IMG/VR virus record: IMGVR_UViG_3300045240_000049
Span: 1 to 42,994 of that record
Strand: one strand, 5' to 3'
DNA: 42,994 nucleotides
Origin: a virus
Shown here: positions 1 to 42,994 of the stretch, piece by piece
Numbering within the stretch: the first letter of the stretch is position 1
How the letters are laid out: each line of letters opens with the position of its first letter
Translations under genes and position numbers: made by a program
Notes under the pieces: model-generated
What the model saw: only the letters and a program-made list of their open reading frames with translations
Told to the model about the DNA's origin: nothing
Databases searched by the model: none

Positions 1-127
1 CGCCGGTCACATTCATTGCGGCAGCCACGCAGCCCACCAGCACCAACAATGCGACAGACCCGAGGCTCAACCTCGGTTTGAATCTGTTCGGCGGAATCCT
101 TCGCTGGGTAGCGGCACCCACAGCGCA
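1..127. repeat. Direct terminal repeat, left copy (127 bp)
   Basis: Bases 1-127 match 42868-42994 exactly. A gene is cut by the window end and reads through in frame when the copies are merged. 127 is a common largest k-mer in de Bruijn assemblers, so this is best read as the overlap left when a circular or circularly permuted genome is assembled, not a biological terminal repeat. Confidence 0.95.
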
Positions 128-236
128 GTGGACGCAGCTTGGCAACACCGCAACTCTCGGTGAGTCATATCTCGCGGCATTCACCGGCTCTACTTCGGGC
201 ACCTTTTCCGCCCACATGATGTACGAGCCGTACTAG
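3..236 (+). CDS. Virion-type hypothetical protein, 3' part (starts at 42588)
   Basis: This is the C-terminal part of the gene that begins at 42588. Joining 42588-42867 to 1-236 gives one uninterrupted 171-residue protein ending in TAG at 234-236. It is small and rich in Ala, Thr and Gly with no Cys-pair or enzyme motif, typical of phage decoration or other virion proteins. It sits directly before the DWPNP/PASTA gene and after a zinc-ribbon gene. Function unknown; a minor capsid or tail component is inferred only from composition and position. Confidence 0.8.
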   Translation, partial: PVTFIAAATQPTSTNNATDPRLNLGLNLFGGILRWVAAPTAQWTQLGNTATLGESYLAAFTGSTSGTFSAHMMYEPY

Positions 237-249
237 TTACGGTTGACTC

Positions 250-1539
250 TTGACGATACGGGCACCGCTATATACCCGATATGTTCCTCTTCAGTGGCCG
301 GTAGAGCTACTGACATGGACCAAGGGTGTACAGCAGGGGCTTCAGCCGACCCCGAGGATTCAAGGTCAGTCTGACTGGCCTAATCCGCAGCCGAAGCCGC
401 CCAATCTTGAACTGCGGTCATGGGTAAACCAACTCCCGCCAGGGGTGGCGCTTGGTAATCCGTTCCCGCCTATTGCGACCCGTGACTGGCCGAATCCGCA
501 GCCGCTCCGCGCGAATCTAGAGCTTAGGACTTGGGCTAATCTCCTTCCGCCGGGAGTAGTCGGGAATCCGGTCCCACCAATCAGGAACTATGATTGGCCT
601 AACCCTGTTAGGGCCCGGTTCGATGGCATACGCGGCTGGGTCTGGACTCAGCAGCTAACTCCTGCGGTTGCTGTACCGTTCGCTCAGTACGATTGGCCGA
701 ACCCAGTCCGTCAGACTGACAACCTCATTAACCGGGGTTGGCTGTGGTCGCAGCAGATTCCCGCACCTGTTGCGCCATTTTCGCAATACGACTGGCCGAA
801 CCCTCAAGGACGGGGGGATATAAACAGGGGCTGGACGTGGAGCCAGCAGCTCACCCCGCCCGTAGCTGCAACTCCGTTCGCGCAGTACGACTGGCCCAAC
901 CCGCAGCTGCGGAAGTACGTACCGGCAGACGTATATCCGACCCCGGCGGTACTGCTTGCGCTGGTCTCGGTGCCGAATGTCGTAGGCGAAACTCAAGCCC
1001 AGGCTGAGACCGATATCACAGCGGCGGGGCTGACGTTCTCGGAATCGAGCGCCTATAGCGCCACGGTCGCCGTTGGGCTTGTCATTAGCCAGAATCCCGT
1101 TGGCGGGACGCTGGTCAATGCCGGGTCTGCGGTCGCGATTGTCCTGTCGCTCGGTCCGCAGCCGGTCCCGACCGAGACGCCAGCCGGCGGCAAGATCCGC
1201 TCCACTATTTACATGGTGGAGGTGGAGGGGAAGAAGTTCTTTGCCCCCACTCTTGCGGATGCTCTGCGCATCCTTGCGAAGACCAAGGAGCTGGCCAAGA
1301 AGCACGCGCAGACGATTGCGCGACAGGCCACAGAGAAGACCAAGCCCAATACGCCCGTAAGGCCGATCCGCATCCCCAGGATCAGGGGCAGCGATCCGGT
1401 CAAGGCGGCGGCTGTAGAGACGCAGAAAGAGATCAAGGCGATTTACGAGTCTGCGCTGCGGGATGCAGAGATTGCGATGTGGATGGAGCTGGACAAGCGC
1501 GTCAAGGACGATGAAGAGACTATTTTGCTTCTAATGTGA
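250..1539 (+). CDS. DWPNP-repeat protein with a PASTA domain
   Basis: 429 residues from a TTG start; the only in-frame codon between it and a TGA at 244-246 is CTC, so the start is forced unless initiation is internal. The motif DWPNP begins at residues 42, 79, 115, 148, 181 and 214, giving five tandem units of 33-37 residues, each with a conserved W and a proline-rich end. The first 41 residues look like a decayed extra unit. Residues about 241-302 fit a single PASTA domain (starts VPNVVG, ends with a VVIS-NP-G type core), best known from peptidoglycan-binding kinases and PBPs. The C-terminus (310-429) is Lys/Arg/Glu-rich and helical. It lies directly before the portal gene, so a virion or injection role is likely. 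The DWPNP family is, as far as I know, functionally undescribed. Confidence 0.85.
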   Translation: MTIRAPLYTRYVPLQWPVELLTWTKGVQQGLQPTPRIQGQSDWPNPQPKPPNLELRSWVNQLPPGVALGNPFPPIATRDWPNPQPLRANLELRTWANLLPPGVVGNPVPPIRNYDWPNPVRARFDGIRGWVWTQQLTPAVAVPFAQYDWPNPVRQTDNLINRGWLWSQQIPAPVAPFSQYDWPNPQGRGDINRGWTWSQQLTPPVAATPFAQYDWPNPQLRKYVPADVYPTPAVLLALVSVPNVVGETQAQAETDITAAGLTFSESSAYSATVAVGLVISQNPVGGTLVNAGSAVAIVLSLGPQPVPTETPAGGKIRSTIYMVEVEGKKFFAPTLADALRILAKTKELAKKHAQTIARQATEKTKPNTPVRPIRIPRIRGSDPVKAAAVETQKEIKAIYESALRDAEIAMWMELDKRVKDDEETILLLM

Positions 1540-1540
1540 C

Positions 1541-3916
1541 ATGGCGAATACCGACTACACCGTACCCGCAACGCCCGGCAAGCCGATGGACGAATCGGCC
1601 CTCATCGTGGCGATTGATGACGCGGACAACCGCGCCTACGGGTCGAACCTCTCTAACCTGACCGCCGCGCTATCCGCCGAGCGCGCGCTGAATATCGACC
1701 TGTATCTCGGGAAGAACGTAGACCCAGCTCCTGAGGGTCAGTCGAACGTCATAGACCGCACCGTGTTTGAAACGGTGCAATGGGTGCTGCCGTCTCTCTG
1801 TCGCATCTTCGCCAATGGCGACGATATTGTGACGCTGCAGCCGGACAACGACGCGGACCAGGCGCAGGCCTCTCAGGAGTCTGCCTACCTTAACTGGCTG
1901 GTAACTCAAAAGAACGACTGGTTTAGCCTCTTTCTTGAGTGGGCGACCGACGCTCTACTCACGAAGAACGCTTATTTCTTGGTCTATCGCGACCGCAAGC
2001 ACTCGGTAGAGATCGAGAAGTACGAAAAGCAGACCAAGGAGGGTATTTCCTTCCTGCTGCAAGATCCCGAAGTCCAGTTGATCGACTCGCGGGAGTATCC
2101 GGCGCCGGATATGCCGCCAGAACCCGTCCTGGGCCCGCAGGGCGAGCCGATTGTGGACGAGAACGGCCAGCCCATGATGCGGCCAGCCATGCTGTACGAC
2201 GTTGTATTGCGTCGTACGCAGAGCGGGGATGATGTTTGCATCCGCACGCTTCCCCCTGAGCGCACCAAGGTCGATCAGCGCGCGTTCTCATGGCGGGTGG
2301 ATGACCGCTGCAACTATTTCGAGTATTGGGAGGAAGTCACACTCACCGAGCTTCGGGAACAGGGCTTCGATATCCCGACAGACATTGCGGACGATCCAGA
2401 GCTATACACCCAGGAAGACTACGCCCGCGACCAGTACGGCGAGCGTCGGTTAGAGCGATACAAGCCGACAGATCCATCCATGCGGCGCGTCAAGGCCCGC
2501 ATGATCTGGATCCGGGTAGATGCCGATGGCGATGGGATGGCGGAGCTTCTGCAGATCCTTCGCGTGGGCCGGCGGATCATCTATCAGGAGGAAGTGAGCC
2601 GGATTCCCATTGCCTCTGGCGTCGCTATCCCGCTGCCGCACCGGCATATCGGGGTGTCGCTTGCCGATATCACCTCCGACCTGCAGCGGATCAAGACGGC
2701 AGTATTGCGGCAGGGACTGGATAATCTCTACCTCTCGCAAAACCCTCAGAAGGTGCTCAACCCCGAGCTGGTGAGCGTAGAGGATGCGCTGATATCACGT
2801 CCTGGCGGACTCACGCGCGCCTCCGACATCAATGCGATCCGGTACGAGACGCCTCCCTTTGTGTTCCCGCAGGCCATGGAGGGGCTGCAGTACATGGACC
2901 AGGTGCGGCAGGCCCGCACCGGGGTTAGTAACAGCTTCCAGGGCGTGGATAGCGCGCAGTTATCGAATATCCAGCCCGGTACTGTGAACCAGCTCTCCAG
3001 CATGGCTGCGGAGCGGGTGATCCAGATAGCCCGCATCATGGCCTTCGCGGTGGAGGACCTATTCTCCATCATCCACGAACAAGTCCTGAAGCTCGGCCAC
3101 AAGCGCCAGACGGTGCAGCTGAAGGGCCAGTGGGTGGACGTTGACCCCGGCGCCTGGAAGAAGCGCAACAAGTTCAAGATTTGCGTGGCGTTCTCAGCCG
3201 GTAACCGCGATGCGCACTTGGCTCGCTTGATGGCTCTTGCCGCTAAGCAGATGGAGGCGCTGGCCGCAAAGATCCCGGTCCTAACGCCCGAGAACTACTA
3301 CAACACGCTGGTAGAACTCACCAAGGCCGCTGACCTTAACCCGGATGCCTTCTGGACAGACCCCAAGAGCATCCCGCAGCCACCGCCCGGACCTCCGCCT
3401 GAGATTCAGAAGGTACTCATTCAGACGGAATCGCAGGCCAAGATCAAGGCCGCAGAGATTCTGCAGCAGGACGCGGACAGCCAGCGAAAGGCCGCGACTG
3501 ACAAGTACGCCATTGACTCTAACGTTGGGCTGCAGCTCATCAAGGCAGCCCAAGAGCACGACAACGAAGTGAACCTGCAGACCATCAAGAGCCACCACGA
3601 CGCAGCTCTTGCGAACATTGGGGACCAGTTCGCAGGAGCTACCGAGGGCGTTAAGTCCGTCGGCGGATCGCTTGAGAAGACGCATGCGGCCATCGAGGAA
3701 CACTCAGACCGGCTCGGCAACTTCGGTAAGCAGATGACGGACATTATGCAGGGCGTCAACAAGGCCGTGCAGATCGCAACCGGCAAGCGGGTGATCCGCA
3801 AGCACCCCAAGACGGGCGAAGTAGAGGGCGTGGATGTGCTCAACGATAAGGGCGAAGTCATCCACTCCCATAAGGCCATCAAAGACCATACCGGGCGGGT
3901 ACTTGGGCTCCAGTGA
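1541..3916 (+). CDS. Portal protein
   Basis: 791 residues, the size of podovirus portals. The portal forms the dodecameric ring at the capsid vertex through which DNA is packaged and ejected. The N-terminal half has the typical acidic and aromatic pattern (YLGKNVDPAPEG, then a segment with VIDRTVFETVQW) and a long central region ending around a GVSNSFQGVD segment, as in head-tail connector portals. From about residue 620 there is a Pro-rich linker followed by a Gln/Lys-rich helical, probably coiled-coil, C-terminal extension that could form the barrel. ATG starts one base after the previous stop. The neighbouring scaffold and capsid genes support the call. Confidence 0.9.
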   Translation: MANTDYTVPATPGKPMDESALIVAIDDADNRAYGSNLSNLTAALSAERALNIDLYLGKNVDPAPEGQSNVIDRTVFETVQWVLPSLCRIFANGDDIVTLQPDNDADQAQASQESAYLNWLVTQKNDWFSLFLEWATDALLTKNAYFLVYRDRKHSVEIEKYEKQTKEGISFLLQDPEVQLIDSREYPAPDMPPEPVLGPQGEPIVDENGQPMMRPAMLYDVVLRRTQSGDDVCIRTLPPERTKVDQRAFSWRVDDRCNYFEYWEEVTLTELREQGFDIPTDIADDPELYTQEDYARDQYGERRLERYKPTDPSMRRVKARMIWIRVDADGDGMAELLQILRVGRRIIYQEEVSRIPIASGVAIPLPHRHIGVSLADITSDLQRIKTAVLRQGLDNLYLSQNPQKVLNPELVSVEDALISRPGGLTRASDINAIRYETPPFVFPQAMEGLQYMDQVRQARTGVSNSFQGVDSAQLSNIQPGTVNQLSSMAAERVIQIARIMAFAVEDLFSIIHEQVLKLGHKRQTVQLKGQWVDVDPGAWKKRNKFKICVAFSAGNRDAHLARLMALAAKQMEALAAKIPVLTPENYYNTLVELTKAADLNPDAFWTDPKSIPQPPPGPPPEIQKVLIQTESQAKIKAAEILQQDADSQRKAATDKYAIDSNVGLQLIKAAQEHDNEVNLQTIKSHHDAALANIGDQFAGATEGVKSVGGSLEKTHAAIEEHSDRLGNFGKQMTDIMQGVNKAVQIATGKRVIRKHPKTGEVEGVDVLNDKGEVIHSHKAIKDHTGRVLGLQ

Positions 3917-3972
3917 TCGGAGTGCTATGGCAGCTAGTGATGTATCTGTACTGGATTCTTAGGCACATATGA
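3913..3972 (+). CDS. Possible 19-residue hydrophobic peptide
   Basis: A GTG codon overlaps the portal stop (GTGA) and the reading frame ends in TGA overlapping the ATG of the next gene (ATGA). The product would be 19 residues, almost all hydrophobic or aromatic (VLWQLVMYLYWIL core). This fills the only gap in a chain of coupled genes, so it may be a real membrane peptide or simply a coupling device that carries ribosomes from the portal gene to the next. Too short to judge by composition. Confidence 0.35.
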   Translation: MIGVLWQLVMYLYWILRHI

Positions 3973-4256
3973 CAGACGGCCAAGTATTGGACCGCGCAGT
4001 GAAAGCTCGCGCGGTGCTGGATAGTCCTGCCTATCAGGACGCCTATGCGGCAGTAAGACAACGGCTACTCGATGCAATGCTGGCCGTGAAGATTGAAGAC
4101 TCAGCATCGGCTGAAGATTTCCGCCGCTGCATCAAGTTACTCGATGCGCTGAAGGCAGAACTGGATACCGCCATCAACAGCGGCAAGTTGGCCGAGGCGA
4201 ACATTGCCGAGATCGAAGCGCGGCGCAAAAACCCCTTACGTGGAATTTTCAGGTAA
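3969..4256 (+). CDS. Small helical protein between portal and scaffold
   Basis: 95 residues, nearly all predicted helix, with a run of charged heptads in the second half (about 50-90). No enzyme motif. It lies between portal and scaffold, where podoviruses often carry small helical head-assembly proteins. ATG overlaps the stop of the 19-codon frame upstream, and the scaffold gene follows three bases after its TAA. Role in head assembly is inferred from position only. Confidence 0.75.
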   Translation: MTDGQVLDRAVKARAVLDSPAYQDAYAAVRQRLLDAMLAVKIEDSASAEDFRRCIKLLDALKAELDTAINSGKLAEANIAEIEARRKNPLRGIFR

Positions 4257-4259
4257 AAA

Positions 4260-5156
4260 ATGACTGACGAGACTACAGAGCAAAGCGCAGAAGAGCGCAT
4301 TGCAGCTAAATTCGGCTTCCCCGGACAAACTCAGACAGGCCCAGAGGTTATTACCACGCCTGAGACGACCGTTGAGGAAGCCGAACCCACTACAGCCGAT
4401 ATCGAATGGGACGGGGAGAAATATACCGTCCCCCTGAAGCTCAAAGATGCGTTCATGCGGAATGAAGACTATACCCGCAAGACGCAGGAGCTTGCCGACC
4501 AGCGCCGCGTGTTGGATCAGAACCGCGAGCTTATGACCCGTGCCCAGCTGGACGGGCAGTTTCAGGAGTCAGTTGCCGACGAAGTACGGCAGCTATCCGT
4601 GATTGATGCTTACTTGTCCCAAGCCTCGAAGCTCGATTGGCGAAATATGTCGATGGAGCAGATGTTTAAACAGCGGCTTGAGATCGACCAAGTTAAAGAG
4701 CAGCGCGTCGCCATCAAAGAGTCTATCGACGGCAAGCGCGTCAAGCATCAAGAGGAAATGAAATCGAAATTGTCCGAGCTGCGGGCCAAATCCCGTGAGC
4801 TGGCCGCCAAGTCCATCCCGAACTTTAGCGAGGAAACCGAGAAGAGCATCCGCGGATACGCGGCCTCTGAAGGTCTCAGCGATGCGGAGATTGACAACGT
4901 CCTGCTTGACCCCAGAAGCGCCAAGGTGCTCTGGAAGGCTTCCCAGTTCGACAAGGTGAGAGCAGGTACGGCCAAGGCCGTTGAAGCCACCACCAAAGTA
5001 GTCCGCCCCGGCGCGACATCCGAAAAGATGCCGGAAGCCGTGCGGGCCAAGTTAGACATGCGCAAAGCGATGGCGAAGGCCGAGACCTCCGGGGACAAGG
5101 CCCGGATCATCGAAGAACGCCTCACTCGCTCCAGCATATTCAACAAAGGGCATTGA
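4260..5156 (+). CDS. Capsid scaffolding protein
   Basis: 298 residues. The N-terminal 45 residues are acidic and Thr/Glu-rich, followed by a DGEKYTVPLKLKDAF-type segment and an EDYTRKTQELADQR motif seen in many phage scaffolds, then long Lys/Glu/Gln-rich coiled-coil helices (about 75-180) and a basic C-terminus. Scaffolds guide coat assembly and are lost from the mature head; the basic C-terminus usually contacts coat. The gene lies directly upstream of the major capsid gene, ending one base before its start. Confidence 0.85.
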   Translation: MTDETTEQSAEERIAAKFGFPGQTQTGPEVITTPETTVEEAEPTTADIEWDGEKYTVPLKLKDAFMRNEDYTRKTQELADQRRVLDQNRELMTRAQLDGQFQESVADEVRQLSVIDAYLSQASKLDWRNMSMEQMFKQRLEIDQVKEQRVAIKESIDGKRVKHQEEMKSKLSELRAKSRELAAKSIPNFSEETEKSIRGYAASEGLSDAEIDNVLLDPRSAKVLWKASQFDKVRAGTAKAVEATTKVVRPGATSEKMPEAVRAKLDMRKAMAKAETSGDKARIIEERLTRSSIFNKGH

Positions 5157-5157
5157 A

Positions 5158-6171
5158 ATGACGGTTTTAACTGGGTCAACCCAGACCTACGGCGTTACCA
5201 GCGCCGGAGGTATCCGGGAAGACCTTGAAGATGTGATTTGGGACTTGTTCCCAGAGGATACCTGGGCGGTATCCAATCTAGATAAGGTTGAGGCGACTGC
5301 GACCACCCACGAATGGCTCGCTCAGCAGCTCGCGGCTGCGGCTGCCAACATTGGGGTAGAAGGCGACGACGCGACGTTTAGCTCGCTCACCTCACCGGCT
5401 CGTTTCGGCAACTACACGCAGATCCTTTCCAAGACCTTCTTGGTCTCGGACACCCTGGAGGCTGTGAAGAAGGCCGGGCGCGGGTCGGAAGTCGCACGCG
5501 GCGCCATGGTGAAGATGCGCGAACTGAAGCGCGACCTGGAACTGGCGATTACGACCAATACCATTGCCTCGGCGGGAGCTGCCGGCACTGGCCGTACCTT
5601 TGCTGGTATGGAGAACTGGATTGGCGGGTATCTCAAGAACGCGCTGGTTGGCACGACCGTTACGGCTTCCACTGCCGTCACGATCTCGACCAGCACCGTA
5701 GCGACCACTCCTGCTGCGGCTTCTGGCGTTCCGACCACGACCCTCACTGACGGTACAGCGAATGCGCTGACCTCTGCCGCCCTTAACCTTGCGCTTCAGG
5801 GTGCATGGTCGAACGGTGGCGATCCGTCGGTGATTCTGTGTACTGCGAAGAACAAGGCGCTTATCGACGCGTTCACTTCGATTGCAACTCGATTCGTGAA
5901 CGTAGACGCGGCCACTCAATCGCCCATCATTGGGGCGGCGAATGTGTACGTGTCGGACTTCGGGCGCCACACGGTGGTTCTGCATCGCTATATGCGAGAT
6001 CAGAACGTCCTGTGTCTTGATCCCAACTACTGGGCGGTCGCATTCCTGCGGCGTCCCATGGCTCGGGAACTGGCACGTACTGGTGACGGCACCAAGTACC
6101 AGATCATCACTGAGGGCACACTAGTGGCACGCAACCCGCAGGCTTCTTCGAAGGTTGTGGGCTGCGCTTAA
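5158..6171 (+). CDS. Major capsid protein, SU10/DUF5309 family
   Basis: 337 residues, the usual size for this HK97-fold family. Diagnostic features are the N-terminal GIREDLEDVIWDLFPEDT segment, the NYTQILSKTFLVSDTLEAVK segment around residues 85-105, and the KMRELKRDLELAI helix that follows. The C-terminal third contains the NVYVSDFGRHTVVLHRYMR strand region and an ARTGDGTKYQI segment close to the end. It forms the icosahedral shell. A hairpin with a T-rich tail follows immediately, fitting a strong, separately terminated transcript. Confidence 0.93.
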   Translation: MTVLTGSTQTYGVTSAGGIREDLEDVIWDLFPEDTWAVSNLDKVEATATTHEWLAQQLAAAAANIGVEGDDATFSSLTSPARFGNYTQILSKTFLVSDTLEAVKKAGRGSEVARGAMVKMRELKRDLELAITTNTIASAGAAGTGRTFAGMENWIGGYLKNALVGTTVTASTAVTISTSTVATTPAAASGVPTTTLTDGTANALTSAALNLALQGAWSNGGDPSVILCTAKNKALIDAFTSIATRFVNVDAATQSPIIGAANVYVSDFGRHTVVLHRYMRDQNVLCLDPNYWAVAFLRRPMARELARTGDGTKYQIITEGTLVARNPQASSKVVGCA

Positions 6172-6177
6172 TGCGCT

Positions 6178-6206
6178 GGGCGGGGACTGACACCCGCCCT
6201 TTCTTA
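6178..6206 (+). terminator. Intrinsic terminator after the major capsid gene
   Basis: A perfect 7-bp stem (GGGCGGG at 6178-6184, CCCGCCC at 6193-6199) with an 8-base loop is followed by TTTCTTA. It starts seven bases after the capsid stop and ends just before the next ATG at 6208. Partial termination here would make capsid mRNA more abundant than downstream mRNA. Confidence 0.75.
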
Positions 6207-6207
6207 T

Positions 6208-6558
6208 ATGTCAGACTTCTTTGAAATTGACCCACTCCGCGGCATCCGCACGGAGTGGAAATGGTCAGAGAATGACCAGGCCTATACCCTCAAGAGGTAT
6301 CAGGACACCGAGCCGACGCTCGACTACGCGAAGGCCATGGCGAACGAAGGCGGCTTACGCCGCGAAGATATCATGAAGGGGTGGTGGCATTACTGCACCA
6401 TTCCGCCGGGCGTGCAGCTAGAGCTGATGGCCAAGGGGATCAACATCACGAATCCCGACCACCGCGAACGCATGCTGGAAGAGATCAACACCAACTATCC
6501 CTATTTGAAGTGTACGACCGGCAACATGGGCGGGAAGACCAAGATCCGTGTCGGATAG
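6208..6558 (+). CDS. Conserved-looking protein after capsid gene
   Basis: 116 residues, Trp- and Tyr-rich (EWKWSENDQAYTLKRYQDT, then KGWWHYCTIPPGVQ) and acidic in its first half. No enzyme motif recognised. It starts just after the capsid terminator and overlaps the next gene by 11 bases. The character of the sequence is that of a real conserved phage protein; function unknown, head completion possible by position. Confidence 0.8.
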   Translation: MSDFFEIDPLRGIRTEWKWSENDQAYTLKRYQDTEPTLDYAKAMANEGGLRREDIMKGWWHYCTIPPGVQLELMAKGINITNPDHRERMLEEINTNYPYLKCTTGNMGGKTKIRVG

Positions 6559-8026
6559 GTACAGGGAAGTCGAAGAACTAGCCGAGGGGTCGGAAGACAA
6601 GCTAAAGCGAGCATGGCAAATCTGCCATGAGATGCTGATTGAAGACCCGCTGGACCCGCGGGCGCTGATTAATTCGTGCTTTGTGTCCCAGCGGCTTGGG
6701 CTTCTGGGGCCGGCCTACCACTTCGGCAGGTCCGCCACCCAGCTCTATCCGCAAGAGCCCAACGGCTGGATCAACTACGGCTACGCAGCGGCGCAGCTAT
6801 GGCGGGTAAAGGAAGCCGAGAGCCATTACCAGACGGCCCTGAAGCTCGCCAAGAGCGTCAAGACGCAGCTCTATGCGCTCCTTAACCTGGGTGCGATGTA
6901 TGTGGATTTGGGCTTCTACGACCGTGCAGAGGTCGTCACGCGCCAGATCCTTGAGATAGAGCCCAACAACTCCAAGGCGCTCACCAACCTTGCGATATGC
7001 AGGCTGGCGCTAGCTGACTGGGGCGGCTGGAAGGATTACCGCAAGCTAATCGGCACGCCGTACCGGCTCAAAGTAAACTACAAGGATGAGCCTGAATGGG
7101 ACGGGACGCCGGATAAGACGGTCGTCCTGTATGCAGAGCAAGGCTTGGGGGATGAGATCCTCTTTGCCTCGATGATTCCCGATGCGGTCAAGCACTGCCG
7201 CAAAGTGATCTTTGACTGTGACGGTAGGCTAGAGGGTCTATTCCGCCGCTCCTTCCCGCAGGTCAAGGTCTACGGGACGCGGGTTAAACAAGAGAAGTGG
7301 GCCAAGGAAGACTGGGCCTTTAACTGCAGCCTGCCGGTAGGGCAGCTGGGCGAGTATTTCCGCACTGATACGCATTCCTTCCCAAGAAGGGCATATCTCA
7401 AGCCGTGTCCCATCCGCGCATCCCAATGGCGCTGGGATAAACCGGCCATAGGGATAGCGTGGAGCGGTGGAGTATCGAGGACGGGCGCCAAGATTCGCAG
7501 GGCGCCGCTGGAGGATTGGCTGCCGCTCTTTAAGGGCGTGGATGCGACCTTCGTCAGCCTTCAGTACAAGGACGCGCAGGAAGAGATCGACGCCTTCCGG
7601 CGCAAGTATCCGGAAGTAGAGCTTGTGCAGTATCCGTGGGCGACGTTGACCCACGACTACGATGACACCGCGGCGCTGGTATCGACGCTGGATGGCGTTG
7701 TCGGCGTGCCGACCTCGGTAGTCCATCTATCGGGCGCGTTAGGCGTTAAAACGTTTGCGATGAAGGCTGAGGCCTCATGCTGGAAGTACAGCTCGGGGCT
7801 CCTATTCCATCCGTGTGAGCTTATAGAGCATCAAGGAACATGGCAGAAGACGATAGAAGCGACAGCCCTGCTAGTCAGGGACCACTTAGGGTGTTTATCG
7901 GATACGACCCCCGACAGCCCATCGCTTACAACGTCCTCCAGCATTCGATCATCCGTCACGCAAGCCGTCCGGTCAGCGTTACGCCCCTCATCCTCGCCCA
8001 GCTCCCGATCAAACGGCGCGGGCTGA
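6548..8026 (+). CDS. TPR-containing glycosyltransferase
   Basis: 492 residues from GTG. Residues about 20-165 hold TPR-type helical pairs (signatures such as YPQEPNGWINYGYAAAQL and LYALLNLGAMYVDLGFYDRA). Residues about 190-430 resemble a GT-B glycosyltransferase of the O-GlcNAc-transferase/heptosyltransferase type: LYAEQGLGDEILFASM, GIAWSGG, and VGVPTSVVHLSGALG near the end, where nucleotide-sugar binding is expected. The likely role is sugar transfer to a phage or host surface molecule. The last 60 or so residues are Ser/Thr/Pro-rich and lie in the 187-base overlap with the next gene, so they may be a read-through tail and not conserved domain. Confidence 0.8.
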   Translation: MSDRYREVEELAEGSEDKLKRAWQICHEMLIEDPLDPRALINSCFVSQRLGLLGPAYHFGRSATQLYPQEPNGWINYGYAAAQLWRVKEAESHYQTALKLAKSVKTQLYALLNLGAMYVDLGFYDRAEVVTRQILEIEPNNSKALTNLAICRLALADWGGWKDYRKLIGTPYRLKVNYKDEPEWDGTPDKTVVLYAEQGLGDEILFASMIPDAVKHCRKVIFDCDGRLEGLFRRSFPQVKVYGTRVKQEKWAKEDWAFNCSLPVGQLGEYFRTDTHSFPRRAYLKPCPIRASQWRWDKPAIGIAWSGGVSRTGAKIRRAPLEDWLPLFKGVDATFVSLQYKDAQEEIDAFRRKYPEVELVQYPWATLTHDYDDTAALVSTLDGVVGVPTSVVHLSGALGVKTFAMKAEASCWKYSSGLLFHPCELIEHQGTWQKTIEATALLVRDHLGCLSDTTPDSPSLTTSSSIRSSVTQAVRSALRPSSSPSSRSNGAG

Positions 8027-8535
8027 CGGAGTTCACCTATTCGCGCTTCCTCGTGCCGTGGCTCTGCGGGTACGAAGGCGTTGGGTTGTTCCTTGATGCG
8101 GATATGGTCGTTAAGGGCGATATCGCAGAGGTTTTCCAGGACTTTGACGCGGAAGTGGCGATGCAGATTGAACAGGCTCAGTTCGAGTGGGCGTCCGCCA
8201 TGCTCTTTAACTGCGCTCTGTGCAAGAACCTGACGCCTGAATACGTCGATAACAAGAAAAACATCATGTTTGACTTCTTCTGGGCTAAGCGGGTAGCGCA
8301 TCTGCCGCCCGAGTGGAATCACTGCGTAGGATATGAAAAGCCCGCGCCTGCCAAGCTCTACCACTACACACAAGGGGTACCGATATGGGCGGAGACGCGT
8401 GGGGTAGAAGACGCACCGTTCTTAAGTGAAGCGAAGGCCATGCTGCATACCGTGTCATGGCAGGAGTTGATGGGTAATTCAGTCCATGCAGAGCACGTCC
8501 AGAGAAGACTTAATCAGCCCGCAGTATCGGGCTGA
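7840..8535 (+). CDS. GT-A type glycosyltransferase (GT8-like)
   Basis: 231 residues. The core begins at LRVFIGYD (residues 16-23); TEFTYSRFLVP at 63-73 and the metal-binding DxD in LDADMV (D86, D88) are clear. The PPEWNHCVGY segment and a late conserved His also fit GT-A enzymes that use nucleotide sugars. The first 15 residues are inside the large overlap with the preceding gene, and the true start could be a few codons later. It probably acts with the neighbouring glycosyltransferase and methyltransferase on the same glycan. Confidence 0.82.
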   Translation: MAEDDRSDSPASQGPLRVFIGYDPRQPIAYNVLQHSIIRHASRPVSVTPLILAQLPIKRRGLTEFTYSRFLVPWLCGYEGVGLFLDADMVVKGDIAEVFQDFDAEVAMQIEQAQFEWASAMLFNCALCKNLTPEYVDNKKNIMFDFFWAKRVAHLPPEWNHCVGYEKPAPAKLYHYTQGVPIWAETRGVEDAPFLSEAKAMLHTVSWQELMGNSVHAEHVQRRLNQPAVSG

Positions 8536-9034
8536 GCAGGAACGCCTGCACGAGACGACCAACTACGGCACGGCCTCAATCGCCTATGCGCCGGTCGTCT
8601 CTTCGATCATCGAGAAGATGGGCGTTACGCATCTACTTGACTATGGCTGCGGGGCACAGACCAATCTCGCCAAACATCTGAAGGTCAAGCAGAAGCTGAC
8701 CTATCAGGCATATGACCCTGGAGTGCCGCGCTTCTCGAAGGCTCCGCTGCCTGCCCAGATGGTGGCGTGCATTGATGTGCTTGAGCACATCGAGCCCGAC
8801 TACTTGGAGTCAGTGCTAAATGACCTTTGCCGGCTGGCTGAGGGAATTGTGTTTCTTACGGTACATACAGGGGCTGCGGTCAAGACGCTCTCGGACGGGC
8901 GTAACGCGCACCTGACGCAGCAGCCGCTTAAGTGGTGGCTGCCAAAGTTCTGGGACCGCTGGGATATCCAGTCGGTGCAATCGACTGGCGAGCATTCCTT
9001 TTTCGTGATCGGCACGACCAAGCCGCGCATTTAA
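8486..9034 (+). CDS. SAM-dependent methyltransferase
   Basis: 182 residues. Class I (Rossmann) methyltransferase: motif I LDYGCGAQTNL at about 51-61 binds S-adenosylmethionine, and ACIDVLEHIEPDYL at about 89-102 matches the family's DVLEHI motif. The DGRNAHL segment and WW pair near 132-145 are typical of a phage subgroup. No DNA target-recognition domain or DPPY/PC catalytic motif is present, so DNA methylation is unlikely; a small-molecule or sugar substrate fits the neighbouring glycosyltransferases. It overlaps the upstream gene by 50 bases. Confidence 0.82.
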   Translation: MQSTSREDLISPQYRAEQERLHETTNYGTASIAYAPVVSSIIEKMGVTHLLDYGCGAQTNLAKHLKVKQKLTYQAYDPGVPRFSKAPLPAQMVACIDVLEHIEPDYLESVLNDLCRLAEGIVFLTVHTGAAVKTLSDGRNAHLTQQPLKWWLPKFWDRWDIQSVQSTGEHSFFVIGTTKPRI

Positions 9035-9038
9035 GACC

Positions 9039-9056
9039 TGAGCGGGCAGCCGCTCA
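9039..9056 (+). terminator. Hairpin without clear U-tract after methyltransferase gene
   Basis: A perfect 7-bp stem (TGAGCGG / CCGCTCA) with a 4-base loop follows the methyltransferase stop by four bases. The downstream sequence is C-rich, not a T run, so it could be a weak or factor-dependent terminator or an mRNA-end stabiliser. The 71-base gap to the next gene otherwise holds only that gene's ribosome-binding region. Confidence 0.4.
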
Positions 9057-9105
9057 CCTAACCCCTTCCATTCACCCTTAGCGCCTTAACTGGCGAGAGA
9101 TAGCC

Positions 9106-10077
9106 ATGGCTGAAAGTAGCATCACCCTCAATAACGGCGTCGGCGGCTCCAATGTCGCTACCTACCAAGATACATCCCAAAAGATGCATCAGGAGGTAAT
9201 CGTCCAGACTCAGGGAAGCGGGACTGACCCGGTATCGGTCAACTCGGCCAATCCGCTGCCGGTCAGTGCTACGGGCAATGTGGCAGCTGGGGTTGCTGAT
9301 GCTGGCAACGGTGTAAAGGTCGCTGGCGTCTATAAAGCCTCGCCGCCCACCTATGCTGACGGTAATCGCTGTGATCTGCAGGTTGACACCAACGGCAACC
9401 TAAAAGTCAACATTGTCGCTGGCGCAAATGCCGGCGGCACCAGCTCCAACTTCAATAGCGCGTTTCCTACTCCCGGAACGGCGATTGGTGCATCAGACGG
9501 CACCAACATGAAGCCGCTGCTTGTGGACGGCTCAGGTAATGTCAAGGTCAACATCGCAGCCGGCGGTGTGGCGGCAGCCACTGACAATAGCGCCTTTACG
9601 GCGGGTGTCGGGACCGGACTGCCGGTCATGGCAGTCTTTAATGACTCCATATCCAACGCAGTCTCTGGAGACCTAGCCGTACCGCGCATGACGGTTAACC
9701 GCCAGCTTCTGGTTGCCAGTCAGGGGACCACTACGGGCGGCTGGACGCCGTTTCAGCTGATCTCTGCTGCCACGACTAACGCCACATCTCTCAAGGCATC
9801 AGCCGGCACTATTGGCTCGATCATCTGCGGCAATACTGGCGCCGTAGCGTTTTTGAAGCTTTACAACAAAGCTTCAGCTCCAACCGTTGGGACGGATACG
9901 CCCCTGCATACCATTTGTATTCCCGGCAATTCGGCTGGGGCGGGGTTTTCGTATCCGATCCCGGCGGGCCTTTCCTTCTCCACTGGGCTCGCCTTCGCCG
10001 TCACGGGCGCCATGGCGGTTGCGGATACCACTGCGGTCGCACTGAATCAGGTGTGCGTAAGCATCGGTTATCTGTGA
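9106..10077 (+). CDS. Virion-type structural protein
   Basis: 323 residues, rich in Gly, Ala, Thr and Asn, with a repeated pattern of NGNLKVN/GNVKVN strands (about 100-145), as in fibre- or decoration-type virion proteins. The last 100 residues form a beta-rich domain (ATSLKASAGTIGSIICGNTGA, KLYNKASAPTVG) of the kind found in many phage virion proteins. Preceded by GAGAGATA as a weak ribosome-binding site. It follows the sugar-modification cassette, so it could be a target of it; that is speculation. Confidence 0.75.
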   Translation: MAESSITLNNGVGGSNVATYQDTSQKMHQEVIVQTQGSGTDPVSVNSANPLPVSATGNVAAGVADAGNGVKVAGVYKASPPTYADGNRCDLQVDTNGNLKVNIVAGANAGGTSSNFNSAFPTPGTAIGASDGTNMKPLLVDGSGNVKVNIAAGGVAAATDNSAFTAGVGTGLPVMAVFNDSISNAVSGDLAVPRMTVNRQLLVASQGTTTGGWTPFQLISAATTNATSLKASAGTIGSIICGNTGAVAFLKLYNKASAPTVGTDTPLHTICIPGNSAGAGFSYPIPAGLSFSTGLAFAVTGAMAVADTTAVALNQVCVSIGYL

Positions 10078-11244
10078 GTGCTGACGCGTCGAGCCCTCCT
10101 TGCTGGGGCTTTGTCATTAGCCGGATGTCGTGACGAGATGGCAGTTATTGCAGTACGCGCCCCACCTCCGGGGCAAGGCGGCGGCGGCGGAGGGGCTCCC
10201 GGCGGGCCTCTGACACATGGGCAATTAGTTTCAATTCCCGGCCCAGGCTTCGGCACCCAATCCGGCTCGGTAGTTTTAAGAGACGTTGGGAATGCTGCAG
10301 TTAATACTCTAGACCCGCAATGGTCTGGGGGGTGGCCCTTCCAAAGCACTCCAGCGCAATACAACATCCAGAATCAGCCGGTAAGCTTTAACCCCACGGG
10401 CGGTGCGGTGGGGGCGCCCCATCAGTATGTGAACCAGATGATTGCGGGGGCGCATTACACATCCGGAACTCCTAATGCTTTTGCCGGCTTTGATGTTTTG
10501 GCGTATCTGACCTATACCGCGCCGGCTCTCCCCTATGCCTTATATGTTCACTACTTCCAGCGCCTAGACCCCAATTGCGTATTTGGGCTCAATAGCGGAG
10601 ACAACAATTACAAGTTCATGGACTTTTCCGAGGGCAATCAGCCGTTTTCGCCCCCCAATTATACGATCTGCCAACCGGGAGCCGGGCCGAGTGGCCCCAC
10701 GGCGCACGTGTTCTATGGCTTCGATGACCCCTCGGGCACGCTGCAATTCCCAGATGGAAACGGGCATGGAAACTTCTGGAACAACTCCCCGACTCCCTGT
10801 CAAGCGTGGCTCGATACTGAATACGTAGCGGGGCTGACAACCGCACTGGGGCTTGCCGGCGGTGGATACATCAAGGGCATGCAGAGCGGCGTGACATATA
10901 TGAACTATGCGGGCCGCTCGGACGGAATACCGGGGACCGTTCGCTCCTTGTCAATCGGTGGGTATTGGAGGAACTACCCGAACGTAAACAATTATCGGTA
11001 CTTCGCGGACGTGCTGATTTATATCTCAGCCACGGGGACGTTATACCCGACCATGGTATGGCTCACCAATGCGTCTACTTATGCGGCCAGTACCATACGC
11101 ATACCCCAAGTCACCACCGCCTGGAGCGACAGCTCCATCAGTTTTAATGTTTGGAAGGCCACGCTCCCTAGCGGGAATGTTTATGTACAGGTTGGGAAGA
11201 CCGACGGGACTTTTGTCACCAAAGGTCCCTTCACCCTGAATTAG
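10078..11244 (+). CDS. Predicted lipoprotein with lectin-like beta-sandwich
   Basis: 388 residues from a GTG that abuts the previous TGA. The first 17 residues (MLTRRALLAGALSLAGC) are a lipoprotein signal: basic n-region with RR, hydrophobic core and lipobox LAGC with C17 as the lipid-modified residue. A Gly/Pro linker follows, then an IPT/TIG-like strand pair (VSIPGPGFGTQSGSVVLRD). Residues about 95-320 resemble a concanavalin-A-like sandwich, ending with the NNYRYFADVLIYIS strand. The C-terminus (about 335-388) has a second Ig-like pattern with TAWSDSSISFNV. It could coat the host outer membrane (superinfection exclusion or receptor masking), or be a virion lectin whose signal is fortuitous. 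Its position inside the virion cluster is unusual for a lipoprotein. Confidence 0.7.
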   Translation: MLTRRALLAGALSLAGCRDEMAVIAVRAPPPGQGGGGGGAPGGPLTHGQLVSIPGPGFGTQSGSVVLRDVGNAAVNTLDPQWSGGWPFQSTPAQYNIQNQPVSFNPTGGAVGAPHQYVNQMIAGAHYTSGTPNAFAGFDVLAYLTYTAPALPYALYVHYFQRLDPNCVFGLNSGDNNYKFMDFSEGNQPFSPPNYTICQPGAGPSGPTAHVFYGFDDPSGTLQFPDGNGHGNFWNNSPTPCQAWLDTEYVAGLTTALGLAGGGYIKGMQSGVTYMNYAGRSDGIPGTVRSLSIGGYWRNYPNVNNYRYFADVLIYISATGTLYPTMVWLTNASTYAASTIRIPQVTTAWSDSSISFNVWKATLPSGNVYVQVGKTDGTFVTKGPFTLN

Positions 11245-11253
11245 GTGTAATAG

Positions 11254-11796
11254 ATGACTTTTCTAGTCGGTCAACAAGGCTCTGGGTGGACGCCCCTAGG
11301 TTCAACCATAGTTCAAACCGCTGGCAATGCGGGTTATTTAGCTGCGGGGTATACCGCCGCAGCCAGCGGCACGATGACGACCGTCCATCTGCAGGTGGTT
11401 ACTACCAGCACCGCCACTGCTGCGAAAGTCTCTATATATGCCGGAACATCGGCGGGCTCATCCTTGGTGGCCACTTCCGGGGTCATTGATCTTACCGGGA
11501 CCGGCGACCGCACCGCCTCTATCTCTGGCAGCATTACCTCGGGTCAGCTGTATGCAATAGTTCTTCAGTGTTCTTCTGGCAGTTGCAATTTTGAAGCTAA
11601 TACTGGCGCCAGCGCATTTGTCGATAGGCAAAATACTGCGGCCAATTTTTCTTATGCATCGCCGCCCTCTACTCTTCCGACTGCGGATGTCACCGCCACG
11701 GGCAGAGAATTCCTGGTTTGGATAGACGGCACCGTGAGCGGCGGTAGTATGCAGAACTTCAACGGCGCGGCTTGCATGATGGGGGCGGGTACCTAA
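11254..11796 (+). CDS. Beta-rich virion-type protein
   Basis: 180 residues, Ser/Thr/Ala/Gly-rich with alternating hydrophobic strands (TTVHLQVVTTSTATAAKVSIY, then SGQLYAIVLQC) that suggest a jelly-roll or carbohydrate-binding-like fold. No catalytic motif. It lies between the lipoprotein-type gene and the adaptor gene, whose start codon follows its stop immediately. Function unknown; a minor virion component is inferred. Confidence 0.7.
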   Translation: MTFLVGQQGSGWTPLGSTIVQTAGNAGYLAAGYTAAASGTMTTVHLQVVTTSTATAAKVSIYAGTSAGSSLVATSGVIDLTGTGDRTASISGSITSGQLYAIVLQCSSGSCNFEANTGASAFVDRQNTAANFSYASPPSTLPTADVTATGREFLVWIDGTVSGGSMQNFNGAACMMGAGT

Positions 11797-12507
11797 ATGC
11801 TTGTCCCGCTGTTACTTGATCTTGGCTCAGTCTCTGGGACCGTCAACCCAGGACTCCCCGGCGGCACTAGCTGCATTTGGGCATACCCCAACTATGCTGC
11901 CTTCCGCACGACGCTCCAGCAGTTGATAGACGGGGACGACATCTCGTCTTCCTCCATCTCGACAAACATTCTTGATCTCATGGTGTCGATGGGGGAAAAG
12001 CGCCTATATAGGGATGTGCGCTCGTCCACGATGGATACCACGCTTGCTATCACCACCACCAACAATTCCGCACAGCTGCCAGTAGATCTCCTAGAGCTAC
12101 GCTCGGTCTATGTGGCCCTCGGCAGGCCGGCAACCTATATGGCTTATGAGCAGTTGCAGGGTCGGCTGCAGCTCTGCCCCACGACCCGTAACAAGACGGC
12201 GTTCTACTCATTCGAGAGCGACAACCTGATCTTCTATCCATCGCTTGCGGATGGAACGCTCATCAGCGGGCGCTATTGGAAATACTTCTGCAGTATCGTG
12301 ACCGAGGGGCTGTCGGGTAATTCGTTCTTCGCCCGCTATCCCGAACTGTTCCTGTATGCGGCGCTTGCCGAGAGCGGGCCCTACATCGGTGAGGTGGCGC
12401 GCCTGCCAGAGTGGAAGCAGCGATATGTCGAACTGGTACAGGACGTGCGCGACTTTGAGATCCAGCGCATGCGGGGCGGCTCCAAGCTCTCGACTCGCGT
12501 TGCATGA
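11797..12507 (+). CDS. Head-tail adaptor protein
   Basis: 236 residues. Helical adaptor signature: ILDLMVSMGEKRLYRDVR, a beta pair with TTTNNSAQLPVDLLELRSV, then RYPELFLYAALAESGPYIGE and a terminal helix, as in SU10/P22 gp4-type adaptors that sit below the portal. The first 25 or so residues are atypical (Gly/Pro-rich), so translation may start later, although no better in-frame ATG precedes the conserved AYPNYAAFRTTL segment. It overlaps the gp10-like gene by four bases. Confidence 0.8.
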   Translation: MLVPLLLDLGSVSGTVNPGLPGGTSCIWAYPNYAAFRTTLQQLIDGDDISSSSISTNILDLMVSMGEKRLYRDVRSSTMDTTLAITTTNNSAQLPVDLLELRSVYVALGRPATYMAYEQLQGRLQLCPTTRNKTAFYSFESDNLIFYPSLADGTLISGRYWKYFCSIVTEGLSGNSFFARYPELFLYAALAESGPYIGEVARLPEWKQRYVELVQDVRDFEIQRMRGGSKLSTRVA

Positions 12508-13919
12508 AGTCAGAATTCCTGGGCGCGGCGTATTCGCTGCGGTCTCTCCCCTTGTCTGCGCAGACCCTCGTCAACCTCTACGCGGAGTTTAACGAGAGCA
12601 AGAACGGAGAGATTGGCGCCTTTTACGGGACGCCCGGACTTAAGCGCCAAGCACTCCTTGCGGGCGGTGCTGGGCGCGCGCTGGTGCTCTCGGGCGATGC
12701 GTCCGTGCTCTACGCGGTCTCAGGCCCGAACGTCTACAAGATTGATACCGCCTGGGGCGTTACGCAGATTGGGACGTTGCCGACCAGTCAGGGCCGCATT
12801 AGCGCGGTATCGAATAACAATCAGACGCTATTTGCCCATAGCGGGGGCTGGCACTACACGACCGGCACTAAGCTGACGGCTGTAGCTGCGGGGCCGCCGA
12901 ACGCCATCTGTACCTACATGGATGGCTATATCGTCTTCACCGAGCAAGCCGATAGCGAATTCGGCCTCACCGCGATCAATGACGTATCCACCATCGACCC
13001 GCTGGATATCGCAGAGGCAGAAGCCCTACCCGATAACCTTGTATCAGTGTTCGCTGACCAGCGCGAAGTGTGGCTGCTGGGTGACTTCTCAACCGAGATA
13101 TGGGCGGATACCGGAGCGCTCGCTTTCCCCTTCGAGCGCATTCCGGGTGGCGTGTTGTCGGTCGGATGCTGCGCGCGCTTCTCGGTGGCCTTCACTGACG
13201 GGTCACTCTTCTGGCTGACGCAGGACAAGAACGGCAACGCCACGGTCATCAGGACCGTGGGCTATGAAACGGTGCGGGTATCCACCCACGCCATCGAGTT
13301 TGCCATTGAGAGCTACGCGAACATCACCGACGCGTACGGCTTCGGGTATCAGGAGGAGGGACACTGCTTCTACGTGCTGACCTTCCCCTCGGCTGATGTG
13401 ACGTGGCGCTATGACTGCGCAACGAAGCTCTGGGCCCGCTGGGCGTGGCGCGATCCTAACGGCGTACTCCACCGTCACAGGGTCGGGGCCTATGCCTTCT
13501 TCAACGGCCAGCACTGCATCATCGACCACCAGAACGGCACGCTCTACACGCTCGACCTGAATACGTTCACCGATGACGGCAACGTGATCTATAGGGAGCG
13601 GGCATGGCCTCTCGCCCCTCCGCAGGAGATGCACCGCATGCGCTGCGATGCGCTGGAGCTCGTAGCGGAGACGGGCGTAGGCAACGTCACGGGGGTGGAT
13701 AGCAACCCCGCGGTTGCGCTGCAGATGTCCTTCGATGGCGGGGTGTCCTTCGGCTATGAGCGCTACCAGTCTGTTGGCGGCTTCGGTCGGCGCCAGAAGC
13801 GTGCGCGGTGGAGGCGCAACGGGATGGGCAGGAGACCTGTCGCGCGTATCTCCACGACCCAGACGACCAAGGTGGCTTGGCTCGGGGTCAATGTCGAGGG
13901 TGAGGTATTGCAGCAGTGA
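12504..13919 (+). CDS. Packaged-DNA stabilisation protein (P22 gp10-like tail hub)
   Basis: 471 residues, the size of P22 gp10 (472). Diagnostic opening LVNLYAEFNESKNGEIGAFYGTPGLK near residues 22-48, followed by propeller-like strand repeats, WLLGDFSTEIWADTG near 190-205 and a SFDGGVSFGYERYQSVGG segment near the C-terminus, all typical of the family. In P22 this protein plugs the portal after packaging and forms the tail hub to which the spike and needle attach. ATGA overlap with the adaptor gene. Confidence 0.88.
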   Translation: MKSEFLGAAYSLRSLPLSAQTLVNLYAEFNESKNGEIGAFYGTPGLKRQALLAGGAGRALVLSGDASVLYAVSGPNVYKIDTAWGVTQIGTLPTSQGRISAVSNNNQTLFAHSGGWHYTTGTKLTAVAAGPPNAICTYMDGYIVFTEQADSEFGLTAINDVSTIDPLDIAEAEALPDNLVSVFADQREVWLLGDFSTEIWADTGALAFPFERIPGGVLSVGCCARFSVAFTDGSLFWLTQDKNGNATVIRTVGYETVRVSTHAIEFAIESYANITDAYGFGYQEEGHCFYVLTFPSADVTWRYDCATKLWARWAWRDPNGVLHRHRVGAYAFFNGQHCIIDHQNGTLYTLDLNTFTDDGNVIYRERAWPLAPPQEMHRMRCDALELVAETGVGNVTGVDSNPAVALQMSFDGGVSFGYERYQSVGGFGRRQKRARWRRNGMGRRPVARISTTQTTKVAWLGVNVEGEVLQQ

Positions 13920-14797
13920 CCGACATTATGAAGGTCACGCCCCCGCGGTTCTCTGAGACTCCCTCCGGGTCTGAGCTTAATAAGGCCTTTACCGTCATCT
14001 ACCGCGATGTGTTCGCGCGCTTCGATGTGCGGTACGCCAATAACGACTTCAACGCGGGACTGGTGGCCAACGGGGCCGGCGGGGTGACGCTTGGCAACCA
14101 AGCCATCCCCACAGGGCGCACCGTGGGCGTCCCGTCCCTGGTGCAGAAGATAGCGAACAACGGACAGGCGGCAGACCAGCGGTTCCTGCCGCAAGTCTCG
14201 GCGGGTAACAAGCTATCCGTGCAGAACATCCTCCCCCTTGGGGCAACTGCGGATGCTTCCACGGCCTCGATATCCATAGCCCCGCACACCCTGCAGTACG
14301 GGTATGGGGTGGTACCGTATTCAGCCGGGACCATTGCGGGGCTTAACCCCAGCACGACCTATTACGTGTATGCGGATGATCCGACCTTTGCCGGTGGAGC
14401 GGTCAGCTACCTTGCCACGACCAACCCGCAGACCGTGGTAGCGAGCAATGGCCGCTACTACGTGGGCTCCATCATCACGGCGATTGCCGCGACGACTGAG
14501 GGCATTAACGCTGCGACCTCGGCCAATCCCATTGCCTTTACTACAGCCACTAACCACGGCTGGAATACAGGGGATCAGGTGACGTTCGCGGGACTGCCGG
14601 GAGACTTCGGGACCAACCTGAACGCGACTACCCAGACCATCACGGTAACGGGCTCCAATACGTTCACGATAGCCGTGGACGGCCATACCTACGGGGCCTT
14701 TACCTCTGGTGGGTCTGCGACTCGCGTCTCCAATGCCACGACAGGCGGCGGTGGTGGCGGTGGGGGTGGTGGGCATGGCGGCGGGCAGCTGCAGTGA
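13916..14797 (+). CDS. Tail-associated protein with Gly-rich tail
   Basis: 293 residues from a GTG overlapping the upstream stop. Residues about 200-265 carry the NHGWNTGDQVTFAGLPGDFG and NTFTIAVDGHTYG elements of a small beta-barrel domain that recurs in phage tail proteins. The end is a run of about ten Gly followed by GHGGG. The N-terminal half is beta-rich and unassigned. Position after the gp10-like gene suggests a tail or fibre-joining role. Confidence 0.72.
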   Translation: MTDIMKVTPPRFSETPSGSELNKAFTVIYRDVFARFDVRYANNDFNAGLVANGAGGVTLGNQAIPTGRTVGVPSLVQKIANNGQAADQRFLPQVSAGNKLSVQNILPLGATADASTASISIAPHTLQYGYGVVPYSAGTIAGLNPSTTYYVYADDPTFAGGAVSYLATTNPQTVVASNGRYYVGSIITAIAATTEGINAATSANPIAFTTATNHGWNTGDQVTFAGLPGDFGTNLNATTQTITVTGSNTFTIAVDGHTYGAFTSGGSATRVSNATTGGGGGGGGGGHGGGQLQ

Positions 14798-15009
14798 ACG
14801 TCAAGGTATTGCAGGCCGACCATACCTGGGTGGTGCTCGAGGCGAGCATTGACGGGGTGCCGGTAGTGACTCACCGCCGCAGCATCAACTCTGCCGCGCT
14901 GGCCTCCGGGTATCTCACGCTTGAGGCTGAAAAGGCTGCGCTGGTGGCTGACGTAGAGGCGGCATATGAGCGCTGGCAAGCCGTGCAGAGGGCGCTAGCG
15001 TCTCTGTGA
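14794..15009 (+). CDS. Small hypothetical protein
   Basis: 71 residues from GTG, overlapping both neighbours by four bases. The first half is a short beta pattern (VKVLQADHTWVVLEASIDG), the second a charged helix (LTLEAEKAALVADVEAAYERW). Not recognised; a tail accessory by position. Confidence 0.65.
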   Translation: MNVKVLQADHTWVVLEASIDGVPVVTHRRSINSAALASGYLTLEAEKAALVADVEAAYERWQAVQRALASL

Positions 15010-15485
15010 ACATCTATGAGCAGGGTCAAATCATTGACCTTGCGGCAGAGCTAACGCACCGGCAGCTGAGCTGGAAAGAAAAGATTGCGCTGGTTGGGTC
15101 TGAGTTTCTACAGCGCGCGCAGATTGACTGTCCTGTAGAACACATCTTCCGCGACGGCAACTACATCCGGCGCATGAGCATCCCGCAGGGGACGCTCTTT
15201 ATCGGCAGGCCCCACAAGATAGGGCACCGCTGCCAACTCGATAAAGGCTCGCTGATCCAGTTCACGGAGCACGGGCGCATCGAGCGCAACCCCGGAGACT
15301 CGGTGCAATCAACTCCTGGGTATCAGGTGATCTTGTACGCAGTGACGGATGTGGTGGGCTCTACAGTCCACCCCGACTCTGGCGAGCGCGATATTGACAA
15401 GCTGGAAGATGCGATCTTTGAGTCCAAACAGGATTTTGCAGAACTTGGAATGACCGTGCGTAAAGCATTAGAGGCGAAGGTATGA
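15006..15485 (+). CDS. Cupin-like tail-region protein
   Basis: 159 residues from GTG. The middle (about 40-125) has a cupin/jelly-roll pattern, MSIPQGTLFIGRPHKIGHRCQ, then GDSVQSTPGYQVILYAVTD and VVGSTVHP, which matches a family of about 150-residue proteins found in podovirus tail gene clusters. A conserved His pair (GRPHKIGH) could bind metal. Its function is not established in any phage that I know. Overlaps both neighbours by four bases. Confidence 0.72.
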   Translation: MNIYEQGQIIDLAAELTHRQLSWKEKIALVGSEFLQRAQIDCPVEHIFRDGNYIRRMSIPQGTLFIGRPHKIGHRCQLDKGSLIQFTEHGRIERNPGDSVQSTPGYQVILYAVTDVVGSTVHPDSGERDIDKLEDAIFESKQDFAELGMTVRKALEAKV

Positions 15486-16150
15486 CTGGTGTAGCAACCG
15501 CAATCGGAGCTGCTGCCGTGGTGGGGGCTGGAGCTGCAGTGTATTCCGCAAATAAGGCATCAAGCGCCCAGCGCTCTGCGGCCAATCAGGCAAGCAATAC
15601 CCAAATGGGTATGTTCAACCAGATCCAGCAGAACGAACAACCCTACCTCGGCGCAGGACAGAACGCAATCAACCAGCTCCAGTCGCTCTACGGCATCGGC
15701 GGCAAGGGCGCGATGAATGGCGCGCAGTTGCAGAAGCTCCTGACCTCTCTGCCGGGCTATCAGTTTCAAATGGGGCAGGGCGTACAGGCAATCGACCGCT
15801 CGGAAGCTGCCAAGGGATTGCTGAACTCGGGAGCTACGGGAAAGGCGCTGACGCAGTACGGACAGGGGCTCGGCTCTAGCTACTTCGGACAGTACGTCGG
15901 CGGTCTCCAGAATATCGCGGGCATGGGGCAGGCATCCGCAGCCCAACAGGCGGCGGTCGGCATGAATGCCGCTAACAACGTCTCGGCCAATCAGATTTAC
16001 GCAGGCAATGCTAGCGCCGCTGGCGCCATTGGGACCGGCAACGCCATTTCCAACCTCGCAGGACAGTCCATCGGGCTGTATGGGCTATACCAGGGCGGCT
16101 ATGGCGGCGGCGGCTTTAATCCCTACTCAACGTTAGGGCAGGGCGAATAG
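15482..16150 (+). CDS. Ejection (DNA-transfer) protein, first of three
   Basis: 222 residues. The N-terminal AIGAAAVVGAGAAVYSANKA is a Gly/Ala membrane-active segment. A Gln-rich helix follows, then LPGYQFQMGQGVQAIDRSEAAKGLLNSGATGKAL (about 82-115), a signature of small podovirus ejection proteins comparable to P22 gp7. The C-terminus is Gly/Tyr-rich. Such proteins leave the head with the DNA and help to form a conduit through the cell envelope. Confidence 0.82.
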   Translation: MTGVATAIGAAAVVGAGAAVYSANKASSAQRSAANQASNTQMGMFNQIQQNEQPYLGAGQNAINQLQSLYGIGGKGAMNGAQLQKLLTSLPGYQFQMGQGVQAIDRSEAAKGLLNSGATGKALTQYGQGLGSSYFGQYVGGLQNIAGMGQASAAQQAAVGMNAANNVSANQIYAGNASAAGAIGTGNAISNLAGQSIGLYGLYQGGYGGGGFNPYSTLGQGE

Positions 16151-16152
16151 CG

Positions 16153-17601
16153 ATGGCTCAGCCTGATTACGGCTTCTATCCCGAGATGGGGGCGCAATCC
16201 CCGGACATTCTCGGCAACTACCTGCGCGGAGTATCCGCACCCACCCAGCTAGCGCTGGGGCAGCAGCAGCTACAAATGGGTGGACTGCAGATGCAGCAGC
16301 TACGCATGGCGTTGCAGAATCAAGGAATGCTGCAGGGCGTCGCGCGGCAGCAGTTGATTCGTGAAGGCCTCCTAGGGGAAGAGACTGGACAGGGCGCGCC
16401 CTCAGTAGGGCGTACTGGCGGCATTCAAAACGGCCCGCAGGATGCGGTAGCCGGGACCGCCCCCTCTGCCGCCACCTCTTATGTGGGTGGAGGCATGGGC
16501 CCTGGATTAGCACCGTCTGCGGGCGCCCAGCGCGCAGTGGCGATGTTGGAGGGTAAATATACCCCTGAGACAGAAAATCAAATTTTCGAGCATCAGAAGC
16601 AGGTGGCACAGTTCAATGCTCAGCCGATGCTCGACACGCTGGACACTATTTTCGATAGCGATAAGCCCGCCGCGGTTGCAATGAATAACCCGAATCTAAT
16701 TGCGCAGTGGCCGCAGCTCGCGCGCCAGATGAATCTGGACCCAGTTAAGGACTTCAACGACCAGAACGTGCGCCGCGCCATCGCGTTTGCTGCGAACAAC
16801 ATCCGCGGCAGCGTGGGGATGGCTGCCAAAGATTACCCGGTACCGCTGGTTAATGGCCCCTATGGAAGCCAATACAACCCGATTACTGGCAAGCGCGACA
16901 CCAACCCAGAACTGCCGGAATTCAACTACGAGAAGAAGTCCGACGTATACGGCAATGAGTCGTTTGTCCCGCTAATCAAAAAGCCTGGATTCGGTTCTGG
17001 CGGAATGGTCGGCGGCGCGGGACAGGCAGGCGGCGCGATCCCCGGCGGAGTCAAGGCGCCGACTGAAGCAGAGGAAAGGTCGGCTGGCTTCGCGCAGGTA
17101 ATGGGCATAAATCTTCCTAAGGTGGAGGCAGCAGAAAACAAAGGCGTATTCCTCGCCCCTAGAGTGCGCACGCAGTTGCTTGATATCGTGGTAAACCCAG
17201 ACCCCGGGGCTGTCAGAAATTTTCTCTCTCAGGAATTCCTAAAGACGATTCCCCAGGCTCAGAGAAATTATATTTACGCGGCCCTTCCCATGCTTCAAGC
17301 CATAGCGCACCAGCAGGCCGGTCAAAAGGGCATGACGCAAAACACTTTACGGGCGAACCTTGAGAGCCAGATTCCCCAAGAGATAGATAAGGATAATCCC
17401 GAGGGGCTGGCTACCATGCATGCGACGCGCCGCGCGTTTCTAGCAACGATGGACGCGGCCAGCGGCTCTCTAGGGGGCTCCCCTGACCTACACGAAATCA
17501 ACGACCGCCGCATGGCGCGCGCTGCTGCGCAGTCTGGTGCGCCGCAGATGCCGTCGCTTGCCGATATCCGGGCCGAGATTGCTAGGCGCCAGAGAAAATA
17601 A
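16153..17601 (+). CDS. Ejection protein, second of three
   Basis: 482 residues. The N-terminal 70 residues are Gln/Met/Leu-rich (ALGQQQLQMGGLQMQQLRMAL) and helical, the middle is Gly/Ala-rich with low-complexity linkers, and the C-terminal half is helical and ends in DIRAEIARRQRK. This composition and its place between two other ejection-type genes fit an internal virion protein comparable in role to P22 gp20. No lytic transglycosylase motif seen. Confidence 0.72.
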   Translation: MAQPDYGFYPEMGAQSPDILGNYLRGVSAPTQLALGQQQLQMGGLQMQQLRMALQNQGMLQGVARQQLIREGLLGEETGQGAPSVGRTGGIQNGPQDAVAGTAPSAATSYVGGGMGPGLAPSAGAQRAVAMLEGKYTPETENQIFEHQKQVAQFNAQPMLDTLDTIFDSDKPAAVAMNNPNLIAQWPQLARQMNLDPVKDFNDQNVRRAIAFAANNIRGSVGMAAKDYPVPLVNGPYGSQYNPITGKRDTNPELPEFNYEKKSDVYGNESFVPLIKKPGFGSGGMVGGAGQAGGAIPGGVKAPTEAEERSAGFAQVMGINLPKVEAAENKGVFLAPRVRTQLLDIVVNPDPGAVRNFLSQEFLKTIPQAQRNYIYAALPMLQAIAHQQAGQKGMTQNTLRANLESQIPQEIDKDNPEGLATMHATRRAFLATMDAASGSLGGSPDLHEINDRRMARAAAQSGAPQMPSLADIRAEIARRQRK

Positions 17602-19061
17602 TGGACCTCTCACAGTTCTCTGACGCCGACCTTCAAGCGTTGGCCTCAGGGGATTTGACCAAGGTTTCTGATGCGGGGCTTCAGTCGCTGCATACTGCCG
17701 CGGGCGGTTCATCCATGCCGCGGTATGGCAGTGGGCAATCCTTTGACGCTACCAGTCAGGGGCTAGTCCCAAGCGGCTCGCCCGAAGCACTGGCTGGTCA
17801 GAGCCCAGTATCCGGAAATACATTTGGCGAGAACGTTGATATTGGCGCTGGGCAGGCATTCACCAATGCCGGCCAGCGCCTGCATCAACTCTATAACGCC
17901 ATAACTGGTGGCCCCTCACTAGATGCGGAGATTGCCGCCAAGCGCACCATGGATGCGCCCATAAACGCCACCGGCGGCGGGAAGTTCGGGGGCGCGGTTG
18001 CCGCAGCTCCAGCGGCTTTTCTGACTGGCGGCTTGGGTGGTGCGGCTCTCTATGGCGCCTCGCTTGGCGCGCTTCAGCCCACCATGAGCACCGATCGCGG
18101 CGGAACGTTGGGGGCGACCGCCATTAATACCGGGCTGGGCGCGGCGACTGGCGCGGCTGGTTATGGCGCGGGAAAGGTAATTTCTAATTGGCTGACCTCG
18201 CGCGCCGCGCAGCCGTTTATGGGCTGGAATCCCTCCACGGCAAACAGGGTGGCCGCAGAGGCTGTGGGCTCGGAAGCCCCAAACCTAAACCAAGCGGCGC
18301 TGGCAGATGTGAATTCCCGTTTGGGCGCCGTCTTTGATAGAGCGCGCGATCCGAACGCCATTACATACCTTGGCGCTGACACAGCTGCCGCAGTCGATTC
18401 TGCAGCCTCGGGGCTTAATCGCTCTAGCGAATCAGCCCTGCGCTCAAACCCAGATGTTCAGGACTTGCTGGGCAGCGTTAATGGCGCGACCAATGCGCAG
18501 CAGCTCGGGCAGATTTCCTCTCGCTTGGGCCGGGAGGCAGCGGGTCAGATGAGCGGGAGGCAGGGCGACCGCGCCCTGGGGCAAGCCCTGTTTGCAGTTA
18601 AGGGCCATGTGGATGACCTCATTGGCCAGACAATTTCTGACCCGGAACTAGCTGCGGCTTATAACGTGGCCCGCGGTCAATATCGCGCGCTGAGTCAGGT
18701 TTCAGCCAACTCATCTATCCTGAATTCCTCCACGGGCGATGTGAACATGACTGCGCTCGGAAAGTACCTCCAGCGCACCGACAAGGCCGGCTATATGCGC
18801 GGAGGCAATACCAGCGAGCTTTATAACGCCGCAAGGTGGGGCCAAGCGACTGGGGTTGGCAGGGGCTCTCCGCCACTCAATATAACGGGGGACTTGGGCC
18901 TGAAGTGGTTGAGCTATCAGGCGCTCAACAACCCGCTGAGCAATGCGGCTGGCGGGGCGGTTTCAAGGATTGGGGCGCCACTAGCGCCAGTCCTACCGCA
19001 GGGGCTGGAGGGGCTGGCGATTGGCTCAGCCCCGATTGCGATTCCCTATCTCGAACAGTAG
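17601..19061 (+). CDS. Ejection protein, third of three
   Basis: 486 residues, start overlapping the previous stop by one base. The N-terminus (FSDADLQALASGDLTKVSD) is a short motif repeated across ejection proteins of related phages. Residues about 125-200 contain Gly-zipper-like membrane-active segments (FLTGGLGGAALYGASLGAL, then GLGAATGAAGYGAGK). The rest is helical. The role is inferred as for P22 gp16. The last 36 bases are overlapped, on the other strand, by a small membrane-protein gene. Confidence 0.75.
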   Translation: MDLSQFSDADLQALASGDLTKVSDAGLQSLHTAAGGSSMPRYGSGQSFDATSQGLVPSGSPEALAGQSPVSGNTFGENVDIGAGQAFTNAGQRLHQLYNAITGGPSLDAEIAAKRTMDAPINATGGGKFGGAVAAAPAAFLTGGLGGAALYGASLGALQPTMSTDRGGTLGATAINTGLGAATGAAGYGAGKVISNWLTSRAAQPFMGWNPSTANRVAAEAVGSEAPNLNQAALADVNSRLGAVFDRARDPNAITYLGADTAAAVDSAASGLNRSSESALRSNPDVQDLLGSVNGATNAQQLGQISSRLGREAAGQMSGRQGDRALGQALFAVKGHVDDLIGQTISDPELAAAYNVARGQYRALSQVSANSSILNSSTGDVNMTALGKYLQRTDKAGYMRGGNTSELYNAARWGQATGVGRGSPPLNITGDLGLKWLSYQALNNPLSNAAGGAVSRIGAPLAPVLPQGLEGLAIGSAPIAIPYLEQ

Positions 19062-19208
19062 GAACTTCATCCATTTGCTTTGCGGCTTCTTCTGCTGTTC
19101 TCGCCGCATCTCTTTAAGCATCGGATCAATCACGCAGAGCCTGATGATTGCGGCCAGAAATGTGCCGCCTGCGATAGCCCATAGCCATGAATAGTCCATG
19201 AGACGCAT
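19026..19208 (-). CDS. Small membrane protein on the opposite strand
   Basis: 60 residues, reading against the late genes. A single transmembrane stretch (WLWAIAGGTFLAAIIRLCVI, about 8-27) is followed by a basic tail (KEMRREQQKKPQSK). A good ribosome-binding site (AAGAGG, about six bases upstream of the ATG) lies in the gap before the tailspike gene. It occupies most of the 174-base gap and overlaps the ejection gene's end. Both membrane topology and ribosome site argue that it is real. Possible roles are superinfection immunity or lysis control; neither is shown. Confidence 0.6.
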   Translation of the reverse strand: MRLMDYSWLWAIAGGTFLAAIIRLCVIDPMLKEMRREQQKKPQSKWMKFLLFEIGNRNRG

Positions 19209-19235
19209 TTTGCGCCTCTTATACAGGTAGATTCA

Positions 19236-21260
19236 ATGACGAACACTGTACTTGCGGCATTACCGATCAGCCGCGAGTTTGACAACTCCAGCGTACAGCT
19301 CGCCGGGGGCCAGCTCTTTACCTATGCGGCAGGCTCTACCACCCCGCTAGCGACCTACCAGGATCTGGCCGGGAACATCCCGAATACCAACCCGATCGTC
19401 CTAGATACCACAGGTAGGGCCATTGTCCGCTACCAGGCGGGAACGGCCTACAAGCTGGTACTACAGGACTCACAGGGGAACACCCTCTGGACGCTCGATA
19501 ACTACTACCCCCCTGTTTCCGATGCCGGATCTATAGGACTTCTGCTATATCCCCAGACTACAGCCGAGATAGCGGCTGCGGTTACCCCGGTCAGCTACCA
19601 GTACCCCCAAGGGGATGTGCGCCGCTACGGGGCGGTCCTGAATGGCACCAGCGACGATACAACCGCGCTTCTTAACTGGGCCAAGGTGCCCGGCAGGCAT
19701 ACCTTCCCGACCGCCCAGAGCGCCCTGATTAGCGCCACGATACAGCTGGTCAGCAACAGCACCTATGAGTTTGCCGACGGTGGCACGATCACCACGGCCA
19801 CGCACGATATCGCGCTCTTTAACGCCTTCCAGTGCACCAATATTACCGTCCGTGGCGGCTCCTTCACGCAGACCTCGGCGGGGACTGTCGGTAACTACCT
19901 CATCGGCGGGGTGGTATTAAATACCTGCAGCTACTGCGCGGTGGAAGACTGCATCTTCACCGGCATGCAGTGGAGCGGGGTGCTACTGCTGGCCTCTCAG
20001 TATTGCACCGTGCGGGCCTGCACGTTCCTTAGCTTCCTGGGGACGCTACAGGATGCCGCCGACGTTGCGATCATCTCCAATAACATCAACGTAGGGTCAC
20101 ATTACAACGTTGTAACGGGTAACTTCTGCTATGGCGGGGGAGAGCACGGCATCTCCTGTGAAGACCCGTACTCGGGCACCCTCACCACGCGGAACGTCAT
20201 CACCAATAACCGCATTGGCGCCCACACCGGCTACGGCATTCTGGTCTACCAGCCCGATAGCGGCGACTCGTTTAACCAGATCCTCGGCAACGAGATAGAG
20301 GGCATCACCGGGAACTACGTCACAAACAACTCTAGTGGCGCCGGTATCTATGTCGTCGGCAACGGCTCTGGCGGCACGCAGATTATCGGCAACGTCATCA
20401 AGAATTGTTGCATTAACACCGCGAATGCTTCGCTTGCTCCAGCCGGGATAGGGATTAGCGGCACCCCTGCGGGTGGTGTCCCGGTCGTCGTTGAGGGCAA
20501 CATCATCGAGGGCATGACGCAGTATCACGGCATCCTATTGACCGGGGTCGCCGCGGGCGGCTCAGTCATAGGCAACAGCATCCGCATGCCCACACAGACG
20601 GGAACCGTGGGGGACGGTATCCAGATTGCGAACTGCGACAACGTGAGTGTTGCAGGCAATAAGGTAACGCTGCTCAGCACCACCACCGCTGGCGGGGGCA
20701 TCTCCTGCAACGCCAATGGGGCCGCGTGCAACAACATCACGATTGCTAACAACGTCATCAAGGGTGGGCACGCCACCCAGATCCGCTGCCTGCAGTCAGG
20801 CGGCAATCAGTGCCAGAACATTTCCATTTCTGGGAACCAGTGCAACAGCGGGGACAATACCAACGTCCCCTTCCAGCTAGACAGCGCCGCAGCGATCAAC
20901 GTCACCGTCACGGGAAACATCTTCAGAGGCGGGACTGCCACGGTCATAAACCATGTGGCTTGCCAGAGCGTGCGATATAGCAATAACTATGTGAACGGCA
21001 CCGGGGCTGCGATGCTGACTTCCAGCGGGACATGCACCGGCAGCTATTACGATCTCTCCAACTCAGGCACGACTGATGCCACGACCTCCAATGGCGGGAC
21101 GGGGCTTATCGTTGAGCAATTCGGCTCTGCCGCCCCCGCATCGGGCACTCACGCCATAGGGGATCTCAGGCGCAATACGAGCCCCAGTGCTGCGGGTGTT
21201 CTCTTGTGGGTCACCACTACGGCAGGGGCCGGGACGTGGAAGACGGTCAGCAACACGTGA
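19236..21260 (+). CDS. Tailspike with right-handed beta-helix
   Basis: 674 residues. The N-terminal 95 residues form the virion-anchoring domain typical of podovirus spikes (GGQLFTYAAGSTTPLATYQD, then NPIVLDTTGRAIVRY and YKLVLQDSQGNTLWTLDNYY). From about 120 to 620 there are many short repeats of the type N-x-I-x-G-N-x-I (for example VVEGNIIEGMT, ITIANNVIKGG), a pectate-lyase-like beta-helix. The C-terminus has a short trimerisation-type domain. It probably binds and cleaves a host surface polysaccharide. It comes after the ejection genes and directly before lysis. Confidence 0.88.
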   Translation: MTNTVLAALPISREFDNSSVQLAGGQLFTYAAGSTTPLATYQDLAGNIPNTNPIVLDTTGRAIVRYQAGTAYKLVLQDSQGNTLWTLDNYYPPVSDAGSIGLLLYPQTTAEIAAAVTPVSYQYPQGDVRRYGAVLNGTSDDTTALLNWAKVPGRHTFPTAQSALISATIQLVSNSTYEFADGGTITTATHDIALFNAFQCTNITVRGGSFTQTSAGTVGNYLIGGVVLNTCSYCAVEDCIFTGMQWSGVLLLASQYCTVRACTFLSFLGTLQDAADVAIISNNINVGSHYNVVTGNFCYGGGEHGISCEDPYSGTLTTRNVITNNRIGAHTGYGILVYQPDSGDSFNQILGNEIEGITGNYVTNNSSGAGIYVVGNGSGGTQIIGNVIKNCCINTANASLAPAGIGISGTPAGGVPVVVEGNIIEGMTQYHGILLTGVAAGGSVIGNSIRMPTQTGTVGDGIQIANCDNVSVAGNKVTLLSTTTAGGGISCNANGAACNNITIANNVIKGGHATQIRCLQSGGNQCQNISISGNQCNSGDNTNVPFQLDSAAAINVTVTGNIFRGGTATVINHVACQSVRYSNNYVNGTGAAMLTSSGTCTGSYYDLSNSGTTDATTSNGGTGLIVEQFGSAAPASGTHAIGDLRRNTSPSAAGVLLWVTTTAGAGTWKTVSNT

Positions 21261-21424
21261 TCAGCCACTCGCAGACTTCCGGGGTGGCTGCCGGGATATC
21301 CATCCCCGCAGCACTCATCTCATGGATGGATGGCACGCTGCCCCTCATCCAGTGGATTGCGGGGATTCTCGCCATAGCTTCGGCGCTGGTCTCTATCTAC
21401 TTCGCCTTTAAGCGGCGTAAGTGA
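21257..21424 (+). CDS. Holin candidate 1
   Basis: 55 residues from a GTG that overlaps the tailspike stop (GTGA). One strong membrane segment (LIQWIAGILAIASALVSIYF) follows a weaker hydrophobic stretch (GVAAGISIPAALISW), and the end is KRRK, as in short class II/III holins. It overlaps the endolysin gene by four bases. Holins form the inner-membrane lesions that release endolysin at the programmed time. Confidence 0.75.
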   Translation: MISHSQTSGVAAGISIPAALISWMDGTLPLIQWIAGILAIASALVSIYFAFKRRK

Positions 21425-21834
21425 GTCCGTATTTTCTGGCTGCCTTCGCCCTAGTGGTTGGCGAAGAGGGCGGCTATGTCAACGATCCGCAAGACCCGGG
21501 CGGGGAGACTAAATATGGTATCTCCAAGCGGTCCTATCCCAATCTGGATATAGCGGGTCTGACGCTGGAGCAAGCGCAAGGGATCTACTACTCAGACTAC
21601 TGGGGCGCCTTGGGACTTGATACCAAGCCGTGGAATCAGGCGCTCTTGCTCTTTGATGCTGGAGTGAACCAGGGAGTGGGGTTTGCCAAGACTCTGCCGC
21701 CAGATGCAATCGGAATCTGCGTCGCACGGGCCCTCCGATATGCAGGCAATCCCAACCTAACGCGCTACGGGCGTGGATGGTTTACGCGGCTTTTTACGAT
21801 GTTTCAGAAGGCGAGCGCATCTCCCAATGCTTGA
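21421..21834 (+). CDS. Endolysin, glycoside hydrolase family 108
   Basis: 137 residues from GTG. The GH108 signature GEEGGYVNDPQDPGG (residues 14-28) contains the catalytic Glu (E16), followed by TKYGISKRSYP and LTLEQAQGIYYSDYW, which are family hallmarks. It hydrolyses the glycan strands of peptidoglycan. The protein is short: the usual C-terminal PG-binding-3 domain is reduced to LFDAGVNQGVGFAKTL and a tail of about 45 residues. There is no signal peptide, only a hydrophobic start (YFLAAFALVVG), so release presumably depends on a holin, or the N-terminus acts as a weak anchor. Confidence 0.9.
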   Translation: MSPYFLAAFALVVGEEGGYVNDPQDPGGETKYGISKRSYPNLDIAGLTLEQAQGIYYSDYWGALGLDTKPWNQALLLFDAGVNQGVGFAKTLPPDAIGICVARALRYAGNPNLTRYGRGWFTRLFTMFQKASASPNA

Positions 21835-22015
21835 GAGATTAAAGGCCGCATGGAAGAACCACGGCACAAAGATTATTGGCTTTGCGCAGGGGACCGTCTC
21901 TGCCATTGCCGGGGTTACTGGGATCATCCCCGAGCACCACCTTAAATATTACCTCGCTGCGTCAGCGGTTCTGACCTTTTGGCGCGGGTTTTTCAATAGT
22001 AGTCAAGGAGCATGA
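21827..22015 (+). CDS. Holin candidate 2 / small membrane protein
   Basis: 62 residues; ATG overlaps the endolysin end. Basic N-terminus (MLERLKAAWKNHGTK), then GFAQGTVSAIAGVTGII and YYLAASAVLTFWRGFF as two hydrophobic segments, consistent with a two-span membrane protein that recurs in phage lysis cassettes. Whether this, holin candidate 1, or both make the lethal lesion cannot be told from sequence. Confidence 0.7.
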   Translation: MLERLKAAWKNHGTKIIGFAQGTVSAIAGVTGIIPEHHLKYYLAASAVLTFWRGFFNSSQGA

Positions 22016-22016
22016 A

Positions 22017-22175
22017 ATGGCTGATGTAGTTGTCGATGTGGAAGCGCGCCTCAAGGCGCTTGAGGTACAGGTTGCCGCGAAGGAAAGCCGCTTTGTCGCT
22101 TTCGTGAAGGCGAATTGGGCGCATTTCGTGACCTGGGTCGGCGTTGCATATCCCTTGGTGAAGCATCTGCTGTGA
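22017..22175 (+). CDS. Small membrane-associated protein in lysis cassette
   Basis: 52 residues with a good ribosome site (AAGGAG at 22004-22009, spacing 7). A charged helix (VEARLKALEVQVAAKESR) precedes a hydrophobic C-terminal stretch (HFVTWVGVAYPLV). The arrangement, an amphipathic coil with a C-terminal membrane anchor, would suit a holin regulator. The stop overlaps the Rz start (GTGA). Confidence 0.65.
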   Translation: MADVVVDVEARLKALEVQVAAKESRFVAFVKANWAHFVTWVGVAYPLVKHLL

Positions 22176-22624
22176 GCCTGCTTCCCATAAGGGATTGGGT
22201 TTACCTCGGGATCATCGTCGCGCTAGCCATCTTCGGGCTCTACCTGCGAGAGCACCTAATCGCAGAGGGTGAGGCGCGGGTGCATGCGGCTGAGCAAAAG
22301 GCCTACGCCGCGCAGGCCCAGAAGGACGCAGAGAATGCCAAGCAAACCGTTAGCGGGCTCAACGCGGAGTTACAGAAGCTCCGCAGCGATGCTCTTAAGC
22401 CTGTCCCTGTTGTCAGGCTGTGCAGCAACCCCCGTGGTGTGCAGCCGTCCGCAACCGCCGGCAGAGTTGGCAGTGCAGCCCCCACCGCCGGGAGCGTTCC
22501 GGGCGTGCCTTCTGGAGCTGATAGCGTCGGGTCAGACATCGGGCCCGGCCTGCAGCGCCTTGCCGACGCTGCCGACATCCTAAGCGCAAGAGACCGCGCG
22601 CTAATCGACTGGGCCAAGAAGTGA
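22172..22624 (+). CDS. Rz: Inner-membrane spanin (Rz-like)
   Basis: 150 residues from GTG. A signal anchor near the N-terminus (VYLGIIVALAIFGLYL, about 10-25) is followed by a periplasmic coiled coil (about 30-70, Ala/Glu/Lys/Gln-rich), the standard i-spanin plan. The second half is low-complexity Gly/Ser/Pro-rich because the same DNA encodes the o-spanin in another frame; the end is helical again. With the o-spanin it fuses inner and outer membranes at lysis. Confidence 0.82.
   Translation: MSLLPIRDWVYLGIIVALAIFGLYLREHLIAEGEARVHAAEQKAYAAQAQKDAENAKQTVSGLNAELQKLRSDALKPVPVVRLCSNPRGVQPSATAGRVGSAAPTAGSVPGVPSGADSVGSDIGPGLQRLADAADILSARDRALIDWAKK
22389..22583 (+). CDS. Rz1: Outer-membrane spanin lipoprotein (Rz1-like), nested in Rz
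   Basis: 64 residues in the +1 frame relative to Rz, entirely inside it. It starts MLLSLSLLSGC: a short lipoprotein signal with lipobox LSGC and C11 as lipid site. The mature part is Pro-rich (SRPQPPAELAVQPPPPG), the hallmark of Rz1. No strong ribosome site is visible, so initiation may be coupled to Rz translation. Fully nested Rz1 is known from lambda. Confidence 0.85.
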   Translation: MLLSLSLLSGCAATPVVCSRPQPPAELAVQPPPPGAFRACLLELIASGQTSGPACSALPTLPTS

Positions 22625-22860
22625 AATACCTATTCAACGTGGCCCTGGGACTTGACCTCTTTGCGAGCGCTGTTCTGGGGGGAATTGTAGGCGAGACGCT
22701 ATCCGGCAGGGCAGGGAAGGCGTACGCGCAGGGGGCGCTGCGCGGGAAGTTCTGGCAGCCGGTCATCAACTTCATTACCCGTAACCCGCACCACTGCCAG
22801 CTCGCGTGGAAGAACGACATTGCCCGCGCCAATGCCGTGATAGTGGACGATTTGCGGTGA
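22621..22860 (+). CDS. Small conserved-looking phage membrane protein
   Basis: 79 residues from GTG overlapping the Rz stop. N-terminal hydrophobic stretch (FNVALGLDLFASAVLGGIVG) then ETLSGRAGKAYAQGAL, a motif I recognise from small unassigned proteins that sit downstream of phage lysis genes, and a C-terminal HC-containing tail. Function not known in that family. Confidence 0.72.
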   Translation: MKYLFNVALGLDLFASAVLGGIVGETLSGRAGKAYAQGALRGKFWQPVINFITRNPHHCQLAWKNDIARANAVIVDDLR

Positions 22861-23138
22861 AGATCCCCGGCACATTCCAGGTGCTCGGTACTACTTGGAG
22901 TGTGCATATCGTCTCTCCCGCCAAATGGGTAGAGGAAGACGGCTGCGTGGGGATCAGCGACTTTAAAGCGTGCGAGGTTCGCTTGGTCAAATCCAAGCGA
23001 GACCTCATGGAGCACGTCTACCTCCATGAGCTTACCCATGTAGTGCTCGGCTCCATGAACCACGCACTGCAGACCAATGAGAAGTTTGTTGATGTGTTTG
23101 CGGGCCTGTTACACCAGGCGCTGACTACAGGGAAATAA
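22857..23138 (+). CDS. Small HExxH zinc metallopeptidase-like protein
   Basis: 93 residues from GTG overlapping the upstream stop. HELTH at residues 57-61 supplies two zinc-binding His and the catalytic Glu; the helix carrying it is followed by NHALQTNEKFVDVFAGLL, where a third ligand (Glu) could lie. The GISDFKACEVRLV strand before it is typical of small phage and ImmA/SprT-like metallopeptidases. Substrate unknown. It overlaps the metallophosphoesterase gene by one base. Confidence 0.75.
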   Translation: MKIPGTFQVLGTTWSVHIVSPAKWVEEDGCVGISDFKACEVRLVKSKRDLMEHVYLHELTHVVLGSMNHALQTNEKFVDVFAGLLHQALTTGK

Positions 23139-24154
23139 TGCCAGCCCCAAAGGTTTCCCAAGATGAGTTTATTAAGATTTGGAGAGAAGAGGGCGGCTCA
23201 GCCCATGCCGTGGCGCTGCGCCTAGGGATAGCGGACTCCAACGTCTTCCACCGCAGGGCCAACCTCGCCAAGCACGGCATAGTCCTGCAGACGCAGAAGG
23301 GCACGAACAACAAGCGCGGGACCAACGGTTACGGCCACACCGACTGGGCAGCAGAAGCTCCGGCCTATAACCCCCGCGTCAATATCACGCTGCGCGACGG
23401 GTACTGCGTCCTATTCAGCGATTCCCATTTTTGGCCCGGCATCCGCTCGCTGGCCTTCGAGGGGTTGCTGCTGGTTCTCAAGGAGCTGAAACCCAAGCTC
23501 GTTATCAGTAACGGCGATGCCTTCGACGGCGCCTCCATATCGCGCCACGACCCCCTGGGGTGGCAGAAGACGCCGAAGGTCATAGAGGAGCTGGACGCCA
23601 CAAAGGGCTTCATGGGCGAAGTTGTGCGGGCTTCCCCGAAGGCTGAACACATCTTCACCGTGGGCAACCACGATAGCCGCTTCGACCGGAGGCTAGCGAG
23701 CGAGGTAGGGGAATTCGAGGACGTTCCGGGGATGCATCTCTCCGATCATCTCAAGGAGTGGAAGTTCTGCTATGGCGCGCTGGTTAACGAAGACACTGAC
23801 CCTTTCTTTGCTATTCACGCTATACGCGGCGGCATGTACGCCCCTCGTAATAACGCTCTCGCTGCGGGGTGCTCCGTCTTCACCGGCCACCTACACAGCC
23901 AGAAATCCATCCCGGTTACCACCCTCCTGCATGAATGGGATGGTGTTGACGGGGGAATGATCGCAGACCGGGACGGTCCCCAATTCTCCTACGTCGCATC
24001 CAAGCCCACCGACTGGCGGGAAGGCTTCGCGGTCCAGCGGGTAGACAAGGACGGCCTGCGGTATCCGGCTGAGCTCGCCCGAGTGGTTTACCACAAGCGA
24101 TTCCGCCGGCTGGTGTTCCGCGGGGAAGTCATCTTGGAGCGCAAGCGTGATTGA
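23138..24154 (+). CDS. Calcineurin-like metallophosphoesterase with N-terminal HTH-like region
   Basis: 338 residues. Metal-binding motifs of the calcineurin superfamily are in order: FSDSHFWPG (D95, H97), NGDAFDG (D127), GNHDSR (176-181) and GHLHSQ near 250. Residues 5-45 resemble a small helix-turn-helix (EEGGSAHAVALRLGIADSNVFHRR), as in phage DNA-associated members. Such enzymes cleave phosphoesters in nucleic acids or nucleotides; the substrate is not evident. Its location after lysis genes is unusual for a replication enzyme. Confidence 0.85.
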   Translation: MPAPKVSQDEFIKIWREEGGSAHAVALRLGIADSNVFHRRANLAKHGIVLQTQKGTNNKRGTNGYGHTDWAAEAPAYNPRVNITLRDGYCVLFSDSHFWPGIRSLAFEGLLLVLKELKPKLVISNGDAFDGASISRHDPLGWQKTPKVIEELDATKGFMGEVVRASPKAEHIFTVGNHDSRFDRRLASEVGEFEDVPGMHLSDHLKEWKFCYGALVNEDTDPFFAIHAIRGGMYAPRNNALAAGCSVFTGHLHSQKSIPVTTLLHEWDGVDGGMIADRDGPQFSYVASKPTDWREGFAVQRVDKDGLRYPAELARVVYHKRFRRLVFRGEVILERKRD

Positions 24155-24347
24155 GGTTCTTGTAGGGGCGCTGCGTGGAATCGCTTCCTGCGCCACGCAC
24201 TGCGGGTGCTGTGAGATGCACCGCCGCATCGCGGATGACGTTTTAACGTTATCTCAATCGTTTCAAGAGCGGTTTGAACTGGTGATTGTGTGCAAGCACT
24301 GCGGGTGTCTCGCGGACCCGCAAGACCACATATGTGGTGAGGAATGA
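24147..24347 (+). CDS. Small cysteine-rich protein
   Basis: 66 residues from GTG, overlapping both neighbours. Seven Cys and several His occur in two clusters, CATHCGCCEMH (15-25) and CKHCGC (49-54), which could bind one or two zinc ions. A helical segment separates them. No family recognised. Confidence 0.65.
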   Translation: MIEVLVGALRGIASCATHCGCCEMHRRIADDVLTLSQSFQERFELVIVCKHCGCLADPQDHICGEE

Positions 24348-24613
24348 AACCAAACGCTTTTGTAGCCCTTGGGGTCACTCTGGCCTGCATGGCTGGAGTG
24401 GTCGCCGTCTTCTTCACGACCTGCGCCGGCTGTTCCATGGGTATTGCCCAGATGTCGGACGACTGGTGCGGGGCTCATGCGGATGCCGGCCCGTATCGGT
24501 GCGCCGACCATAACCCGTCGCAGTCATGGGACCAAGCGAACCTAAAACGCAACGACCATGGCTGCCCCACAGCTATCTATATCGCTCCGGGCGGAAACCT
24601 GGAGCAATGCTAA
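24344..24613 (+). CDS. Small secreted or membrane-anchored protein
   Basis: 89 residues. N-terminal hydrophobic segment (AFVALGVTLACMAGVVAVFF) acts as a signal or anchor; a TTCAGC sequence after it could be a lipobox variant. The rest is short, polar and has four further Cys (WCGAH, YRCAD, HGCPT and the C-terminal residue), suggesting disulphides outside the cytoplasm. Unassigned. Confidence 0.6.
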   Translation: MKPNAFVALGVTLACMAGVVAVFFTTCAGCSMGIAQMSDDWCGAHADAGPYRCADHNPSQSWDQANLKRNDHGCPTAIYIAPGGNLEQC

Positions 24614-24639
24614 CTGCCGCTAGCGGCAAAGGATCATTT

Positions 24640-24885
24640 GTGAATCTGGTTCTAGGTGTAGTCGTTTTAATCGTCAATGGCCAAATCGTCGGCGCCCACG
24701 CCATGGATGCCTTTACCTCCGTTGCCGAGTGTCACAAGGGAGTCACGGCAAGCGTCAAGGCAGCTGGGCCACCGCCGGAGGGTATGCAGGTTGCCGCCCT
24801 ATGTCTCGATCTCTCTGATGAGATCAAGGCCATGAAGCAGGCACCGAAGGCGCAGCCCATGGTCCCAGGCGAGACGGATCTATAG
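24640..24885 (+). CDS. Small exported protein
   Basis: 81 residues from GTG. The start is chosen for its AAAGGA ribosome site at a spacing of about seven; an in-frame ATG at 24607, overlapping the upstream stop, would add 11 residues. The signal peptide (NLVLGVVVLIVNGQIVGAHA) precedes a short helical domain with two Cys (AECHK, AALCLD). No motif recognised; probably periplasmic. Confidence 0.6.
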   Translation: MNLVLGVVVLIVNGQIVGAHAMDAFTSVAECHKGVTASVKAAGPPPEGMQVAALCLDLSDEIKAMKQAPKAQPMVPGETDL

Positions 24886-24956
24886 TGAATCTACTATGGC
24901 GGGCGCTCGATGCGCTGGTGTTCGCCGTGGAACGCTGGTGGATGCGTCGCCGCTGA
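24885..24956 (+). CDS. Possible 23-residue amphipathic peptide
   Basis: GTG overlaps the last base of the preceding TAG. The peptide (NLLWRALDALVFAVERWWMR core) is amphipathic with Trp and Arg at the end, plausible for a membrane-active peptide. It closes the rightward late operon, whose stop faces the end of the leftward operon two bases away. Too short for certainty. Confidence 0.35.
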   Translation: MNLLWRALDALVFAVERWWMRRR

Positions 24957-24957
24957 G

Positions 24958-25158
24958 TTATCCGCTGCTCTTTACCGGTTGAACCGCTGTCTCTATTGCC
25001 ATGGCCGGCATCATCGAGACCGTGTCGTGCTTGTCGATAAGCCAGTAGTACCGCTCGCCGCCCAAGCTACCCACGGCGTAAATTTTCCCCCACGGTTTGA
25101 CAACCGTACCGAGCTGCAACGGCGGCTTGAAGATGGGGTGGTAATCAAGTCTTACCAT
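24958..25158 (-). CDS. Last gene of leftward operon, hypothetical
   Basis: 66 residues, compact beta-rich (PPLQLGTVVKPWGKIYAVGS, then RYYWLIDKHD), no Cys. Overlaps the upstream gene by 14 bases. Looks like a small folded protein such as an SH3-like barrel, which is guesswork. Unassigned. Confidence 0.65.
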   Translation of the reverse strand: MVRLDYHPIFKPPLQLGTVVKPWGKIYAVGSLGGERYYWLIDKHDTVSMMPAMAIETAVQPVKSSG

Positions 25159-25381
25159 CGGGAGTCACTTCCTGTGGTGGAGCGTCTACTAAGAACGCAT
25201 CGCGCTCTGCCAAAAAGATGGTAACCATAGAGCCGTCTCTGCCCATGAAAGTCTTGGGACTTTCACCAGACAATAGGGCATCAAGATAAAACTTTTGCAC
25301 TTGCCATGACCCATCCGGTCGGTCCAGCCTAATCATCAGCGCTTTGTCGGCGCCTAGCAGCCATGCGCGGAATGCGTTCAT
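25145..25381 (-). CDS. Leftward operon hypothetical protein
   Basis: 78 residues, Asp/Arg-rich with strands around ALMIRLDRPDGSWQVQKFYL. ATG overlaps the upstream stop (ATGA). Ends in TPDGKT, similar to the tails of other genes here. Unassigned. Confidence 0.68.
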   Translation of the reverse strand: MNAFRAWLLGADKALMIRLDRPDGSWQVQKFYLDALLSGESPKTFMGRDGSMVTIFLAERDAFLVDAPPQEVTPDGKT

Positions 25382-25399
25382 TTAGCACCGTCCACGGTT
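25377..25399. repeat. 23-bp repeat, copy 1
   Basis: Identical to 27533-27555. It covers the last codons of one gene (encoding TVDGAK and stop on the minus strand) and the ATGA start overlap of the next. Two exact copies 2.1 kb apart at equivalent gene junctions suggest duplication or recombination between gene ends. Confidence 0.85.
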
Positions 25400-25608
25400 A
25401 CAGCGTCTTCTCTAAAGACGTATCCCCTGCCGTGAGCCGCATTGTAGATCGCGGCCGTGCCGCCTTCTTTCCTGACGAACTGCCAGCAGGTGTTTGGATT
25501 GCTTAGTCGGTAAGGCCCCTCATATCCCAATTCCTTGCACCGCGCCTCCCACGCCCGAAAGCCCGACCATTCAGAGTCGTTCGTATCTTTGAATATTTCA
25601 GGTTCCAC
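25378..25608 (-). CDS. Leftward operon hypothetical protein
   Basis: 76 residues from GTG. Trp/Tyr-rich (SEWSGFRAWEARCKELGYEG, NTCWQFVRKEGG). The end, AVTVDGAK, is encoded by a 23-bp sequence that recurs exactly at the end of another gene at 27534. Unassigned. Confidence 0.68.
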   Translation of the reverse strand: MEPEIFKDTNDSEWSGFRAWEARCKELGYEGPYRLSNPNTCWQFVRKEGGTAAIYNAAHGRGYVFREDAVTVDGAK

Positions 25609-25723
25609 TGAATACCCCTGGCATACAGCGCCGGCAAGCCTTAACCCAGATCCCGCGCGGAGACTTGGGGGGAACTGGCTCCCATCTATGGCCGAGCATG
25701 AGGCATAACAGGGCTTTAATCAT
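25598..25723 (-). CDS. 41-residue protein with Cys-rich end
   Basis: ATG at 25723 overlaps the upstream stop (ATGA); ends at 25598, overlapping the next gene's GTG by 11 bases. The peptide begins MIKALLCLMLGHRWEPVPP and has a CRRC pair near the end; with the earlier Cys and His it could form a small zinc site, or the hydrophobic start could be an anchor. It fills what would otherwise be a gap in a fully overlapping operon. Confidence 0.55.
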   Translation of the reverse strand: MIKALLCLMLGHRWEPVPPKSPRGIWVKACRRCMPGVFSGT

Positions 25724-25923
25724 TTGCCACCGTCTGCGCTGACAGGTGCTAATGAGAAATCAGCTAGCAGGACTTCGCCATCCCGCCTGTGTCTAGCGCA
25801 AAGCGTCACCTTGTACCAAACGTCATCCGCAGGGACAGCCCGACGGGCAGCTTCTGAGAATGGGAGCATTACGTCACTTAGCTGACGTTCTGACTCCCGC
25901 AAGATCTTTAGCTTAAGTTCCAT
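25720..25923 (-). CDS. Leftward operon hypothetical protein
   Basis: 67 residues from the ATG at 25923, chosen because it overlaps the upstream stop; a longer frame exists but lacks a plausible start. Begins MELKLKILRESERQL, with a strand-rich second half (VWYKVTLCARHRRDGEVLL), ending SADGGK. Unassigned. Confidence 0.62.
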   Translation of the reverse strand: MELKLKILRESERQLSDVMLPFSEAARRAVPADDVWYKVTLCARHRRDGEVLLADFSLAPVSADGGK

Positions 25924-26110
25924 TGTCGGTTCCTGCGCTGTCAGCTCTGCACATACAAACCTGATCTCCCACCAGCCACACTCTGCCATGAGGGCATGGG
26001 CGGGGCTTCTCTGCGCTTGCGGCAACCATCCTCTTGAAAGTAGCGACGACTTCTCCATCGGGGGCAAGCAGCGCAGCTTCGACCGCATCAGCCAAGAGCT
26101 TCTTATCCAT
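25913..26110 (-). CDS. Leftward operon hypothetical protein, Cys-containing
   Basis: 65 residues from ATG at 26110, which overlaps the upstream stop by eight bases. Helical first half (KKLLADAVEAALLA) and a CPHGRVWLVGDQVCMC segment with three Cys and one His, a possible zinc ribbon. Ends SAGTDNGT. Unassigned. Confidence 0.62.
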   Translation of the reverse strand: MDKKLLADAVEAALLAPDGEVVATFKRMVAASAEKPRPCPHGRVWLVGDQVCMCRADSAGTDNGT

Positions 26111-26348
26111 TGTCAGGTAGTCCTGCATTGACCCGGATTCTGTCAGGCAGCCGCACACGGCTATGCGGCGCATCCCCATTCTTCTTTTCCCACTCGTCAC
26201 AAGCCGCCTCGGCATCCTTAATGATGTCCTCTAATTGGCCGCGAATAAATCGCATGCTTTGCATGCTTTCGTAAGCAATCCTCACTTCCTCTAGAGCCTT
26301 ATCACGCTCGGCGCCCACGCGGATTAGCTCCTCTACCAATTCCCTCAT
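26103..26348 (-). CDS. Small coiled-coil protein
   Basis: 81 residues. Residues 1-60 are a charged helix with heptads (LVEELIRVGAERDKALEEVR, then RGQLEDIIKDAEAACDEWEK). The tail is polar. Probable dimer. Overlaps its neighbours at both ends. Unassigned. Confidence 0.68.
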   Translation of the reverse strand: MRELVEELIRVGAERDKALEEVRIAYESMQSMRFIRGQLEDIIKDAEAACDEWEKKNGDAPHSRVRLPDRIRVNAGLPDNG

Positions 26349-26479
26349 TTCTGCACCTCGGTCTTGCCCTCAGGTGCTATCCACCGGAACTGTTTACCCA
26401 CCAGCGCGCGTATCGCCCCGCAGAGGGCGCACCAAACGCCGTCGAATCTACGCATGGCCTTGGGATGCTTACAGCGCAT
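26345..26479 (-). CDS. 44-residue zinc-ribbon-like protein
   Basis: ATG at 26479 to TGA at 26345, overlapping the next start (ATGA). Starts MRCKHPKAM and has CALCGAI at 18-24, giving C3, H5, C18 and C21 as likely zinc ligands. This pattern is common in tiny phage proteins. Fills the gap between two larger minus-strand genes. Confidence 0.62.
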   Translation of the reverse strand: MRCKHPKAMRRFDGVWCALCGAIRALVGKQFRWIAPEGKTEVQK

Positions 26480-26488
26480 CGGACTCGC

Positions 26489-26698
26489 TCACAGCGGCTC
26501 TATTTCTGTAACGCAGCCCAGCTTCCACTTTACGATGGCAGCCGCTGCTTTATCGCGGGAATCGTAAACTTGCGGCCAGGAACACTCGGGGTAGCCCTCA
26601 TACCAACAGCTCACCCAAAACAGACCAAGGCGTGAGCGCTGCGCCCTATAGGTGGGCGGCTTGCCATGGCAAGTCTCTTTGATGATTCTAAACATCAT
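26489..26698 (-). CDS. Leftward operon hypothetical protein
   Basis: 69 residues from the ATG at 26698 that overlaps the upstream stop (a second ATG follows at once). Basic first part (IIKETCHGKPPTYRAQRSR) and aromatic second part (GLFWVSCWYEGYPECSWPQV), ending in a helix. Reads as a compact small domain; unassigned. Confidence 0.65.
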   Translation of the reverse strand: MMFRIIKETCHGKPPTYRAQRSRLGLFWVSCWYEGYPECSWPQVYDSRDKAAAAIVKWKLGCVTEIEPL

Positions 26699-27318
26699 AG
26701 AGGCGCTAACCCGTTCTCCGCTGTTCCTTCGTACTCGCCAGCGACCACCCTGATGCGGTACACCCCGCACTTGCAGATATCCAGCTTTTCGGGTCCGGCA
26801 TCGCTCACGCGAAATAGGACATTCTTCCAATCATGCGCATGTGTCGTCTCGTCAGCGTCTCGCGTTATGGACGTTGCCTCGGTAGCTTGGCTAGAACTTG
26901 ATACATCGTCTGTGCCTCTCGCGAGCTTATAGGCATCACAACCCAATTCTCCATTGCACTTGCTAATCGCCGCGCGCAGCCGCTCGATCTCGTCGTACTG
27001 CTTGTCCATGGCGCAATACGGGCAAGCCATCTTGGCAGTCAGCGGGCCGGCGAAGTGACCGCATGCAAGCGGATTTGAGGTCCGAGCAACGAGTGGCCCG
27101 GTTGTGCAGTCTTTGCTCACGCACTGCCACCCGAGGCCGGGACCAGCATCAAGACAGGGCGCGCCGCAGTCTCGGCACGGGACTGTTTCATTTGAGGTGT
27201 ACTCCACCCCCTTTAGGTGCAGGTGCCAGTCGCAGGGGTGTCCGGTGCAACTACACCCACACTCGCCGCATGGGCCTTTGCCGCAGCCACACAGATTCGA
27301 TGTCAGCGGCTCATCCAC
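26695..27318 (-). CDS. Cysteine-rich multi-zinc protein
   Basis: 207 residues from GTG. About 20 Cys in successive clusters: CGCGKGPCGECGCSC (10-24), CRDCGAPC (48-55), CVSKDC (66-71), ACGHF with CPYC (86-102), and ICKCG near 182. The middle is helical with an EIERLR segment. It may bind several zinc ions and act as an adaptor or nucleic-acid-binding protein. The first cluster could also be a metallothionein-like knuckle. The C-terminal domain (about 160-207, starting at HDWKNVLFRVSD) looks separate. Confidence 0.68.
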   Translation of the reverse strand: MDEPLTSNLCGCGKGPCGECGCSCTGHPCDWHLHLKGVEYTSNETVPCRDCGAPCLDAGPGLGWQCVSKDCTTGPLVARTSNPLACGHFAGPLTAKMACPYCAMDKQYDEIERLRAAISKCNGELGCDAYKLARGTDDVSSSSQATEATSITRDADETTHAHDWKNVLFRVSDAGPEKLDICKCGVYRIRVVAGEYEGTAENGLAPL

Positions 27319-27496
27319 GGCGCACCACCTTGTAGGTCTCCACGATCACAGTCGGCCTAGCGACCGTATAGGGCCACGGCGAGAGCCATATATAGGGGTT
27401 CCAAGTGCCCACAACCCACGGAACGCGCCACGGATCGATAGTTAGCTGCTTCTCTCCGTCCCGAGTTCCGGCCTGGGCAGCCTCAAGGTGAGAACA
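27311..27496 (-). pseudogene. Trp/Pro-rich frame without a normal start
   Basis: An open frame ending in TGA at 27313-27311 encodes a Trp/Pro/Tyr-rich segment (DPWRVPWVVGTWNPYIWLSP, then TVIVETYKVV) that looks like real protein, but no ATG, GTG or TTG precedes it in frame after the stop at 27499-27497. It could be the second part of the 31-codon gene upstream joined by a -1 frameshift, start at an ATC or at the internal GTG, or be decayed. It overlaps the GTG start of the Cys-rich gene. Confidence 0.4.
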
Positions 27497-27537
27497 TTAC
27501 CGCTGTAGACCGTCATGGTCCCTATCAGGTTCTTCAT
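27442..27537 (-). CDS. 31-residue protein, possibly the 5' part of a split gene
   Basis: ATG at 27537 overlaps the upstream stop (ATGA). Product begins MKNLIGTMTVYSGNVLTLRL and stops after 31 codons. A different frame, strongly protein-like, continues downstream, so this may be the first half of one gene broken by a single-base change or joined by frameshifting. Confidence 0.45.
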   Translation of the reverse strand: MKNLIGTMTVYSGNVLTLRLPRPELGTERSS

Positions 27538-27555
27538 TTAGCACCGTCCACGGTT
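27533..27555. repeat. 23-bp repeat, copy 2
   Basis: Identical to 25377-25399 and in the same position relative to a gene end and the next ATG. See copy 1. Confidence 0.85.
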
Positions 27556-27797
27556 TCCGGTAGTCGCGCTTCCCGCGCTTTCATAACCCGGACAAACCTT
27601 TGAATTTCACGCCCTATAAGATCTCGGGCGTCAAAAAGCGTCTCCCAGTTCTCGAATTGGTACTCATCCATTCTTGCACACATTGCCGTAGCGTCTATAA
27701 AAGATGTCGCCAATAGCCCCGCGGGGCCTTCCTCGTTTTCATGCTCTAGCGCCCACTCGCGTATGCAGTCCAAAGACTTTTGGCTAAGGTTTTTCAC
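27534..27797 (-). CDS. Leftward operon hypothetical protein, helical
   Basis: 87 residues, all-helical and acidic (LDCIREWALEHENEEGPAGL, then DARDLIGREIQRFVRVMKAR). Ends ETVDGAK from the 23-bp repeat shared with the gene at 25378. ATGA overlap with upstream gene. Unassigned. Confidence 0.68.
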   Translation of the reverse strand: MKNLSQKSLDCIREWALEHENEEGPAGLLATSFIDATAMCARMDEYQFENWETLFDARDLIGREIQRFVRVMKAREARLPETVDGAK

Positions 27798-28048
27798 TTA
27801 GTAGCATCTGCGCTGTCCGGCGGCCAGTCGCTCTCGTATACCTGAATCGGCCCCCCTATAGCCTTTGCTCCCTCTGCCAGCGGCACGCTCTTAAAGCTGT
27901 CAATGCAGTAAACCTGAATTCTTTTCCCGCACCAAGTGCAATAAGGGCCACTAGCTACGTAGTCTGATTCGTGCTCGCAGTCCGTCTCGTAAAAAACGTC
28001 CCGCGTCTCATGGGTGTCGTTACGATACCAGCCGCACCGCTCATCCAT
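27794..28048 (-). CDS. Leftward operon protein with CxxC zinc site
   Basis: 84 residues. CTWCGK at about 37-42 with earlier Cys and His (DCEHESDY) suggests one zinc ribbon; acidic overall. Ends SADATK, similar to the tails of nearby genes. Preceded by a CAAAGAGAG stretch that could serve as ribosome site. Unassigned. Confidence 0.66.
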   Translation of the reverse strand: MDERCGWYRNDTHETRDVFYETDCEHESDYVASGPYCTWCGKRIQVYCIDSFKSVPLAEGAKAIGGPIQVYESDWPPDSADATK

Positions 28049-28087
28049 TGTCAGGGACTCTCTTTGGATGTATCACATTGCATACGA

Positions 28088-28429
28088 TTAGCCGCCCTTT
28101 GGGCTAGAACGTGATACGTCCTTGCCCAACTCAGCTCTGTTCAGTTCATCGGCGAAAGCGTGCGCCAGACTCACCAATCCGTCCCAAATGAACTTGTGCT
28201 TGCAGCCGTCGAAACGGTCATGCACCCCAGCCGAAATGTAGTACTTGTCCGGTCCGTACCACCCATAAGACTCCTTGCCGTGCTCGTTGTCGTCCCGCAG
28301 CACACTGATCTCGAAGCCTCGGCTGCTGCTGGCCCAGGTGCCTTTGATGTCTGCAACCCCACAAACCCAATTTAGCAGATTGCGAACTGCGTATAATGTA
28401 TACCAAGTGAAACAAGAACTTAGGTTCAT
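28088..28429 (-). CDS. Leftward operon hypothetical protein
   Basis: 113 residues. The core, GFEISVLRDDNEHGKESYGW then KYYISAGVHDRFDGCKHKFI, reads as a conserved alpha/beta domain; the first 25 residues (from ATG at 28429) are hydrophobic and less convincing, but there is no later in-frame start before the core. Separated from the upstream HTH gene by 18 bases. Unassigned. Confidence 0.62.
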   Translation of the reverse strand: MNLSSCFTWYTLYAVRNLLNWVCGVADIKGTWASSSRGFEISVLRDDNEHGKESYGWYGPDKYYISAGVHDRFDGCKHKFIWDGLVSLAHAFADELNRAELGKDVSRSSPKGG

Positions 28430-28447
28430 AGCGATGTCGCAATTATC

Positions 28448-28693
28448 TCAAGTGATTGAAGCGTTTTCTTCGCCAGAAGCGCAGTTCTCAACACGCGCGC
28501 GGGCAAGATGCCTGCGATTACGCGGAAGTTTCTCGGGGCCGAACTTCGCGCGCATCTCGGCAAGGCCGCGCATCACAGTTGCCACTGACACGTTGAAGTA
28601 GGTCGCGCAGTCGCGCACTGACATTCCAACCTCGCGGAACTGGCGAGCCTCGAACTTATCGACCTCGCGCATGGTGCGGTAGGGCTTTCTCAT
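28448..28693 (-). CDS. Helix-turn-helix DNA-binding protein
   Basis: 81 residues. The HTH lies at about 15-46 (ARQFREVGMSVRDCATYFNV then SVATVMRGLAEMR), of the Hin/resolvase or GcrA-like type in which a short basic protein recognises DNA. The C-terminus is basic (RNRRHLARARV). It may regulate this operon or a host promoter. Begins right after the YbcO-type gene stop. Confidence 0.72.
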   Translation of the reverse strand: MRKPYRTMREVDKFEARQFREVGMSVRDCATYFNVSVATVMRGLAEMRAKFGPEKLPRNRRHLARARVENCASGEENASIT

Positions 28694-28966
28694 CTAAATG
28701 TGCCCCTCTTTATCCAGCCACGCCTGAGTCCTGAGTACGCCCTCAAGAAAAGCGACCTTGGTCTCAGCGTCCTTATGAGTGTCCACGTACGAATGACAGC
28801 TATAACAAGCGTGAGCACCGTAACGGTCAGGAGACTTAAGGCCCATACCAGACAGACCAATAAGGCGGTAATGGGCGAGGCAAGTTGTCTCGGGGTCATG
28901 GTTACAAATCCCTGGAAGCCTTATCTGGCATGGCCGACCCTTAGCCAGTTTTCGCAAATTCGCCAT
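28694..28966 (-). CDS. YbcO-type (DUF1364) putative nuclease
   Basis: 90 residues from ATG at 28966, chosen because it precedes the conserved opening ANLRKLAKGRPCQIRLPGIC; the longer frame runs into the HNH gene. LAHYRLIGLSGMG and ACYSCHSYVDTHKD hold the conserved His and Cys residues of the family, an HNH-like nuclease of lambdoid prophages (E. coli ybcO). Probably acts in recombination or DNA processing. Confidence 0.82.
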   Translation of the reverse strand: MANLRKLAKGRPCQIRLPGICNHDPETTCLAHYRLIGLSGMGLKSPDRYGAHACYSCHSYVDTHKDAETKVAFLEGVLRTQAWLDKEGHI

Positions 28967-29441
28967 AGAACTCTCGCGCGGCCTTCTCATACGCATAGGC
29001 GGCTTCTTGCGGGCTTTGGAAGATCCCCAAATATCTGTTCTCACCCTTAACGGTTATTTGCGCCACCCACTTTTGCCGGTGCTTCTTGACGCCCTTAAAG
29101 CCAGAGGTATTGTTTTTTTGCTTGCCTCGGTTAGCTCCATTTAGGCTCTTATCAGCAAGCCTTAAATTTGAAATGGAGTTGTTCGACCTATTCTCATCTT
29201 TGTGGTCAAGAAGCTTCGGCAAGTACCCATAAAACCAAAGCCAAGCCAATCGGTGCGCCCCAATTGATAATTCTCCTAGCCTGATGTACCGATACCCATT
29301 CGCGGTAATCCAGCCTGCCACTTGACCAAGGTGTGAATTCTTTCGCGGTTTTTTCCACCGGAAAATTCCGCTCTCTGAATCTAAGTCCAGCTTCTCCATC
29401 ATCAGATCGCGAAGTTCAGCCTGCGTCATTTTCTGGCTCAC
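28941..29441 (-). CDS. HNH endonuclease with C-terminal AP2 domain
   Basis: 166 residues from GTG. HNH core: H63 region (GAHRLAWLW), then LLDHKDENRSNNSISNLRLA (78-97) with the metal-binding and catalytic residues. Residues 114-163 are an AP2 DNA-binding domain (GFKGVKKHRQKWVAQI, RYLGIFQSPQEAAYAYEKAA). Typical of free-standing homing endonucleases that spread between phages. The DNA is visibly more A+T-rich than its neighbours, a sign of recent arrival. It overlaps both flanking genes by 26 bases. Confidence 0.88.
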   Translation of the reverse strand: MSQKMTQAELRDLMMEKLDLDSESGIFRWKKPRKNSHLGQVAGWITANGYRYIRLGELSIGAHRLAWLWFYGYLPKLLDHKDENRSNNSISNLRLADKSLNGANRGKQKNNTSGFKGVKKHRQKWVAQITVKGENRYLGIFQSPQEAAYAYEKAAREFYGEFAKTG

Positions 29442-29595
29442 TTAGCCTTGCCACTGCTACCGCTAAGTTGATCCCCGAGAACGACTCGTGAAAGTGAGCG
29501 GCCTGCAGTTCGTCTAGGTCGATCACGATACGGAGCGATCCGTCAGCGAGCGTGCGATAGGAGGACAGAATCCCCTGGACTGCCGCGGCGCTCAA
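29416..29595 (-). CDS. Small conserved-looking recombination-region protein
   Basis: 59 residues from a TTG that overlaps the upstream TGA, ending inside the HNH gene. Contains GILSSYRTLADGSLRIVIDL and DELQAAHFHESF, a pattern I recognise from unassigned proteins next to phage recombination genes. The beta hairpin plus His-rich helix could bind nucleic acid. Function unknown. Confidence 0.68.
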   Translation of the reverse strand: MSAAAVQGILSSYRTLADGSLRIVIDLDELQAAHFHESFSGINLAVAVARLSEPENDAG

Positions 29596-29843
29596 AACGG
29601 CAGACTCGTATCGTCTTCAAACGCTGGCGAGGGCTCGCTCGCAAGGCTCTTTACCGGCGGCTTCTTTGGACGCGCCGCAAGGCTCATGTACTTCTTTGCC
29701 CCGTCCTTCGAGGACTTCACCCACGCGGACAGCCAGTACTGCTGTCCTCCGATGGTGATAGTCCCTGTATAGTCTGGGTGCTGTTCGGTTTCCTTTTCGG
29801 CCCGAAACAGCGCGCCGTCGCCTTCTTTCTGCTCGTATCTCAT
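29592..29843 (-). CDS. DUF736-like small protein, possible ssDNA-binding
   Basis: 83 residues. GDGALFRAEKETEQHPDYTG then TITIGGQQYWLSAWVKSSKD matches DUF736-type small beta-barrel proteins found in phage recombination cassettes. The tail is acidic with a C-terminal DDTSLPF resembling the acidic tip of SSB proteins (DDxxPF). An SSB-like role beside the ERF annealing protein is likely but not proven. Confidence 0.75.
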   Translation of the reverse strand: MRYEQKEGDGALFRAEKETEQHPDYTGTITIGGQQYWLSAWVKSSKDGAKKYMSLAARPKKPPVKSLASEPSPAFEDDTSLPF

Positions 29844-30010
29844 AAGTCCTTCTTGGATAGGTCATCCCACATAATTGAGACCAAAGCCCCTAAGATCCCA
29901 AAGGCGCCGCCGATTAGTACCGGGATTGGCGAAGGCGGATTCAAAAGACCAGTTGTTGCCATTGACAGGACGCATGCGGCTGACAAACAGAGTAGAAATT
30001 TCCAGATCAT
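29840..30010 (-). CDS. Small membrane protein in recombination cassette
   Basis: 56 residues, ATG at 30010 overlapping the ERF stop and TGA overlapping the next ATG. Two hydrophobic segments (FLLCLSAACVLSMATTGLL and PVLIGGAFGILGALVSIMW) and a short charged end (DDLSKKDL). An inner-membrane protein inserted between two DNA-recombination genes, so perhaps an exclusion or anti-host function. Confidence 0.6.
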   Translation of the reverse strand: MIWKFLLCLSAACVLSMATTGLLNPPSPIPVLIGGAFGILGALVSIMWDDLSKKDL

Positions 30011-30648
30011 TGACGTGTCCCGTTGGCCTTGTGGGCCTCGTGTACTGCCTTGATGCTCTCTTTGATGCTCCGCCGCTCGGCGGCTGAGAGGAACGTGCTA
30101 ACAGCGATGTAGAAGTCAGCTTCCGGGTTTAGCTCCTGGTGCAGCTCGTACATCAGTTCGTCCTTGCCGTCCGAGAGGGCTTGGCGGAATCGCTCGGCGT
30201 ATTCCTTGGCCTTCTTCATGTCAGCAGACTTGTGAGCCTCCCCGCGGGGATCGTTAGTGCCGCGCCCCACCGCGCTTTCGGCGTCGTCATCCGAATCACC
30301 GACGACCCCCGCGACTGCCATGAGATGGTAGCGGCGGGCGTATGTGGACGCGGAGCCATAGCCCTGCGCGTCCTGCTTGGACACCGGGAGCGTGTAGGGC
30401 CCGAACCTCATCTGCTGGCCGCTCGAATGGCACAGAATAGTTGAGCACGCAACAGCTCCCTCCGCGGTCTGGAGATCTTGAACCACCGAGATTCCATTAC
30501 GAGCAAGTACAGGTATAACCGCATCGCGCACCGCCGCGAGAGATGCATACTTGTTCTTGAAGAACGGGTTTTGCGTATCGAACTTCGGGTTCGACATTTC
30601 CGCTTGTGCTTTCGCGAGGGCTGTTGCGATTTCATTTAGCTCACTCAT
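30007..30648 (-). CDS. erf: ERF-family ssDNA annealing protein
   Basis: 213 residues from ATG at 30648, which overlaps the upstream stop. ERF hallmarks: FFKNKYASLAAVRDAVIPVL (29-48), NGISVVQ, and GYGSASTYARRY (96-107). P22 Erf anneals complementary single strands to circularise and recombine phage DNA. The C-terminal third is helical and charged. The neighbouring DUF736-like and YbcO-type genes make this a recombination cassette. Confidence 0.9.
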   Translation of the reverse strand: MSELNEIATALAKAQAEMSNPKFDTQNPFFKNKYASLAAVRDAVIPVLARNGISVVQDLQTAEGAVACSTILCHSSGQQMRFGPYTLPVSKQDAQGYGSASTYARRYHLMAVAGVVGDSDDDAESAVGRGTNDPRGEAHKSADMKKAKEYAERFRQALSDGKDELMYELHQELNPEADFYIAVSTFLSAAERRSIKESIKAVHEAHKANGTRQ

Positions 30649-30925
30649 ACATGTCGTCCAGTGTGTCTTTGTAGTCTTCGTCCGATGTTGGATAAACCTC
30701 ATCGCTACCGAAGCGGGGGAATTCCTCGGGCTGGTAGCCGTCGTCGTCGTCAAGGAACCAGTTATCTTCTACGGCACGCTCTCGGGCGGATTTCTCTGGC
30801 ACTGCCGCTGGGGTGGCGGGAGTATCACTCGGTTCCTTCTCAACCACCTTGCGTGCCGCCAAGCGCGCCAAAATCTGTAGAAGCTCACTAAGCTCGTCAT
30901 GTGCATCTCCAAAGTTAGTGCTCAT
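30641..30925 (-). CDS. Acidic hypothetical protein
   Basis: 94 residues. N-terminal helix (DAHDELSELLQILARLAARK), Pro/Ala linker and a very acidic C-terminal half (NWFLDDDDGYQPEEFPRFG, then DEDYKDTLDDMYE). Strong negative charge could mimic DNA or bind a nuclease or the ERF protein. Overlaps both neighbours. Unassigned. Confidence 0.68.
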   Translation of the reverse strand: MSTNFGDAHDELSELLQILARLAARKVVEKEPSDTPATPAAVPEKSARERAVEDNWFLDDDDGYQPEEFPRFGSDEVYPTSDEDYKDTLDDMYE

Positions 30926-31134
30926 GGTGTTTCCTCAGTGCAGATTCCGTTTACGGGGTATTCCATCGCCACGGGCGCATGGCCCGAGACGTGTAGCCAG
31001 TCGATACCGGCTGAATCGGTGGTGCTGTAGTCGCCTTCCTCGAGATACATCGAGACGGTGCAAAGGGTAGGGTCGGGCGCAGCAGCAGCTTCCGACCCAC
31101 ACCCAGCCAACAGCAGGAAGAGAAGCGCTCTCAC
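30922..31134 (-). CDS. Small predicted lipoprotein, early operon
   Basis: 70 residues. MRALLFLLLAGC is a short lipoprotein signal with lipobox LAGC and C12 as lipid site, then SEAAAAP linker and a small polar domain with two Cys (LCTVSM, GICTEE). An early-expressed lipoprotein suits superinfection exclusion at the envelope; that is inference. Confidence 0.66.
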   Translation of the reverse strand: MRALLFLLLAGCGSEAAAAPDPTLCTVSMYLEEGDYSTTDSAGIDWLHVSGHAPVAMEYPVNGICTEETP

Positions 31135-31352
31135 GGGCCTAACCTACGGACGGCGTACCTATGGGAAATTCCGGCTGTGATGCAGTGCTGCTGCGGGCCC
31201 TTCATGCCCTTGAACAGCATCGCGTCCCAGAGGTCGTTGAATTCGCCTACGACTACGCCGGGGCTGCTCCCGACATCGCGGCGATACATAGATCCATCGC
31301 TCTGTGCCTCAACGTGGGCGCGGAGGTAAGAGCTGTCGCGGTTTGTGAACAT
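31131..31352 (-). CDS. First gene of leftward operon
   Basis: 73 residues from ATG at 31352. This start is chosen because a strong purine-rich ribosome site (AAGGGGGG) lies just upstream and because upstream in-frame ATGs at 31370 and 31406 fall at or before the expected transcription start of the promoter at 31378-31406. Contains TNRDSSYLRAHVEAQSDG and DLWDAMLFKGMKG. No family recognised. Being first in the operon it should be among the earliest proteins made. Confidence 0.65.
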   Translation of the reverse strand: MFTNRDSSYLRAHVEAQSDGSMYRRDVGSSPGVVVGEFNDLWDAMLFKGMKGPQQHCITAGISHRYAVRRLGP

Positions 31353-31377
31353 GTCGCCCCCCTTATCCATGGAGGCA

Positions 31378-31406
31378 ACATTACTACTGCGGGCGGTATC
31401 TGTCAA
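31378..31406 (-). promoter_or_regulatory. Leftward early promoter (-35 TTGACA, -10 TAATGT)
   Basis: On the minus strand TTGACA (31406-31401), a 17-base spacer and TAATGT (31383-31378) form a good sigma-70 promoter for the leftward operon. Predicted start is near 31371. An operator-like 16-mer (31408-31423) abuts the -35 element, so a bound repressor would sit at the promoter, as at lambda pL. Confidence 0.72.
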
Positions 31407-31407
31407 C

Positions 31408-31423
31408 GCCCAAAGTGGTAATA
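31408..31423. promoter_or_regulatory. Operator-like 16-mer, site A
   Basis: GCCCAAAGTGGTAATA on the plus strand, next to the leftward promoter's -35 box. It shares the core GCC-N-AAAGTGGT with sites at 31687-31702 (inverted) and 31718-31733. Three copies around two divergent transcription units suggest binding by the HTH repressor or the YdaS-like protein. Confidence 0.6.
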
Positions 31424-31429
31424 AAGGGC

Positions 31430-31459
31430 AAAAAATAACCGCCCAGTGGTAATGGGCGG
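31430..31459 (-). terminator. Intrinsic terminator of the repressor gene
   Basis: Read on the minus strand, a perfect 7-bp stem (CCGCCCA / TGGGCGG) with a 7-base loop is followed by TTATTTTTT. It begins directly after the TAG of the repressor gene. The loop itself contains the GTGGTAA half-site found in the operators. It insulates the repressor transcript from the leftward early promoter. Confidence 0.85.
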
Positions 31460-31666
31460 CTATTGTTGAGAATGAATCCTATTGGGAACGGTCTTTTGGT
31501 AACTTCCTGGGTGCTTTACCCCAGTTTTAAGCCCCGAAATGGTCTGCTGGCTCACCTGTAGGAGCCTCATCAATGTGGCCGTCCTGAGGCTTTTGGGGGC
31601 CCTACCGTCTAAGACGCATTCCTCAAACCGTCTCCACAGGGGGCTCGGCTGCACGATTTTGGGCAT
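31460..31666 (-). CDS. Short HTH repressor-like protein
   Basis: 68 residues from ATG at 31666. LMRLLQVSQQTISGLKTG (about 32-49) is an XRE/Cro-type helix-turn-helix. It is in the cI position: divergent from a Cro-like gene, flanked by operator repeats and with its own terminator. The protein ends soon after the HTH (HPGSYQKTVPNRIHSQQ), lacking the oligomerisation or peptidase domain of a full CI. It may be a minimal repressor or a remnant. A longer upstream frame is antisense to the YdaS gene and is not favoured. Confidence 0.6.
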   Translation of the reverse strand: MPKIVQPSPLWRRFEECVLDGRAPKSLRTATLMRLLQVSQQTISGLKTGVKHPGSYQKTVPNRIHSQQ

Positions 31667-31686
31667 TACGCCATTGTGTGGTAAAG

Positions 31687-31702
31687 GAAAACCACTTTTG
31701 GC
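31687..31702. promoter_or_regulatory. Operator-like 16-mer, site B (inverted)
   Basis: Minus-strand GCCAAAAGTGGTTTTC, matching sites A and C in the GCC-N-AAAGTGGT core. With bases just to its left it forms the 18-bp inverted repeat GTGGTAAAGGAAAACCAC (31678-31695), a likely dimer site. Located between the two divergent regulator genes. Confidence 0.6.
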
Positions 31703-31717
31703 ATTTGCGTTAGGACC

Positions 31718-31733
31718 GCCGAAAGTGGTAAAA
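31718..31733. promoter_or_regulatory. Operator-like 16-mer, site C
   Basis: GCCGAAAGTGGTAAAA ends nine bases before the YdaS-like ATG. A weak -35/-10 pair (TTGCGT at 31705-31710, TAAAAG at 31729-31734) would overlap it; if real, the YdaS-like message would be nearly leaderless. Binding here would shut off rightward transcription. Confidence 0.55.
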
Positions 31734-31741
31734 GACCCCGT

Positions 31742-31954
31742 ATGGAAGTTACCGAGGGTCTGCGCAGGGCGATCAGAAACGCGGGCGGGCAGGCCGCGCT
31801 CGCGCGAAGGCTGGGCGTTAGTCAGCAGCTGCTTTCCGGCTGGGTGACCGGGGCGAAGCGCATCCGCGCCGAGCGCGTTCTCAAGATCGAGAAAGAAACC
31901 GGCATTCCCCGCCATGAGCTTCGGCCTGACTTATATCCGCTTGACGCGGCTTGA
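31742..31954 (+). CDS. YdaS-family Cro-like regulator
   Basis: 70 residues. Near-diagnostic for YdaS-type regulators: AIRNAGGQAALARRLGVSQQ then LLSGWVTGAKRIRAERVLKI and the ending ETGIPRHELRPDLYP. The helix-turn-helix spans about 16-37. In prophages this protein occupies the Cro position, divergent from the repressor. It probably binds the GTGGTAA-type operators around it and starts the rightward operon. Confidence 0.85.
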   Translation: MEVTEGLRRAIRNAGGQAALARRLGVSQQLLSGWVTGAKRIRAERVLKIEKETGIPRHELRPDLYPLDAA

Positions 31955-31978
31955 TGTTGTTCCCCATGAACCAACATC
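31953..31978. promoter_or_regulatory. Inverted repeat GATGTTG / CAACATC
   Basis: Perfect 7-bp arms (31953-31959 and 31972-31978) separated by 12 bases, overlapping the stop of the YdaS-like gene. The hexamer CAACAT/ATGTTG recurs at 32003, 32149 and 32194, so it may be a second operator set or a structured leader RNA. Confidence 0.45.
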
Positions 31979-32281
31979 CTACCGCAGCGCCCACGTTAAA
32001 TTCAACATATTCCAACACTGAATCTTGCCGTATTCGCGCAAATGCCTTGTTTCATAGGGTTTGCGAGGAGGGCATGTTAGATGTTAGTTCTTGCCACAAT
32101 GGCCACGCTCAAGTGTCAATAGGGGAAAAGTCCTACATTTTTTTCCCCATGTTGCCACGCGTGGATATGCAACCTCGTACGGCGATTGTAAACCAACATA
32201 ACTGCCAAGCAGTGTGCGTTACCGCACAGAGACACTTGGTCCATTGCGCAGCCCGAGTATTCCCCCTCCGCTGCGCCCTCC
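31979..32281 (+). other. Leader region between YdaS-like and replication genes
   Basis: About 300 bases without a convincing gene. It holds repeats of CAACAT/ATGTTG (32003-32008, 32149-32154, 32194-32199), the tandem ATGTTAGATGTTAG at 32074-32087, and a 10-bp perfect palindrome CCACGCGTGG at 32155-32164 flanked by GTTG and GCAAC. A frame of up to 125 codons crosses it (31951-32328) with an internal ATG at 32074 behind GAGGAGGG, but it reads through the terminator and has no recognisable protein character. Best viewed as a regulatory leader or small-RNA locus ending at the terminator. Confidence 0.5.
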
Positions 32282-32326
32282 AGAGCCCCGGAGATCTGGT
32301 GTTTCCAGGCCCGGGGCTCTTTTTTT
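32282..32326 (+). terminator. Strong intrinsic terminator upstream of replication genes
   Basis: A perfect 10-bp GC-rich stem (AGAGCCCCGG at 32282-32291, CCGGGGCTCT at 32311-32320) followed by TTTTTT. It lies four bases before the replication gene's ATG, in the position of lambda tR1. Rightward transcription must pass it, or a separate promoter must exist. Confidence 0.9.
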
Positions 32327-32330
32327 AGCC

Positions 32331-33008
32331 ATGCAGTGGTTTCGCATGTACGCGGAATTCCTAACGGACCCACTGATCCGGCTTCTCTCCTTTGAGGACC
32401 AGCGCCATTTCGTAGCGGCGCTGTGCATGAAGGCGTCCGGGGTGCTCGATAAGGAATACGCGAGTGAGACCACGCGCCGAGAAGTCATCGCAAGCCTTGT
32501 CGGGTTAAACGATGAACCAACCGCGACGGGCGGCAAGTCAGCCCTTGAGGAAGCCAACCGCCGCTTGCGGAATAGGGGGCTCGTTGATGAGAGCTGGCAA
32601 CCCATCAACTGGAACAAGAGGCAATTCGAGTCAGATTCTTCCGCTGACCGCGTGCGTAAATGGAGGGAACGTCACAGTAACGTTTCAGTAACGTTACCGT
32701 TACGTACTAGAACAGATACAGAACAGATACAGAAACAGAACAGAGAAGAAGGGCTGATTGGCGCCCCAATGGGGCTGAATCGGGAAGCCTTCGAGAAATA
32801 TTCAGGCTACCGAGACTCCCTCGGCAAACCTCTCGCTCCCGCGTCTCTGCTCGCCGCCCAACGGAAGCTTGCGGCGTTTGGCGACAAACAATCCGAAGTC
32901 GTTGAACAGACCATGGCCAATGGTTGGGTGGGTTTGTTTCACGTGAAACCCAATGGCAAGCCCAAGCGCACTTGGCGGCCTGGGCCGGAGGACAGCGGGC
33001 CATGCTGA
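32331..33008 (+). CDS. Replication initiation protein, lambda O-like
   Basis: 225 residues from ATG at 32331, directly after the terminator. N-terminal winged-helix-type domain (WFRMYAEFLTDPLIRLLSFE, then RREVIASLVGL and NRRLRNRGLVDES), then RQFESDSSADRVRKWRERH. The linker at residues about 115-140 is encoded by tandem repeats that look like an origin, the arrangement seen in lambda O. The C-terminal domain (about 145-225) probably contacts the helicase loader. Overlaps the next gene by seven bases. Confidence 0.78.
   Translation: MQWFRMYAEFLTDPLIRLLSFEDQRHFVAALCMKASGVLDKEYASETTRREVIASLVGLNDEPTATGGKSALEEANRRLRNRGLVDESWQPINWNKRQFESDSSADRVRKWRERHSNVSVTLPLRTRTDTEQIQKQNREEGLIGAPMGLNREAFEKYSGYRDSLGKPLAPASLLAAQRKLAAFGDKQSEVVEQTMANGWVGLFHVKPNGKPKRTWRPGPEDSGPC
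32675..32750. other. Putative replication origin with 11-bp iterons
   Basis: Two kinds of 11-bp tandem unit lie inside the O-like gene: CAGTAACGTTT (32675-32685), CAGTAACGTTA (32686-32696) and an inverted-like CCGTTACGTAC (32697-32707), then AGAACAGATAC twice (32709-32719, 32720-32730) and AGAAACAGAAC (32731-32741) running into a purine-rich, A-rich stretch. Iterons followed by an easily melted segment inside the initiator gene match lambdoid origins. Confidence 0.65.
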
Positions 33009-33439
33009 AAGAAGACTTTGCGAGCTTTGAAGCGGCCATGGGCAGGCTCGAAGACATCTACGGCAAGGAGATGGACGACGACGCAGTGCAGGGTTACTGG
33101 CAAGCCCTCCGAGATTTGCCATTCCAGCGGGTGCTGGAGCGCATCGAGTCTCATATCCGCTTTGGGAAGTTCTTCCCCAAGCCAGCGGAGTTGCGCCCGA
33201 AGGAACAACCCAAGGCATCTGCTCGCGATGCCGCGATGGATGCTGCATTCCGAGAGGGCGAGGCGCGAGCCATTCGCAACCTCGAAGAACAGCGCCGGTT
33301 AGACCCGGAGAAGTGGGCACGAGAAGTAAACCTTCGGAAGCTGGATCGGATCATTGCCACGACAGATCCGAGCTCGCCAATCTACGCGGCAGCACTGATC
33401 GAGTGGCACAAAGTACGTGGACCCTTCGGGCATGGGTGA
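33002..33439 (+). CDS. Replication partner, P-like / helicase-loader candidate
   Basis: 145 residues from the ATG at 33002 overlapping the O-like stop. The first 75 residues (DFASFEAAMGRLEDIYGKEM, YWQALRDLPFQRVLERIESH, GKFFPKPAELR) match small phage proteins found next to O-type initiators and resemble helicase-loader N-terminal helical domains. The rest is charged helix. Likely brings the host replicative helicase to the origin. Confidence 0.72.
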   Translation: MLKEDFASFEAAMGRLEDIYGKEMDDDAVQGYWQALRDLPFQRVLERIESHIRFGKFFPKPAELRPKEQPKASARDAAMDAAFREGEARAIRNLEEQRRLDPEKWAREVNLRKLDRIIATTDPSSPIYAAALIEWHKVRGPFGHG

Positions 33440-33677
33440 CGTGCTCGACATGGAGTGGTACCTCGTCGCTCGCCTGAAACTGAAGGTGGCGACGTGTGAC
33501 GTATCCAAGCTCGTATTCGGTGGGGATACGCACCACGACCAAAGACGCGAGAAGGTGAGGGTTTTCATCCTGCACAACGGCTTGAAGGATCAGGAGTGCT
33601 GGAAGACCCGAGGGAGCCCGCGCACGTTTGCGCAGGCATTTGCAGAGACTTACCGACAGCTATTGGAGGAAGCCTAG
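33432..33677 (+). CDS. Small hypothetical protein in replication operon
   Basis: 81 residues from ATG at 33432, overlapping the upstream stop by eight bases. Alpha/beta composition (WYLVARLKLKVATCDV, then KVRVFILHNGLKDQECW). Ends LLEEA. A GTG 15 bases earlier is possible. Unassigned. Confidence 0.65.
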   Translation: MGDVLDMEWYLVARLKLKVATCDVSKLVFGGDTHHDQRREKVRVFILHNGLKDQECWKTRGSPRTFAQAFAETYRQLLEEA

Positions 33678-34003
33678 TGGCTAACCATCTCATCACTTGC
33701 CACAAATGCGGCAGGATGCACGCCCTGCCGGAATGGGAGCACGACTGCGCCGACACGCAAAACCTATTGGCGCGGTGGTGTGCGCGGACGTTGGGAGATC
33801 AATCGCGCGGCCTGTTCCTAGAACAACAGCGCACCGCCGCCCTAACAGAGCGCATGGCGCAGGCCGAGGGCGACATCGAGAAAATGCAGGAAATGATAGG
33901 GCGCATCGTCAAGGCTCCGACTGTCACGCCCTACACGTGGAAGCCTAACGCCAACATCGCTTGGAGCTGGAACGCCAACTACGAGAAAGGGATCAAGCGT
34001 TAG
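33677..34003 (+). CDS. Zinc-finger / coiled-coil protein
   Basis: 108 residues from GTG, with a ribosome site (GGAGGA) about seven bases upstream. CHKCGRMH near residue 9 with HDC at 23-25 form one zinc site; residues 50-85 are a charged helix (QQRTAALTERMAQAEGDIEK) typical of a coiled coil. The end is aromatic and basic. Unassigned; DNA binding plausible. Confidence 0.68.
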   Translation: MANHLITCHKCGRMHALPEWEHDCADTQNLLARWCARTLGDQSRGLFLEQQRTAALTERMAQAEGDIEKMQEMIGRIVKAPTVTPYTWKPNANIAWSWNANYEKGIKR

Positions 34004-34332
34004 TGGCCGGTCCCTGGAATCGCCATCGCAGGGATAACTCCCATGCTCCCGTTGTCGAAAGGCTACGGCAGTTAGGGTGCAGCGTGCGCGACGTGAGTCA
34101 GTCAGCCGGCAAGGGCGAGCCTGACTTGCTGGTGGGCATTCTCGGGCGCGACTACCAGGTGGAAGTGAAGTCTCACGGCAAGGTGCTGTCGGATGAACAG
34201 CGCGACTGGCACGAGCGCTGGCAGGGACAGAGGCCCGTGACGATATGGACGGCAGACCAAGCAGAGGAATGGGTTAAGGCGACTCAGCGAAGGCTATTCA
34301 AGCGTCAGATCAGCTACGGAGGCACGGATTGA
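34003..34332 (+). CDS. PD-(D/E)XK nuclease, VRR-NUC-like
   Basis: 109 residues from a GTG overlapping the previous TAG. GKGEPDLLVGILG then YQVEVKSHGK supply the D and ExK catalytic motif of the restriction-endonuclease fold; HAPVVERLRQLGCSV before it is the usual N-terminal helix. Phage VRR-NUC or Holliday-junction-resolvase-like enzymes of this size act in replication and recombination. Partner strand specificity is not evident. Confidence 0.82.
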   Translation: MAGPWNRHRRDNSHAPVVERLRQLGCSVRDVSQSAGKGEPDLLVGILGRDYQVEVKSHGKVLSDEQRDWHERWQGQRPVTIWTADQAEEWVKATQRRLFKRQISYGGTD

Positions 34333-34757
34333 ACACGGTCCTACGAGATCCGCGAGCATTTAACCGCTTGGACCCCGACACCAAGGCAATACACGTCCTG
34401 CTGGGGATGTGGGGCAGATGGGCCAAGGATTCCGGCATCCGGGGCTACCCACGCTGTTCTCCAATGGAGAAAGCCGTCCTTTACGGCAAGCTCGGTATCC
34501 CGCAGGAAGCAAACTTTAGGGGCGAGCCTGAGATTCCCGATGATGTAGCCAAGATCGACAGCGCCATCGCAAGACTGTGTGAGATCGACAAGCGGGCCAT
34601 TATTGCGTACTACACCCATTGGGAAGCCATGGAGACCATCGCCAAACGCTGCGGGATGAGGGTAAGGCAGTTCCAGAACGTGCTGCGGCGGGCACGTTGG
34701 CGGTTGACGATCAATATGGGCGGCGAAAATTTGAACGTAACGCAATGGTTAGGTTAA
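34329..34757 (+). CDS. Late-gene regulator, Q/RinA-like
   Basis: 142 residues from a TTG overlapping the nuclease stop. The C-terminal half (KIDSAIARLCEIDKRAIIAY, then METIAKRCGMRVRQFQNVLR) has the sigma-70 region-4-like helix-turn-helix of phage late regulators such as antiterminator Q and RinA. It is the last gene before the packaging genes, the position expected for a late activator or antiterminator. Which of these it is cannot be decided from sequence. Confidence 0.75.
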   Translation: MNTVLRDPRAFNRLDPDTKAIHVLLGMWGRWAKDSGIRGYPRCSPMEKAVLYGKLGIPQEANFRGEPEIPDDVAKIDSAIARLCEIDKRAIIAYYTHWEAMETIAKRCGMRVRQFQNVLRRARWRLTINMGGENLNVTQWLG

Positions 34758-34797
34758 AAGGTACAAGCTGGCAGAGGGTATCCCGAGGCAATGTGAT

Positions 34798-34998
34798 ATG
34801 GCCAAACTTTCGAGCAAGCAGCGAGCAGCACTCCCTAAGAGCACATTTGCCGGACCGGGTAGGAGTTACCCCATCCCAGACAGGAATCATGCAAAGGCTG
34901 CGATTGTGGATGCATCACGCGCTTATCACGCTGGCCATATTTCTAAAGCCGTAGAAGAGCACATCATCGGCAAGGCCAAAAGGAAGCTCGGTGCCTAG
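34798..34998 (+). CDS. DUF6582-like small protein
   Basis: 66 residues with CGAGG about a dozen bases upstream of the ATG. AKLSSKQRAALPKSTFAGPG then RSYPIPDRNHAKAAIVDASR, a motif common in small phage proteins near packaging or capsid genes; ends with KAKRKLG. Function unknown in that family. Preceded by a 40-base gap, the largest since the replication genes began. Confidence 0.75.
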   Translation: MAKLSSKQRAALPKSTFAGPGRSYPIPDRNHAKAAIVDASRAYHAGHISKAVEEHIIGKAKRKLGA

Positions 34999-35149
34999 CA
35001 AATCTGGCAAGCAGCACCGCTACATGGAAATGATCGCCCATGGCGGGAAGCCTCGAAACGGCAAAGGCCCATCGGTAGCGGTGGCAAAAGAATTCGTACA
35101 GGCAGATGTCGGCAAACACTTCGGCACTGCCAAAGGTAAACGCAAGTGA
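34991..35149 (+). CDS. Small basic protein
   Basis: 52 residues from GTG overlapping the upstream stop by eight bases. Basic, Gly/Lys-rich (PSKSGKQHRYMEMIAHGGKP, VGKHFGTAKGKRK). A recurring type of small protein preceding terminase genes in Proteobacterial phages. Overlaps the next gene (GTGA). Confidence 0.62.
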   Translation: MPSKSGKQHRYMEMIAHGGKPRNGKGPSVAVAKEFVQADVGKHFGTAKGKRK

Positions 35150-35433
35150 GCAAATTCATAGACGGCAGCAAAGATCCCGAGCTGTCACCCGTGGCGGAAG
35201 CCCATATCATGCATGGGGTAAAACCCAACGATGCCGCCCACATCTGGGGCCAGCGTGGCGGAACGCCCGCTTGGGACGGACAGGAGCTTGATGGCGCCTT
35301 CACCCAGGGCGACAGCAATAAGGGCGTCAATTACGCTCCCAAGTCAGATGCGGGCCACACCATCAAGGCCGGCCCGTTCCAGGGCTCAGCCGATGGCATG
35401 CCGGGCAGCGCTAAGCGGCTTTGGAATAAATAA
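35146..35433 (+). CDS. Hypothetical protein before terminase
   Basis: 95 residues from GTG. Gly/Asp/Lys-rich, no clear fold (AHIMHGVKPNDAAHIWGQRG, SNKGVNYAPKSDAGHTI). Position directly before terminase small subunit suggests a late virion or packaging helper. Unassigned. Confidence 0.66.
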   Translation: MSKFIDGSKDPELSPVAEAHIMHGVKPNDAAHIWGQRGGTPAWDGQELDGAFTQGDSNKGVNYAPKSDAGHTIKAGPFQGSADGMPGSAKRLWNK

Positions 35434-35450
35434 CTTAGGACTGGTAACGA

Positions 35451-35756
35451 ATGGCCGAGACTGGAGGCCAGCCCGGCAATCAAAACGCAGCCAAAGGTGC
35501 CAGATGGCGGGAAGCCATCATGCGGGCACTGGCTCGCCGCAAAGGGACTGTAGACCAAGGCTTAGATGCGGCAGCTGACAAATTGGTCGCTCTGGTAGAG
35601 CGCGGCGACAAGTGGGCGCTGGATCATTTGGCAGAACGCATGGACGGCAAAGCTCCCCAAGGAATCACGCTCTCAGGAGATGCCGAGAATCCTCTGCAGA
35701 CCAAGAGCGTTATCGAATTCGTAAATGGCTCGGATCCAGCTCCCGAAGAAACTTGA
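35451..35756 (+). CDS. terS: Terminase small subunit
   Basis: 101 residues. N-terminal GGQPGNQNAAKGARWREAIM is a hallmark of small-terminase-type proteins of this group; helices follow (LDAAADKLVALVERGDKWAL, LAERMDGKAPQ). It recognises the packaging site and recruits the large subunit. Overlaps the large-subunit gene by 32 bases. Confidence 0.82.
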   Translation: MAETGGQPGNQNAAKGARWREAIMRALARRKGTVDQGLDAAADKLVALVERGDKWALDHLAERMDGKAPQGITLSGDAENPLQTKSVIEFVNGSDPAPEET

Positions 35757-36987
35757 GCCGCTATTCAAGCCTCACAGGTATAAAGTCGCTTATGGTGGCC
35801 GCGGAGGCACCAAGAGCTGGGGCTTTGCTCGCGCGCTGCTTGCGATGGGGACGGCGAAGCCTATCCGCGTTCTGTGCGCTCGTGAGACGCAACGCTCGAT
35901 AAGGGATTCTGTTCACCGGCTGCTGTCGGACCAGATCATTGAGCTGGGCTACACCGACCATTACGAGATCCTGAAGTCCGAGATCAAGGGCAAGAACGGG
36001 ACGATATTCCTGTTCGCCGGGCTCTCCAGCCTCACGGTAGACAGCATCAAGTCCTTCGAGGGTGCTGATATCTGCTGGGTGGAAGAGGGCCAGAGCGTGA
36101 CCAAGCGCTCTTGGTCAATCTTGATTCCGACCATCCGCAAGGCGGGGTCTGAGATTTGGGTGAGCTTCAATCCAGACTTGGACACTGACGATACCTACGT
36201 CAGGTTTATCGAGAACACGCCCCCGGACACGGTGCTGATCCCGATCAGCCACCACGACAATCCGTGGCTGTCGTCAGAACTGCGCATGGAGATGGAGCAT
36301 CTCAAGCGCACCGACCCGCTGGAGTTTGAGAACGTCTGGGAAGGCCACTGCCGCCCAGCCGCACAGGGCGCGATCTATACCCCTGAGATGCAGGCCCTGT
36401 CGGTCAGCAACAGGGTGCGGGATCTACCGATAGATCCGGTCCTGAAGACGCACACGGTATGGGACTGCGGGTTCAATGATAAGACCGCAATCATCCTGGT
36501 GCAGTCCAATCGCTCTACGCTCTCGATAGTCGATTACATCGAAGACAACCACCGCAACATTGTCGATTACGGGTCGGAGCTTAAGCGCCAGCCGCTTAAC
36601 TGGGGCACCGACTGGCTGCCCTGGGACGTATCGGACGAACGGTTCAAGTTCACCGACCCGTCGAATAGCCCCGAGAGCATCCTGCGCAAGATGGGGCGCC
36701 AGGTTCGCATCGTGCCCAAGGGTACGGTTGAGATCGGCATCGCCAAGGCGCGGTTGATCTTTCCCCGGTGCTATTTCGACAAGGCCAAGACGCTGCGGCT
36801 TCGGGAGTGCCTGAAGCGTTACAAGCGCGTGATACCGGCCACGACCAATGAGCCCTCGACGCCCTGCCATGACGAATTCAGTCACGGTGCGGACGCCTTC
36901 CGGTATCTCGGGATGGTCGCGGACAAGCTGACCAATGACGACGGAATGAAGGGTCCGATTAAGTACCCCAAGCTGGCTTACGCCTAA
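35725..36987 (+). CDS. terL: Terminase large subunit (PBSX/Terminase_3 type)
   Basis: 420 residues, normal length. ATPase: Walker A YGGRGGTKS (23-31) and Walker B ICWVEEG (116-122). Nuclease domain from about 240: WDCGFND with D247, a second acidic site near 268, and CHDEFSHGADAFRY near the end with the third metal ligand. It powers DNA packaging and cuts concatemers. The family and the circular map suggest headful packaging, which the sequence alone cannot prove. Confidence 0.95.
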   Translation: MARIQLPKKLEPLFKPHRYKVAYGGRGGTKSWGFARALLAMGTAKPIRVLCARETQRSIRDSVHRLLSDQIIELGYTDHYEILKSEIKGKNGTIFLFAGLSSLTVDSIKSFEGADICWVEEGQSVTKRSWSILIPTIRKAGSEIWVSFNPDLDTDDTYVRFIENTPPDTVLIPISHHDNPWLSSELRMEMEHLKRTDPLEFENVWEGHCRPAAQGAIYTPEMQALSVSNRVRDLPIDPVLKTHTVWDCGFNDKTAIILVQSNRSTLSIVDYIEDNHRNIVDYGSELKRQPLNWGTDWLPWDVSDERFKFTDPSNSPESILRKMGRQVRIVPKGTVEIGIAKARLIFPRCYFDKAKTLRLRECLKRYKRVIPATTNEPSTPCHDEFSHGADAFRYLGMVADKLTNDDGMKGPIKYPKLAYA

Positions 36988-36995
36988 AGGGTTTC

Positions 36996-37265
36996 ATGTC
37001 CATTCGAGATTTTACGCGGCAGCCCTGCCCGGACTGCCGCTGCGACACCGTGCACATTGCAATGAAGTGCCGCGAGTGTGGGCACATCAACCTGACCCCA
37101 ACCCAGCAGCGCGTCTTGGCCGTTCGAAAGATGCGCCTAGAATATATGGAGAAATACGGCTCTAACTGGCAGGAAGTCATGGGTCGCAATGCGGCCCATA
37201 CAGAATGGTACAACGGGGTTGCGCGCCGCAAGAAATGGGCCGCGCTCCCAAGCGTAAAGCGATAA
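36996..37265 (+). CDS. Zinc-ribbon protein
   Basis: 89 residues. CPDCRC (11-16) and CRECGH (25-30) form a four-Cys zinc ribbon; the C-terminal half is helical and basic (MRLEYMEKYGSNWQEVMGRN, ARRKKWAALPSVKR). Sits right after terminase, where small zinc-ribbon proteins are common in podoviruses. Function unknown. Confidence 0.74.
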   Translation: MSIRDFTRQPCPDCRCDTVHIAMKCRECGHINLTPTQQRVLAVRKMRLEYMEKYGSNWQEVMGRNAAHTEWYNGVARRKKWAALPSVKR

Positions 37266-37269
37266 ATGC

Positions 37270-37635
37270 GTGACCGTAGCTCTCTTTTCCCAAAACGACC
37301 TCAAGGCCTCTAACGTGTCCACTACCCAGAACGCAGTTGCCTCAATCACATATGCCTCGGTAGCCGGCTTCCCGCTCGGGTCGGTAGTCGATCACATCGC
37401 CGTCACGATCACTGGCAGCAAGTCTGGTAATACAACCCCGGTTGTATCGAACGTAGCCCCAGGCACGGCTACTGTGACGTTCACTAACCTGATTCCAGAT
37501 ACGTACGGCATCGTCGTGCAGGGCATGCCGGCTACTGGCCCTGGGTTTGGCTCTCCAGTGAACGCGAGCATCACCATCACAGCCACTACGATGAGCCTCA
37601 CGCTCCCCAGCGCCGTGAGCGTTACGCAGCCCTAA
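37270..37635 (+). CDS. Beta-rich virion-type protein
   Basis: 121 residues from GTG. Ig-like strand pattern (DHIAVTITGSKSGNTTPVVS, NLIPDTYGIVVQGMPATGPG). Probable carbohydrate-binding or spike-joining domain upstream of a beta-helix spike. The stop overlaps the next ATG by one base. Confidence 0.66.
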   Translation: MTVALFSQNDLKASNVSTTQNAVASITYASVAGFPLGSVVDHIAVTITGSKSGNTTPVVSNVAPGTATVTFTNLIPDTYGIVVQGMPATGPGFGSPVNASITITATTMSLTLPSAVSVTQP

Positions 37636-39548
37636 TGGTCGTTCTGGCGCTGGCAGTCAGGGCGCCCACTAGTCAGCCCCCGGTAACCTATCAGCTGCCG
37701 GCTGATAGGGCTTTCCCGTGGGCACCGGGCATGATGACGCTCGGCGGCATTCCCAACCGCCAGACCGTCTACACGACGCTTACGCCATCGGGCGGCAGCG
37801 ATGTGAGCCAGATCCAGACCGCGCTTAATGCCTGTCCTGCGGGTCAGGTCGTGGCGCTGTCGGCGGGTACGTTCCAAGTTAATAGCCTGGTGCAGATCAG
37901 CACAGGGATTACGCTTCGCGGCGCGGGCGCGGGTCAGACGATCTTATCCAAGACCAATGGCGGGGCGCCGAGGACCACGACGCAGGTTACGGGCACCACG
38001 ACCACTGGCGGACCGCTCAACAACAAAATCTTCATGCCTGTGGTGCCCAATCCACCAGATGTAGAGCCGCTGATTCTGGTGGGCAATGGCCGCTTCGGTG
38101 GCCCAGATAGCACGACCTCGCAGAACCTGACGGCTGATGCCCCGCAGGGCGCGATGTCGGTCACGATCAATGACGCTACGGGCTTTGCGGTGGGGCAGTG
38201 GGTGCTGCTTGATGAGATCTCGCTGTGGGCGCTGGTCAATGAGCCGGCAGGCTTCGCTCCAGGCGGGGTGAAGGTCAAGGCCGGCGACCACGTAGTGTTC
38301 CAGATGCACTCGCCATCGCAAGGCGTGGATGACCCACCCGATGCGTTTGGCTGGTTCAGTCGCGGTTATCCGTCTGGCCATTCGAGCCCGAGCGATACCG
38401 ATGGGCGGATGACTTCCGAGATCAAGGAAATTGCCGCGATCAACGGCAATGTGATCTCGTTCACCACGCCGCTGACGATTGGATATCGCACCGCGCATCT
38501 AGCCCAGCTGACCCGCTATACCGCGACAGGCAATAGCGGTAACGGCGGGGTGCAGGTCTCCATGGCCGGCGTCGAGAACATGACGCTGATCGGGGGCAGT
38601 CAGGGCGCGCTGCGGTTTGAGATCACGTCCTATTGCTGGGCCAAGAGCGTAGAGGTTACGCAATGGCTGCAGGAAGGCATTGCGATTGATAACAGCTTCA
38701 AGACTGAGATCCGGGGCTGCTACGTCCATACGGGCTCCGACCCCACGCCTGGCGGTAATGGCTATGCGATCAGCCTCGCAAGCGGCTCCAGCGAAGTCCT
38801 AATCGAGGACTGCATCACGCGTGACACCAATAAGGTCATGGTGGTACGCAGCTGCGGTGCTGGGTCTGTCGTCGGCTATTGCTACATGGATGACGGCTGG
38901 ATCTCCTACAACACAGGTTGGCAGGAGATCGGGCTAAACGCCTCGCACATGGCGGGCCCGCACCACGTGCTCTTCGAGGGCAATTATTCCTTCAACGCCG
39001 ACTCTGACTACACGCACGGCAGCTCGCAATACCTCACATTCTTTCGCAATTACCTCACGGGCCAGCGCGGTAGTTGGACCACGGCGGATGGTCCTGCGCG
39101 GTGTTGTGGGGTGTCAGCATGGGCTCAGAAGTTCTCCTTTGTCGGTAACGTCCTAGGCCGCTCGGGGAAGATGGCGGGCTGGGTCTATACCGATCCCATG
39201 ATGGGCTGCGATGTGAACGGCAACAACTGCAACGGCGGGGTTGTCGGGCAGTGGCAGAACGGTCAGGTGGGCGATATCTGGCAGGTCGGCATCGACCTGA
39301 CGAACCAGTTCAACATGGAGCCTGACACGGGCTCTCTCGGGACCGTCATCCGCGACGGTAATTTCGACTATCTGACCAATTCAGTGCGCTGGCACAACAG
39401 CGCAGCCGCGACGCTGCCCAATTCGATGTATCTGAATTCCAAGCCGAGCTTCTTTGGCTCGAATCCGTGGCCGTGGGTGAATCCCATTGGCGGGACGGTC
39501 AACACGCTGCCGGCCAAAGCCCGGTATGACGCAGGGGCACCCATTTAA
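37635..39548 (+). CDS. Second beta-helix spike / polysaccharide-degrading protein
   Basis: 637 residues. After a short hydrophobic start comes VSQIQTALNACPAGQVVALS then GTFQVNSLVQISTGITLRGA, the classic opening of a right-handed beta-helix of the pectate-lyase type. Repeats continue through SSEVLIEDCITRDTNKVMVV and EGNYSFNADSDYTHGSSQYL. The end (NSMYLNSKPSFFGSNPWPWV) matches a conserved terminal module. There is no N-terminal virion-anchoring domain like that of the 19236 spike, so it may attach through a neighbouring small protein or be released. Overlaps both neighbours by one base. Confidence 0.82.
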   Translation: MVVLALAVRAPTSQPPVTYQLPADRAFPWAPGMMTLGGIPNRQTVYTTLTPSGGSDVSQIQTALNACPAGQVVALSAGTFQVNSLVQISTGITLRGAGAGQTILSKTNGGAPRTTTQVTGTTTTGGPLNNKIFMPVVPNPPDVEPLILVGNGRFGGPDSTTSQNLTADAPQGAMSVTINDATGFAVGQWVLLDEISLWALVNEPAGFAPGGVKVKAGDHVVFQMHSPSQGVDDPPDAFGWFSRGYPSGHSSPSDTDGRMTSEIKEIAAINGNVISFTTPLTIGYRTAHLAQLTRYTATGNSGNGGVQVSMAGVENMTLIGGSQGALRFEITSYCWAKSVEVTQWLQEGIAIDNSFKTEIRGCYVHTGSDPTPGGNGYAISLASGSSEVLIEDCITRDTNKVMVVRSCGAGSVVGYCYMDDGWISYNTGWQEIGLNASHMAGPHHVLFEGNYSFNADSDYTHGSSQYLTFFRNYLTGQRGSWTTADGPARCCGVSAWAQKFSFVGNVLGRSGKMAGWVYTDPMMGCDVNGNNCNGGVVGQWQNGQVGDIWQVGIDLTNQFNMEPDTGSLGTVIRDGNFDYLTNSVRWHNSAAATLPNSMYLNSKPSFFGSNPWPWVNPIGGTVNTLPAKARYDAGAPI

Positions 39549-40102
39549 TGGCATTTGGTAATTACTACGTTGACTCGGTGGGGCCGTGGATCACCGCAGA
39601 CCAGGGGGCCATTACGCCCACCACGACGCAAAAAGCGCTGTGGACGACGGGGGCCGCATCGCCCACCATCCTGCCGGCCAATTTCTGGTTTGTAGGTCGA
39701 AAAGTCAGATTGACGGCCAATCTCAAAATCACCACGGGTACTGCGGGGAATAGCACTTTTGCCATGGCATATGGCGCTGCGGATGCACCTACTGCCGTGG
39801 TGGTGACGGCAACCAGGGCTAAAGTTGCCTCGGTAGGGCCATTTGGCTGCTACATCACGGGGATTGCGACTTGCCGCTCCATCGGGACTGCCGGCACGCT
39901 CTCGATGCACGGTTATGTGGCGCCGGATCTTGGGGCGTTCCTATCCACGACCGACAACTGGGTTTTCCCATCCAACGGCACGACGGTTGTATCCACCATT
40001 GATACGACTGTCGGAACCAATGCGCTCTTTTTCGAGTATTCGACCTCGGCTGGTACTGATTCCATTGTGACGACTGATATCACGATGGAATGCCTTAACT
40101 GA
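39548..40102 (+). CDS. Virion-type hypothetical protein
   Basis: 184 residues, Thr/Ala/Gly-rich with many short strands (FVGRKVRLTANLKITTGTAG, TLSMHGYVAPDLGAF), no enzyme motif. Likely a minor tail or fibre component by company. Starts in the last base of the spike gene stop and overlaps the next gene by one base. Confidence 0.66.
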   Translation: MAFGNYYVDSVGPWITADQGAITPTTTQKALWTTGAASPTILPANFWFVGRKVRLTANLKITTGTAGNSTFAMAYGAADAPTAVVVTATRAKVASVGPFGCYITGIATCRSIGTAGTLSMHGYVAPDLGAFLSTTDNWVFPSNGTTVVSTIDTTVGTNALFFEYSTSAGTDSIVTTDITMECLN

Positions 40103-42237
40103 TGTCTATCTCGCTCGTCGGCACGGCCACTGCCAGTGCGACGACCGTCACTCCACCGGCACATCAGGCCGGAGACCTGATCCTGATCTGGGCGATGCGG
40201 GGGGCTTCAACGGCCTTCCCCAGCGTCCCGGCGGGCTATCTGCCGATAGTCCAGAAAAGCAATGCAACGGCCACTTCGCTCTGTGCGATTGCCGGTTACA
40301 AGATTGCTTCCAGTACATCTGACGCATCAGGTACGTGGACCAATGCCTCGGAGCTGGTCTGCGCGGTATATAGGCCATCTGCTGGCAGCACGCTTAGGAT
40401 AGGCGAAGGGAATACCTCTAGCGCCACCACTTCCACGGTGGCTTTCCCCACGCTCTCTCCCATGGGTGATAGCGGCTCTGGGAATTCGTGGATTGTTGGC
40501 CTAGTCGCCGCGAGCAACACGACCCAGACGCTAACCGCCGTCCCCACGGGGATGACGAATCAGGCAAGCGTAGTAGGGGCCAGTTACCAGGCCGCGCTGC
40601 ACGATACCGAGGGCGGAGTATCGAGCTGGGCAAGTGCTAATGCGAACGTCGTAGGGGCCGGGAACACAGTCTCCGCGACGGTTGAGATTGTACTCGCGCC
40701 GACTACGACCGCGGCGGTTCCTAACGTCTACCACCACATGGGCGGTGGCGGGCTGCAGGCCACTCGGGCGCTATCTGGAAACGGGTTTAAGTGTCCGCTT
40801 CTCAACCCGAGCGGGACGGGCAATTCGATCTTGATCGGCTTCACCTGTACGGGTGGGGCGACGGTCTCTAGCGTCAGTGGGTCAGTCAATGGCGCATATA
40901 CGCAGGTCAACACGGCTCTGGGGGGCGCTGGGAACCTAGATAGTTACGTCTATCTACTGCAGAACTGCGCGAACGGGACTGAGACGATCACGGTCACATT
41001 CAATGCGACTGTGGGGACGTTCCAGTACGTCATCACTGAGTTTTACGGTGTGGCGACTGGCGGGGGCAACAATGGCACTTCCAAGAACGCTTATTCCGCG
41101 ACTCTTGGCGCGCCGAGTTTCACCCCGACAAATAACAATGCGAATGGTGGAAACATCATATGGGTCTATTCCTGTAAGGCCGAGACGGACCCAAATCAGT
41201 TTGTAAGCGGGCTCTATCCGGTAGCCCCGTTCAACTTCCTGACAGCAGATACTGCGGACTCTGGGACCAGTCCGCAGATCAACATCCCCGCTAACAGTCC
41301 GGCAAATAGCCTGCCCAAAGTGGCGATGGCCTATCTGCAGGCCATTAGCGCTGCGATTGCGCCGACGTTCGTTTCGGTCAATGAACCGGCGCAGGATAAC
41401 TGGAACACGATAGCGGTTGCGTTGCCCCTGAGCCCAGGGGCGGGGAGTGTCCCGACTTCAGGGATATTCATCCACGGCATCCAGCACTATTCATCTACTT
41501 ACTTCCCCACTTCCGGAATGTGGGGGATGCAGGTCTGCGCTACCGGCAACCTGCGCATGATCCAAAGCGACGACCCGAGCTTAAACGCGCTTACCGTAAC
41601 CGACAGCGAGGGTAATACTTGGATTGCAGACGGCGCGGGTATTGGGGCTTGGTATCTGGCCAATACGCAGGTTAATCCAAACCTCACAGTTTTCATAAAC
41701 GGTGGCGGTGGAGACAACGAACTATCTTGGCGGTTCTTTGATATTTCTGGCGCCGATCCCTCCCCGTTCGTAGGCGCCCTCGCTAATGCTCAGGACGTCC
41801 ACGGGCTGACGAGTTATACCTGTTCGCCGTCACCCGCGCCGACCAATGACAGCGGGTTAATCATTGCGGCCATAGGTGTGGGGGATGGGCCGGGGCTCGC
41901 GGTGACGGCCCCTGCCACTGCGGTATGGGACTTCTGCACCTACACGGGTGAGTTAGACACAGACACCATAGAAAACGCCGACATTCTGGCGCATTTCTAT
42001 TACACAACCGCAGGTTCTCAAACCTGGACGTTCTCGATCACGAGTCGAGCTACTAACTCAACGTCCGGTGGCTTTATCTGGTTCAGAACCGCAAGGGCTG
42101 CGGTAATAACTCCGCATCTGGCCCCGATGAGGGGCGTCCCCGGAAGGCTTGATTTCAAGCGGTTTCCCCCACAGGCGTTGTGGGGATACGGGACAACTGC
42201 GCCCGTGGATATTCTCATATCGCAGATCATTTTCTAA
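40102..42237 (+). CDS. Large three-module virion protein
   Basis: 711 residues built from three related beta-sandwich modules of about 200 residues (roughly 1-205, 215-445 and 455-660), each opening with a hydrophobic strand pair (GDLILIWAMRGAS, NSILIGFTCTGG, GMWGMQVCATGN) and closing with strands such as VSATVEIVLAP or WNTIAVALPLSP. Such modules recur in phage fibre-like proteins. The C-terminal 50 residues are basic and proline-rich (FKRFPPQALWGYG). Probably a fibre or decoration protein; no enzyme residues recognised. Confidence 0.74.
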   Translation: MSISLVGTATASATTVTPPAHQAGDLILIWAMRGASTAFPSVPAGYLPIVQKSNATATSLCAIAGYKIASSTSDASGTWTNASELVCAVYRPSAGSTLRIGEGNTSSATTSTVAFPTLSPMGDSGSGNSWIVGLVAASNTTQTLTAVPTGMTNQASVVGASYQAALHDTEGGVSSWASANANVVGAGNTVSATVEIVLAPTTTAAVPNVYHHMGGGGLQATRALSGNGFKCPLLNPSGTGNSILIGFTCTGGATVSSVSGSVNGAYTQVNTALGGAGNLDSYVYLLQNCANGTETITVTFNATVGTFQYVITEFYGVATGGGNNGTSKNAYSATLGAPSFTPTNNNANGGNIIWVYSCKAETDPNQFVSGLYPVAPFNFLTADTADSGTSPQINIPANSPANSLPKVAMAYLQAISAAIAPTFVSVNEPAQDNWNTIAVALPLSPGAGSVPTSGIFIHGIQHYSSTYFPTSGMWGMQVCATGNLRMIQSDDPSLNALTVTDSEGNTWIADGAGIGAWYLANTQVNPNLTVFINGGGGDNELSWRFFDISGADPSPFVGALANAQDVHGLTSYTCSPSPAPTNDSGLIIAAIGVGDGPGLAVTAPATAVWDFCTYTGELDTDTIENADILAHFYYTTAGSQTWTFSITSRATNSTSGGFIWFRTARAAVITPHLAPMRGVPGRLDFKRFPPQALWGYGTTAPVDILISQIIF

Positions 42238-42239
42238 CC

Positions 42240-42587
42240 ATGCCAAGCCTGAAACGACACGACGGCGAGCTGACGGTCGATAACCGCGCAAGTGGAGCGC
42301 CCATACCGGGCCTCCCGCCTGGAGTGGGCTCATTCGCAGAACTGAGAACCGTGGGCTGCCGTCACTGCGGCGGGGCATGGATCGAGAATCCGTGGAGAAC
42401 ACGCCCCCGTGAGTATTGCCGCACGTGCAACCGCTATATGTGCGACGGGTGCTTTGCCGTCTCGAAAGAGCCCGGTTACGTGCACCGAACGATTGATGAT
42501 CTTACTGAGATGGTTCAAAGCGGACGGTATGTCATTGCGGGCGGCACCGTCTGCAACCCAATTTTAATTCCGACAGGAGCGAAGTAG
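42240..42587 (+). CDS. Zinc-binding protein with two Cys clusters
   Basis: 115 residues from ATG at 42240, two bases after the previous stop. CRHCGG near 38 and CRTCNRYMCDGC near 58 give a compact zinc-binding domain; the N-terminus is polar and Pro-rich (NRASGAPIPGLPPGV). Unusual among virion genes. Stop abuts the start of the gene split by the window end. Confidence 0.72.
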   Translation: MPSLKRHDGELTVDNRASGAPIPGLPPGVGSFAELRTVGCRHCGGAWIENPWRTRPREYCRTCNRYMCDGCFAVSKEPGYVHRTIDDLTEMVQSGRYVIAGGTVCNPILIPTGAK

Positions 42588-42994
42588 ATGGCGAAGCGAC
42601 TTTTCCAGGCGAACGGCTTAACGAGTGGCACAGGTACTGCCACCAATACGCTGCTCACCACCTCCCAATATCTGGCACTGAAGGGAGCAGCCGGCACGCA
42701 GCGCATTGATGTGCTCGAAGTGCTCATTTCTGGGTTTGCGGGTAGTTCTGCGCCCGCGCTCTTCCAGCTCGGCCATGTGAGCGTGATCGAGACCACACCG
42801 ACCGCGCTTGCGACCGCGACGGCTTCGGATGGCCCTATGGATTCCAGTGCGGGGGCCTTGTCCTCGGCGCCGGTCACATTCATTGCGGCAGCCACGCAGC
42901 CCACCAGCACCAACAATGCGACAGACCCGAGGCTCAACCTCGGTTTGAATCTGTTCGGCGGAATCCTTCGCTGGGTAGCGGCACCCACAGCGCA
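42588..42994 (+). CDS. Virion-type hypothetical protein, 5' part (continues at 3-236)
   Basis: Begins MAKRLFQANGLTSGTGTATN and runs to the window end. The last 127 bases duplicate the window start, so the gene continues at 3-236 to give 171 residues in total. A strand-rich middle (QRIDVLEVLISGFAGSSAPA, then LFQLGHVSVIE) resembles phage decoration-type proteins. Function unknown. Confidence 0.8.
   Translation, partial: MAKRLFQANGLTSGTGTATNTLLTTSQYLALKGAAGTQRIDVLEVLISGFAGSSAPALFQLGHVSVIETTPTALATATASDGPMDSSAGALSSAPVTFIAAATQPTSTNNATDPRLNLGLNLFGGILRWVAAPTA
42868..42994. repeat. Direct terminal repeat, right copy (127 bp)
   Basis: Exact duplicate of 1-127; see the left copy. Removing it gives a 42,867-bp circle. 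Confidence 0.95.

Follow-up and report, generated by a model that had tools for sequence, protein, structure and literature searches.

In P22-like phages, the early-left operon is home to genes for recombination, for killing of the host and for countering restriction (PMC8022706). In phage L, this operon comprises 20 genes, which include erf, abc1/abc2, kil and ral, and most of them are without known function (PMC8022706). Protein clusters are also smaller in early-left operons than in late ones (PMC9836094). A related arrangement exists in the Hollowayvirus group, temperate podoviruses of Pseudomonas such as H66 and F116, where H66 has leftward recombination genes, strings of near-ORFan genes with 4-nt overlaps, a divergent Cro, early-right genes and a terminase. 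Early-left operons are a main reservoir of unidentified host-acting phage proteins.

Short repeated sequences at the boundaries of small phage genes have been described as well. In the nin region of lambdoid phages, genes that can be exchanged meet at a short conserved boundary sequence. In cluster K mycobacteriophages, 13-bp start-associated sequences that contain a Shine-Dalgarno (SD) motif and are kept across the cluster occur at the starts of small non-structural genes of different families (PMC3203893).

The DNA analyzed here, referred to as the window, is a virus record of 42,994 nt (~43 kb). The same 127 bases stand at both of its ends and, given this terminal repeat, the window probably represents a phage genome in full, with ~42.9 kb of unique sequence. 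Its leftward gene cluster is very probably an early-left (pL-type) operon of a lambda/P22/F116-like phage, in which an annealing-recombination core is joined to a changing set of accessory genes that would act on the host and turn over at gene junctions. The arrangement of the operon is ordinary and well known; its gene content is new.

The leftward gene array

The cluster occupies positions 31352 down to 24958 of the minus strand and, when all minus-strand frames were re-read, 25 linked genes with a median length of 76 aa were found to cover 6300 of its 6395 bases (Table 1). Neighboring genes overlap at 19 of the 24 junctions, with an overlap of exactly 4 nt (ATGA, or GTGA/TTGA) at 11. On the minus strand, linked ORFs form a chain of up to 6313 nt; the plus strand gives 1111 nt at most, and in 100 Markov shuffles chain length averaged 1384 and reached at most 3385 nt. 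The tiling is therefore far beyond chance. Both GC and AT skew change sign and become negative across the cluster, which is the expectation for leftward coding. With the virion genes as training set, codon usage gave scores close to zero for most mini-genes, which speaks neither for nor against them, and the tiling test was used instead. The preliminary description of this DNA had proposed a leftward array of about 25 overlapping small genes, and both the tiling and the shuffles bear this out. Its size range of 31–120 codons fits most of the genes, the exceptions being three that exceed 120 aa (213, 162 and 207).

Table 1. Coordinates of features in and around the leftward cluster (positions in the window)
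Feature	Position	Strand	Basis
Cro/YdaS-like regulator, first gene of divergent early-right operon	31742..31954	+	PF15943, phrog_35
Operator-like inverted repeat at rightward (cro) promoter, matching the leftward one	31691..31731	+	repeat search
Small basic HTH-like protein, 68 aa, between both early promoters	31460..31666	-	position, sequence; HTH by eye
Leftward promoter/operator-like site	31378..31421	-	-35/-10 by eye, repeats computed
First operon gene, 73 aa, SD GGGGGG; no family match	31131..31352	-	ORF reading
Putative lipoprotein, 70 aa, lipobox LAGC	30922..31134	-	by eye
Acidic protein, 94 aa, pI 4.1, net charge -17, directly before erf	30641..30925	-	composition
Erf single-strand annealing recombinase, 213 aa	30007..30648	-	PF04404 E=3.9e-25; phrog_2324 E=1.7e-43
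Small membrane protein (candidate), 56 aa; no family match	29840..30010	-	by eye
Short SSB-like protein, 83 aa	29592..29843	-	phrog_18154 E=4e-12
59-aa protein, kept in L002 (45%) at the same place	29416..29595	-	sequence comparison
HNH + AP2 endonuclease, homing type, inserted in operon	28941..29429	-	PF13392 E=4e-13; phrog_99 E=3e-61
YbcO nuclease, 90 aa	28694..28966	-	PF07102 E=1.9e-29
Basic HTH-like protein, 81 aa	28448..28693	-	weak HTH matches, below cut-off
Conserved phage mini-protein, motif EISVLRDDNEHGKxSYGW	28088..28429	-	relatives in L126, L127, Vibrio phages
CxxC-motif protein, 84 aa	27794..28048	-	ORF reading
Junction sequence, diverged copy	27794..27820	-	junction comparison
87-aa protein, end falls in boundary sequence	27534..27797	-	ORF reading
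Junction repeat copy 2, identical to copy 1 over 23 nt	27533..27555	-	repeat search
Pair of short ORFs (31 and 33 aa) that may be a single frameshifted gene	27311..27537	-	by eye
Cys-rich protein, 207 aa, 19 Cys	26695..27318	-	ORF reading
Nine mini-genes, 41-81 aa	24958..26698	-	ORF reading; no relatives identified
Starts of the nine mini-genes	26698, 26479, 26348, 26110, 25923, 25723, 25608, 25381, 25158	-	
Junction sequence, diverged copy	25720..25746	-	junction comparison
Junction repeat copy 1, AACCGTGGACGGTGCTAAATGAA	25377..25399	-	repeat search

Genome setting and putative operators

The cluster diverges from a textbook early-right operon that begins at 31742 on the plus strand and is ordered as follows: a Cro/YdaS-like regulator, an O-like initiator, a helicase loader, a VRR-NUC/resolvase-like nuclease, a Q-like antiterminator and the large terminase, TerL, with the virion and lysis genes downstream of the last of these. 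This gene order is that of the lambda/P22 map with the leftward cluster in the early-left position, and the cluster has the dense leftward packing, facing away from an early-right operon headed by Cro, that marks early-left operons of the lambdoid and P22 type. The 68-aa HTH-like gene, which has no Pfam match and was assigned as HTH-like by eye only, sits at the position of the lambdoid CI repressor and is followed by a hairpin and T-run at 31431–31467.

The predicted leftward promoter has a perfect -35 (TTGACA, 31406–31401), a 17-nt spacer and a weak -10 (TAATGT, 31383–31378), as read by eye, and inverted arms at 31407–31421 and 31381–31395 surround the -35; in a promoter scan, the site near 31400 fell below the pass level. 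Two perfect TTACCACTTTSGGCG sites, at 31407–31421 and 31717–31731 and each with a partner arm, lie at the leftward and rightward promoters, respectively. TTACCACTTTSGGCG has six matches within three mismatches in the window, a count reached in none of 100 shuffles. These sites may thus be operators common to pL and pR, which are a mark of lambdoid and P22-type early-left operons. The proposal that this is a leftward early operon is made likely by the gene order, the divergent regulators, the perfect -35 within operator-like repeats and the conservation of order in relatives.

Neither an integrase nor a resolvase (PF00589, PF00239) was found in the terminally redundant, apparently complete genome, and a full-size CI repressor was not found either, so that lysogeny and true lambdoid regulation are unproven. 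Integrase and excisionase are features of temperate members and are not required of the early-left operon itself. An RNA family search gave no match.

The recombination core and its relatives

The identifiable function of the operon is DNA recombination, and its Erf, SSB and YbcO genes supply the homologous-recombination functions typical of an early-left operon. The SSB-like protein matches phrog_18154 and phrog_7364 and ends in an SSB-type tip, EDDTSLPF, so that both homology and an acidic LPF/IPF C-terminus point to the SSB family; its relatives adjoin Erf. For YbcO, the nearest solved structure is that of E. coli YbcO (3g27, E=1.8e-23). Among one genome per bacterial species, no Erf relatives were confirmed. 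It had been stated that only the recombination genes of the cluster were recognized and this is nearly correct, except that the HNH-AP2 endonuclease and YbcO are recognizable and the gene at 28088–28429 has relatives.

The Erf-SSB-YbcO order recurs in 12 viral loci while the other genes change. The relative L002 keeps the window's order for Erf (69% in the best-matching segment), SSB, the gene of the 59-aa protein and YbcO, and just past the end of its cluster lies a homologue of the window's 24344 gene; none of the window's other accessory genes was found in L002. Nucleotide relatives were absent from annotated phages, including when 24901–32800 was searched at low stringency.

Compared to the P22-like phages (phage L, PMC8022706; P22), the window shares ~20–25 small leftward genes, Erf recombination genes, mostly uncharacterized accessories and an opposing, Cro-led early-right operon. 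It differs in that it has no recognized homologue of abc1/abc2, kil, ral or cIII and no integrase, and has YbcO and a short SSB instead, with the 68-aa HTH-like gene in the place of CI. H66 shares the map of the window, and its TerL is 52% identical to that of the window; in contrast, H66 has a full-size CI-type repressor, a Rad52-type annealing protein and a genome of 65 kb versus 43 kb.

Accessory genes

Several features of the accessory proteins had been anticipated. Paired Cys/His motifs are present in six proteins where 2.9 are expected (p=0.01), in line with the several zinc sites proposed, and the lipobox of the early lipoprotein is present. The membrane protein was misplaced: the hydrophobic ORF at 28690–28899 was rejected since it is an out-of-frame reading of ybcO, and the 56-aa protein of Table 1 is the better candidate. 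The protein described as DNA-mimic-like is indeed very acidic, while its single-sequence model consists of an N-terminal helix plus disorder (pLDDT 65), and a compact mimic is not predicted, at low confidence. Structure predictions, which had been suggested for each gene, were run on this protein and the 207-aa Cys-rich protein and were uninformative, with a pLDDT of 32 for the latter, again from a single-sequence model. Relatives of the Cys-rich protein were sought and none were found.

Among the accessory proteins scanned, a set without some of the shortest, there was no convincing match to Pfam, PHROG, NCBIfam or PADLOC apart from the gene at 28088. In the same proteins, no N-like antiterminator and no homologue of cIII, kil, ral, abc or gam was found in Pfam, PHROG or NCBIfam. 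Such homologues are accessory features and are not required for an operon of the early-left kind.

Repeats at gene junctions

The longest exact repeat within the operon is 23 nt and lies at two gene junctions, 2156 bp and ten genes apart; in the whole genome, only the terminal repeat exceeds it in length. For five pairs of junctions, at least 13 of the 20 bases upstream agree, versus ~0.1 pairs expected. In a set of 58 related operons, which includes the window itself and consists of non-independent loci whose gene boundaries came, uncurated, from a simple chaining script, there are 35 long exact repeats, and in 9 of these each copy falls at a gene junction, versus 0.9 expected, a tenfold excess. 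Several of the repeats in relatives encode shared C-terminal peptides, so that causes at the protein level or duplication of genes may account for them. The window's own repeat was sought in other phages and not found, and swapping at it has therefore not been seen directly. The repeat was also considered as a CsrA-type hairpin, a reading that was dropped since the other copies lack the GGA.

Together, the repeats suggest that recombination or duplication has taken place at gene boundaries. Recombination at such short shared boundaries is plausible because Erf-type recombinases work on diverged, short homologies (PMC3945230). The window's ~20-nt stretch resembles the cluster K sequences (PMC3203893) in position and differs in that it spans a gene end plus the next start and occurs in this genome only. 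It may also resemble the boundary sequences of lambdoid phages, which likewise lie at gene junctions. The shared gene boundaries are a new detail and a modestly interesting pattern.

Proposed function and alternatives

On infection or induction, transcription would start from the predicted promoter near 31400, and the operon would be read as one or two messages with translation coupled through the ATGA overlaps. Erf, SSB and the nuclease would provide early single-strand-annealing recombination, while the changing set of small accessory proteins would act on the host, some of them probably as host inhibitors or counter-defence proteins. The set may turn over by recombination or duplication at the junctions, helped by the phage's own Erf, with the boundary repeat as the trace. 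Since most accessory genes have no relatives, their function is judged from the class of the operon.

The cluster had been put forward as a host-takeover or anti-defence island, which is a class expectation. Such content is plausible by analogy and has a fair prior, because known early-left operons carry recombination, host-killing and anti-restriction genes. A dedicated island, with most mini-gene products inhibiting restriction, CRISPR, abortive infection or host enzymes, is somewhat doubtful. The position and timing of the operon fit; P22-like early-left operons carry ral, for relief of type I restriction, as well as kil (PMC8022706); when the non-structural genes of one mycobacteriophage were expressed, 38% proved toxic or inhibited growth (PMC11373665); and the array includes one very acidic protein. 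Against this, the array genes scanned gave no match to defence-related families in PADLOC, a library of defence-side proteins, or in Pfam, PHROGs or NCBIfam, five of the six orphans searched have no homologue in an annotated phage collection while the relatives of the sixth have no assigned function, the recognized genes are those of recombination, and a compact fold is not predicted (low confidence) for the acidic protein. These libraries, none of them dedicated to anti-CRISPR proteins, also gave no homologue of a known anti-defence protein or of an aca regulator, and the protein at 28448 resembles HTH proteins only weakly.

The junction repeat could also be a selected translation-coupling or ribosome-binding element instead of a trace of recombination. 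Each of the four copies has the same placement relative to a 4-nt overlap (ATGA/GTGA), and there is precedent in the cluster K mycobacteriophages (PMC3203893). However, the repeat occupies only 4 of the 24 junctions and has no clear Shine-Dalgarno sequence, one pair of copies agrees over all 23 nt and the others match at only 12–14 of 20, and the junction repeats of other phages are unrelated in sequence, all of which makes a selected element unlikely. Remnants of local gene duplication, with gene bodies that have since diverged, would leave shared ends as well. Tandem duplication is common in such mini-gene arrays and the repeats in L002 run into paralogous-looking genes, but the window proteins with a shared end look unrelated and the likeness ends abruptly after 23 nt, so this explanation is rather unlikely. 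The early-left reading with turnover at junctions can be extended to a downstream half that is a cassette array, in which Erf annealing at the boundary repeat inserts, loses and reorders mini-genes with ATGA coupling kept, and likewise in related phages that have other boundary sequences. This extension is tentative and on the unlikely side; if true, it would be a concrete, testable mechanism for gene-set turnover with translational coupling kept. The cluster is, in addition, clearly delimited and offers ~17–20 unstudied small proteins for screening.

A mini-protein with relatives

The gene at 28088 is also read as 28088–28372, since its true start is probably downstream of 28429. In front of the gene lies a palindrome, GTATACATTATAC, a possible internal promoter. 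The RDDNEHGK..SYGW core is invariant across this protein and its relatives in L126, L127 and Vibrio phages, which match phrog_8232 (no function assigned). In L126, the homologue lies within a row of ATGA-overlapping mini-genes whose members neighboring it are unrelated to those in the window.

Genome ends and possible immunity region

Both termini carry the same direct repeat, without mismatch, which makes it probable that the contig represents a whole genome assembled as a circle. The place expected for a full-size CI repressor holds an HTH-like gene of only 68 aa and no integrase is present in the phage genome; therefore, lysogeny may have been lost, or an unusual minimal immunity switch may be in use.

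Features of the window
Feature	Position	Remark
Direct terminal repeat	1-127 and 42868-42994	exact, 127 bp
TPR-like, glycosyltransferase-like and methyltransferase-like genes	6548-9034	among virion genes
Metallophosphoesterase gene	23138-24154	adjoins lysis genes; phrog_221
Two very short ORFs	27311-27537	resemble a single gene of ~90 codons with a frameshift break
Palindrome	28380-28450	directly after the HTH-like gene at 28448-28693
HTH-like gene	31460-31666	68 aa

Early operon and other genes

The pair of ORFs at 27311-27537 has the look of a single frameshift-broken gene, and in the second frame the protein-like reading extends upstream of the start at 27412. The palindromic GTATACATTATAC is preceded by TG, and together these could possibly form an internal promoter, which would split the operon into two.

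In four loci of related viruses (L126:2405-2835, L095, L020 and L066), adjacent mini-genes have common C-terminal peptides, namely IRARG, FARAILRKAQ and AISKALGG; such shared tails recur in small early phage proteins. In the early operons of two others, L049 and L053, SSB is immediately followed by a glycosyltransferase-like gene (assigned by eye), which resembles that among the virion genes here. The metallophosphoesterase is also found in several Erf-bearing relatives.
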